Origin: a virus
Length of the DNA: 37,911 nt
IMG/VR virus record: IMGVR_UViG_3300037585_004335
Coordinates: 1 to 37,911 of that record
Strand: one strand, 5' to 3'
Shown one piece after another: positions 1 to 37,911 of the stretch. The notes under the pieces are model-generated. The model was not told where the DNA came from and made no database searches. It saw nothing but the letters and a program-made list of their open reading frames with translations. Positions within the stretch are counted from its first letter, which is position 1. Each line of letters begins with the position of its first letter. The translations under genes were made by a program, and so were the position numbers.

Positions 1-3000
1 TAGAAGGTTCGTTAGAATAACCAAACGTTTCTGTTTGATATCGTATATTTGTAATTTGAGTTGGCACTGTATCATGAACTGTTACAGTACCTGGTTGTTG
101 AGTCGTTTTATTTATTCCATTTTCAGACTGAGACTCTAACGAAGATGTTACATCTGCATCTTTTACTTGGTATATGAAATCTTCAGATCCGCCGCGATTT
201 AATTCTCCTAGTTCGTTATTTTTACCAGACTGCCATGATGATGTATAATCTGTTACCAATCTTTCCTGAGAATCATATACTGAACTTATAAAAAGAAAGT
301 CTGATGAACCGGTATGAGCAGTTTTGGTAGGATATGATGGATTAATTCCTCGTTGTATTGGAATCTGTATAGTTCCTACTGCAGGGCCTACTGGTTCTGT
401 CACTTTAAATTTAACGCGATATCTTAATACTGATTGTGATGCATATTGATCCGCTCTAACATGACCATCAAATGATGATGATGATCCTAATATATGATGA
501 TTATCTCCATATAACACAGTACGAGATGTTTCAGTTACTCCGGTACTTCCTACTGTATTTGATGCACTATATCCATGTTCTTCAAATTCTATAATTCTAT
601 TTGTTAATTGAATTTGGTCAGTATCATGTACAACTAATTGAGTTGATAGTCCAGAGGCAGTTGTAAATCCGCTCAAGTCATTTGGTGTATGTGTTATACT
701 TCCTGACGTATACGTCCATGTTTTTGATGCATTATCACTTGATGACAATTGCCGGCCAATCCAGGAAGATGTATAATGTCCTACTAATCGGTTTTGGTTA
801 TCATAGCCAATTGCAGATGATGCTGTATCTGTTGATCCAGTACTAAAATGTATTACTGACTTAAAGTCTTGAGAATCACTACTATTTGTCCAGACCTTTT
901 CAAACATGGATGCAGTATGATGTGGTCCAAATGGTTCAGTAATAGTTGCTTTTACACGAAACCGAGACACGGAATGAGAAGCATATATTGATGCTGATAC
1001 ATGAGTTCGAAATGAGGATGAATCCACTAATGTATGTCTTGGTACTCCATATAACACAGTACGCAATGCATCTCTACTTCCTGTTTCAGAATATCCCGCG
1101 GTTTCTGTTTCATATACAATATTTGTTATTTGAGTAGCCGGAGTATTACTTACAGTTACTTCCGCATATGTCCCAGGAATAATTGTGCGTCCAGCATTTG
1201 TACTCGAATTAAATGAAGCACTAAATACATAATTACCAGCAAGTAAATTGAAATTGATCCATGAAGATGTATAATTACCAACTAATCGATTTTGATTATC
1301 ATAGCCAATTACTGCAGATGCTGTATCAATTGATGATGTATAAAATTCAAATGTATGATTATAAGAATAACTACTTTCATCTGTAGTTGTAATTGATGAT
1401 GTCATTTTAGTATGATGTGGTCCAAATGGTTCTGTTACTGTTGCCGATAATCGCAATCGTATAACTGATTCGCTTATATATTCTGCGGACTTTTCATATT
1501 CTTCTAAACTTGATGTTTCTGCAACTCGTAATGATGATGTATATCCATATAATATACTAGCAGATCTTTCAAATGCACCTACTCCGGTTAAAAATGAACC
1601 AGATTCCACTTCTACACGTACATTTGATATTTCAATATTTGGAACTGGTCTTACTGTCAATGTGGTATTGGATGCTTTTTGCATAGCCGAAATATGATTA
1701 TGATCGCCATGTCGTAGATAATTAATATCATCAGTTTCGCTAACGTATAATGTTGATGTACCAGCCGTATATGAAAAAGGTGAAAATCCTAAACTTTCTG
1801 TTGCGTTAGTAAATACAAAATCAGTTCCGCCATCATAATGAGAAGCCGTTGAACGAAACAGGCCGGTTGCTGTACTTCCACTAAATCTAAAAGTTTTATT
1901 ACGTAATGGCTTATTTGTATCGCCATCCTCGGCAATTAGTATATCCGTGAAATGTGTTCCGGATGCACTGTAATCATCTGGTTCTGTTATGTCAGCCATG
2001 ACAGATACACGTACTAATGATGCGGTATAACGATCATTTAATCCATCTCTACTTGTACGAGTTGTTCCAGGATCATCATATAATATAGGAGTTGAAAATG
2101 TATCAGTCGTAACACCGGTAAATGATCCTGATTCTATACGAGCTCTTACATTTCTAATACTAGCAGTATTTGGTGGTATAATTGACATGCTATAGTCTAC
2201 TGATGATGAATGAGCCACGTACCAATTATCAAACATTGTTATTTTAAATGATTGTTCTGATGGCTGTACAGTATCTGAATGATTAGTAGATCCATCAATT
2301 GTATTGTAATTGTTGATACTGGCGGTAAATGCTAATACTGATAATGGTAATGCCGATGCATTAGGACCAGCTCCAGGTACTTCATCATATGGATATTCTG
2401 TATCATTAGAACCGGTTGCAATTAATCCATTTACTTCAGATATATTATCTTGAGCATGTGTCATAGTAAGAGTATATGTGGCATCAGTTGCATTTAGTTC
2501 TGTTACATTTCCGTCTAATCTACTAGCTGAAAATATTCGAATAAAATCGTTTTGAGATGAATTTGGTTCGCGAGATTCAGTAAAATGCAAAATATGTGTT
2601 AATGAGTTTTTATCATGACCAATTTGCACAACACCTAATGATTGATCAGGGGTTTCAATTACGGGTGGGACATTTACATATCCTTCTATAAATGTAGATG
2701 TATAAACAGCATGAGTTGCTCCGGCACTACCCGTATTAGTTGCATATACAATATATCGATGTACCCCGGGTGCTAAATCATTATCAAATGCATTTAATCC
2801 GGAGGCATCGCCGTCTACAACTCTATCTTCTCCAACATAAAAATTCTGCGGACCAGCTTGTAATGTTTCAAATTTATCAGTAAGTTTAATAAATACAAAA
2901 TGATTAGGTTTAAATTCAGCAGATGATGTGGTTTCTATTCGAAAATATCCAGCTGGGGCAGTTGCAGTAGATGCATCTAATTTTGTAACATGATCTATTG

Positions 3001-3196
3001 ATGATGGATTTGATGCAGATATTCCAGACCCAGATCCAGCAAAAAATACCGCAGTATCTAATCCAGTTAGTCCAGAACCATCTCCAACGAATATTGTGGC
3101 TGTTACTGTAGATGCTGTGATACCTGATTGAAATGTGGCAGGACCACTTCCTGACTGTATCCATATACTACTTGTAAATTTATGAGTTCCGCCCAT
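1..3196 (-). CDS. Large repeat-built tail fibre/adhesin protein, 3' end cut by window edge
   Basis: An uninterrupted minus-strand frame starts at ATG 3196-3194 and stays open to the left edge, giving about 1065 residues with no stop; I read the frame at both ends. The ATG directly abuts the stop of the preceding gene, so the two are translationally coupled. The N-terminus (MGGTHKFTSS) matches the start of the 159-residue neighbour, including a later GVHRYIVYATN versus GVHEYLLLAMS match. From about residue 360 onward the protein consists of four related units of roughly 165-180 residues, each with an FGPHH-like or similar turn, a YTSSW-type motif and an (I/V)LYGD end. The composition is rich in Ser, Thr, Asp and Ala with no Cys clusters, as expected for beta-rich phage fibres. 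Role in host binding is inferred from position and composition; no receptor domain is recognised. Confidence 0.8.
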   Translation of the reverse strand, partial: MGGTHKFTSSIWIQSGSGPATFQSGITASTVTATIFVGDGSGLTGLDTAVFFAGSGSGISASNPSSIDHVTKLDASTATAPAGYFRIETTSSAEFKPNHFVFIKLTDKFETLQAGPQNFYVGEDRVVDGDASGLNAFDNDLAPGVHRYIVYATNTGSAGATHAVYTSTFIEGYVNVPPVIETPDQSLGVVQIGHDKNSLTHILHFTESREPNSSQNDFIRIFSASRLDGNVTELNATDATYTLTMTHAQDNISEVNGLIATGSNDTEYPYDEVPGAGPNASALPLSVLAFTASINNYNTIDGSTNHSDTVQPSEQSFKITMFDNWYVAHSSSVDYSMSIIPPNTASIRNVRARIESGSFTGVTTDTFSTPILYDDPGTTRTSRDGLNDRYTASLVRVSVMADITEPDDYSASGTHFTDILIAEDGDTNKPLRNKTFRFSGSTATGLFRSTASHYDGGTDFVFTNATESLGFSPFSYTAGTSTLYVSETDDINYLRHGDHNHISAMQKASNTTLTVRPVPNIEISNVRVEVESGSFLTGVGAFERSASILYGYTSSLRVAETSSLEEYEKSAEYISESVIRLRLSATVTEPFGPHHTKMTSSITTTDESSYSYNHTFEFYTSSIDTASAVIGYDNQNRLVGNYTSSWINFNLLAGNYVFSASFNSSTNAGRTIIPGTYAEVTVSNTPATQITNIVYETETAGYSETGSRDALRTVLYGVPRHTLVDSSSFRTHVSASIYASHSVSRFRVKATITEPFGPHHTASMFEKVWTNSSDSQDFKSVIHFSTGSTDTASSAIGYDNQNRLVGHYTSSWIGRQLSSSDNASKTWTYTSGSITHTPNDLSGFTTASGLSTQLVVHDTDQIQLTNRIIEFEEHGYSASNTVGSTGVTETSRTVLYGDNHHILGSSSSFDGHVRADQYASQSVLRYRVKFKVTEPVGPAVGTIQIPIQRGINPSYPTKTAHTGSSDFLFISSVYDSQERLVTDYTSSWQSGKNNELGELNRGGSEDFIYQVKDADVTSSLESQSENGINKTTQQPGTVTVHDTVPTQITNIRYQTETFGYSNEPS
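200..2110 (-). repeat. About four tandem ~500-540 nt coding repeats in the partial fibre gene
   Basis: An identical landmark reading ccatataacacagtacg on the plus strand occurs near 507 and 1047, with diverged versions near 1545 and 2077, giving spacings of about 540, 498 and 531 nt. A second landmark encoding YDNQNRLVGHYTSSWI recurs near 757-795 and 1257-1300, with a weaker copy near 231. The repeats are in frame and diverged, so they are protein domains (probably immunoglobulin- or fibronectin-like beta sandwiches) and not a recent duplication. Boundaries are approximate. Confidence 0.7.
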
Positions 3197-3676
3197 CTAT
3201 ATTAAATCCGGATTAATTATAACTGTTGCACCTGTAGTAACTGTCTCTTTTGATGCAGTACTCATTGCTAATAATAAATATTCATGGACCCCAGTACCTA
3301 GGTCTTGTGATAGTGATCTAACTGATGCTATACCGTTTTGAGTTCCAGTATAATCTGATACTTCTTCCCATCCAATTGTTCCTAATTTTAAAAATGTAAA
3401 ATGATTAAATGCGCCATTTGAAGCAGATGTTGATAATAAAATTTCATGTTGGCCACTTGAGCCAGTAATCCAATTACCATATGTTGGTGGATTTGATAAT
3501 GATTCAGACCCAAAAAATAATTTAACGCCAGATGTTCCAAAATTTAAATTAGAAAGTTGAGAACCATTCCCAAAAAATGTACCATTAACAGTACCGATTG
3601 TAGTTACGCCAGATTTAAAATTTGCAACTGAGCCAGAATGTGAAAATGATCCAGAAAATTTATGAATACCTGCCAT
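3197..3676 (-). CDS. Short fibre-associated protein, paralogue of the next gene's N-terminus
   Basis: 159 residues. The start ATG overlaps the stop of the upstream fibre gene by one base (TAATG), and its own stop abuts the ATG of the downstream fibre. It begins MAGIHKFSGSFSHSG and carries Gly/Ser-rich beta segments, FFGNGSQLS and GVHEYLLLAMS. These align by eye with the first ~200 residues of the next gene, so this is a free-standing copy of the N-terminal head domain of that fibre. It may be an adaptor or collar subunit joining fibre pieces, or the remains of a shortened fibre gene. No enzyme motif is seen. The function is inferred only from homology to its neighbour and from context. Confidence 0.75.
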   Translation of the reverse strand: MAGIHKFSGSFSHSGSVANFKSGVTTIGTVNGTFFGNGSQLSNLNFGTSGVKLFFGSESLSNPPTYGNWITGSSGQHEILLSTSASNGAFNHFTFLKLGTIGWEEVSDYTGTQNGIASVRSLSQDLGTGVHEYLLLAMSTASKETVTTGATVIINPDLI

Positions 3677-5820
3677 TACATTTTCCTTATCATAGCCTTA
3701 ACAGATCCACCTGATAAATTTGTTTCGAGAGATTGTGCAATTATTTTTCCAAATAATTTTTGCTCATAGATCTGATCTGGATGTATTGCCTTTCCATATC
3801 CTATTCGGTTACTAGTTATTATATAATCACCTTCATATACAGGACCATCTACTAAAACAGGTTCTGCTCCCATTATTATCGGATAATCAGATCCAGAACT
3901 TGCTACTCCCATAACCAATGCATCTGCTTGAGCATCACATGGTACCATTTGACCGGCTTTTGAGACCAGTACAGTACCGGTTTGTAGTTGAGATATACCT
4001 ATAGTTTCTAAATTAATCTCATGTATACCACCAAAGAAAGTATCGGTTGCATATAACGCATCCCATTTTAATGTCGGTGAACCTATATCATAAGTTTCGG
4101 TCGCATCTGGTAATATATGACTACCAACTGCTAATAAATTTGCAGAACCGCCGCCACCTATACTTCCGGTATGATAAACCTTTCCAGTATTAGGATCTTT
4201 TACTAATATTTTATAATTTGTAGCATCAGTCTCAGATGAACTAATAAATAATTCTCCACTTGCACTAATAAATCCAGAGGCTATTATATTACCTGATCCA
4301 CTTAAAAATAAAGAACCGGTAATAACAGCTGCAGAATTATCATTTGAAGTTATTACATCAGATCCAGAATATGGAAATCCTACTCCAGTTCCGCCGCCGC
4401 CGCCTGCAATTGCTAGCGCTAACGAAGCTGATGTAAATATTCCACCTCCAATGGATGCAGACATCATTGATATATTACCACTTGCACTTAAATTTCCGGA
4501 AGCTGTTACGTGATTGAACTTACGATCGGATGATGTCGATTCTAAATTTGTTACACGAGTTGAAAATGAACCGCTGTCTGTTTTTAAATTGGTTACACGA
4601 GTTGAAAATGATGCAGATGGTGCTACAAATGCTCCGGATATTTCGGTTGCAATTTGACCAGAACCAGATATTAACTTTGCTGTATGAATTACGGTTGTAA
4701 CGGCGTCATCTGTATATCCTACTTTAACTTCATTTGTAGCCACTCTACTTTGTAAAGAATGGCTAGCTGCATAAAATGCTCCGGTTATTTCAGTTGCAAT
4801 CTGAGCAGAAGAACTTAACGCTCCATTAAATATACCTATAAATGAATCTGATGTAACAGATCCTGTTATTGATATGGAACCGGTAAATTTATGTTTTGTT
4901 AGTGCAGGATTTGATCCAGAACCAAAATTAACAGAGCCTGATGTTACTGCAACATCATCAATGGTAACGCCGAATCCGGATAATCCAAATATTGTTCCGC
5001 CTATTCCTAAATCACCATCTAATGTTAAATCTTCTTCAATTAAAACATTAGATGCGGTTACTATGGATGCACTCACCGTACCAAATATACGAGTAGATGA
5101 TGTTGATTCTAAATCTGTTACGCGAGTTGAAAATGAACCGCTGTCTGTTTTTAAATCTGTTACGCGAGTTGAAAATGAACCACTATTAGTTTTTAAATTG
5201 GTTACACGAGTTGAAATAGACGAACTTGTTTCTGTTACAGTTTTTCCAATGTATTGATATGCGGTTACATATACATATTCGTTGTCTGTTGGTACATCAT
5301 CATCAGTAAACTGCAGTATTCCAGTTTTATAATCAAATTCAAAAAAGTTGGAATTAACTTTGTCAGTGTCAATAGATAATGATGATGTATCCGTACTAGT
5401 TGATTTTAATACTGTTACTCCATATCCAGGTGTACTTGCCTCTGTTATATTCGGTGCTAAAGTTGGAATAGAATATTTTGGTGATATAAAATTTGTTTTT
5501 TGATTACTATCAATTATTTGCGTACCTATTCCAGCATTACTACCAGAAGGATCTAGGAAAAACCAAACTTCATTACTAAGTTGTGCTTTAGTTAATCGTT
5601 GCCTATAATAATATTTTATAACACCTTGGGTAGATCGATCCTGCGAACTTCCACTAAAAGGTAAATTTGATGATGGTATTACATTTGCTTGTGAATATAT
5701 TTCATCAGTACCTAAATCAAGCACTTGAGTAAAGGCTTCTATGCTAGTTGCAAAACCACCAGAAGTATAACGTCGTGACGCTAATAATCTACTTGACTTT
5801 TTTGTTAAATCTATACCCAT
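3676..5820 (-). CDS. Tail fibre protein with coiled-coil repeats and a conserved C-terminal domain
   Basis: 714 residues, coupled to its neighbours at both ends by TAATG overlaps. Residues 1-200 form a unique N-terminal region, probably the virion anchor. Two short arrays of the 14-residue unit SFSTRVTNLKTDSG (two heptads) follow, near residues 200-240 and 405-430, and probably form a trimeric coiled coil. Between and after them are Gly/Ser-rich beta stretches with the recurring ISASGN motif and a GGGGGTG hinge. The C-terminal ~160 residues contain YDIGSPTLKWDALYA, a common fibre motif, then a Gly-rich domain with GDYIITSNRIGYGKA and KLFGKII. The latter resembles self-cleaving or chaperone-type fibre ends, but I cannot assign the family. 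Likely a trimeric host-binding fibre. Confidence 0.85.
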   Translation of the reverse strand: MGIDLTKKSSRLLASRRYTSGGFATSIEAFTQVLDLGTDEIYSQANVIPSSNLPFSGSSQDRSTQGVIKYYYRQRLTKAQLSNEVWFFLDPSGSNAGIGTQIIDSNQKTNFISPKYSIPTLAPNITEASTPGYGVTVLKSTSTDTSSLSIDTDKVNSNFFEFDYKTGILQFTDDDVPTDNEYVYVTAYQYIGKTVTETSSSISTRVTNLKTNSGSFSTRVTDLKTDSGSFSTRVTDLESTSSTRIFGTVSASIVTASNVLIEEDLTLDGDLGIGGTIFGLSGFGVTIDDVAVTSGSVNFGSGSNPALTKHKFTGSISITGSVTSDSFIGIFNGALSSSAQIATEITGAFYAASHSLQSRVATNEVKVGYTDDAVTTVIHTAKLISGSGQIATEISGAFVAPSASFSTRVTNLKTDSGSFSTRVTNLESTSSDRKFNHVTASGNLSASGNISMMSASIGGGIFTSASLALAIAGGGGGTGVGFPYSGSDVITSNDNSAAVITGSLFLSGSGNIIASGFISASGELFISSSETDATNYKILVKDPNTGKVYHTGSIGGGGSANLLAVGSHILPDATETYDIGSPTLKWDALYATDTFFGGIHEINLETIGISQLQTGTVLVSKAGQMVPCDAQADALVMGVASSGSDYPIIMGAEPVLVDGPVYEGDYIITSNRIGYGKAIHPDQIYEQKLFGKIIAQSLETNLSGGSVKAMIRKM
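4358..4490 (-). repeat. Near-identical 130-nt block shared with the adjacent fibre gene (copy 1)
   Basis: This coding block (Ser-Gly-rich with ASIGGG and a poly-Gly hinge) matches 8173-8302 in the neighbouring fibre gene. By eye there are five substitutions and one three-base length difference over about 130 nt. The flanking sequence is far more diverged. Such local identity suggests recent gene conversion or strong constraint. Confidence 0.85.
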
Positions 5821-8800
5821 TAGCTTGTACTCACATTAATTTCTTGAATAGGCGCAGGATCGCCTTTATATCTGACTATCACATAAAATTGATTATCAGA
5901 TGTGTCTAAATATTGACCAACTGTGTTATCTATACTAAAATTATATATGTTATTTGTTTTTACAATTGCGCCCGGGCAACCATATAAATCTATTGCAGTT
6001 GTAAATGGATTCTTATGATTATCTTGACTTATATTTTCTTCGATTGCAGAAAAATCTTTTGTTGGATCATATATACGAGCTCTACTCAACGCCACATTGT
6101 TACCGCTACCATTTCCAGAACTTTCAAATAATATTGCACATGCTATGCTATTATTTGCAGTTGATGTCCAGTTAACTAAAGATTTATTACTCAAATGAAT
6201 ATCCACTTGACTTCTAGCGCTACTTACTTGAAATTTTCTTATATAAAATCTATAATCAGTTGATGATGCCGTTAAACTATCTGTTGTAAACCAATATCCA
6301 TAACTACCTATAGGATTAACTAAATATCCAGGCTTAACTTGTAAATCGTATTGACCTATTACTACATCACTATTATCATTTGTTTTATATGTACCCGTTG
6401 TAAATAATGTTCCGTTAAATGCTTGCACATTATCTGCTAATACAATTCGATTGTCTTCACCAGTAAATGTTTCTGAGGAATCTTGTAATGTATTTGAATC
6501 ATATCCTTGTGCACGACTATAAATTGCCATACTTCCGGAATCGGCGTTTTGGCCAAATCTGCCGGCGTTATATAATTCTGTAGTTGATGTGGTAGAATAT
6601 ACATTAGTTCCTTTCCAATTTGTACCTTTTGCTTTGAAAACTAAATCATAATTTAAACTTTGATTTGATGATCGATTTTGACTTACATTTTCAATATTTG
6701 AATCTAATTCAAATTCGAATGAAGAACTAGCAACTGCTATATCTGAGATATGAGGTATTGTGTTATTAGCTCTTTTTGTTGTTTTTGTTTTGTCAATTAC
6801 ATATATATGATCACCCGGAGTATGATTTATTCCACCGGTGTCTATATAAACTGATGTATTGGTTAAACTAACAGATCCTACATTATTCCATTCATCAGTT
6901 GATCTATAATTGTATAATACTGTAGTAGTTCTTCCATATCCAGGATCAAATGATTTGCTAACTTGAGAATCAAAATCTATTGTATAATCACATGTCAATA
7001 TGTAAGGAGCTCCGCTCAAACTTCGTGATGTTGCAGAAAATGATGCGATATTCAATGCCTGTGTTACAACTACGGTTGGATTTGCATTATCAGTAATATC
7101 ACTTGGCAATCCACTAGTATACAAATAAAATTTAGTATCTGAATTGCCACCATTTTTAAAAGTAAAGTCTGACTGACCTCCGTATTTTAATCCTACCTTT
7201 ATGTCATGAGTTAAATAATATCCACTTGCAGAAATACTGTTTTCATTTTGAGAACCGCCTGTATAATATCTACCAGATATAGTACCAGCCACATTATTGA
7301 AATCACCATCTTGGTATGCAGATGGAATCACTGCAGGCTGTGAAGTTACAATCTTTGTTAATGTTAATCCATCTCCAGAAGTTCCAAAACTAGACTGCTC
7401 AAAATCTTTAAATGATGCGGTATGGAATGTTGAATTTTTGTCTGGTGTTGTATCTGCGTAATTATCACTAAATGAATGTGATGCAATTACCTTTACATTA
7501 TATGCAACAGCTGCTCCATTTGATAATTGTCCTAATCCGAATGTAGTTCCTGCCGATGAGACATTAGTAGTACCAGATGTATTTGCAGATACAGTAAAGT
7601 TGTTAGTATCAAAAGTAGCATTAGTTAGTATTGGACTTGGTATTCTACTGGCATAGCTTCCGTGAAATGGATTTGTACCAGTATCATTTCCAAATGTTCC
7701 TCTATCAGATGCTTGCAACCAACCTTTTAATTCTAAATAATTTTGTACAGCTCTGTAAGATGCGGTTTCGCTGAAGTCTATAAATGCTGATGCGGTCCAA
7801 TGTTGTGATAGTCTTGCATTTTCACATGCAGATCCTAACACTCCATTAAGCAATGCACTTTTTGATGTAGTAGAACCTTGAGTATGATTAGTAGTTACAG
7901 ATCCATATGTTTTTGTATTAGGCGCAGCATCTGCTACATTTAATGAATGGCTCAGCGCACCAGCAATAAATCTTAATATTTCGGAAACATCAGTATTTGC
8001 ATTAAAATTATTGAAATAAGATCCTTGTAAATTTTCTCCCCAGTTATTTGAAGTAGGCTTTCCTACATTTATATTTGATGCAGATATATTACCTGAAGCA
8101 GTTATATGACCTGATCCGCTTAATAAAAGTGACCCAGTTATTACTGCTTGAGCCGGAGAATTTGTTAATGAATCAGATCCAGAATATGGAAATCCTACTC
8201 CGGTACCGCCGCCGCCTGCAATTGCTAGCGCTAACGAAGCTGACGTAAATATACCGCCTCCAATGGATGCAGACATCATTGATATATTACCACTTGCACT
8301 TATTCCACCAGAAGCAGTTACATGATTAAATATACGATTAGATGACGTTGATTCTAAATTTGTTACACGAGTACTAAACGAAGATGATGGTGCTACAAAT
8401 GAACCTGATATTGATGTTGAAGTAAAAGGTAAAAGTTCTTTTCCGTTCAATTGAATACTACTACCCGATAAAAATATCGATCCAGTAAATTGATGACTAT
8501 CATCTGATGTATTACCAAATTTAGTTGATCCTGAAAGTTGTTGTGTTACTAAATTAGTTACAGATGATGATATAATATATTCTTCTGCAGTTAATCTACC
8601 AGTAACAGTTAAATCACCAATTAATGTATCTGTAGTATTTAGTAAATATGAGCTAGTTTTGGCAGTTAATGATGATATATCAGTTTCATTAGTTGTAATT
8701 CTGGATTGTAATGAATGGCTAGCTGCAGTAAATGCTCCAGATATCTCAGATTTAATTTGAGCGGACCCAGATATCAATGTGTTGCTTAATTCTAATTCTG

Positions 8801-9836
8801 CTGTTGTTAATCGCGATTGCAATGAATGACTTGCCGTTGTTAATCGTGATTGCAATGAATGACTTGCTTCAGTAAAGGAACCTGATATTGATGCACTAGT
8901 TAAACTTCTTATTAAATTAGCATTTACACCTAACGATTCAGATATTGATGTTGCAGTAAACGGTAAAAGATCTTTACCATTCAATTGTATACTACTACCT
9001 GATAATAATATTGATCCTGTAAATTGATGTATATCATCGGATGAGTTACCTATACGCGATGAACCGCTAGCAAATATGACAGATGATGTCACAAATTCTG
9101 TATGAAATTCTTCTGCAGTTATTTTTCCAGTAACGGTTAAATCACCGGTTAATGTATTAGTAGTATTTAATAAGTATGAACTGGTTGCAGCAGTTAATGA
9201 TGATATATCAGTTTCGTTTGATGATACGCGTGTGCTAAATGAACTGCTATCAGTTTTTAAATTGGTTACGCGAGTTGAAAAAGATCCACTATCAGTTTTT
9301 AATGCAGTTACTCGATCTTCAAAAGATCCGCTATCTGTTTTTAATCCAGTTACACGCGTTGAAAATGATCCACTATCAGTTTTTAAATTGGTTACGCGAG
9401 TCGAGAATGATCCACTATCTGTTTTTAAATCTGTTACGCGAGTTGAAAATGAACCACTATTAGTTTTTAAATTGGTTACACGAGTTGAAAATGATCCACT
9501 ATCTGTTTTTAAATTGGTTACACGAGTTGAAAATGATGCTGATGGTGCTACAAATGCTCCAGATATTTCAGTAGCAATTTGGGCTGAACTGGATAGAGCT
9601 CCGTTATGTAAATGTTCTTCTGTGGCTTCTAACGTTGCTAAACGTGTTGAAATAGAAGCACTAGGTGCATAGAACGCCCCGGATATTGCAGTCTTATGTG
9701 CAAATGATGCAGTTTGATCACCTGTAACAATTGCTATAGCAGAACCAGTCCCATCAGCAAAAACACCGCTTTCAACTTGTACAAGTTTTTGGAATGATTC
9801 CTGTATTCTTTGGCCGGATAAATTATCTAGAGCCAT
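5820..9836 (-). CDS. Large tail fibre protein with 14-residue coiled-coil array
   Basis: 1338 residues; start ATG 9836 has an AAAGG site upstream, and the stop overlaps the next ATG (TAATG). Residues 1-45 (MALDNLSGQRIQESFQKLVQ) look like a helical anchor. Residues 101-210 are seven full copies plus one partial copy of SFSTRVTNLKTDSG. Residues 220-470 hold two copies of a module with TASHSLQSR, LTGDLTVTGK/R and HQFTGSI, and a poly-Gly hinge follows. The C-terminal ~750 residues are a unique region rich in Asn, Ser, Thr and aromatic residues without obvious repeats, likely the receptor-binding part. It ends without an S74 chaperone motif, although a separate chaperone gene exists at 28307. Host-recognition fibre by composition and context. 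Confidence 0.85.
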   Translation of the reverse strand: MALDNLSGQRIQESFQKLVQVESGVFADGTGSAIAIVTGDQTASFAHKTAISGAFYAPSASISTRLATLEATEEHLHNGALSSSAQIATEISGAFVAPSASFSTRVTNLKTDSGSFSTRVTNLKTNSGSFSTRVTDLKTDSGSFSTRVTNLKTDSGSFSTRVTGLKTDSGSFEDRVTALKTDSGSFSTRVTNLKTDSSSFSTRVSSNETDISSLTAATSSYLLNTTNTLTGDLTVTGKITAEEFHTEFVTSSVIFASGSSRIGNSSDDIHQFTGSILLSGSSIQLNGKDLLPFTATSISESLGVNANLIRSLTSASISGSFTEASHSLQSRLTTASHSLQSRLTTAELELSNTLISGSAQIKSEISGAFTAASHSLQSRITTNETDISSLTAKTSSYLLNTTDTLIGDLTVTGRLTAEEYIISSSVTNLVTQQLSGSTKFGNTSDDSHQFTGSIFLSGSSIQLNGKELLPFTSTSISGSFVAPSSSFSTRVTNLESTSSNRIFNHVTASGGISASGNISMMSASIGGGIFTSASLALAIAGGGGTGVGFPYSGSDSLTNSPAQAVITGSLLLSGSGHITASGNISASNINVGKPTSNNWGENLQGSYFNNFNANTDVSEILRFIAGALSHSLNVADAAPNTKTYGSVTTNHTQGSTTSKSALLNGVLGSACENARLSQHWTASAFIDFSETASYRAVQNYLELKGWLQASDRGTFGNDTGTNPFHGSYASRIPSPILTNATFDTNNFTVSANTSGTTNVSSAGTTFGLGQLSNGAAVAYNVKVIASHSFSDNYADTTPDKNSTFHTASFKDFEQSSFGTSGDGLTLTKIVTSQPAVIPSAYQDGDFNNVAGTISGRYYTGGSQNENSISASGYYLTHDIKVGLKYGGQSDFTFKNGGNSDTKFYLYTSGLPSDITDNANPTVVVTQALNIASFSATSRSLSGAPYILTCDYTIDFDSQVSKSFDPGYGRTTTVLYNYRSTDEWNNVGSVSLTNTSVYIDTGGINHTPGDHIYVIDKTKTTKRANNTIPHISDIAVASSSFEFELDSNIENVSQNRSSNQSLNYDLVFKAKGTNWKGTNVYSTTSTTELYNAGRFGQNADSGSMAIYSRAQGYDSNTLQDSSETFTGEDNRIVLADNVQAFNGTLFTTGTYKTNDNSDVVIGQYDLQVKPGYLVNPIGSYGYWFTTDSLTASSTDYRFYIRKFQVSSARSQVDIHLSNKSLVNWTSTANNSIACAILFESSGNGSGNNVALSRARIYDPTKDFSAIEENISQDNHKNPFTTAIDLYGCPGAIVKTNNIYNFSIDNTVGQYLDTSDNQFYVIVRYKGDPAPIQEINVSTS
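8173..8302 (-). repeat. Near-identical 130-nt block shared with the adjacent fibre gene (copy 2)
   Basis: Partner of 4358-4490, lying in the 1338-residue fibre gene. It encodes the same hinge with one fewer glycine. Both copies are in the same orientation, so recombination between them would delete or duplicate about 3.8 kb of fibre sequence. Confidence 0.85.
9207..9536 (-). repeat. 42-nt tandem repeat array (14-residue coiled-coil units)
   Basis: Seven complete 42-nt units and one partial unit encode SFSTRV(T/S)xLKTDSG. The units differ by scattered substitutions (N/D/G/A at one position, one unit with ED for ST). The same unit occurs near 5095-5225 and 4535-4612 in the next gene. The 14-residue period is two heptads with V/L at core positions, consistent with a trimeric coiled-coil shaft whose length could change by slippage. 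Confidence 0.9.
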
Positions 9837-9847
9837 CTACGTAACCT

Positions 9848-10411
9848 TTATTTTTTATATAAACCTTTGAGAACTCCTTTAATAACTTCTCGACGTTTAG
9901 TTTCTGTTAACGGTTTATATTTTGTATATGTTGCAACTATTTTATTTAATCTATCTTTCTTAAGATGTAAATTTTTAACATTTATATTTTCACGCACAAG
10001 TAATTTTAAAATATTTTTTACATGACTAACTTCACGTTCAGTGATCATTTGTTTAACATTTGACACTTGTACATTATTTTCTTTTATAATATTAGGCGAT
10101 TTTTGTGAACGAACTTCAACAGTTACTTGTTTACTGGCTTTTACATCAAAATCTGATTTCCATGGTGTAAAATATGTATCTTCTGCAATAACTTCTAATC
10201 GAATATTTCCAGTAGTACTTTCATCGATAAGTCCTTTAAGTTTACGTATAGGAATTTGACATTTTCCGTCTTTAGAAATTTTTCCATTAAACATTAAACT
10301 ATAATCTGATGTTTCAACTACTAATCTAGCTGTTGATTTATTTAAACTAGCGCCATCTATTTTAATATCACATTCAAATAATTCTGCTTTATCGGTATAT
10401 AATTTATACAT
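9848..10411 (-). CDS. Unknown late protein, beta-rich N-terminus and basic helical C-terminus
   Basis: 187 residues, overlapping the upstream gene by 8 nt. The first ~105 residues look beta-stranded (ARLVVETSDYSLMFNGKI, NIRLEVIAEDTYFTPW). The rest is Lys/Arg-rich and helical, ending KRREVIKGVLKGLYKK. No catalytic motif, membrane segment or zinc site is visible. It sits between the PhoH-like gene and the second fibre cluster with one other small unknown. I would guess a minor virion or assembly protein; the family is not recognised. Confidence 0.7.
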   Translation of the reverse strand: MYKLYTDKAELFECDIKIDGASLNKSTARLVVETSDYSLMFNGKISKDGKCQIPIRKLKGLIDESTTGNIRLEVIAEDTYFTPWKSDFDVKASKQVTVEVRSQKSPNIIKENNVQVSNVKQMITEREVSHVKNILKLLVRENINVKNLHLKKDRLNKIVATYTKYKPLTETKRREVIKGVLKGLYKK

Positions 10412-10748
10412 GTATATTCTCCACTGTTAAGTCAATTCCTAATACTTCTTTTGCTACTAATTTTACATCAGAAGCAGTTATTTTAATATCATCGCGAATA
10501 GTTTTTTGCCCAGAATATGTTTCAATTCCTTTAACTTTACAAACTAATCGTATATATCTACGCTTTTTTTCTAATTCAACTTTATCAAACCATTCGATAT
10601 CATCGCCATCGGAAAAATGTTCCAACATCTCTGTTGCATCATGTACATCATCCCAGGTCCATGGATTATCACCAAATACAAATCTTGCATTCTTCCAACG
10701 CATTGGAGCGCCATAATCTTTGGGATATATATCTCTGTTAAAAGCCAT
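10404..10748 (-). CDS. Unknown small acidic late protein
   Basis: 114 residues, with Trp- and Asp-rich segments (NPWTWDDVHDATEML, DDIEWFDKVELEKKRR) and a C-terminal ITASDVKLVAKEVLGIDL. Its 3' end overlaps the next gene by 8 nt, so the two are coupled. The start is notable: the 18-nt gap to the PhoH-like gene is filled by an A+T element (TATATTTATATA) ending two bases before the ATG, with no Shine-Dalgarno match. Translation may therefore rely on coupling to the upstream gene or on a weakly structured leader. No known family is recognised. Confidence 0.7.
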   Translation of the reverse strand: MAFNRDIYPKDYGAPMRWKNARFVFGDNPWTWDDVHDATEMLEHFSDGDDIEWFDKVELEKKRRYIRLVCKVKGIETYSGQKTIRDDIKITASDVKLVAKEVLGIDLTVENIHV

Positions 10749-10750
10749 TT

Positions 10751-10762
10751 TATATAAATATA
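10751..10762. promoter_or_regulatory. Intergenic ATATTTAT element, site 1
   Basis: Reads TATATTTATATA in gene direction and TATATAAATATA on the plus strand. It fills the gap between the PhoH-like stop and the ATG at 10748. It is too close to that ATG to be its promoter. The same core recurs in six other gaps. Confidence 0.4.
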
Positions 10763-10766
10763 CTCA

Positions 10767-11432
10767 TTAATGATAACCATTCAATAATTCTAGCAAATCG
10801 TCTATCGCGCCATGTCTATGTGAATCTTCTAGTACACATTTAAATACATATTTCGAATTTACTAATTTTGACATGTCATGGTATGCAGAATAATTTTTAT
10901 CTTTAAGATCTATTTGGTACGAATCTCCGCAAAATATCATTTTTGAATCTTTTCCTAATCTCCCAATTGCCATTGCTAATTGAGATCTAGTTAAATTCTG
11001 GAATTCGTCTACAATTACTACAGCGTTATCGAATGTACGGCCTCTAAAATGTGCTAATGAACATAGTTCAATAGATTCAGACTTTTCCATAGATTCTAAC
11101 TTATCTGGCTTATTATACACTTTTCGCATATTTGACCTAATAGGAACTAGCCATGGCTCCATTTTTTCTTTTTCAGAACCAGGTAAGAATCCATTATCTT
11201 CAGTGGCAATTGTTGGTCGAGTGATTACTATTTTATTATACTGCCGTTTAAAGAATTGATCTAAAGCTACTTGCACTGCTAATAATGTTTTACCAGATCC
11301 TGCTTTACCAACTATAAAGTTGAATGGATGTTCTAAAATTTGAGTTTTTGCTGCTTTTTGTTCTGCAGATAATGATAATGAAAACCGAACTGCACCTTTT
11401 GGTGGAGTTTTTTCTGTATTTGCTTTTGCCAT
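10767..11432 (-). CDS. phoH: PhoH-like P-loop ATPase
   Basis: 221 residues, close to a compact PhoH domain. Walker A is GKAGSGKT at 42-49 and Walker B is VVIVDEFQN at about 138-146 (Asp142, Glu143). A sensor-like segment MIFCGDSYQIDL follows, then an arginine-finger-like SHRHG. All core catalytic motifs are intact. PhoH proteins are common in marine T4-like phages; their role in infection is unsettled, with phosphate-stress and RNA-related proposals. The start has a good AAAAGGAG site. The gene lies just after the capsid terminator, so it needs its own promoter or read-through. It heads a three-gene unit with two unknowns before the fibre cluster. Confidence 0.93.
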   Translation of the reverse strand: MAKANTEKTPPKGAVRFSLSLSAEQKAAKTQILEHPFNFIVGKAGSGKTLLAVQVALDQFFKRQYNKIVITRPTIATEDNGFLPGSEKEKMEPWLVPIRSNMRKVYNKPDKLESMEKSESIELCSLAHFRGRTFDNAVVIVDEFQNLTRSQLAMAIGRLGKDSKMIFCGDSYQIDLKDKNYSAYHDMSKLVNSKYVFKCVLEDSHRHGAIDDLLELLNGYH

Positions 11433-11459
11433 CTCGTGACTCCTTTTGTTAACTATTTA

Positions 11460-11469
11460 ATATAAATAT
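11460..11469. promoter_or_regulatory. Intergenic ATATTTAT element, site 2, upstream of the PhoH-like gene
   Basis: ATATTTATAT in gene direction, 27 nt before the PhoH-like ATG and just downstream of the capsid terminator. Of the seven sites this one is best placed to act as a promoter, because transcription must restart here. On the plus strand it contains the T4 late-promoter core TATAAATA, but pointing the wrong way. Confidence 0.45.
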
Positions 11470-11489
11470 CTAACAGCTAGCATATAACC

Positions 11490-11516
11490 AAAAAAAAACC
11501 CTCCATTAGGAGGGCT
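11490..11516 (-). terminator. Rho-independent terminator after the major capsid gene
   Basis: In gene direction the sequence is GCCCTCC, loop TAAT, GGAGGG, then nine T. The six-base-pair GC-rich stem followed by a T run is a textbook intrinsic terminator. It lies 25 nt after the gp23 stop and closes the scaffold-capsid transcript. Confidence 0.92.
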
Positions 11517-11540
11517 TTAATATTAAAATAATTTTAAATA

Positions 11541-13274
11541 CTATATAGTATCTAAACCATGTACCATTATTTTACCATAGAATTCAGGACGAACCATTTT
11601 CTTAGCATAACGAGTCATAACACCTTTACGTGGCGTAAAGTTATTAGGATCATATACTAATGGAGTCATGATTAATGGAATATATGGAGAATAAACAGCA
11701 CCTGTTTCAAGGAACTGAGTACCACGGTATCCCATTAATATGGTATTTTCAGTCATATAAGGGTTTTTATAAACTTGGTATCTATTATTAATAGCACCAA
11801 CTTTTTGTACACCCATTGCAAACTGAGCTTTATCTCCATCTGTATCAGCAGCATATCCTGGAATAGATTCTAGAATAGTTGCAATAGTTGGAGAACAAAC
11901 AAGGAAGTTAGCTCCACCTCTTAAAGTTAATTGGTGAATTTTATTCGAAACTTTTTGTACTTTAGTACCTAAAGTTTGGAACCATGTTCCTTGGTTATAT
12001 GCTTGCGCATTTGCATTACCTTGTTGGAATGCAGTTGTACCAGCATCATACTCCCAACCAATTTTAGCAGACCATCTTTCAACAGTTTGAGCATTTTCTT
12101 GTAACATGCCTAAAATTTCTAAATCAATTTCTTGCGAAACGTATTCAGATAACATGCTAGTTAATTCTGCTTCAGCATCAATTGAATGGTAAGCATTCAA
12201 GTCTTGAGCAAATTCTGGAGACCAAACAGCTTTCAACTTACGAGTTTTGGCTACAATGGCTTCAGATCTCATTTCAAGATTGATTTCTGGAATATCTAGT
12301 TTTGACCCATCATCATTTGTATTTGTAGAAAGTACATTTGAATCTTCAAAGTCACCTCTAGATACATCAGTTGGTTGTTTATGGTAAACAACTCTTACAT
12401 CAGAAACCGCTGGTGCTGCAGCTGTTTTAACTAAGAAATAAACTCTATCACTAGTTGCACTTGTTCTAGTAAATTCCGGATACATTTCTGTAATACCAGT
12501 AGCATTAACATTAAATGCTCTAACACCATTAGTATCAAAGTTTGGAATTAAATCTTTACCAACTGAAAGTACTTGGAATGTAGATCCAACACCGGATGCA
12601 GAAAATTCCGAATTAAAGTTAGTAAATATATTGAATCCAGCCTGAGTCATTGGAGTATAAGCAGCTGTATCATTAGCAAATTCATTTGATGAATTCCATG
12701 ATCCAGTACAGAAAGATGCATCTGCTTCACCATCTTTGGATGAATTCAATGCAGATGATGTAACATCGTTAATGGTATAACCAAAACGACCAGGTCCATA
12801 AAGACCTTCAGTTGCAGTTGCAGTTCCACGACCTGCATCAGTAACACCGAATACAGAATCATTTTGTGAAGTTCGACCAGCATTAGTCAAGAAATCATTA
12901 CCACCAGCTGTTCCAGTTGGTGCTTGTCCCTGACCTGTACCATATTTAAAGTCTAGATAAAATACAAGACCTGATGGTAAGTTCATTGGTTGTACAGATA
13001 CAAAATCTTTAGCTGCAATTTCAGCAAAAATACGACGAACTAATGGAAGAGCTACCCCTGACCATTCTTCACCGCTAGCTGCAGTATTTGTAGAATTTGC
13101 TTCTGTTACTAATTGCTTGGCTTGGTTCTCTAAAAGAACGGCCATGCCTTTTCTTTCAACCTCATTTGATAATCCTTCCAATAGACCGGTTTTTTCCCAC
13201 TTGCGTTCAAGTGCGATGGCCGCGGCATTTTGGTTGGCATTTCCATTTTGAGGTAATAATGAATTTATATTCAT
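11541..13274 (-). CDS. 23: Major capsid protein, T4 gp23 family
   Basis: 577 residues, slightly longer than T4 gp23 (about 520). The N-terminal ~60 residues are the typical helical delta piece (AIALERKWEKTGLLEGL). The prohead protease probably cleaves after VTE at residue 58, then the HK97-fold body begins (EEWSGVALPLVRRIFAEIAA). The C-terminus (RKGVMTRYAKKMVRPEFYGK) is the highly conserved gp23 tail. A loop with Gly, Thr and Asn at about residues 115-240 is likely a surface insertion. A good AAGGAAAG site precedes the ATG, 13 nt after the scaffold stop. The gene is co-transcribed with the scaffold and followed by a strong terminator, as expected for the most abundant virion protein. No gp24-like vertex gene lies in this window. 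Confidence 0.97.
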   Translation of the reverse strand: MNINSLLPQNGNANQNAAAIALERKWEKTGLLEGLSNEVERKGMAVLLENQAKQLVTEANSTNTAASGEEWSGVALPLVRRIFAEIAAKDFVSVQPMNLPSGLVFYLDFKYGTGQGQAPTGTAGGNDFLTNAGRTSQNDSVFGVTDAGRGTATATEGLYGPGRFGYTINDVTSSALNSSKDGEADASFCTGSWNSSNEFANDTAAYTPMTQAGFNIFTNFNSEFSASGVGSTFQVLSVGKDLIPNFDTNGVRAFNVNATGITEMYPEFTRTSATSDRVYFLVKTAAAPAVSDVRVVYHKQPTDVSRGDFEDSNVLSTNTNDDGSKLDIPEINLEMRSEAIVAKTRKLKAVWSPEFAQDLNAYHSIDAEAELTSMLSEYVSQEIDLEILGMLQENAQTVERWSAKIGWEYDAGTTAFQQGNANAQAYNQGTWFQTLGTKVQKVSNKIHQLTLRGGANFLVCSPTIATILESIPGYAADTDGDKAQFAMGVQKVGAINNRYQVYKNPYMTENTILMGYRGTQFLETGAVYSPYIPLIMTPLVYDPNNFTPRKGVMTRYAKKMVRPEFYGKIMVHGLDTI

Positions 13275-13287
13275 TTTCTTTCCTTTT

Positions 13288-14310
13288 TTACAGATTAGCT
13301 AATTTTTTCCATCTAGCTGTTAAGTCAGTACCTTCAGAAATTACTTTCCTGTTAGGTGCTGTTGAACGGCTAGGCTTGGAAGCATAACTTTCTTTAATTG
13401 TTCTTTTTGTTTTACCAGTCAATACAAATGATTCAGATAACGTAGCATAAACTAATTTCACTTCACGTATTGATGAAGCTCTATCAAAGTTTTCAATTAC
13501 TTTCATTTTCTGAGATTCGTTCATTGAATGATTTTTAAACAATTTGTTTGAGAATAATAATTTTGCATTAAGAAGATTAACTTCATTAATTTTGCTTTTC
13601 AAGAATCGAATAACGTTATACGCTTCTTTAAGATCCTTTTCAGCAGCACCATCATCTACACCAGCAGTGTATTGAGCTTCTTTTACAGGCTTATCTTCAG
13701 CGTCAGCTTCATCTTCTTCTCTTAAAGCATTAATAATTTCATCAATAGAAATATCTTCATCTACTTCATCTTTTTTAGGAGCAGGAGCTTCTTCATCGTC
13801 CCCTTCACCTTCTTTCAACTTTCCTTTACCAGGATCGTCTTGATCAGATGATGATGCCTTTTTAGGACTTTGACCATCGCCATTTCCTAAACCAGTTGAT
13901 GATGAAGACTCCTGAGCTAGCTCAAGATTTTCTTCCTCTCCTTCAGCTTCATTCATTTCAGATTCTAATTCTTTGATAATTGCTTCTAATTCTAAATCTT
14001 CATCAGCGCCATAATCACCTTCCATTGCTGGCTCTTCCATTGCTGGCTCTTCCATTGGAGCTTCATCTTCATATTGAAGTGCTTCAACAGGATCTTCCAT
14101 TGGTGGTTCTTCCATTGGTGGTTCTTCTGCTACTGGCTCAGCTTCTAATTCTGGTTCTTCTAAACCTTCTTCTTCAGCTAATTTAGCAGATAACATTGAT
14201 TGTAATCTAGGAGTAAAAGCTTCTTCTAATGCAATTTTAGCATTAGCAAGTGCAGTTTCTCTTACGGCTTTCGCGTCTGCAATTGCTTCTTTTAATAAAT
14301 CATTTGCCAT
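13288..14310 (-). CDS. 22: Prohead core scaffold protein, gp22-like
   Basis: 340 residues, very acidic and directly upstream of gp23. The helical N-terminus (IADAKAVRETALANAKIALE, then FTPRLQSMLSAKLAEE) is typical of T4-like scaffold proteins. Residues ~55-100 contain low-complexity acidic repeats (MEEPPMEEPPMED, MEEPAMEEPAMEG), followed by an Asp/Glu-rich linker. A basic helical C-terminus (KTKRTIKESYAS) probably contacts the capsid shell. Scaffold is degraded by gp21 during maturation. The start has a GAGGAAAAA site, and it is the first gene after the leader at 14311-14440. The acidic repeat DNA contains 15-bp tandem units that could vary in number. Confidence 0.9.
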   Translation of the reverse strand: MANDLLKEAIADAKAVRETALANAKIALEEAFTPRLQSMLSAKLAEEEGLEEPELEAEPVAEEPPMEEPPMEDPVEALQYEDEAPMEEPAMEEPAMEGDYGADEDLELEAIIKELESEMNEAEGEEENLELAQESSSSTGLGNGDGQSPKKASSSDQDDPGKGKLKEGEGDDEEAPAPKKDEVDEDISIDEIINALREEDEADAEDKPVKEAQYTAGVDDGAAEKDLKEAYNVIRFLKSKINEVNLLNAKLLFSNKLFKNHSMNESQKMKVIENFDRASSIREVKLVYATLSESFVLTGKTKRTIKESYASKPSRSTAPNRKVISEGTDLTARWKKLANL

Positions 14311-14338
14311 GATTTTTCCTCTTATTTAATTTGGAAAT

Positions 14339-14356
14339 AAAGCTATTTGAAGCTTT
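14339..14356 (-). promoter_or_regulatory. Leader hairpin A, upstream of the scaffold gene
   Basis: In gene direction AAAGCT, loop TCAAAT, AGCTTT: a perfect six-pair inverted repeat about 29 nt before the scaffold ATG. No T run follows, so it is not a terminator. It may stabilise the capsid mRNA or control translation. Confidence 0.5.
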
Positions 14357-14362
14357 AATAGG

Positions 14363-14378
14363 AAGTACATTCGTACTT
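14363..14378 (-). promoter_or_regulatory. Leader hairpin B, upstream of the scaffold gene
   Basis: In gene direction AAGTAC, loop GAAT, GTACTT: a perfect six-pair stem with a four-base loop, seven bases upstream of hairpin A. Together they make a structured 5' leader between the promoter-like site and the scaffold start. Confidence 0.55.
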
Positions 14379-14426
14379 ATTTAGATATAATTCGAGTGAC
14401 CGATTATTGAAATACGGTATCGTTAA

Positions 14427-14434
14427 CATTTATA
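14427..14434 (-). promoter_or_regulatory. T4-type late promoter candidate for gp22-gp23
   Basis: TATAAATG in gene direction, one base from the T4 late consensus TATAAATA, preceded by further alternating A/T. It lies between the S21 terminator and the scaffold gene, exactly where a new transcript must start, giving a leader of about 100 nt. T4 late promoters need only this -10-like element, read by the phage sigma factor gp55. Assignment is by sequence and position only. Confidence 0.55.
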
Positions 14435-14472
14435 TATATGTGGGAATTTACGAAAACACTCGTTTAAAACGT

Positions 14473-14492
14473 AAAAAAGTGCCAAAAGGCAC
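14473..14492 (-). terminator. Rho-independent terminator after the S21 gene
   Basis: In gene direction GTGCC, loop TTTT, GGCAC, then six T. It begins five bases after the S21 stop codon. It separates the packaging/prohead transcript from the scaffold-capsid transcript. Confidence 0.88.
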
Positions 14493-14497
14493 AATTT

Positions 14498-14749
14498 TTA
14501 CTGATTTTGATCATCTAACCATTGATAATATTTGGCTCGATCAACTACTTCTTTTCGTTTCTGACTTTTAGATTTAAACTCTTTTCGGTCTTTCAACTCT
14601 TGAATTTTACCGGATTCTTTTAATTCTCTTTTAAAAGATTTTAAAGCTGAATTTATATCGCCTTTTGGATATTGTTTTGTTGGTAATACTTTAACAGCTA
14701 CACCTGATCCAGGTATAATACTTTTGAAATGTTTACTTTGTTTACTCAT
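14498..14749 (-). CDS. rpsU: Phage-encoded ribosomal protein bS21
   Basis: 83 residues, small and very basic. Residues ~16-72 match the bS21 pattern: VAVKVLPTKQYPKGDINSAL, then SFKRELKESGKIQELKDRKEF and a KSQKRKE stretch. This parallels the bacterial order (V-V-N-E, ALRRFKR, E-R-EFYEKP, RKR). The C-terminus is shorter and less arginine-rich than in bacteria. S21 sits near the 3' end of 16S rRNA on the 30S platform and helps select initiation sites; S21 is one of the ribosomal proteins most often reported in aquatic phages. Here it is the last gene of the packaging/prohead transcript, 45 nt after an unknown gene and directly before a terminator. It may bias host ribosomes toward late phage mRNAs; that is inference. 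Confidence 0.85.
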   Translation of the reverse strand: MSKQSKHFKSIIPGSGVAVKVLPTKQYPKGDINSALKSFKRELKESGKIQELKDRKEFKSKSQKRKEVVDRAKYYQWLDDQNQ

Positions 14750-14794
14750 ATAACTTTATTTTTGTTTTAATATAACAAATATATTTCAAATAAC

Positions 14795-15208
14795 CTAATC
14801 TTCTTTAAGAGATTCACCTATTTTATAATATCGATTTAATACAGTACCCATATCCTCATATGCAGATTCTAAACGTTGTTGCATAGAACTCATTTCAGTT
14901 GCCGTTTTTTCGAAAACTTTATATGCTTCATTCATTTGTTTCATATGCCTAGAAGTAGTAACATTATCAAACCAATGTTCGGTTTCTGATATAGTTACCT
15001 TTTCTGCCCGTTCTACCACGCTTTTTAACGTCTCTGCAACTTCTTTTAATCTACCCGAACCATATACCATCTCACCTAACTTATGAAAGTTACCGACTGC
15101 TTCTAAAAATGCATCACGATCTTCTTTGGGCATTTTTTGGTCATCTTCCTCTCCTAAATATTTTTCATTTAGGATATGTTTCATTAATTTGTTTTCATAT
15201 TTATTCAT
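14795..15208 (-). CDS. Unknown helical protein between protease and scaffold genes
   Basis: 137 residues, almost wholly helical with coiled-coil character (RLKEVAETLKSVVERAEKV, MQQRLESAYEDMGTVLNRYY). The start ATG overlaps the upstream stop (TAATG). No catalytic or metal-binding motif is seen. Its place among prohead genes suggests an internal core or head assembly protein. T4 has no gene here, because its 21, 22 and 23 are contiguous. Confidence 0.7.
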   Translation of the reverse strand: MNKYENKLMKHILNEKYLGEEDDQKMPKEDRDAFLEAVGNFHKLGEMVYGSGRLKEVAETLKSVVERAEKVTISETEHWFDNVTTSRHMKQMNEAYKVFEKTATEMSSMQQRLESAYEDMGTVLNRYYKIGESLKED

Positions 15209-15501
15209 TATAAATCTCCTATATCTGCAGAAAATGTATCTTGTTTAGCTAAATTTTGTTTCCGATTTAACATTTTTCCCATAGCTGATACTTGTTTTTC
15301 AGCTCCTTGTAAATATCTACCAACTTGATTTTGTAATTGCTGATATTGAGGATCACCAGTTTCCTCATCCTTTGCTTCTAATGCAGTATATAATTCTTTT
15401 TGAAAATCATCTATTGCTTGCAATAATCCATTTGTTTGATCAATATAGTATTGATAATCTATTGGTTCTGATTGTTCTTTTAATAAATCTGTTAATTTCA
15501 T
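15208..15501 (-). CDS. Unknown small helical protein, start set at 15501
   Basis: 97 residues starting MKLTDLLKEQSEP, Gln-rich and helical (QTNGLLQAIDDFQKELYTAL). A longer reading from 15543 would overlap the upstream gene by 41 nt. ATG 15501 is preferred because GGAGAG lies just upstream and the upstream stop ends two bases before it. The opening MKLTDLL is also a typical start for small T4-like phage proteins. The function is unknown, probably head assembly by neighbourhood. Confidence 0.72.
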   Translation of the reverse strand: MKLTDLLKEQSEPIDYQYYIDQTNGLLQAIDDFQKELYTALEAKDEETGDPQYQQLQNQVGRYLQGAEKQVSAMGKMLNRKQNLAKQDTFSADIGDL

Positions 15502-15502
15502 T

Positions 15503-15724
15503 TTACTCTCCGGATCTTTCTGCTGGTATGTTTCCAAATACATCTGGGCCGGTTGGTTTTATACCAGGCTGTTCCGAAGTAGCATATTTACTTCTATTAA
15601 AATTTTTATCATGTCCTGTAACAGCTTTTGGTTCAAATGCTAGTAAATCTTTTGATTCGCCAGTACCTTTTTTACCTTGAGGGTTACTAGGACCATACTG
15701 TGATTGTAAATCTTCTAATGCCAT
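15503..15724 (-). CDS. Unknown small Pro/Gly-rich virion-type protein
   Basis: 73 residues, starting MALEDLQSQYGPSNPQGKKG. It is polar, with many Gly, Pro and Lys, and probably extended or disordered (SEQPGIKPTGPDVFGNIP). It begins two bases after the protease stop and ends two bases before the next ATG, so the spacing supports a real gene. Similar short proteins opening with this pattern occur near structural genes of marine T4-like phages, from memory; I cannot name the family. Confidence 0.68.
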   Translation of the reverse strand: MALEDLQSQYGPSNPQGKKGTGESKDLLAFEPKAVTGHDKNFNRSKYATSEQPGIKPTGPDVFGNIPAERSGE

Positions 15725-15726
15725 AA

Positions 15727-16329
15727 TTAAAACTCCGTTATAATATCAGTAATAATTCGTTCAATATTAATAAATTTATTTGTTACATGATTTTTTGATT
15801 CATTTACTGGAGATAAAAATGCTCCTTGAGTAGATGGATTAGAAACAAAATCAAATGCAATTAGTTCAAAATCAGGTTGTACTTCTAATGTTTCATCGCC
15901 TTCTCTCATCACTTCTTTAACAGACCCCATTCCTCTTGAAGATATACCTAATCGTATACCTGATTTAAATAATTCTTTAAGTATATTCCCGGCCGGTGTT
16001 CCTAGTACTTCTACCTTACCTACCAAGTCATCTCCTTGCCATCCCATTTCCAATATGTTATGAGATACGTTTGCTAAGTTAACTACTGATGAATCGGGGT
16101 GATCTAATTCTCCTAAAGCTCTACGTTCTTTTATAAATGTACCAGCATAATTACTAGCTTCACGCATTAATGTTTCTTTTGGATATATTCTACCATTTTG
16201 ATTTTTAGACTCAGCTCTTTGTAAAACACCGTTAACGATTAACTTACCATTATTTTGAGTTAATGATTCATTTATTGATTGAGGTGAAACTTCAAACACA
16301 GAATAATCTACTAATAATTGTTTATTCAT
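15727..16329 (-). CDS. 21: Prohead maturation protease, T4 gp21 family
   Basis: 200 residues, close to T4 gp21 (212). It has the S77-type prohead protease fold: RAESKNQNGRIYP near 38-50, catalytic histidine in ELDHPDSS (His77), and catalytic serine in GISSRGMGSV (Ser130 or Ser131). It cleaves scaffold and capsid N-termini inside the prohead after (L/I/V)-x-E. A strong GGGGAAG site precedes the ATG. Unlike T4, four small genes including S21 separate it from the scaffold gene. Confidence 0.95.
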   Translation of the reverse strand: MNKQLLVDYSVFEVSPQSINESLTQNNGKLIVNGVLQRAESKNQNGRIYPKETLMREASNYAGTFIKERRALGELDHPDSSVVNLANVSHNILEMGWQGDDLVGKVEVLGTPAGNILKELFKSGIRLGISSRGMGSVKEVMREGDETLEVQPDFELIAFDFVSNPSTQGAFLSPVNESKNHVTNKFINIERIITDIITEF

Positions 16330-16330
16330 T

Positions 16331-16486
16331 TTACTTCCCCTTCATATATAATCCAGAATTTAAAAATGCTTGATGTGCTTCAAATCGTTTTCGCTCATCT
16401 GCATATTTACGCTTCTGTTCTTGTAATGTTAGATTTACATTTTCTTTTGCTTTAACAAATTGTTGCCAAGTTCTATTTAATATCAT
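16331..16486 (-). CDS. 51-residue unknown basic protein
   Basis: This short frame was found by reading the 153-nt gap before the protease gene. The ATG at 16486-16484 overlaps the stop of the 164-residue gene in an ATGA arrangement, and its TAA lies one base before the gp21 ATG. The protein starts MILNRTWQQFVKAKENV and ends GLYMKGK, with Lys/Arg/Gln-rich helix between. The tight coupling on both sides makes a real gene likely. Position resembles that of T4 gene 67 or 68 (prohead core), but no sequence match can be claimed. Confidence 0.72.
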   Translation of the reverse strand: MILNRTWQQFVKAKENVNLTLQEQKRKYADERKRFEAHQAFLNSGLYMKGK

Positions 16487-16977
16487 GATGATAGTTCCTT
16501 TAATCTATGAGCAACACGTAACATACGTTCATTTATTTTAGCAAATCGTTTACCAGTTGCTTTCCAAAAATGACCTGATTGCATACCAGTTTCGGTCTTT
16601 AAACGCAAATTATTGTTAACAATCTTTTCCATTTCACTCAACATACGGTTAACTTCCATTATACCTCTGTTAACTTTCTGTTGCGGAGTAGATGTAGGAT
16701 CTTTTTTATAATCTCTATAAGATACTTCATGAAGTTCTTCCATAGTAGATATCATTTTTTTATAAGTACTTTCGAAATGTTTATCAGCTGTTTTTGCTTT
16801 TTTATAGTCAAATACTTCGGCATTATCCTTTTCATCTTCTTCTTTTCCAAAAGCATGAGGTGTTTTTACAGGACCTTCTCCACCATCTATATTACCGGTA
16901 ACATTAGCCTCTGCTATTTCTTTATCTTTAGATTTATCTTCTTTAAAGAATTGTTTCATTTCTTCGAGTAATTTCAT
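16483..16977 (-). CDS. Unknown prohead-region protein with conserved GNIDGGEGP motif
   Basis: 164 residues. The N-terminal helix is followed by EANVTGNIDGGEGPVKTP, a motif I associate with small structural-region proteins of marine T4-like phages. A charged linker and a helical C-terminal half (KVNRGIMEVNRMLSEMEKI, RFAKINERMLRVAHRLKEL) complete it. It starts in a TAATG overlap and ends in an ATGA overlap. It occupies the 20-to-21 interval where T4 keeps core proteins 67 and 68, so a prohead core role is plausible but unproven. Confidence 0.75.
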   Translation of the reverse strand: MKLLEEMKQFFKEDKSKDKEIAEANVTGNIDGGEGPVKTPHAFGKEEDEKDNAEVFDYKKAKTADKHFESTYKKMISTMEELHEVSYRDYKKDPTSTPQQKVNRGIMEVNRMLSEMEKIVNNNLRLKTETGMQSGHFWKATGKRFAKINERMLRVAHRLKELSS

Positions 16978-17279
16978 TACACTGTTCCTTGTACTTTAAA
17001 TACGTATATTTTCGAGTCGCCGGCACTAGCCCCTTGTATTTGTGATACTGATATTGGATATACAATTGCTTGAGATGCTAAATGTTCACATGGTATTTGT
17101 CCGCCGGCTGATAAACTAGCAGTCGCTTCTCCATGTGTTACTACTTTTATAGCACCATAACCATACATTGATCCGGTAAAGTCGACCTGCCCACCAGTAT
17201 ATTCATATACACTAATAATACGACCTGGATGTCCTAATCGTTCGAATTGGCTATAATCATTTGGAATTATATATGACAT
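16977..17279 (-). CDS. Unknown small beta-rich protein
   Basis: 100 residues, with TAATG overlaps on both sides. Sequence is Gly, Val and Ser-rich with alternating strands (RIISVYEYTGGQVDFTGSMY, SKIYVFKVQG) and one HLASQAIVYPISVSQIQG stretch. It could be a head decoration, completion or minor structural protein. No T4 counterpart is recognised. Confidence 0.72.
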   Translation of the reverse strand: MSYIIPNDYSQFERLGHPGRIISVYEYTGGQVDFTGSMYGYGAIKVVTHGEATASLSAGGQIPCEHLASQAIVYPISVSQIQGASAGDSKIYVFKVQGTV

Positions 17280-18121
17280 TATTTAGCTCCTGCATTTTTA
17301 AGTTCATTGACTAATTCATAATATCTAAGCATTGTTAAAACATCTTTATCTTGCAATGTATGACGCTTTCCTAGTTTAGTCAATAAATTAGAAACTTCAG
17401 TTAATTTTATACGTATTACTTTATTTGGTATACTTGTTTTAAATTTAGCAATAGATGATTTTAAATTTAAAACTTCAGATATTATATACTTTCTTAATTT
17501 AACAGAGTCTGTAACATTATTAATATACTCACGTAACATATATTTCTGAGATTCGTTTAAGTTTGAATATTTTTCGTTAAATTTATCAACAACTAATTTT
17601 GAAGCTAATATACGTACATCTTTATGTTGGGTAGATAACATAGGCGAATCTTTCTTTACCTTAACTTGAGTTTGTATATGTTCTACTAACGAAAATTTAT
17701 TTGATATATACTGTGCCGGATCATCGGCTTCCGCATATTCAAATAATTTATATGCCGAAGCATGTGTTTTATAATTTATAATACGTGATTTAAAAAACTC
17801 ATCTAAATTATATGTATTCTTTAAATCTTTTATTAAATTATATTTATCTCGTCTCAATTGAGATTCATTTAATTGCTTGCGAGTGCGAACTACGGCTTCT
17901 AAAAATTTCATTGCTTTAGATTCCGATAAAAATTTCTCTTGAGCTAATGATCGATATAATTTTAATTCTTGAGCTAATTCGGAATTTGTTTTGAAATGTC
18001 TTTTAAGTAGGCGGAGTGCTTGAGAGTTTCTATTATTCATTGTATCCGATGCTACCTGCCTTACAAGTAATTCAAAGACAATGCCGGTATTTTTAACCTT
18101 TGCATGTTTTATTCGTTTCAT
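17279..18121 (-). CDS. Unknown basic helical protein directly after the portal gene
   Basis: 280 residues, Lys/Arg-rich and nearly all helical (KRIKHAKVKNTGIVFELLVR, RLLKRHFKTNSELAQELKLY). The opening KNTGIVFELLVRQVASDTM looks like a conserved block. No P-loop, nuclease or zinc motif is seen. It lies between portal and core genes and is coupled downstream by TAATG. A head assembly or DNA-associated internal protein is plausible; the family is not recognised. Confidence 0.75.
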   Translation of the reverse strand: MKRIKHAKVKNTGIVFELLVRQVASDTMNNRNSQALRLLKRHFKTNSELAQELKLYRSLAQEKFLSESKAMKFLEAVVRTRKQLNESQLRRDKYNLIKDLKNTYNLDEFFKSRIINYKTHASAYKLFEYAEADDPAQYISNKFSLVEHIQTQVKVKKDSPMLSTQHKDVRILASKLVVDKFNEKYSNLNESQKYMLREYINNVTDSVKLRKYIISEVLNLKSSIAKFKTSIPNKVIRIKLTEVSNLLTKLGKRHTLQDKDVLTMLRYYELVNELKNAGAK

Positions 18122-18150
18122 GAAATGTCGCCCTGTATAATCATACTTTT

Positions 18151-18162
18151 TAATAAATATGC
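18151..18162. promoter_or_regulatory. Intergenic ATATTTAT element, site 3
   Basis: CATATTTATTAAAAAG in gene direction lies in the 53-nt gap after the portal stop, about 30 nt before the next ATG. It keeps the ATATTTAT core but is the most diverged of the set downstream of it. Confidence 0.35.
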
Positions 18163-18174
18163 TGTAATATTATT

Positions 18175-20058
18175 TTATTCCTCGATTAATTGCGATTCAT
18201 CTAACATTGTTCCGGAATCTTTATCTTGTTTTTCATTTAATAAAGTCTGTTTTATAACGTTAGATGATTTCATCGTATCGATCAAGGAATTAATTTGTAT
18301 GTTTTCAGTACTCAATGGCGATCCTCCGCGGTAGTCATGCTGTAGAGGTGATTTGTCAGTTGATAATGATTTACCTAATGATTTAATAGCTAACGGATCT
18401 CTTCCATGAGGCGAATCATGCGTGCCCCATGATTGATGTTCTGGCGGTCTACCAGTACCTGCAACATGTTCTTGTTCTTGTCCAGGTAATAAACCATCTT
18501 TATTAGCAACATGCATTGATGCAATATCATGAGGCGTACCAAATGATTGATTAGTCTTTTTAGGATCATTACCTTCTGACTTAATTTGTTCTTTACGGAA
18601 GTCTTGTTTTAAATCTTCTATTACTTGTTCTTGTTCTGCTAACCATTCATCTTGACTCAATCCGAATACATTTTCATATATCCATCTTTGAGAAAATAAA
18701 GTTGATTCTTTCATATTAGTTGCTAGACCAATTTTACTTTCCAAAACTTCAATTTTTTGTTTTTCATATACAATTGATGGATTAGTCAAGGATAATTCAA
18801 AATTCACTAATTCTGCATCTTTATATCCTTGAGTATATAAATGCACAATTGCAATCTTAGTTAATTCAGATGTAAATATTTTTTGTATACGTTCAATTGT
18901 TCTTGCAAATCTAACATCTTCTGCCGCTAATGTTGCTTTACCTTCAACACCTTCATCATACCCTAAAAACGCTTTTGGTATTTTTAATGCAGCAAATAAT
19001 TTATTTTTTAAATAATCAATATCTTCAATCTGACCTTCAGATGATAATCCAGGTAATGCTTCTATAGATGTTCCAGACTCACCGCCTCTCACTGGCATAA
19101 AATAATCTTCAATCATATTCTGCATATTAAATTTAAGATTATAATCTCCTGTTTTCTCATCGATATAAGGAATCTTTTTCATTTTATTAACAATTCCTTG
19201 AATATGATTATCAACTTCTGCTGGAGGTATATTACCTACATCTATTTTAAATATTCTACGTTCAGGGGCTCTCATAATTCTATGAATTAACATTGCATCT
19301 TCCATGAGAGTTAATTGTTTAAATATTTTTCGAGCGGGTTCGATCATTGATTTACCATATGGTAAGAAATTCGTATCTGATAACATTCGGAAATGTGCTA
19401 TCTCAAATGATTGAAATTCTTGCATATTTCCTTCGCCTTTATAAGAAGCAAAATTATGAGAGCCTCCGCCATGAGTATTATTTAAAGTAAATTTATGTGC
19501 ATATGGATTTTCTTCATCAAATCCTTCTTCTCTCATCACTTCATATGCAGATAATGGCATTACATTTACAATTCCTACTTCTTCTTCAATATCTAAATGT
19601 AAATAAAAATCACCATATTTACATGCGTTACGAATCCATGGCCATAAATTATAATCTACATTTAATATATCATAAAATAAGTTATGAAGTATTTTTCGTA
19701 TATCATCGTTTGGTGATGTAATAGTTAATGTATCACCGTCTGCATCTTTTACTGTAGATTCATCTGCATAAATATCCAGAGCGGATGATAAAATAGGGTC
19801 CGTATCCATTGCTTCATAATCTGTGAATAATTCTATTTTAGATGTATGAAATGTTTGGTTTTGATTATATGTACCATATCCTGGCATGCCTCTATGAACG
19901 CCGGAAAATCTATCAACATATCGTTTATTAGACATGTTTCCAGTTGATTGTAAACGATTTGTATCAACAGCTTTTAATCTATTTTTTGAGATTCTACGTA
20001 CAACTACATTAGTTGCAAATAATCTACTTAACCGTGCTCTTAACGAAGTATCTGCCAT
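18175..20058 (-). CDS. 20: Portal vertex protein, T4 gp20 family
   Basis: 627 residues, somewhat longer than T4 gp20 (524). Hallmarks are DPILSSALDIYADESTVKD near residue 85, a FRMLSDTNFLPYGKSMIEPA segment near 225 followed by the LMEDAMLIHRIMRAPERRIF block, and KIPKAFLGYDEGVEGKATLA near 365. The C-terminal ~120 residues are polar and Gly/Asp/His-rich, and look like a disordered extension beyond the usual portal end. Twelve copies form the DNA channel and the prohead initiation site. The gene follows gp17 directly with a 22-nt gap; the tail genes 18 and 19 that intervene in T4 are absent here. Confidence 0.96.
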   Translation of the reverse strand: MADTSLRARLSRLFATNVVVRRISKNRLKAVDTNRLQSTGNMSNKRYVDRFSGVHRGMPGYGTYNQNQTFHTSKIELFTDYEAMDTDPILSSALDIYADESTVKDADGDTLTITSPNDDIRKILHNLFYDILNVDYNLWPWIRNACKYGDFYLHLDIEEEVGIVNVMPLSAYEVMREEGFDEENPYAHKFTLNNTHGGGSHNFASYKGEGNMQEFQSFEIAHFRMLSDTNFLPYGKSMIEPARKIFKQLTLMEDAMLIHRIMRAPERRIFKIDVGNIPPAEVDNHIQGIVNKMKKIPYIDEKTGDYNLKFNMQNMIEDYFMPVRGGESGTSIEALPGLSSEGQIEDIDYLKNKLFAALKIPKAFLGYDEGVEGKATLAAEDVRFARTIERIQKIFTSELTKIAIVHLYTQGYKDAELVNFELSLTNPSIVYEKQKIEVLESKIGLATNMKESTLFSQRWIYENVFGLSQDEWLAEQEQVIEDLKQDFRKEQIKSEGNDPKKTNQSFGTPHDIASMHVANKDGLLPGQEQEHVAGTGRPPEHQSWGTHDSPHGRDPLAIKSLGKSLSTDKSPLQHDYRGGSPLSTENIQINSLIDTMKSSNVIKQTLLNEKQDKDSGTMLDESQLIEE

Positions 20059-20066
20059 ATTTTACC

Positions 20067-20080
20067 TATATAAATAAATA
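20067..20080. promoter_or_regulatory. Intergenic ATATTTAT element, site 4, between gp17 and gp20
   Basis: ATATTTATTTATAT on the gene strand, starting at the gp17 stop codon and ending nine bases before the portal ATG. The core repeats partly (TATTTATTTATA). A weak GGTAAA lies between it and the ATG. Confidence 0.4.
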
Positions 20081-21658
20081 TTAGAGTAACCACTTTAAAT
20101 CAGAATTTTCACTATCTCCTGACTTCCATTGCCATTCTTTTGGTGTTTGTTGAGTAGCAGAATAAACACCTTGAGATTTTCCAAAGTGTCCTAATGCTTT
20201 TCTATTTAAATCCATACCTTGTTGTTGTAATCTTAATGCTGTATCTCTCATCCATAGTCCGGTAGAGAATGACATTACTAAATCATCATTATAGCCTCGA
20301 GCCGCTTCTGCTCTATGGCCTAACCATACAAATGTAAATAACTCATCCACTAATCGTTTTGAATGAACTATCGGCGTTTTATCTCTAAAGTATGTTTCTA
20401 GTTTTGAAATTACTAATGGACGTGTTCTAGAAGTCATTGAAAATCCAGGAACTGTTTTTGATTTACCTTTTAAATCATATCCTTTACGTAATTGAACATC
20501 TTCATCAACATACCCATCTTGTTTATATGAATAATATAAATTTGAATAACCTTTATCTAAAGCAACTTGTATCGATGCCCATCCAATATTAGCATTTTCA
20601 ATTACAAGTAATGCATTATTATATTCTGTTGCAACAGCAATTAACATGTTCCCATATTCAGTAGTTCCTATCTTACCTTTATATTCAGCAACTTGTTGAC
20701 AAGATTCAATATCGAAGACGTGAAATGCTGAATAATCAGTAGAATCACCTCTAGCGACGTCCGCTACTACCATATACTTTTTATTATAATCAGCATATTC
20801 CCATATCCAGAAATTGGAATCAAATCCTCTTTTTTCTATAGGATCTTTAACATGTGTATCAGAATACCATTGCAATATATTACCATCGACAACGGTATGA
20901 CCAGATGATATAAAGTCACAATCACATTCTTGTGCCGCACCTTTTTCTCCTAATAATTCAGTTTGTTTAATACGCCATGCTTCATCACGATCTGGATGTA
21001 CTGTCCAATGTAATTTTATTGTGTTAAATTCTCCACCTGCTTCCGCATCTACCCACATTCTATGAAACCAATTACCTACACCATTTGGAGTTGATAATGC
21101 AATACAATCACCACCAGTTGCTAATGTTTGTTGTGCCGCTGTCCATATTTCATCAATTTTATCGATAAAAGCTGCTTCATCAAATATCAATAATGATAAT
21201 GCTTCAGATCTACCGGCATCGCCTTTAGAAGAAATTGCTTTAATTTGTGATCCATTTCCATAACGTAATGATAATTTGTTATCTTCTAATGTTTTACCTT
21301 TTAACCAATTTGGTAAATTTTCATTCATTACTCGAACTTTGGTTACAAGATTTTTTGCAACGTCCTGTTTTGTTGCAATTACTAGAACATTAAAATCAGA
21401 TCGGAATATCATTTTCCATAAAGCATACCCTGCTGTTAATGTTGATATACCTAATTGTCTAGATTTTAAAATAATATTATATCTATTATCTTTTAATTCT
21501 TGTAATGATTTTTCTTGAAATGGATATAAGTTAAATAACATTTTTCCGCGCGTAGGATGTTGTATTACACAATACTTGCGCATAAAATGTATAGGGTCTT
21601 GTGAACACCGTTTGTATTCATCACCTATAATTTCTTTAAGAGATTTTTTAACTGCCAT
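20081..21658 (-). CDS. 17: Terminase large subunit, T4 gp17 family
   Basis: 525 residues, shorter than T4 gp17 (610). The packaging ATPase has a Walker-A-type loop SRQLGIST at 66-73, Walker B LLIFDE at 156-161 and a coupling motif ALSTPNG at 187-193. The RNase-H-like nuclease has MVVADVARGDSTDYSAF (Asp300), IENANIGW (Glu354) and YNDDLVMSF (Asp458/459), so all three acidic centres are kept. It cuts concatemers and pumps DNA into the prohead through the portal. The N-terminus lacks the long extension of T4. No recognisable small terminase (gp16) precedes it; the coiled-coil gene at 22075 is a positional candidate. Confidence 0.97.
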   Translation of the reverse strand: MAVKKSLKEIIGDEYKRCSQDPIHFMRKYCVIQHPTRGKMLFNLYPFQEKSLQELKDNRYNIILKSRQLGISTLTAGYALWKMIFRSDFNVLVIATKQDVAKNLVTKVRVMNENLPNWLKGKTLEDNKLSLRYGNGSQIKAISSKGDAGRSEALSLLIFDEAAFIDKIDEIWTAAQQTLATGGDCIALSTPNGVGNWFHRMWVDAEAGGEFNTIKLHWTVHPDRDEAWRIKQTELLGEKGAAQECDCDFISSGHTVVDGNILQWYSDTHVKDPIEKRGFDSNFWIWEYADYNKKYMVVADVARGDSTDYSAFHVFDIESCQQVAEYKGKIGTTEYGNMLIAVATEYNNALLVIENANIGWASIQVALDKGYSNLYYSYKQDGYVDEDVQLRKGYDLKGKSKTVPGFSMTSRTRPLVISKLETYFRDKTPIVHSKRLVDELFTFVWLGHRAEAARGYNDDLVMSFSTGLWMRDTALRLQQQGMDLNRKALGHFGKSQGVYSATQQTPKEWQWKSGDSENSDLKWLL

Positions 21659-21695
21659 TACTTTAAATATAATAAATTATTTGCAATATCACAAA

Positions 21696-22091
21696 TTATT
21701 TCTTAACTCTTTTTTCCATGGTGCGGCCGCCAAAGTAAGCGCCTATGACAGTAATAAGAACTAATTGGAGAAGGTCTGTCCATTTTTCTTCTACTTCAAA
21801 AGCTAATACTCCAGCATCAATGAATATCATTAACACCGTTGATACAACTAAAAATATAAGAACTAATGGTCTAACATTTTTTGATAACCAAGAATCTGAA
21901 TTCATATCTGCTGACCAACGATCAGTTATATTTTGCTCCATTTTAGCTTCATGGTTAGCAATTAATTCTTTCATCTTACGTTTTGCTTCGAGTTTTTCTT
22001 CTTTGGAAGTTGTTAGATTATCTAATACACCACCAACACCTTTAACTAACTCTGTTGCTCCACTTGAAAATATTTTATTTAAGATGCTCAT
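21696..22091 (-). CDS. Putative holin with C-terminal membrane segments
   Basis: 131 residues. An amphipathic charged N-terminal half (LTTSKEEKLEAKRKMKELIA) is followed by SWLSKNVRPLVLIFLVVSTV, a membrane segment at about 74-92. A second hydrophobic segment lies at about 105-120 (LLQLVLITVIGAYFGGR) with a short basic tail. This arrangement, including S-W-L-x-x-N-x-R-P before the first segment and GGR at the end of the last, resembles the three-TM holin family of gene transfer agents and phages. Such holins release endolysin at lysis. No endolysin is visible nearby. It overlaps the upstream coiled-coil gene by 17 nt and sits just before terminase. Confidence 0.7.
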   Translation of the reverse strand: MSILNKIFSSGATELVKGVGGVLDNLTTSKEEKLEAKRKMKELIANHEAKMEQNITDRWSADMNSDSWLSKNVRPLVLIFLVVSTVLMIFIDAGVLAFEVEEKWTDLLQLVLITVIGAYFGGRTMEKRVKK

Positions 22092-22362
22092 ATTGTTCTT
22101 TCATTAATTTAGTAACTTCTGATCGTATTAATTTTGTCATTTCGTCGATTTGCAATTCTACATCTTTATCAGCCGCGTTTACAGCAGACTCCATTTCCGA
22201 TTGTAATTGTTTTTTCTTTTTGGTCATTTGTTTTAATTTTGACACTAATTGTTGTTTCTTCGAACCATCCGCTTTTGCATACTCACCAGCTAACTTCTTC
22301 ATATCTACAACTAACTTATCAAACTCTTTACCAATTTTATTTAATGATCTATTTATTGCCAT
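22075..22362 (-). CDS. Small charged coiled-coil protein before the holin
   Basis: 95 residues, highly charged, mostly one predicted coiled coil (KQQLVSKLKQMTKKKKQLQS, EMTKLIRSEVTKLMKEQYEH). It overlaps its neighbours by 14 and 17 nt. No signal peptide or membrane segment is present, so a spanin is unlikely. Small size, coiled coil and position just upstream of gp17 leave a small terminase role possible but not supported by motif. Otherwise unknown. Confidence 0.7.
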   Translation of the reverse strand: MAINRSLNKIGKEFDKLVVDMKKLAGEYAKADGSKKQQLVSKLKQMTKKKKQLQSEMESAVNAADKDVELQIDEMTKLIRSEVTKLMKEQYEHLK

Positions 22363-22996
22363 TAGACGTCTCCGGAAATTGATTTCTAATCGTTTCTTTT
22401 AATTCATTATAATCTGTCTCAATACGTTTAATTGTAGATGATATATCTACTTCGCCACGTTCACCATCTGCATTACCCCATACAGTTTCTTTAACAGATT
22501 GTTTTAATATTTCTACTTCTTTATCTGTATCTGTAAACCATGATTCTGCATTAGCAGACATTATTTTATTTTGATATTCTTGCCACGATTCTTCACCTTC
22601 AGATTTAATACGACGTTCTTCTGTTAATACACATCCAAAACACATTTTTCGTGAATACCAAAATTTGAAATTAAGACGCTTTTCTTCATTACGCATTTTT
22701 GTTTCACATTTAGGACATTTTTCTGGTACAGCTAATGCGTCTTGAACTGTTTTTAAAATGGAATTTTCAGGTTCTCGTGATTTAAATCCATCGTGTTGAG
22801 TAACACGAGTTCTAATACCTTTAGCAGATGTTTCAATCCAAATTTTTGGTTTTCCATCTTCAAATCGCTCAATAATATCTTCTTCTGGTATTTCTGTTTT
22901 TGTGGAACCGGTGTAAATACTTTTACGAGTTTGCATTTTATGATTACCCGCTAATAATTGTTTTACAGCTTTTATATTTTGTAACTTACTTGACAT
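22349..22996 (-). CDS. Unknown protein with a four-cysteine zinc site
   Basis: 215 residues. Cys94-x2-Cys97 (KCPKC) and Cys119-x2-Cys122 (MCFGC), 21 residues apart, form a likely structural zinc ribbon. The region before it is basic and polar (KSIYTGSTKTEIPEEDIIER); the region after is acidic and helical (ESWQEYQNKIMSANAESWF). It begins one base after the upstream stop. Zinc ribbons like this can bind nucleic acid or hold small virion proteins together. The family is not recognised, but gene position suggests an assembly or packaging accessory. Confidence 0.75.
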   Translation of the reverse strand: MSSKLQNIKAVKQLLAGNHKMQTRKSIYTGSTKTEIPEEDIIERFEDGKPKIWIETSAKGIRTRVTQHDGFKSREPENSILKTVQDALAVPEKCPKCETKMRNEEKRLNFKFWYSRKMCFGCVLTEERRIKSEGEESWQEYQNKIMSANAESWFTDTDKEVEILKQSVKETVWGNADGERGEVDISSTIKRIETDYNELKETIRNQFPETSNGNK

Positions 22997-22997
22997 A

Positions 22998-23501
22998 TTA
23001 TTGTATACCTTGGCGTAATTTTATTACCAATCGTTTTTTGGCAGCATCTCTTAAACCTAATCCATTTATCAATTGTATTACATAATCTACTTGCTGTAAT
23101 GCTGGTTTTTGAGCTAGTACATTTTTTAATTGTACAAAAGCTTGAGTTTTATCTAGTCTTGCTTGTCTACCTGCTAATGCACCGGTCATCTCTCCATTAG
23201 ATTCTGCTACTGGTTCCTGTGGAGCCGCTTCAGGGGCTGCATTTAAATCAGTTTGTTTTAACATCATTACTAATGCATTTTTTACAGCTGTACTACCACC
23301 TGATATTGCATCAATTACTTTGACTAAGCCGGCGGCTTGTTGTCGCGGTGATCCTTGAGCTAACGCTCTTTTAAGCATTTTTACTCCAGCATTTTTTTCT
23401 ATTTTACTAGTCTCACGTTCTACACCAGTAGTAACGTCAGCTTCTTTTAGAGATTTACGAATTTCTTTTCGTATAGTTTCTCTTAAAATTGATTCTTTCA
23501 T
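22998..23501 (-). CDS. Unknown helical protein, Ala/Gln/Lys-rich
   Basis: 167 residues. It starts with an amphipathic basic helix (MKESILRETIRKEIRKSLKE) and ends with a similar one (GLRDAAKKRLVIKLRQGI). The centre has two short related blocks (KMLKRALAQGSPRQQAAGLV near 41-60; QLKNVLAQKPALQQVDYVIQ near 123-142), so an internal duplication is likely. A linker rich in Ala, Pro and Glu joins them. An AAAGGAC site precedes the ATG. Function unknown. Confidence 0.75.
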   Translation of the reverse strand: MKESILRETIRKEIRKSLKEADVTTGVERETSKIEKNAGVKMLKRALAQGSPRQQAAGLVKVIDAISGGSTAVKNALVMMLKQTDLNAAPEAAPQEPVAESNGEMTGALAGRQARLDKTQAFVQLKNVLAQKPALQQVDYVIQLINGLGLRDAAKKRLVIKLRQGIQ

Positions 23502-23520
23502 AATGTCCTTTATTACGTTT

Positions 23521-23532
23521 TATATAAATATA
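23521..23532. promoter_or_regulatory. Intergenic ATATTTAT element, site 5
   Basis: TATATTTATATAAAAC in gene direction within the 37-nt gap after the adenylyltransferase-ligase stop, about 20 nt before the next ATG. It is identical over 15 bases to site 1. Confidence 0.4.
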
Positions 23533-23538
23533 CAGTTG

Positions 23539-25995
23539 TTACTTAGTAAAACCTTTATCCATTGCAAAATTTGCTCTACTAAATTCTATTCGGTCAACAA
23601 ATTTGACTCCTTGACCTATATGATCGACTGCTACATACCCTTCTGGTGCTGTAACAACTAATCCGCCTTTACCATCATCTTTAAAATGTTTAGTGATTGA
23701 TATGGCATTATTATATTTTCTAACAAAAATTAATTTTGCTTCTGCTAATAATTTTGATACTGTAAATATATTTAAAATGTCTTGTTTTCTTTCATTAAAC
23801 ACTGACATTCTTTGTTGTTTAGCTAATGTAGCTTTTTCAATACCACGATCTGATTTTAATTTTGCGATCTTTTTATCAATACGCTGTTCTAACCATTTCT
23901 GGAATGCTTTAAACGATATAGCCGCATTATCAACAAATTGTCCGGTTTTTATTTCTGCATTAAGATAAATGTTTAATTCTGCACTTGGAAGATTATCATA
24001 ATTTATTTTTATTGAATCTGCCTTTTTAATTAACGCAGCTACTTCTTTCGCTTCCTTTGCTGTTAATGTTACTATACCAGTCGTATCTTTAAAATATGCA
24101 TCATCAAACCAAACATTAGGATTACGTCTTAATCCACTTACATCAGCACCAAATGTAGCTCCACCTTGTAATCCATTATTATATGTTGTATGAAATACTA
24201 TACCTATTTTTGCAGCTGCTACTTTACGTCCGATATCAGAATTTGATTCCACTGCATATGTTATTGTGTTTGGACGAAATGATAAATGAGGTTCGCCATC
24301 TATATTTGTTGACTTAACCATACTTTTATCAAACATGAAATCCCCTTGTAATATATTTTTTATACCCAATGCCGGCAGGTGTTGTAATGCAAATTTTAAT
24401 TTAAATACTAAACCAGGAGCTTCTCCATGATTCATTTCTATATCTTCCATTGTATAATTAATTTTAGGTACTTTATTCATTACAGACTTTGTTCCTACGA
24501 AGAATTTACCATTATCTGGATTGATTCCGGCAAACACTGCAGGAGCCCCGTCCCATTTAACTGTAGTATCAATTTTTGAATTTGAATTACCTTTAAGATT
24601 TTTTAACAATTCTATTAAAAATGATTTAGCAGTTTTATATCCTTTAGCGCCCTGAGTTAATATTAATTCTTCTAAATGAGTTAAATGTGTATTTGCTTTA
24701 GCTTCAGTTAATAATTCTCCAAGTTGGTTACTCCACCATTCTTTTGTTAATTCTTGGTCTTTTGGAGGTATACGTAATCTCATTGCTGATCTTCCATTAA
24801 TTAGTAAATCGCCCTTTTCATTCCAACCAATTGTTTTTACAACTACTTTTTTATTTTTAAATCTACCCATCATTACAGTATCACCTATATTAATAGGAAG
24901 ATTTATATCTTCTCGTAATCCGGTTGGTTTTAATTTTTCACCTTTACTCGATGCTACCGAATCGCCGGCACCTAAAAAGTCCATAAATTTATATCCAACT
25001 TGTTGTGCAACTTTATTAATATATTTACGCCAAGCATTATATGCTGGATTACCTTTCATATCACGCATATAATCTGTACCAGAATTTTTTGCTCCTTTTA
25101 CACCGGTTGGAAAATAAGATACTGATAATGGTGGACCATCTGGAAAATTTGTATTATGGGTTTCAATAGGTGTATTAGGCATTAGGTAATTTACAACTTG
25201 ATATCCTAATCGAGTAGCCATTGCCGATGTTTGTTTATTATATGTGGATTGGTTACCGTAAAAATATCGTGGACCATCATCTACATCATGTTTGCCGCCG
25301 GCGGTAATACTTCCTTCTTTTAACAATTGTGTAATATCATATTTAGATATAAATGATTCTATCTGTTCTGTTTTTATTGCGGAAAACTTATCACGTAACA
25401 TTGTATAAACTGATTCATCATAAAATCCCATGACATCTTTAAATGTATCCGGATCTGCAGTTGCTAATACTTTTCTTAATGTAGTTCCTGACATTTCATC
25501 AAACCCAGGAATTGCAATTTTAACATGAGGCGCGACTACTAAATATCCATGTTGAGTATATGGTTGTAATGTATTTTTATTTTGTTCATATGATTGAAAA
25601 TATCCTGGTGAACCGTCTTTTTTTGTTCCTATACGAAACCTAGGGTCTTCCTGCATATCTTTTGCACCTACTGCAAATAATACTGCAGTTGTTTCTGGAT
25701 CATATTTACTTGTTATTTCAGTGGCTTGATATGGGTTCTTTACTTGTACTACATTTCCTATACCATGCTTAAAAATTACTTTACGTTTTTCTTTGAAATT
25801 TAAAGGTGATTTAGGTAACTTAACTTTATCTGATGTAGCAATATATGTATTAGATTTGCCAAATTTTGCAGCTAATTTTTTATATGTTTCCGCATGATGA
25901 CGTCCCATTGGTTGAAATCGTCCGGGATATATCACAACAATTGTTTTGATATTACTTTCAGTTATAACTTGTTCTGCTAACCATTCTCCTAACAT
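23539..25995 (-). CDS. Fusion of NMN-adenylyltransferase-like and DNA/RNA-ligase-like domains
   Basis: 818 residues. Residues ~17-205 form an HxGH-type nucleotidyltransferase: IYPGRFQPMGRHH (20s-34, with GRHH in place of HxGH) and the MSGTTLRK variant of the ISSTxIR motif at 168-175, as in NadM/NadR enzymes. Residues ~230-430 are a linker region of unknown fold. Residues ~435-818 look like a covalent nucleotidyltransferase of the ligase superfamily: motif I KWDGAPA with candidate nucleophile Lys480, motif III LQGDFMFD at 549-556, a IIIa-like GIVFHTTY at 598-605, motif IV PEGYVAVD at 784-791, and motif V VKFVDRIEFS at 797-806. Related ligase-like proteins occur, I believe, in T4-like cyanophages as unassigned families. 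The combined substrate is unknown; NAD or RNA ends are possibilities. It is a late gene between fibre and packaging clusters. Confidence 0.85.
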   Translation of the reverse strand: MLGEWLAEQVITESNIKTIVVIYPGRFQPMGRHHAETYKKLAAKFGKSNTYIATSDKVKLPKSPLNFKEKRKVIFKHGIGNVVQVKNPYQATEITSKYDPETTAVLFAVGAKDMQEDPRFRIGTKKDGSPGYFQSYEQNKNTLQPYTQHGYLVVAPHVKIAIPGFDEMSGTTLRKVLATADPDTFKDVMGFYDESVYTMLRDKFSAIKTEQIESFISKYDITQLLKEGSITAGGKHDVDDGPRYFYGNQSTYNKQTSAMATRLGYQVVNYLMPNTPIETHNTNFPDGPPLSVSYFPTGVKGAKNSGTDYMRDMKGNPAYNAWRKYINKVAQQVGYKFMDFLGAGDSVASSKGEKLKPTGLREDINLPINIGDTVMMGRFKNKKVVVKTIGWNEKGDLLINGRSAMRLRIPPKDQELTKEWWSNQLGELLTEAKANTHLTHLEELILTQGAKGYKTAKSFLIELLKNLKGNSNSKIDTTVKWDGAPAVFAGINPDNGKFFVGTKSVMNKVPKINYTMEDIEMNHGEAPGLVFKLKFALQHLPALGIKNILQGDFMFDKSMVKSTNIDGEPHLSFRPNTITYAVESNSDIGRKVAAAKIGIVFHTTYNNGLQGGATFGADVSGLRRNPNVWFDDAYFKDTTGIVTLTAKEAKEVAALIKKADSIKINYDNLPSAELNIYLNAEIKTGQFVDNAAISFKAFQKWLEQRIDKKIAKLKSDRGIEKATLAKQQRMSVFNERKQDILNIFTVSKLLAEAKLIFVRKYNNAISITKHFKDDGKGGLVVTAPEGYVAVDHIGQGVKFVDRIEFSRANFAMDKGFTK

Positions 25996-26008
25996 GTTGG
26001 TATCCTTT

Positions 26009-26020
26009 TATATAAATATT
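26009..26020. promoter_or_regulatory. Intergenic ATATTTAT element, site 6
   Basis: TAATATTTATATAAAAGG in gene direction, between the 663-residue fibre stop and the fusion enzyme. The element runs directly into the Shine-Dalgarno AAAGGAT, which is followed by the ATG at 25995. Confidence 0.4.
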
Positions 26021-26024
26021 AGCA

Positions 26025-28016
26025 TTAGAAAGAACCGCCATCGACTGGGCCTAAATAACCGGTGGCACTTATTATACCACTTGAACTTATATTACCTGAG
26101 GCTGTTACTGCACCATACATATTAATTGGTTGAGACAGATTGGATCTATTAATTGCTACACCACCAGAAAATAAACCTCCTTCATTAAGTAGTAATGTAT
26201 CACTATTAACATGCATTGCTTTTCGATCATCAATATGAATTTGATTTGCATATATAAAAGCACTTGCACTTATATTTCCACTTGCTGTTATGTGTGAAGT
26301 TACTAATAAGTTATCACCAAGATGTAAACCAGCTAATGGTGTACCTATACCATTAGTTCCTATTGTACCCGTATTAGCATCAGCATGGAATAAAGGATTA
26401 TTAGACTCACCTTTAACTACAAAATCAATATCATTAGTACCTTCATTGATAGTAACCTCTCTTTGACCGGAACTACCATCAAATTTAATGTATGTTTTAT
26501 TCTGTATTTTGAATATACTTGATGAATCATTAAAATTAATATAATTGTTATATGCTGCATTACCATAAACCTTCCCGCCTTCAACATATAAATTGCTAGC
26601 AATTACATTACCACTTGCACTTATATTACCTATTACTTCTAATGCTTCATTTATATTTCCAGTATGTCCACCAATACTAACTTTACCAGAAGCAGATACA
26701 TATAATCCAGGATTATTGGCAGCAGTTCTAAATATAAAGTCTATTGGATCATTGTTGTAGCTGAAGTAAAATTTATCAGTATCACTATCTTTCTGCCATG
26801 CACGGAAGAAATTTACATCTCCAACTTGCATATCAATTTTATCACCAGTTGGAAATCCAATTTTAGTCTCTGTATTACCATTATGGTAAATGTAATCGTC
26901 GACATACAGATTTGATGCTGTTATGGTTCCTGCAGAGATATCGTCGACATACAGATTTGATGCTGTTATGGTTCCTGCAGAGATAGAGAATGTACCACTT
27001 CCACTTATTGTTCCTGCAACTGTTAGATTTCCGTCATTATCTAATTTTAATAATTCAGTTCCGCCTACTCCTGGAATACCGGTGTCTTTAAATATTTGAA
27101 ATTCTGAATTATCTAATGCGCCGGCGTTATCCATTAATATAGCAAAGCCACCATTTGTTTTTATATATGGTGGATTCGGAATAGGTAATCCAATATCTAA
27201 TGGAACTCCGCCATGCAATGATACATTAGAACCAGTTGTTGAGTTAGTTACCGATACACCGTAAAACCCATCTCGTACATTCATATATGATCGAGAATCT
27301 TCGAGAGCAGTTTCTACTACATCTTTATCTGTTTCGTTCAGTCGTAGTTGTACTTTAGCGCTACCAGTATCCGGCGTACCTTCCGATGCGATACCTCTCA
27401 ATGCTCCAGAACCACTAGTCTGTACACGATATGAAATTGATGATCCAGATATATGACTAAAATTGATATCATCTGCTATTGGTGCGCCAGTAATTGAATT
27501 GATAATATGTAGATATTCGTAGAATCCAGAACCAGATTCTGGTTCTTGGCCTTGACCAAAAGATGTAGTAAAATAACCAGATGCAGAAATTGTAAATCGA
27601 TTTTGACCAAATTGATGTGATTTTAATGCTCTAGATGTATATCGAGTAATATTAGATCCAGAAATTCCCATTGGAAGTATAACTTGTATCGCAGATGCAG
27701 AAATTGTTGATTTTTTTGAATTTGGTAAATCTCGTAGACTAAAAATACTACCAGTCGGTTCAACACTTGTACGATCTGAATTTTGATAAAACACTTTGAA
27801 AGAATGTGTGTCTGGAGTTCTAAAATAGAAAAATGATGCTGTTGCATTTGCCGGAGCTAAAACACTTTGAGATAATGACGCACCTGACATGGTTACCACA
27901 TAATGCTGTGCTACTGAATCTGCGCTTTGAGAAACTCCTAGTGTTGTTGACCCAGATGGTATAAAGATTATTTTACCATTTATTATTCGTATGTTATCTT
28001 TTGATAATTGTCCCAT
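26025..28016 (-). CDS. Tail fibre protein with tandem ISASGN beta repeats
   Basis: 663 residues. The N-terminal ~290 residues (MGQLSKDNIRIINGKIIFIP, then HSFKVFYQNSDRTSVEPTG) are unique and probably attach to the virion. After a FAILMDNAGALDNSEFQIF block the C-terminal half is a series of short beta turns with GNLTVAGTISGSG, ITASNLYVDD and ITASGNISAS units, typical of triple-stranded phage fibre shafts. An exact 15-residue duplication lies near residues 345-375. It ends TGYLGPVDGGSF with no S74 motif of its own. The start follows the upstream stop by three bases, with a GGGAGAG site. Likely part of the same fibre complex as the 1678-residue protein. Confidence 0.85.
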   Translation of the reverse strand: MGQLSKDNIRIINGKIIFIPSGSTTLGVSQSADSVAQHYVVTMSGASLSQSVLAPANATASFFYFRTPDTHSFKVFYQNSDRTSVEPTGSIFSLRDLPNSKKSTISASAIQVILPMGISGSNITRYTSRALKSHQFGQNRFTISASGYFTTSFGQGQEPESGSGFYEYLHIINSITGAPIADDINFSHISGSSISYRVQTSGSGALRGIASEGTPDTGSAKVQLRLNETDKDVVETALEDSRSYMNVRDGFYGVSVTNSTTGSNVSLHGGVPLDIGLPIPNPPYIKTNGGFAILMDNAGALDNSEFQIFKDTGIPGVGGTELLKLDNDGNLTVAGTISGSGTFSISAGTITASNLYVDDISAGTITASNLYVDDYIYHNGNTETKIGFPTGDKIDMQVGDVNFFRAWQKDSDTDKFYFSYNNDPIDFIFRTAANNPGLYVSASGKVSIGGHTGNINEALEVIGNISASGNVIASNLYVEGGKVYGNAAYNNYINFNDSSSIFKIQNKTYIKFDGSSGQREVTINEGTNDIDFVVKGESNNPLFHADANTGTIGTNGIGTPLAGLHLGDNLLVTSHITASGNISASAFIYANQIHIDDRKAMHVNSDTLLLNEGGLFSGGVAINRSNLSQPINMYGAVTASGNISSSGIISATGYLGPVDGGSF
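26895..26984 (-). repeat. Exact 45-bp tandem duplication in a fibre gene
   Basis: Two identical 45-base copies, 26895-26939 and 26940-26984, in frame, each encoding ISAGTITASNLYVDD. Absence of any difference indicates recent slippage or recombination. Both copies carry a GTCGAC and a CTGCAG palindrome. Confidence 0.95.
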
Positions 28017-28019
28017 TTG

Positions 28020-28307
28020 TTATTCTCTCCCACCAATATCATCATCACCATCACCTCTTTGAAAATCTTTAAATGATGACCATTCACTCATTTTGAATGG
28101 TGCGCCAGGAGTAAAATGAGGTGCAGTTGTAGAACTAGGATTATTAAAAAATTCAGATATATCTTTCAAAGAAACTGGCTCGGTTTTGTCAATTGGCGAA
28201 TTATAACTTATTGACGAATTCATATTTACGAGCATCCAAGACTTTTTTTGATTATTTAACCGTCCTAATGATTTAGGTTCGCCGGGGCCTGGTGTAAAAA
28301 CTGCCAT
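28020..28307 (-). CDS. Unknown small Pro/Ser-rich protein between chaperone and fibre
   Basis: 95 residues. The start overlaps the chaperone stop (TAATG) and has a near-perfect GGAGGA site inside the end of that gene. It opens MAVFTPGPGEPKSLGRLNNQ and ends in a charged tail RGDGDDDIGGRE; in between are SSISYNSPIDKTEPVSL and HFTPGAPFKMSEW. Probably an extended linker or adaptor within the fibre complex. No family is recognised. Confidence 0.7.
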   Translation of the reverse strand: MAVFTPGPGEPKSLGRLNNQKKSWMLVNMNSSISYNSPIDKTEPVSLKDISEFFNNPSSTTAPHFTPGAPFKMSEWSSFKDFQRGDGDDDIGGRE

Positions 28308-28807
28308 TATTTATCCTCCAATTTACGTTTCAATTCATCTATCTGGGTTTGTTGATCTTTTACACATTCTATTAATAATGGTATCAATTTTTCATATCGC
28401 ACTGACATTACGCCATTAACTTCTCGAGTTATATCTGGTAACACAGAATTAACTTCTTGAGCAATAACTCCTACGTCTGCGATACCAGATTTTTTCCGAC
28501 CAGCCTCTGGCTTCCATGTAAATGTGTTACCAGACAATTGCTGTATTTTACTTATAGGATTTGTAATAGGTGTAACGTCCGTTTTAAGTTTAATATCAGA
28601 TGCTGAAAATGCAATTATATCGCCAGCACATCTTATTTCACTTTCATCATTTACGCCTACTTCCAAATCGCCATTAATAACTGAATCTGCTTCTGAACGG
28701 AATCCAAATAATTGAGTTGTACCTCCAATAAATCCAATATCGTTAGTCGTATCTGTTGTAAATTTATATGTTCCTTTTTTTGATAATGTTATTGTTTTAA
28801 ATGGCAT
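28307..28807 (-). CDS. Free-standing S74-type intramolecular chaperone protein
   Basis: 166 residues. Residues 1-65 are beta-rich (TLSKKGTYKFTTDTTNDIGF). Residues 68-166 are a peptidase S74 / endosialidase chaperone domain: SDIKLKTDV with Ser70 and Lys75 spaced like the Ser911/Lys916 dyad of endosialidase NF, then FTWKPEAG, IADVGVIAQEV, VRYEKLIPLLIE and a terminal coiled coil (QQTQIDELKRKLEDK). Normally this domain is the C-terminus of a long tailspike, folds the trimer and then cuts itself off. Here it is attached only to a short domain, so it either completes a small trimeric fibre tip or helps a neighbouring fibre fold. An AAAGGAAA site precedes the start. The motif is complete. Confidence 0.9.
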   Translation of the reverse strand: MPFKTITLSKKGTYKFTTDTTNDIGFIGGTTQLFGFRSEADSVINGDLEVGVNDESEIRCAGDIIAFSASDIKLKTDVTPITNPISKIQQLSGNTFTWKPEAGRKKSGIADVGVIAQEVNSVLPDITREVNGVMSVRYEKLIPLLIECVKDQQTQIDELKRKLEDK

Positions 28808-28819
28808 AATTTCCTTTAA

Positions 28820-31800
28820 TTAATCTCTTTCAAATATTTGAGAAGTGCTTTCAAATTCTCGTAAACCTGTTGCAATTGATCCAAATCCAGTATCTCCTGC
28901 AACAGGTTCTAATGGCATATAAAATTCTACATTTGCTGTGGCAGAAGTACTAATAGTGACCGGTGTTTTAACTGCTCCGCCAACAGCTGGTGGTCCTATA
29001 ATATATCTTAAAGCTCCAGCATATTTCCCTGTTGACATGGTCAACGTATCAGGGAATGATGTTTCTGTTCCAGAAGTATTCATAGCTCTAGTATAATACC
29101 CGTTTGTATATTCTGTACCTGCTCCATTTGCAGTAACACGATTTGTACAAATTGGATCTGCGCCAAAGCCAGGCATTGAACATTGTTCTTGAACTGGATT
29201 AACCGGTAAATCTTCCATTAGAAGATCTAGATCCAATATCACATGCGAAACAATTTCTCCGCCTCTACTTCCATCAAGTACTAACGTGCTAGTAAAGGTA
29301 GTAAGATTATCAACTACTACACCTTTATAAGCAAATGTTCCATCCAATGCTTCTGATCCTTGAGTTCTTATAATATAAAGATGCATATTGGATGCATTAA
29401 TTGTTATTACCTTTTCACGTAATGCTCTGGCTACTGCATATCCATCAAAATCTGCATTTGACGCAGTTAAATCACCGGCTGTTGTTAAATGAAATCCGGA
29501 AGATGATATTTCTAAGTTTCCATTTGAACCGGATACAAATTGAGTTCCTAATGTCCCTAGAAAGAATTGTGGTGTAAACAATGTAACATTAGAACCACTT
29601 ACTAGTAATGAGCCTTCTGATTCGTCCCATTTAAATGCGCCACCGGTGCCTCCTAAATAAAAATCACCAGATGATGACATGAACGTTTTAGGTGTAGTAC
29701 TATCAAAATATCCTAAGAAATCTGCGTTCATGTTAAGACCAGTACTAACAGTATGTGTACCTAATGTAAATCCATCAGTTCCGCCAAATTGGTATGTAGC
29801 TGGATTTTCTAATGATTCTGTTGCCGCGGCGGTAAGTAAAGATCCGGTATCATCGGGTGTTAAAAATGATCCGGTATCATCGGATGACAATAAACTACTA
29901 GTTGCATCATTAGAAACAAAACCATCAGTTATTGATCCGGTCTGAGCTGGAGTTACAAAACCTGGCTGGGGATTAGTTATTGTAATTGAACCACGTACTG
30001 TTAAATTGGTACCATCCCATACCAGTTGATCTCCTAATGAAAATTCGCCGCCGCCACTAACAAAAAATGCAGTATTTTCATCGTCATGGGCGCCGGCGCC
30101 AATTGATATTGATTCTGATCCAATATTTAAAGTACCTATCGAACCATATGTTGCAATAATACCACCTTTTAAGAAAGCATTATCAGTATACAATCCAAAA
30201 CCGGAAACATCAGTACCATTAATATTATCAGTAATACCTGATAAATCTCCTAACTGTGCTTTTAAATCTAAATCATAAATTCCATTACCAGTACGTTCTA
30301 CGATCTGCATATATGGTGTTGCTTGATCATTAGGATTTGCATTTAATCGTATATACCCTGTACCAATTTTACCAGTTGATACAATTACCTGAGAACCTGT
30401 ATATGTCTGTGATCCGCCCGGTGCGCCACCTAAAGAACCAGAATCGCCGGCTACTCCATGACCATATGCACGTGTAACAAAAATCTTACCTGATAAATTT
30501 ATATCACTACTAGGATCGTTTCGTGATGCAGAATTTACTTTAAGATACTCGGTTTGAAATCCTGTATCAGATACTTTTTTAGCGGATAATATTTCTCCAT
30601 CTGTAAAACCAGATACATTTACTACAGACATAGTAGTATCAGTTGAAGAATATGAACCGTTTGGATTTTCTATAGATGCTGTTAATACTGTAGAATTAGC
30701 AACATATAATTGTCCGCCTACTGCATTTACTGTCTCTTTTTCAAATACTGCAGTAGATAACGTTCCTCTAATTCTTGCATTTTCTACTTCTAGAAATCCT
30801 CCGGATGCGGCCGTTAAACGGAAACCAGAACCAGGCACATTTGTTTGAAATCCTGCAGATTCAATAGTTCCATTTTCTCGGATAATCATATCTCCGCCGG
30901 TTATTCGATCGCTAGCTAAGGTCCATCCACCTACTGTACCAGAACTTGCTTTTAATACACCAGCATTTGTTACACTGAATGGAGCAGATCCAAATGTTGC
31001 ATCACCCATATGTATTCCAGAACCAGGTGTAAGAGCAATAGTAGTGCCGCCGGATCCACCGCTAAGGCTAGCATCGTTTATTATCCAACTACCGATAGTA
31101 GATGTACCATTTCCATTAAACACTACTTTATATGCACCTCCCGCATCACCGGAAAATTTAGCAACACCATTACTATCAATATATGCTCGAGCATCATCAG
31201 CATCTGTTCCTGCAGGTAAGAATAATTGATCAACAGATAAATCTGCTTTTATGACGGTATCACCGCCTATTACTAATCCACCATCAGGTTTTAAATGAAA
31301 ATTAGATGATGATATTTCTACATTATTATTAGATCCAGAAACAAATTGACTATCTTCGGTACCTATAAAGAATTTTTTAGTACGAATATCAATTCCATTT
31401 GTAGTATCAAATTTAAAATAACTAGATGAATCTTGTACAATTTCAATTCCTACGCCGGCGTAGTTATCTGGCGCATCCGGTAATACCGATCCAGTATATA
31501 ACATGAATCCACCAGGTTGATCTGTCCGGGATGCTGATTTAAATCCTTCATATCCAATAGATCTAATAAATCCGGAATTAACTCCTGCTAATTCAATACC
31601 AGATCCAATTGTATTTCCTATATAAACAGAGCCATTTAATAAATTATTATCACCATCAATAACTAAATTATCACCGTAAAAAGTTACTGGGAATACTGAT
31701 GTTTCGGCTTGTGCTTTATTATTACCAATATCAAAATAACGAAATTTAAATGTTAACGGAGTTTCTAAAAATTCGGAAGGTATACGTGTATTTATTCTAG

Positions 31801-33856
31801 TAAAATTTGGTGAAAACCCGGTTTGTTTATCTGATTTTAAACTTAAATTAGAAAATGCCCATTTACCACGGCGTACCACAAAATATACATCTATATCTTG
31901 TTCTTTTAAATTTTTAAAATATAATAATATTGGAACATCATCAAACGATTGTCCAGGTGTTAATTCTATAGTGGATATACGTGTACCTAAATTAAATTCA
32001 TTTACTGGAATATCTAGATTAGAAACTTTATATTGGTTAATGTATTCTGAATTTGTTTCTATTGTATTACTACTTCCAGATATATAAACGTCCAATCTAG
32101 GATATTTGATATTTAGATCAGTTGATACAGTATCTTCCGCAGTTGCATTTAATGTTAATTCGTATCTAGTATTTTCATATGCAATCGGATGGTATTCAGA
32201 TTTTAAATGCAAATACCCAAAACGATTTGATGTGGAATCAAATGCAGAATCAGGCGTCAGTTCAATTCCATCTAATAAAACGTCAGGTTTATACGCGGCA
32301 GTTAATGCAACTTCAGGTGTAACAAACCCATTAGCCGTTTCCCAATATTTATTAAAATCGTTTAAATCAGTAAAAAATCCAATACGATTATAAACCATTC
32401 CAATCGATTGAATTGATTCGTATGATGTTACATCTTCTAATATTTCCACTTGTTCAACTTCAACTGAACCGGCGTCTATAAAATCTCCAAATTGACCAGA
32501 TGGTTTATATAATGTTTGTATTTTATGTACATCACCTGTAGCTGGTTCAATATTTGATAATACAATTTCTGCAAATGATTGTGATTGTTGTGTTTCTGAT
32601 AATACAAATGGTAATACAAAACTACATGTGAAATTTGATGTTGCATTTATATCTTTTATTTCATGTTGAGATTGTGCACCATTAGTTATAAAAGAAAATG
32701 CTCCAAATGTATTTTCTTCTGTATTTTTAAATCCTTTAGTTTGAAATACATTTGCCTTTGTACTTGATAATATTTTATCAATAACAAATGTATAACTTCC
32801 AGAAAGTTGTATTGCTGTATCGCCTAATTCATAACTAGTAACAGCGGCCCAATCTGTTGTAACCTGAGAATTTGGTATAAGACGTCCATTAGCATCTATT
32901 AAACTATTACCTTGAAGTAAATCAACATTTGGATTCACAATTGTTATAGTACCTCCTTCCATGGAAGATGATAATGCAAATCCGTTAGTTTCTAACCTAC
33001 TAAATGTTGATATTGTAACAATTTCTGCACTTTCTACTTCAACCGGTTGGCCTTTTTTATTAGCTGCTTCATCAGTTGGAGATGTTTTAAATTTTTTAAC
33101 TTCGGGTATTATTACTACTTGTTTTCCAACCGATTTCATTGGAGTTTTAGCTGATGCGGCTCCTTCGTAATTTGCTTTTTCTTCTTTAAATATAGGTGAA
33201 GAAATTTTTGGTGGTGCTGTAGTAGCCGGAATTGCTTTTAATGTAACTGTACCAGTACCTGGCTTATCTACTGCTACATCAGTTAAATTTATAGGTTGAA
33301 AATATCTATTAACACGTTCACGTACTATTGCCTTAGGATATGGACGAGTAAATATTATTTCAGTATTATTTTTTGAATTTTCTGGTGCAATTGCAATTGC
33401 TCGAGACCATAATATATTTGGATTATTTATATAATTTACATCTTGCCAATTTTTCGAAGTTGGTATAACATTACCATTATCTAAATCAAATCGCGTCCGG
33501 CCTGCGATATATACTCTACCAATGCCAGGAGCAGTTTTTCCTGGAAAAATGTATATAGCAATAACTCGGGTACCATCATGTTCTAAATAGTTAAGTGGTT
33601 CATAATATATTGGATCGCCATTAAAATCTAATATTTCAAAATGTATTTTAGAATTTTTTACTAATGTATTTGAATTATTAGCACGAATTTTTATTAAATT
33701 TTTTCCGGCTGTGAATCGTTTAGGAAAATCGACTACGTCGAATATACCATCAGATATTAATGATGTATCACGAAATTCAATTGTAGGATAATTTTCTAAA
33801 TCAATCTTTGTAACACGTTTTTCAAGTTCTCCTTGATTCCATGTACCTGCAGCCAT
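28820..33856 (-). CDS. Very large tail fibre / virion structural protein
   Basis: 1678 residues, the longest gene here. The N-terminal ~280 residues (KRFTAGKNLIKIRANNSNTL, VIAIYIFPGKTAPGIGRVYI) form a distinct region that I associate with baseplate-attached fibres of marine T4-like phages. A middle part of beta-sandwich character (about 300-800) follows. The C-terminal half has repeated shaft elements; FFIGTEDSQFVSGSNNNVEI near 860 and FFLGTLGTQFVSGSNGNLEI near 1500 are copies of one module, each followed by SSSxFHL. Two GTVGGWTL/IGSWIIND elements precede a long ENARIRGTLST shaft. The C-terminal ~150 residues have a Cys pair (EQCSMPGFGADPICTNR). A GAGGTAA site precedes the ATG. It resembles a long-fibre proximal subunit; host contact is inferred. 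Confidence 0.85.
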   Translation of the reverse strand: MAAGTWNQGELEKRVTKIDLENYPTIEFRDTSLISDGIFDVVDFPKRFTAGKNLIKIRANNSNTLVKNSKIHFEILDFNGDPIYYEPLNYLEHDGTRVIAIYIFPGKTAPGIGRVYIAGRTRFDLDNGNVIPTSKNWQDVNYINNPNILWSRAIAIAPENSKNNTEIIFTRPYPKAIVRERVNRYFQPINLTDVAVDKPGTGTVTLKAIPATTAPPKISSPIFKEEKANYEGAASAKTPMKSVGKQVVIIPEVKKFKTSPTDEAANKKGQPVEVESAEIVTISTFSRLETNGFALSSSMEGGTITIVNPNVDLLQGNSLIDANGRLIPNSQVTTDWAAVTSYELGDTAIQLSGSYTFVIDKILSSTKANVFQTKGFKNTEENTFGAFSFITNGAQSQHEIKDINATSNFTCSFVLPFVLSETQQSQSFAEIVLSNIEPATGDVHKIQTLYKPSGQFGDFIDAGSVEVEQVEILEDVTSYESIQSIGMVYNRIGFFTDLNDFNKYWETANGFVTPEVALTAAYKPDVLLDGIELTPDSAFDSTSNRFGYLHLKSEYHPIAYENTRYELTLNATAEDTVSTDLNIKYPRLDVYISGSSNTIETNSEYINQYKVSNLDIPVNEFNLGTRISTIELTPGQSFDDVPILLYFKNLKEQDIDVYFVVRRGKWAFSNLSLKSDKQTGFSPNFTRINTRIPSEFLETPLTFKFRYFDIGNNKAQAETSVFPVTFYGDNLVIDGDNNLLNGSVYIGNTIGSGIELAGVNSGFIRSIGYEGFKSASRTDQPGGFMLYTGSVLPDAPDNYAGVGIEIVQDSSSYFKFDTTNGIDIRTKKFFIGTEDSQFVSGSNNNVEISSSNFHLKPDGGLVIGGDTVIKADLSVDQLFLPAGTDADDARAYIDSNGVAKFSGDAGGAYKVVFNGNGTSTIGSWIINDASLSGGSGGTTIALTPGSGIHMGDATFGSAPFSVTNAGVLKASSGTVGGWTLASDRITGGDMIIRENGTIESAGFQTNVPGSGFRLTAASGGFLEVENARIRGTLSTAVFEKETVNAVGGQLYVANSTVLTASIENPNGSYSSTDTTMSVVNVSGFTDGEILSAKKVSDTGFQTEYLKVNSASRNDPSSDINLSGKIFVTRAYGHGVAGDSGSLGGAPGGSQTYTGSQVIVSTGKIGTGYIRLNANPNDQATPYMQIVERTGNGIYDLDLKAQLGDLSGITDNINGTDVSGFGLYTDNAFLKGGIIATYGSIGTLNIGSESISIGAGAHDDENTAFFVSGGGEFSLGDQLVWDGTNLTVRGSITITNPQPGFVTPAQTGSITDGFVSNDATSSLLSSDDTGSFLTPDDTGSLLTAAATESLENPATYQFGGTDGFTLGTHTVSTGLNMNADFLGYFDSTTPKTFMSSSGDFYLGGTGGAFKWDESEGSLLVSGSNVTLFTPQFFLGTLGTQFVSGSNGNLEISSSGFHLTTAGDLTASNADFDGYAVARALREKVITINASNMHLYIIRTQGSEALDGTFAYKGVVVDNLTTFTSTLVLDGSRGGEIVSHVILDLDLLMEDLPVNPVQEQCSMPGFGADPICTNRVTANGAGTEYTNGYYTRAMNTSGTETSFPDTLTMSTGKYAGALRYIIGPPAVGGAVKTPVTISTSATANVEFYMPLEPVAGDTGFGSIATGLREFESTSQIFERD

Positions 33857-33872
33857 ACGTTACCTCTATTTC

Positions 33873-33884
33873 ATATAAATATTA
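33873..33884. promoter_or_regulatory. Intergenic ATATTTAT element, site 7
   Basis: TAATATTTATATGAAAT in gene direction. The leading TAA is the stop codon of the nuclease-ATPase gene, so the element starts at the stop. The fibre ATG follows 17 nt later after a GAGG site. Confidence 0.4.
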
Positions 33885-36800
33885 GGTATAGGCAATTTCA
33901 GAATATCCGTTAACTTTTTTAATTTCTACCAATTTATCTACAATGTCACGCATTGCATCAATATGGGATATACACATAATAAATCCAAATTGTGATTTTA
34001 AATAATCGAATAACATATACATTGAATTTAAATTATCAGAATCTAAAACACCGAAGCCTTCATCTATAGCTAAGAAATTTGGTCTAGGTAAATTTGATAC
34101 ATTAATTAATGAAGTACGAATTGCTAAAGATGAAATAAATTTTTCCATTCCGGAAGTTAATTCTAATGGCCAATAATTATCATCATCATAAACAATATAA
34201 GCATTTATATTCTTACCATCAGTATCCATTACCATAGTAAAGTCAACTATCTGATTAAGTATATTATTTATTTCAGATTCTATTTGTGGTAATGCTTTTG
34301 ATATTAAATGATATGGTACACCATCACGATTAACTGCTTTTTGATAATATTCATAAGCTTGATATTGTTGTTCTAATGTTTTTAATCTATTAATACCGGT
34401 ATTAGCATCTTCACGACTTTTTTCAGCCATTTTTAATTTACCTGATAAATTTAATAATTTAGAATCTAATCCGTTTAATTCAATATTTACAGTTGTTATT
34501 TCATCTCGTATTTCTTTAATTTCAGAATTTTTCTTTTTATTGAATTCAATATTATCTTTTTGTCGTTTTGCTTTTGTTAATTGTTTTTTATAGTCAGAAA
34601 TTTTAACAAACAATGTTTCAATATCCCATTCACATTTACTATGTTCATGTTCTATATTAGTTAATATTTGTTTCCATTTATTAACATCAGACTTAAATGC
34701 ATTTAAAATATCTACTTTATATTGCGGGTCATCTTTTAATAGATCGGCTATTTTATTTCCAATATCATCTATATCAAATAATATTTGTTGTTCTTCATCA
34801 ATTAATCTTGGTAATAAATCTGCAACTTGTTTAGTTTCATGAAGCCATGGATTAGCCATACAAAATTTACATTCTGGGTCCCATTCATGTTTATCTAATT
34901 TAGATACCATTTTTTGAGCATGTTGAATTTTAAGTTGTTTAAATTTTAAATCGTTATTTAATTTAACAACATCTGATTTATATGTTTTAATATTTTCTAA
35001 TTGTGCTACTAATTTATCTTCATCAACTGAATCTATTTTAGATTGTGTATTATTTATTAAATCTTTTTTAGATACTATCATACCAGCTTTTTGATCTCTA
35101 TCTTGTATATATTCTTGTAACTGTATTTTAGCTTGTTCAATTTTATTTGATATAGCTTCTGGTTCTAATGTTCCATCAACTTTTTTTATTTCCTTTGTCA
35201 TAACAAAAATGATATCATTTAAATTTGATTTCATTTCTTCATGTTCAGTTTTATCTATTTTCATTTGTTCATATGAACCGGTAAATTGAGATATAGTATC
35301 TTTTGCTGATGATAAATCTGTTGAAAAATCTTTTCTTTTATATTCACGAATAAGGGCTGCAGTTTCTCTAATATCTTCGTGTCCGATTAAATATTGTTTT
35401 TCAAATATATCTAAATCTAAAAATTGAGATAAAAGATCTTTACGTTCTCTTTGTGTTTTATCAATAAACCCAGTATTATTATTTTGTAATGATAATGCGG
35501 TTAAAACAAAATCTTCATATGAACCTAAATATTGCTTTATACTTTTATTTGTTGAATCTCGCTGTTCGCCGTTTAAACTTTCATGATTACCAGATTCATC
35601 AATCCGCCAAAAATCTACATTTAATTTAACATGGCCATTACTTTGTTTCTTTGCTTTACGTTCAATAAAATATGTATATTTTCCTAAATCGAATTCAAAT
35701 TTACATTGGAAATTAGATTTTTTATTATTTAATACATGTGCTGCTTTTTTTGTTCGCGAACATTTATCAAAACAACAAAATGCTAATGCATCTAACAACG
35801 TTGATTTACCAGAAGCATTTGGAGCAAATAATCCATATGTTCCATTCATATTTGAAAAATCTATAGAATTATTTGTACCATAACTAAACATGTTCGAAAA
35901 CTCAAAACGTTTTGGCGTCCATGTTATATTTCTAGTTAATGTACTTGTTGGTAATTTACTATGTACTTGTCTATTAATATACCTAACAGTATCTAATAAT
36001 TCATCATCTAAAGCATATTCATCTGTTAAATAATCTGTAATTACTTTATTTTGCCATTCAACATCACGTATATTACCAAAATTAATTTTATTTTTTGAAT
36101 CAGTAGTATTCAATGCATTAACTTTTTGTAATGCAATATCCTGTACTTTATATTGAGATTTAACATCTGCAATAATACGTTTTAATGTTGCTGAATCAGT
36201 ATCTTTTACCTTAAATCTTAATCTAGGACGTAAAGGTATTTTATCGTTAGGATTTGTTATTTTACCAGCATCTACATGAAATGTATAATATCCATAATCA
36301 TTTTCAATCTCTACAAATTCACAATTTTTAGACTCTAAATTCCATACCATTATTCCATGACCTAAAGCTTCACCATGATTTTGTTGAATTAATGATCCAG
36401 CATATGCAACTGTTTTATCATCATCTAAAAATTGCGGCTTATGAATATCTCCTAATAAAACTAAATCATGTCCTTTAAATATGTCAGTCGTTACATGAGT
36501 ATTACTTAATACAAATCCGGCATCTGTTGATGCATTATGCACTGAGCCATGATGTAATGCAATCTTATAATCTCCTTCAAAACCATCTGCTTTTATATAA
36601 TCAACCGGTTTATCGAACACCGACATTACGTTAAAGTGTACTCCGGCCATACTATATACACCGTTGTCTTTAAGATAGTGTAAGTTTTGATGATTCAAGG
36701 CTTTAACAATAGGAGATAACGCATCTAAGCGATAGTTATTATTTAGGTTACAATCATGATTACCAGTAATTACTATAGTCGGTGCTAAATCTGCTAATCG

Positions 36801-37034
36801 TTTAAAAAAATCTGATACTACTGATATTAATTCCGGAGACATATCTGTTTTAGCATGTACAATATCTCCAGCCACATATATTAATGATTCCGGTGTTTTT
36901 GTTTTTTTAATATATGAATATAAACGTTTAAATACTAATCTATATTCTTTATGACGTTTAACATTTCTAACATGTACATCAGCAATGTGAAATATCTTAT
37001 CAATCTTCTCTATTCCAATATCTATATCGTGCAT
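33882..37034 (-). CDS. SbcD/Mre11 nuclease and SbcC/Rad50 ATPase fused in one chain (T4 gp47-gp46)
   Basis: 1050 residues. Residues ~10-330 are a metallophosphoesterase with ADVHVRN (Asp19, His21), GDIVH (Asp57), GNHD (92-94), ALHHGS (161-162) and GDIHKP (His198), so all nuclease motifs are present. Residues ~375-1045 are the SMC-like ATPase: Walker A APNASGKST at 404-412, Q-loop ALSLQNNNTGF, a coiled-coil arm, zinc hook Cys722-x2-Cys725, return coil, signature ELTSGMEKF at 958-966, Walker B FLAIDEGF at 987-994, D-loop VLD and the final His in CISHIDA. In T4, gp47 and gp46 are separate proteins that resect DNA ends for recombination-dependent replication. Here one uninterrupted reading frame covers both, nuclease first. 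The start overlaps the primase gene by 13 nt. Confidence 0.95.
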   Translation of the reverse strand: MHDIDIGIEKIDKIFHIADVHVRNVKRHKEYRLVFKRLYSYIKKTKTPESLIYVAGDIVHAKTDMSPELISVVSDFFKRLADLAPTIVITGNHDCNLNNNYRLDALSPIVKALNHQNLHYLKDNGVYSMAGVHFNVMSVFDKPVDYIKADGFEGDYKIALHHGSVHNASTDAGFVLSNTHVTTDIFKGHDLVLLGDIHKPQFLDDDKTVAYAGSLIQQNHGEALGHGIMVWNLESKNCEFVEIENDYGYYTFHVDAGKITNPNDKIPLRPRLRFKVKDTDSATLKRIIADVKSQYKVQDIALQKVNALNTTDSKNKINFGNIRDVEWQNKVITDYLTDEYALDDELLDTVRYINRQVHSKLPTSTLTRNITWTPKRFEFSNMFSYGTNNSIDFSNMNGTYGLFAPNASGKSTLLDALAFCCFDKCSRTKKAAHVLNNKKSNFQCKFEFDLGKYTYFIERKAKKQSNGHVKLNVDFWRIDESGNHESLNGEQRDSTNKSIKQYLGSYEDFVLTALSLQNNNTGFIDKTQRERKDLLSQFLDLDIFEKQYLIGHEDIRETAALIREYKRKDFSTDLSSAKDTISQFTGSYEQMKIDKTEHEEMKSNLNDIIFVMTKEIKKVDGTLEPEAISNKIEQAKIQLQEYIQDRDQKAGMIVSKKDLINNTQSKIDSVDEDKLVAQLENIKTYKSDVVKLNNDLKFKQLKIQHAQKMVSKLDKHEWDPECKFCMANPWLHETKQVADLLPRLIDEEQQILFDIDDIGNKIADLLKDDPQYKVDILNAFKSDVNKWKQILTNIEHEHSKCEWDIETLFVKISDYKKQLTKAKRQKDNIEFNKKKNSEIKEIRDEITTVNIELNGLDSKLLNLSGKLKMAEKSREDANTGINRLKTLEQQYQAYEYYQKAVNRDGVPYHLISKALPQIESEINNILNQIVDFTMVMDTDGKNINAYIVYDDDNYWPLELTSGMEKFISSLAIRTSLINVSNLPRPNFLAIDEGFGVLDSDNLNSMYMLFDYLKSQFGFIMCISHIDAMRDIVDKLVEIKKVNGYSEIAYT

Positions 37035-37911
37035 AATATTTTTTGTTCCATTAATTTTTCTTGTGATAATCTACATGTTTGTTCTATTTCGTATTTTATT
37101 TGTTTAAAGCCTAATTCACTTGGATCTGATTCGGGTAAATCAACAAAATAAACATCTAATCCATTTGCCATGAAATATTCAGCCGCTTCTAATGCTTGTT
37201 TTCGCGCGTCCATATCTAAACAGATATATATTTCTTTTACACCCTTTTCAACAATACGCTTTTTAAGAGTATTTGAAATAGTTTTACCGAATAATGGAAT
37301 TGCATTACGTTTAATTGCAATTGCATCAAATGCTCCTTCTACTAATATAATTGGCATATTCCAATTTATATGTAATTCAAATCCTACAATATCTTTTGAT
37401 GCATTTGGGTTCTTATGTTTATAATCAGTATCATAATATGCACGCCCTACAAAATAATTTAAACTACCATTTGCATCATAACTTGGAATAATTATTTTCC
37501 CATTATATAATCCATTAGTACAATATCCTATTCTATATTTAAGTATATCATATATAGTAATACCTCTATTCTTTAAATAATATATAGCATTACGATATTC
37601 CGGTGCTTTTGTATCAATTTTCCATAATGGAATATATTCTTCAGGTAATTGTAAAACTGGGGTATCGGTTGTTGTTTTAGCCGGGCGATATTCAACATCA
37701 TCTAATAATTGAATTAATCGTGATATCTTTTCTCTCTGAACGTTTAATTTACGAAATAATACAGTTAATTTTCTACCAGCTGCGTTACATACCCAACAAT
37801 GCCAATGTTGAGAAACAATATTAACTTCCATTTTCTTTTTAGTAGTAGGACAGAAAGGACAATGAAACGCGATATTATCATTCGAGTTTATTTTACCTTT
37901 ACCTAATACGG
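37022..37911 (-). CDS. 61: DnaG-type primase with Toprim domain, 5' end cut by window edge
   Basis: The frame stays open through the right edge, so the true start is outside the window. The first visible ATG (37831) is internal: the frame upstream encodes HCPFC, which with the HCWVC after it forms a CHC2-type zinc-binding site (Cys-x2-Cys, 16 residues, Cys-x2-Cys). About 296 residues are visible. The catalytic part contains the RepA/DnaG-like YYLKNRGI and GKIIIPSYDANG segments, then the Toprim motifs VEGAFDAIAI (Glu then Asp) and YICLDMDARKQA (DxD). This is the product that lays RNA primers for lagging-strand synthesis with the phage helicase (T4 gp61 role). The stop overlaps the nuclease-ATPase start by 13 nt, a coupled replication-recombination pair. 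Confidence 0.92.
   Translation of the reverse strand, partial: VLGKGKINSNDNIAFHCPFCPTTKKKMEVNIVSQHWHCWVCNAAGRKLTVLFRKLNVQREKISRLIQLLDDVEYRPAKTTTDTPVLQLPEEYIPLWKIDTKAPEYRNAIYYLKNRGITIYDILKYRIGYCTNGLYNGKIIIPSYDANGSLNYFVGRAYYDTDYKHKNPNASKDIVGFELHINWNMPIILVEGAFDAIAIKRNAIPLFGKTISNTLKKRIVEKGVKEIYICLDMDARKQALEAAEYFMANGLDVYFVDLPESDPSELGFKQIKYEIEQTCRLSQEKLMEQKILCTI

Follow-up and report, generated by a model that had tools for sequence, protein, structure and literature searches.

A putative head-packaged, protease-processed polyprotein joining a nucleotidyltransferase to a ligase-like DUF6267 domain in T4-like phages

The locus and its fusion protein

The window analysed here, the whole 37,911-base stretch of the viral record IMGVR_UViG_3300037585_004335, from a marine phage, carries a T4-type head block on its minus strand, with genes for the portal, large terminase, major head protein and prohead protease (Table 1), which agrees with the late, virion-associated context proposed in the initial annotation of this DNA. 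On the same strand, a single open reading frame (ORF) running from position 25995 to 23539, with a Shine-Dalgarno-like AAAGGA upstream of its ATG, encodes an 818-residue fusion protein in which an amino-terminal nucleotidyltransferase (NT) domain, a middle region and a carboxy-terminal DUF6267 domain follow one another. Every part of this protein is under purifying selection, with dN/dS against three relatives of 0.09-0.17 in the NT domain, 0.21-0.39 in the middle and 0.14-0.26 in DUF6267. The next gene (22998-23501, minus strand) starts MKESILRETIRKEIRKSLKEADVTTG, contains L-x-E sites and possibly encodes another head-packaged protein. Elsewhere on the minus strand, a single 1050-residue ORF (33882-37034) joins a metallophosphoesterase-like region (residues 10-202) to an SbcC-like one (residues 283-1048), so that counterparts of the T4 recombination subunits gp47 and gp46 appear to be fused, and two fibre-like ORFs (3676-9836) hold many copies of a LKTDSGSFSTRVTN-type repeat. 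A PADLOC search returned no match.

Table 1. Features of the fusion protein and of the surrounding head block (window coordinates; residues are those of the 818-residue protein).
Feature	Residues	Position	Strand	Details
ORF of the fusion protein	1-818	23542..25995	-	
Putative capsid-targeting propeptide, MLGEWLAEQVITE	1-13	25957..25995	-	LAE (6-8), ITE (11-13)
HIGH-superfamily nucleotidyltransferase (NT) domain	17-214	25354..25947	-	phrog_395; model; Foldseek
Putative protease site LKE, NT/middle boundary	225-227	25315..25323	-	
Middle module, DVDDGPRYFYGN	228-359	24919..25314	-	Conserved in relatives; L/I-x-E absent from core
Putative protease site LRE	360-362	24910..24918	-	
SH3-like beta module, INLPINIGDTVMMGRFKNKKV	363-412	24760..24909	-	Beta strands in model, low confidence
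Linker ending LGELLTEA, putative internal targeting and cleavage peptide	416-432	24700..24750	-	LGE (425-427), LTE (429-431)
DUF6267 (PF19782), predicted ligase-type nucleotidyltransferase domain	432-818	23542..24702	-	
KWDG, motif I with K480	480-483	24547..24558	-	K, D and G invariant in 85 homologues
QGD, motif III-like	550-552	24340..24348	-	Invariant in 85 homologues
EGYVAV, motif IV	785-790	23626..23643	-	E, G and V invariant
KFVDR, motif V	798-802	23590..23604	-	K and R invariant
Major head protein		11541..13274	-	phrog_138, E 5e-73
Head maturation (prohead) protease, candidate processing enzyme		15727..16329	-	phrog_207, E 2.7e-53
Portal and large terminase genes (head block)		18175..21658	-	

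Domains of the fusion protein

The NT domain contains both of the motifs first read from its sequence, GRFQPMGRHH (residues 25-34) and SGTTLRK (residues 169-175). The model of residues 17-208 (pLDDT about 90) has the HIGH-superfamily fold and matches PPAT, NaMNAT and NadM about equally well (Foldseek probability 1.00, E 8e-6). With the NadM/NadD/CoaD adenylyltransferases of that superfamily the domain shares its fold and the GRFQP...SGTxLR motifs; unlike them, it falls under every curated family cut-off and has GxHH in place of HxGH (or TxGH) in all 48 aligned relatives, among which G31, H33 and H34 are invariant. The second motif, of the S-x-T-x-x-R type, is present as SGTTLR, with G170, T171 and R174 invariant and S169 nearly so. 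As GxHH replaces HxGH, the domain can represent a divergent subfamily at most, and, judged by its model, it is a HIGH-superfamily nucleotidyltransferase of such a subfamily, a minor correction to the initial description as NMN-adenylyltransferase-like.

The middle region of some 200 residues, first described as of unknown fold, is not one fold but two successive parts. A variable module (about residues 228-360) yielded no confident structure model and a single weak phage match; it is followed by the SH3-like module, a relative of which lies inside a separate gene of phage HTVC008M (L018:9161-9673). In three related loci (L008, L009 and L011) the middle module is swapped for another between NT and DUF6267 that bears HELEH, a zinc-metallopeptidase-like motif without Pfam support.

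The carboxy-terminal domain is a full-length member of DUF6267 (PF19782), matching profile positions 1-376 of 376 over residues 435-814 (E 7e-96; 322 bits against a cut-off of 27), and of phrog_455, whose profile spans DUF6267 together with a cytidyltransferase region. Databases label the family ‘function unknown’, whereas its motifs and predicted structure lead us to propose a ligase-type enzyme. The motifs I, III, IV and V already recognised in this chain follow one another in the order of the KxDG superfamily, beginning with the lysine of KWDG, and K480, D482, G483, Q550-G551-D552, E785, G786, V788, K798 and R802 are invariant in all 85 homologues from viral contigs, so that the loss of Lys480 or of motifs III-V that would have spoken against the assignment was not seen. 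In having KxDG, a motif III-like element, EGxV and a lysine-containing motif V in order, the domain resembles ATP-dependent RNA and DNA ligases and capping nucleotidyltransferases (T4 Rnl2 and the RM378 and Naegleria RNA ligases), from which it differs in having QGD rather than the usual glutamate motif III, in a long helical insert preceding motif IV and in the absence of detected sequence similarity.

An AlphaFold model of DUF6267, computed from the window and viral-contig sequences (pLDDT 87.6, pTM 0.84), likewise has ligases as its nearest folds in the PDB: DNA ligases and entries for eukaryotic RNA ligase fill the first seven places, and the best 20 consist mostly of ligases or a capping enzyme, though the matches are weak singly (best E 0.086, TM about 0.2, poor superpositions). 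Among the predicted viral structures of BFVD, the top matches are cytidyltransferase-like or uncharacterised phage proteins, followed by an annotated RNA ligase of Agrobacterium phage Atu_ph07 (E 7.5e-4, probability 0.99) and the RM378 RNA ligase (E 3.6e-3). Taken with the motifs, the model makes a ligase-type catalytic fold likely for DUF6267, in keeping with the fold that had been anticipated for this half of the protein.

With an NMN-adenylyltransferase-like domain and a ligase-type domain on one chain, the two could be linked through NAD, the first regenerating NAD from the NMN left by an NAD-using ligase-type domain, or countering host NAD depletion. The NadM-like GRFQP, weak NadM-type matches and NadM structures among the fold matches accord with such a role, and phage NAD salvage against NADase defences has been described (PMC9503650). 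The NMN/NAD specificity originally suggested was not supported on closer comparison, however: the domain scores 19.5 bits against the 449 of the curated NCBIfam NMNAT (NadM) cut-off, PPAT and NaMNAT fold matches are as good or better, the first histidine of HxGH is absent, and no motif matching the Ia-like amino-terminal domain of NAD-dependent ligases was seen. We regard an NAD-linked function as rather improbable.

Recurrence of the fusion

A search with the NT domain by itself identified 80 viral loci, in 76 of which a KxDG domain lies in the same ORF: DUF6267 in 24, a second family (EKTDGQN) in 22 and a third (VKIDGVNAS) in 30. Two of the remaining four run off the contig end, and the other two (L150 and L152) have the second-family domain upstream of NT, cut by the contig end in L150. 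NT is thus fused to a KxDG domain, in either order, in 78 of 78 evaluable loci, and both the pairing of two nucleotidyltransferase-type domains on one chain and the recurrence of that pairing across phages are borne out. Deposited genomes with the fusion are those of Microcystis phage Mel-JY01 and a 484-kb uncultured phage. DUF6267 comes first in S-PM2 and in five further loci (L027-L030 and L129), and a different nucleotidyltransferase subtype stands in front in L031 and L032. In L032 (4042-7173), one ORF of 1044 residues holds DUF6267 together with a nucleotidyltransferase and a segment resembling HAD phosphatases. In the S-PM2 record (AJ630128, L019:7947-9726) DUF6267 is split over two ORFs, and BFVD holds an intact 591-residue S-PM2 DUF6267-cytidyltransferase fusion.

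DUF6267 relatives occur in 467 phage records among those searched, mostly from cyanophages, in which DUF6267 adjoins replication genes and not the head block; in the Kyanoviridae the NT and DUF6267 genes are separate but close together. The second and third KxDG families are mutually homologous (HHalign 98.4%), and their conserved catalytic residues are of the same type. Sequence searches of PDB chains with DUF6267 and with these two families found nothing credible. In HHalign comparisons DUF6267 scored at the level of reversed controls against both families, Rnl2, Rnl1 and T4 DNA ligase; as the positive control, Rnl2 against Rnl1, failed too, this ligase test has no power. An apparent 87% deep-profile match between DUF6267 and the third family came from overlong segments that included neighbouring domains, and was gone after trimming.

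T4 IPIII takes part in head morphogenesis (PMC9026906), and an internal head protein that retained its enzyme folds for capsid assembly, genome condensation or DNA binding could be imagined. None of the 85 homologues departs from the catalytic lysine, aspartate, glutamate or arginine, and two other KxDG families show a like pattern; this indicates selection for catalysis and leaves a structural role very improbable.

Putative targeting peptides and protease-type sites

In T4, L/I-x-E marks the residues after which gp21 cleaves, and the amino-terminal ten residues of IPIII suffice for targeting to the head (PMC9026906). The window protein likewise begins with a peptide containing L/I-x-E triplets, LAE and ITE at residues 6-13, although its spacing differs from the T4 pattern (aromatic-4, aromatic-7, L/I-8, E-10) seen in the MKTYQEFIAEA with which T4 IPII and IPIII begin. 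Among 60 distinct relatives, 40 have an amino-terminal peptide with L/I-x-E, and nearly all others begin directly at the NT domain; freshwater relatives are without the peptide. Similar triplets recur between domains: in 25 of 26 relatives L/I-x-E lies at most 22 residues ahead of the middle module, in 18 of 18 it precedes the SH3-like module, and in 69 of 69 fusions [LIVM]xE is found no more than eight residues ahead of the KxDG domain, as against 12% of random 10-residue windows, counts that are not independent given a short motif and related sequences. Inside the domains L/I-x-E is scarce, with 0.21 per 100 residues in the NT core, 0 in the middle core and 0.47 in DUF6267, compared with 1.19 in other ORFs, and 7 of the 10 triplets in the window protein fall in the amino-terminal peptide or at domain boundaries. 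Boundary enrichment combined with core depletion is the pattern that would be expected of a protease-processed polyprotein.

Stand-alone DUF6267 proteins start with T4-targeting-like peptides, for instance MYSFKQYLNEAK. The strict T4 pattern occurs in 19 of 71 of them and in 13 of 714 other ORFs (p 2e-13, a value that overstates independence because the sequences are related), and those 13 ORFs share loci with stand-alone DUF6267.

The initial annotation had supposed that the product or by-product of one activity feeds the other. A rival reading is a soluble bifunctional late enzyme, unpackaged, whose joined domains act in sequence (for example on NAD or an activated intermediate made by the first and consumed by the second) and in which L/I-x-E is ordinary linker. 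Both domains keep their catalytic motifs, fusions occur in both orders, as cooperation predicts, and the cyanophage genes stand beside replication genes. Such an enzyme does not account for L/I-x-E conserved at each boundary and depleted within domains, for stand-alone versions with capsid-targeting-like amino termini, or for related nucleotidyltransferases in virions, and we consider it unlikely. The conserved protease-type sites between domains suggest instead that the domains are separated before they act, and the proposed feeding of one activity by the other found no direct support.

Virion proteomes and gene neighbours

Published mass spectrometry places related nucleotidyltransferase proteins of other phages in the virion. 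The S-SM1 virion contains the ‘citidylyltransferase’ T4-GC190 (PMC3037559), which in the S-SM1 record is SSM1_190, a nucleotidyltransferase starting MKKFSAFLNEAE and adjoined by a DUF6267 relative, SSM1_189. The cytidylyltransferase ORF154, detected by three peptides, is present in the S-CREM2 virion, as is ORF156 (PMC10665884); ORF154 starts MKNFSSFLTEAD, and ORF156 (L218:9013-9726), two genes further on, matches a Pol-beta type nucleotidyltransferase domain (E 3e-4). DUF6267 itself is not reported in the virion data given in the available portions of either paper (PMC3037559, PMC10665884).

Neighbours of DUF6267 that also carry targeting-like peptides include a Zeta_toxin/PNK-like P-loop kinase, HAD phosphatase-like proteins and an adenylate kinase. 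Pnkp and Rnl1 of T4 form a nucleic-acid end repair set. A neighbouring kinase and phosphatase together with a ligase and a nucleotidyltransferase make up a set of the end-repair type, which is why we tentatively favour the repair of ends as infection begins, and reviews assign RNA-repair systems to counter-defence (PMC7824862, PMC9503650). Upstream of or near stand-alone DUF6267, three ORFs (L018:6878-7936, L020:6836-7921 and L220:1647-2480) have a D...SxK motif recalling PD-(D/E)XK nucleases and match no family.

A proposed head-packaged enzyme polyprotein

The reading that we favour, with a probability of roughly 55%, is that of a head-packaged, protease-processed enzyme polyprotein which delivers enzymes at infection; that the window protein is packaged and processed, considered apart from what follows, is probable. 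The amino-terminal and internal targeting peptides would bring the polyprotein into the prohead during assembly, where cleavage at the conserved L/I-x-E triplets by the prohead protease encoded in the same window would release a HIGH-type nucleotidyltransferase, a small module or two, and the ligase-type DUF6267. The fragments would then enter the host with the DNA and act prior to any phage gene expression. The ligase-type domain would most likely load AMP on Lys480 and hand this AMP on to an end bearing a 5'-phosphate, so that nucleic acid is joined or capped, probably in the repair of RNA (tRNA) or DNA ends against host defence nucleases, and the adenylyltransferase domain would form a dinucleotide-type product or prepare ends in the same pathway. 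A function in nucleic-acid end repair, suggested by analogy from the neighbours, is tentative. More doubtful still is the picture as a whole, in which T4-like marine and freshwater phages would carry in their heads an end-repair kit, made as a polyprotein from which the prohead protease releases an adenylyltransferase and a ligase belonging to a new family, and with which host-inflicted breaks would be repaired before phage gene expression.

Two known systems come close. The T4 internal head proteins (IPI-III and Alt, cut by gp21) are matched by the aromatic and L/I-x-E amino-terminal peptide of stand-alone DUF6267 and virion cytidylyltransferases, and include a head-carried enzyme in Alt, an ADP-ribosyltransferase; here, in contrast, several enzyme domains share a chain with sites between them, and the enzymes are nucleotidyltransferases. 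Polyvalent proteins of phages and conjugative elements (PMC5512222) likewise string numerous unrelated enzyme domains together on a single chain, with their genes close to those for virion proteins, and injection and sometimes proteolytic processing have been proposed for them, whereas processing here would fall to the prohead protease at L/I-x-E and not to a fused peptidase; DUF6267 was not found in the available passages of that paper. Capsid-targeted injected enzymes of T4, polyvalent proteins, DUF6267 and virion cytidylyltransferases are thus each already known separately. In the literature searched we found no mention of DUF6267, no report joining these pieces or placing DUF6267 among ligase-type enzymes, and none of a comparable prohead-protease-processed enzyme polyprotein. 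To the initial annotation the present analysis adds putative peptides for head targeting and processing, a further pair of KxDG families and mass-spectrometry evidence from virions.

If DUF6267 is a packaged ligase-type enzyme, a common gene of ‘unknown’ function gains a testable role, and attention is directed to the virion proteomes of cultivable phages, for instance S-SM1, S-CREM2, HTVC008M and Mel-JY01. It would also mean that enzyme polyproteins are among the substrates of the prohead protease in T4-like phages, and would point to a counter-defence already at work as infection begins.
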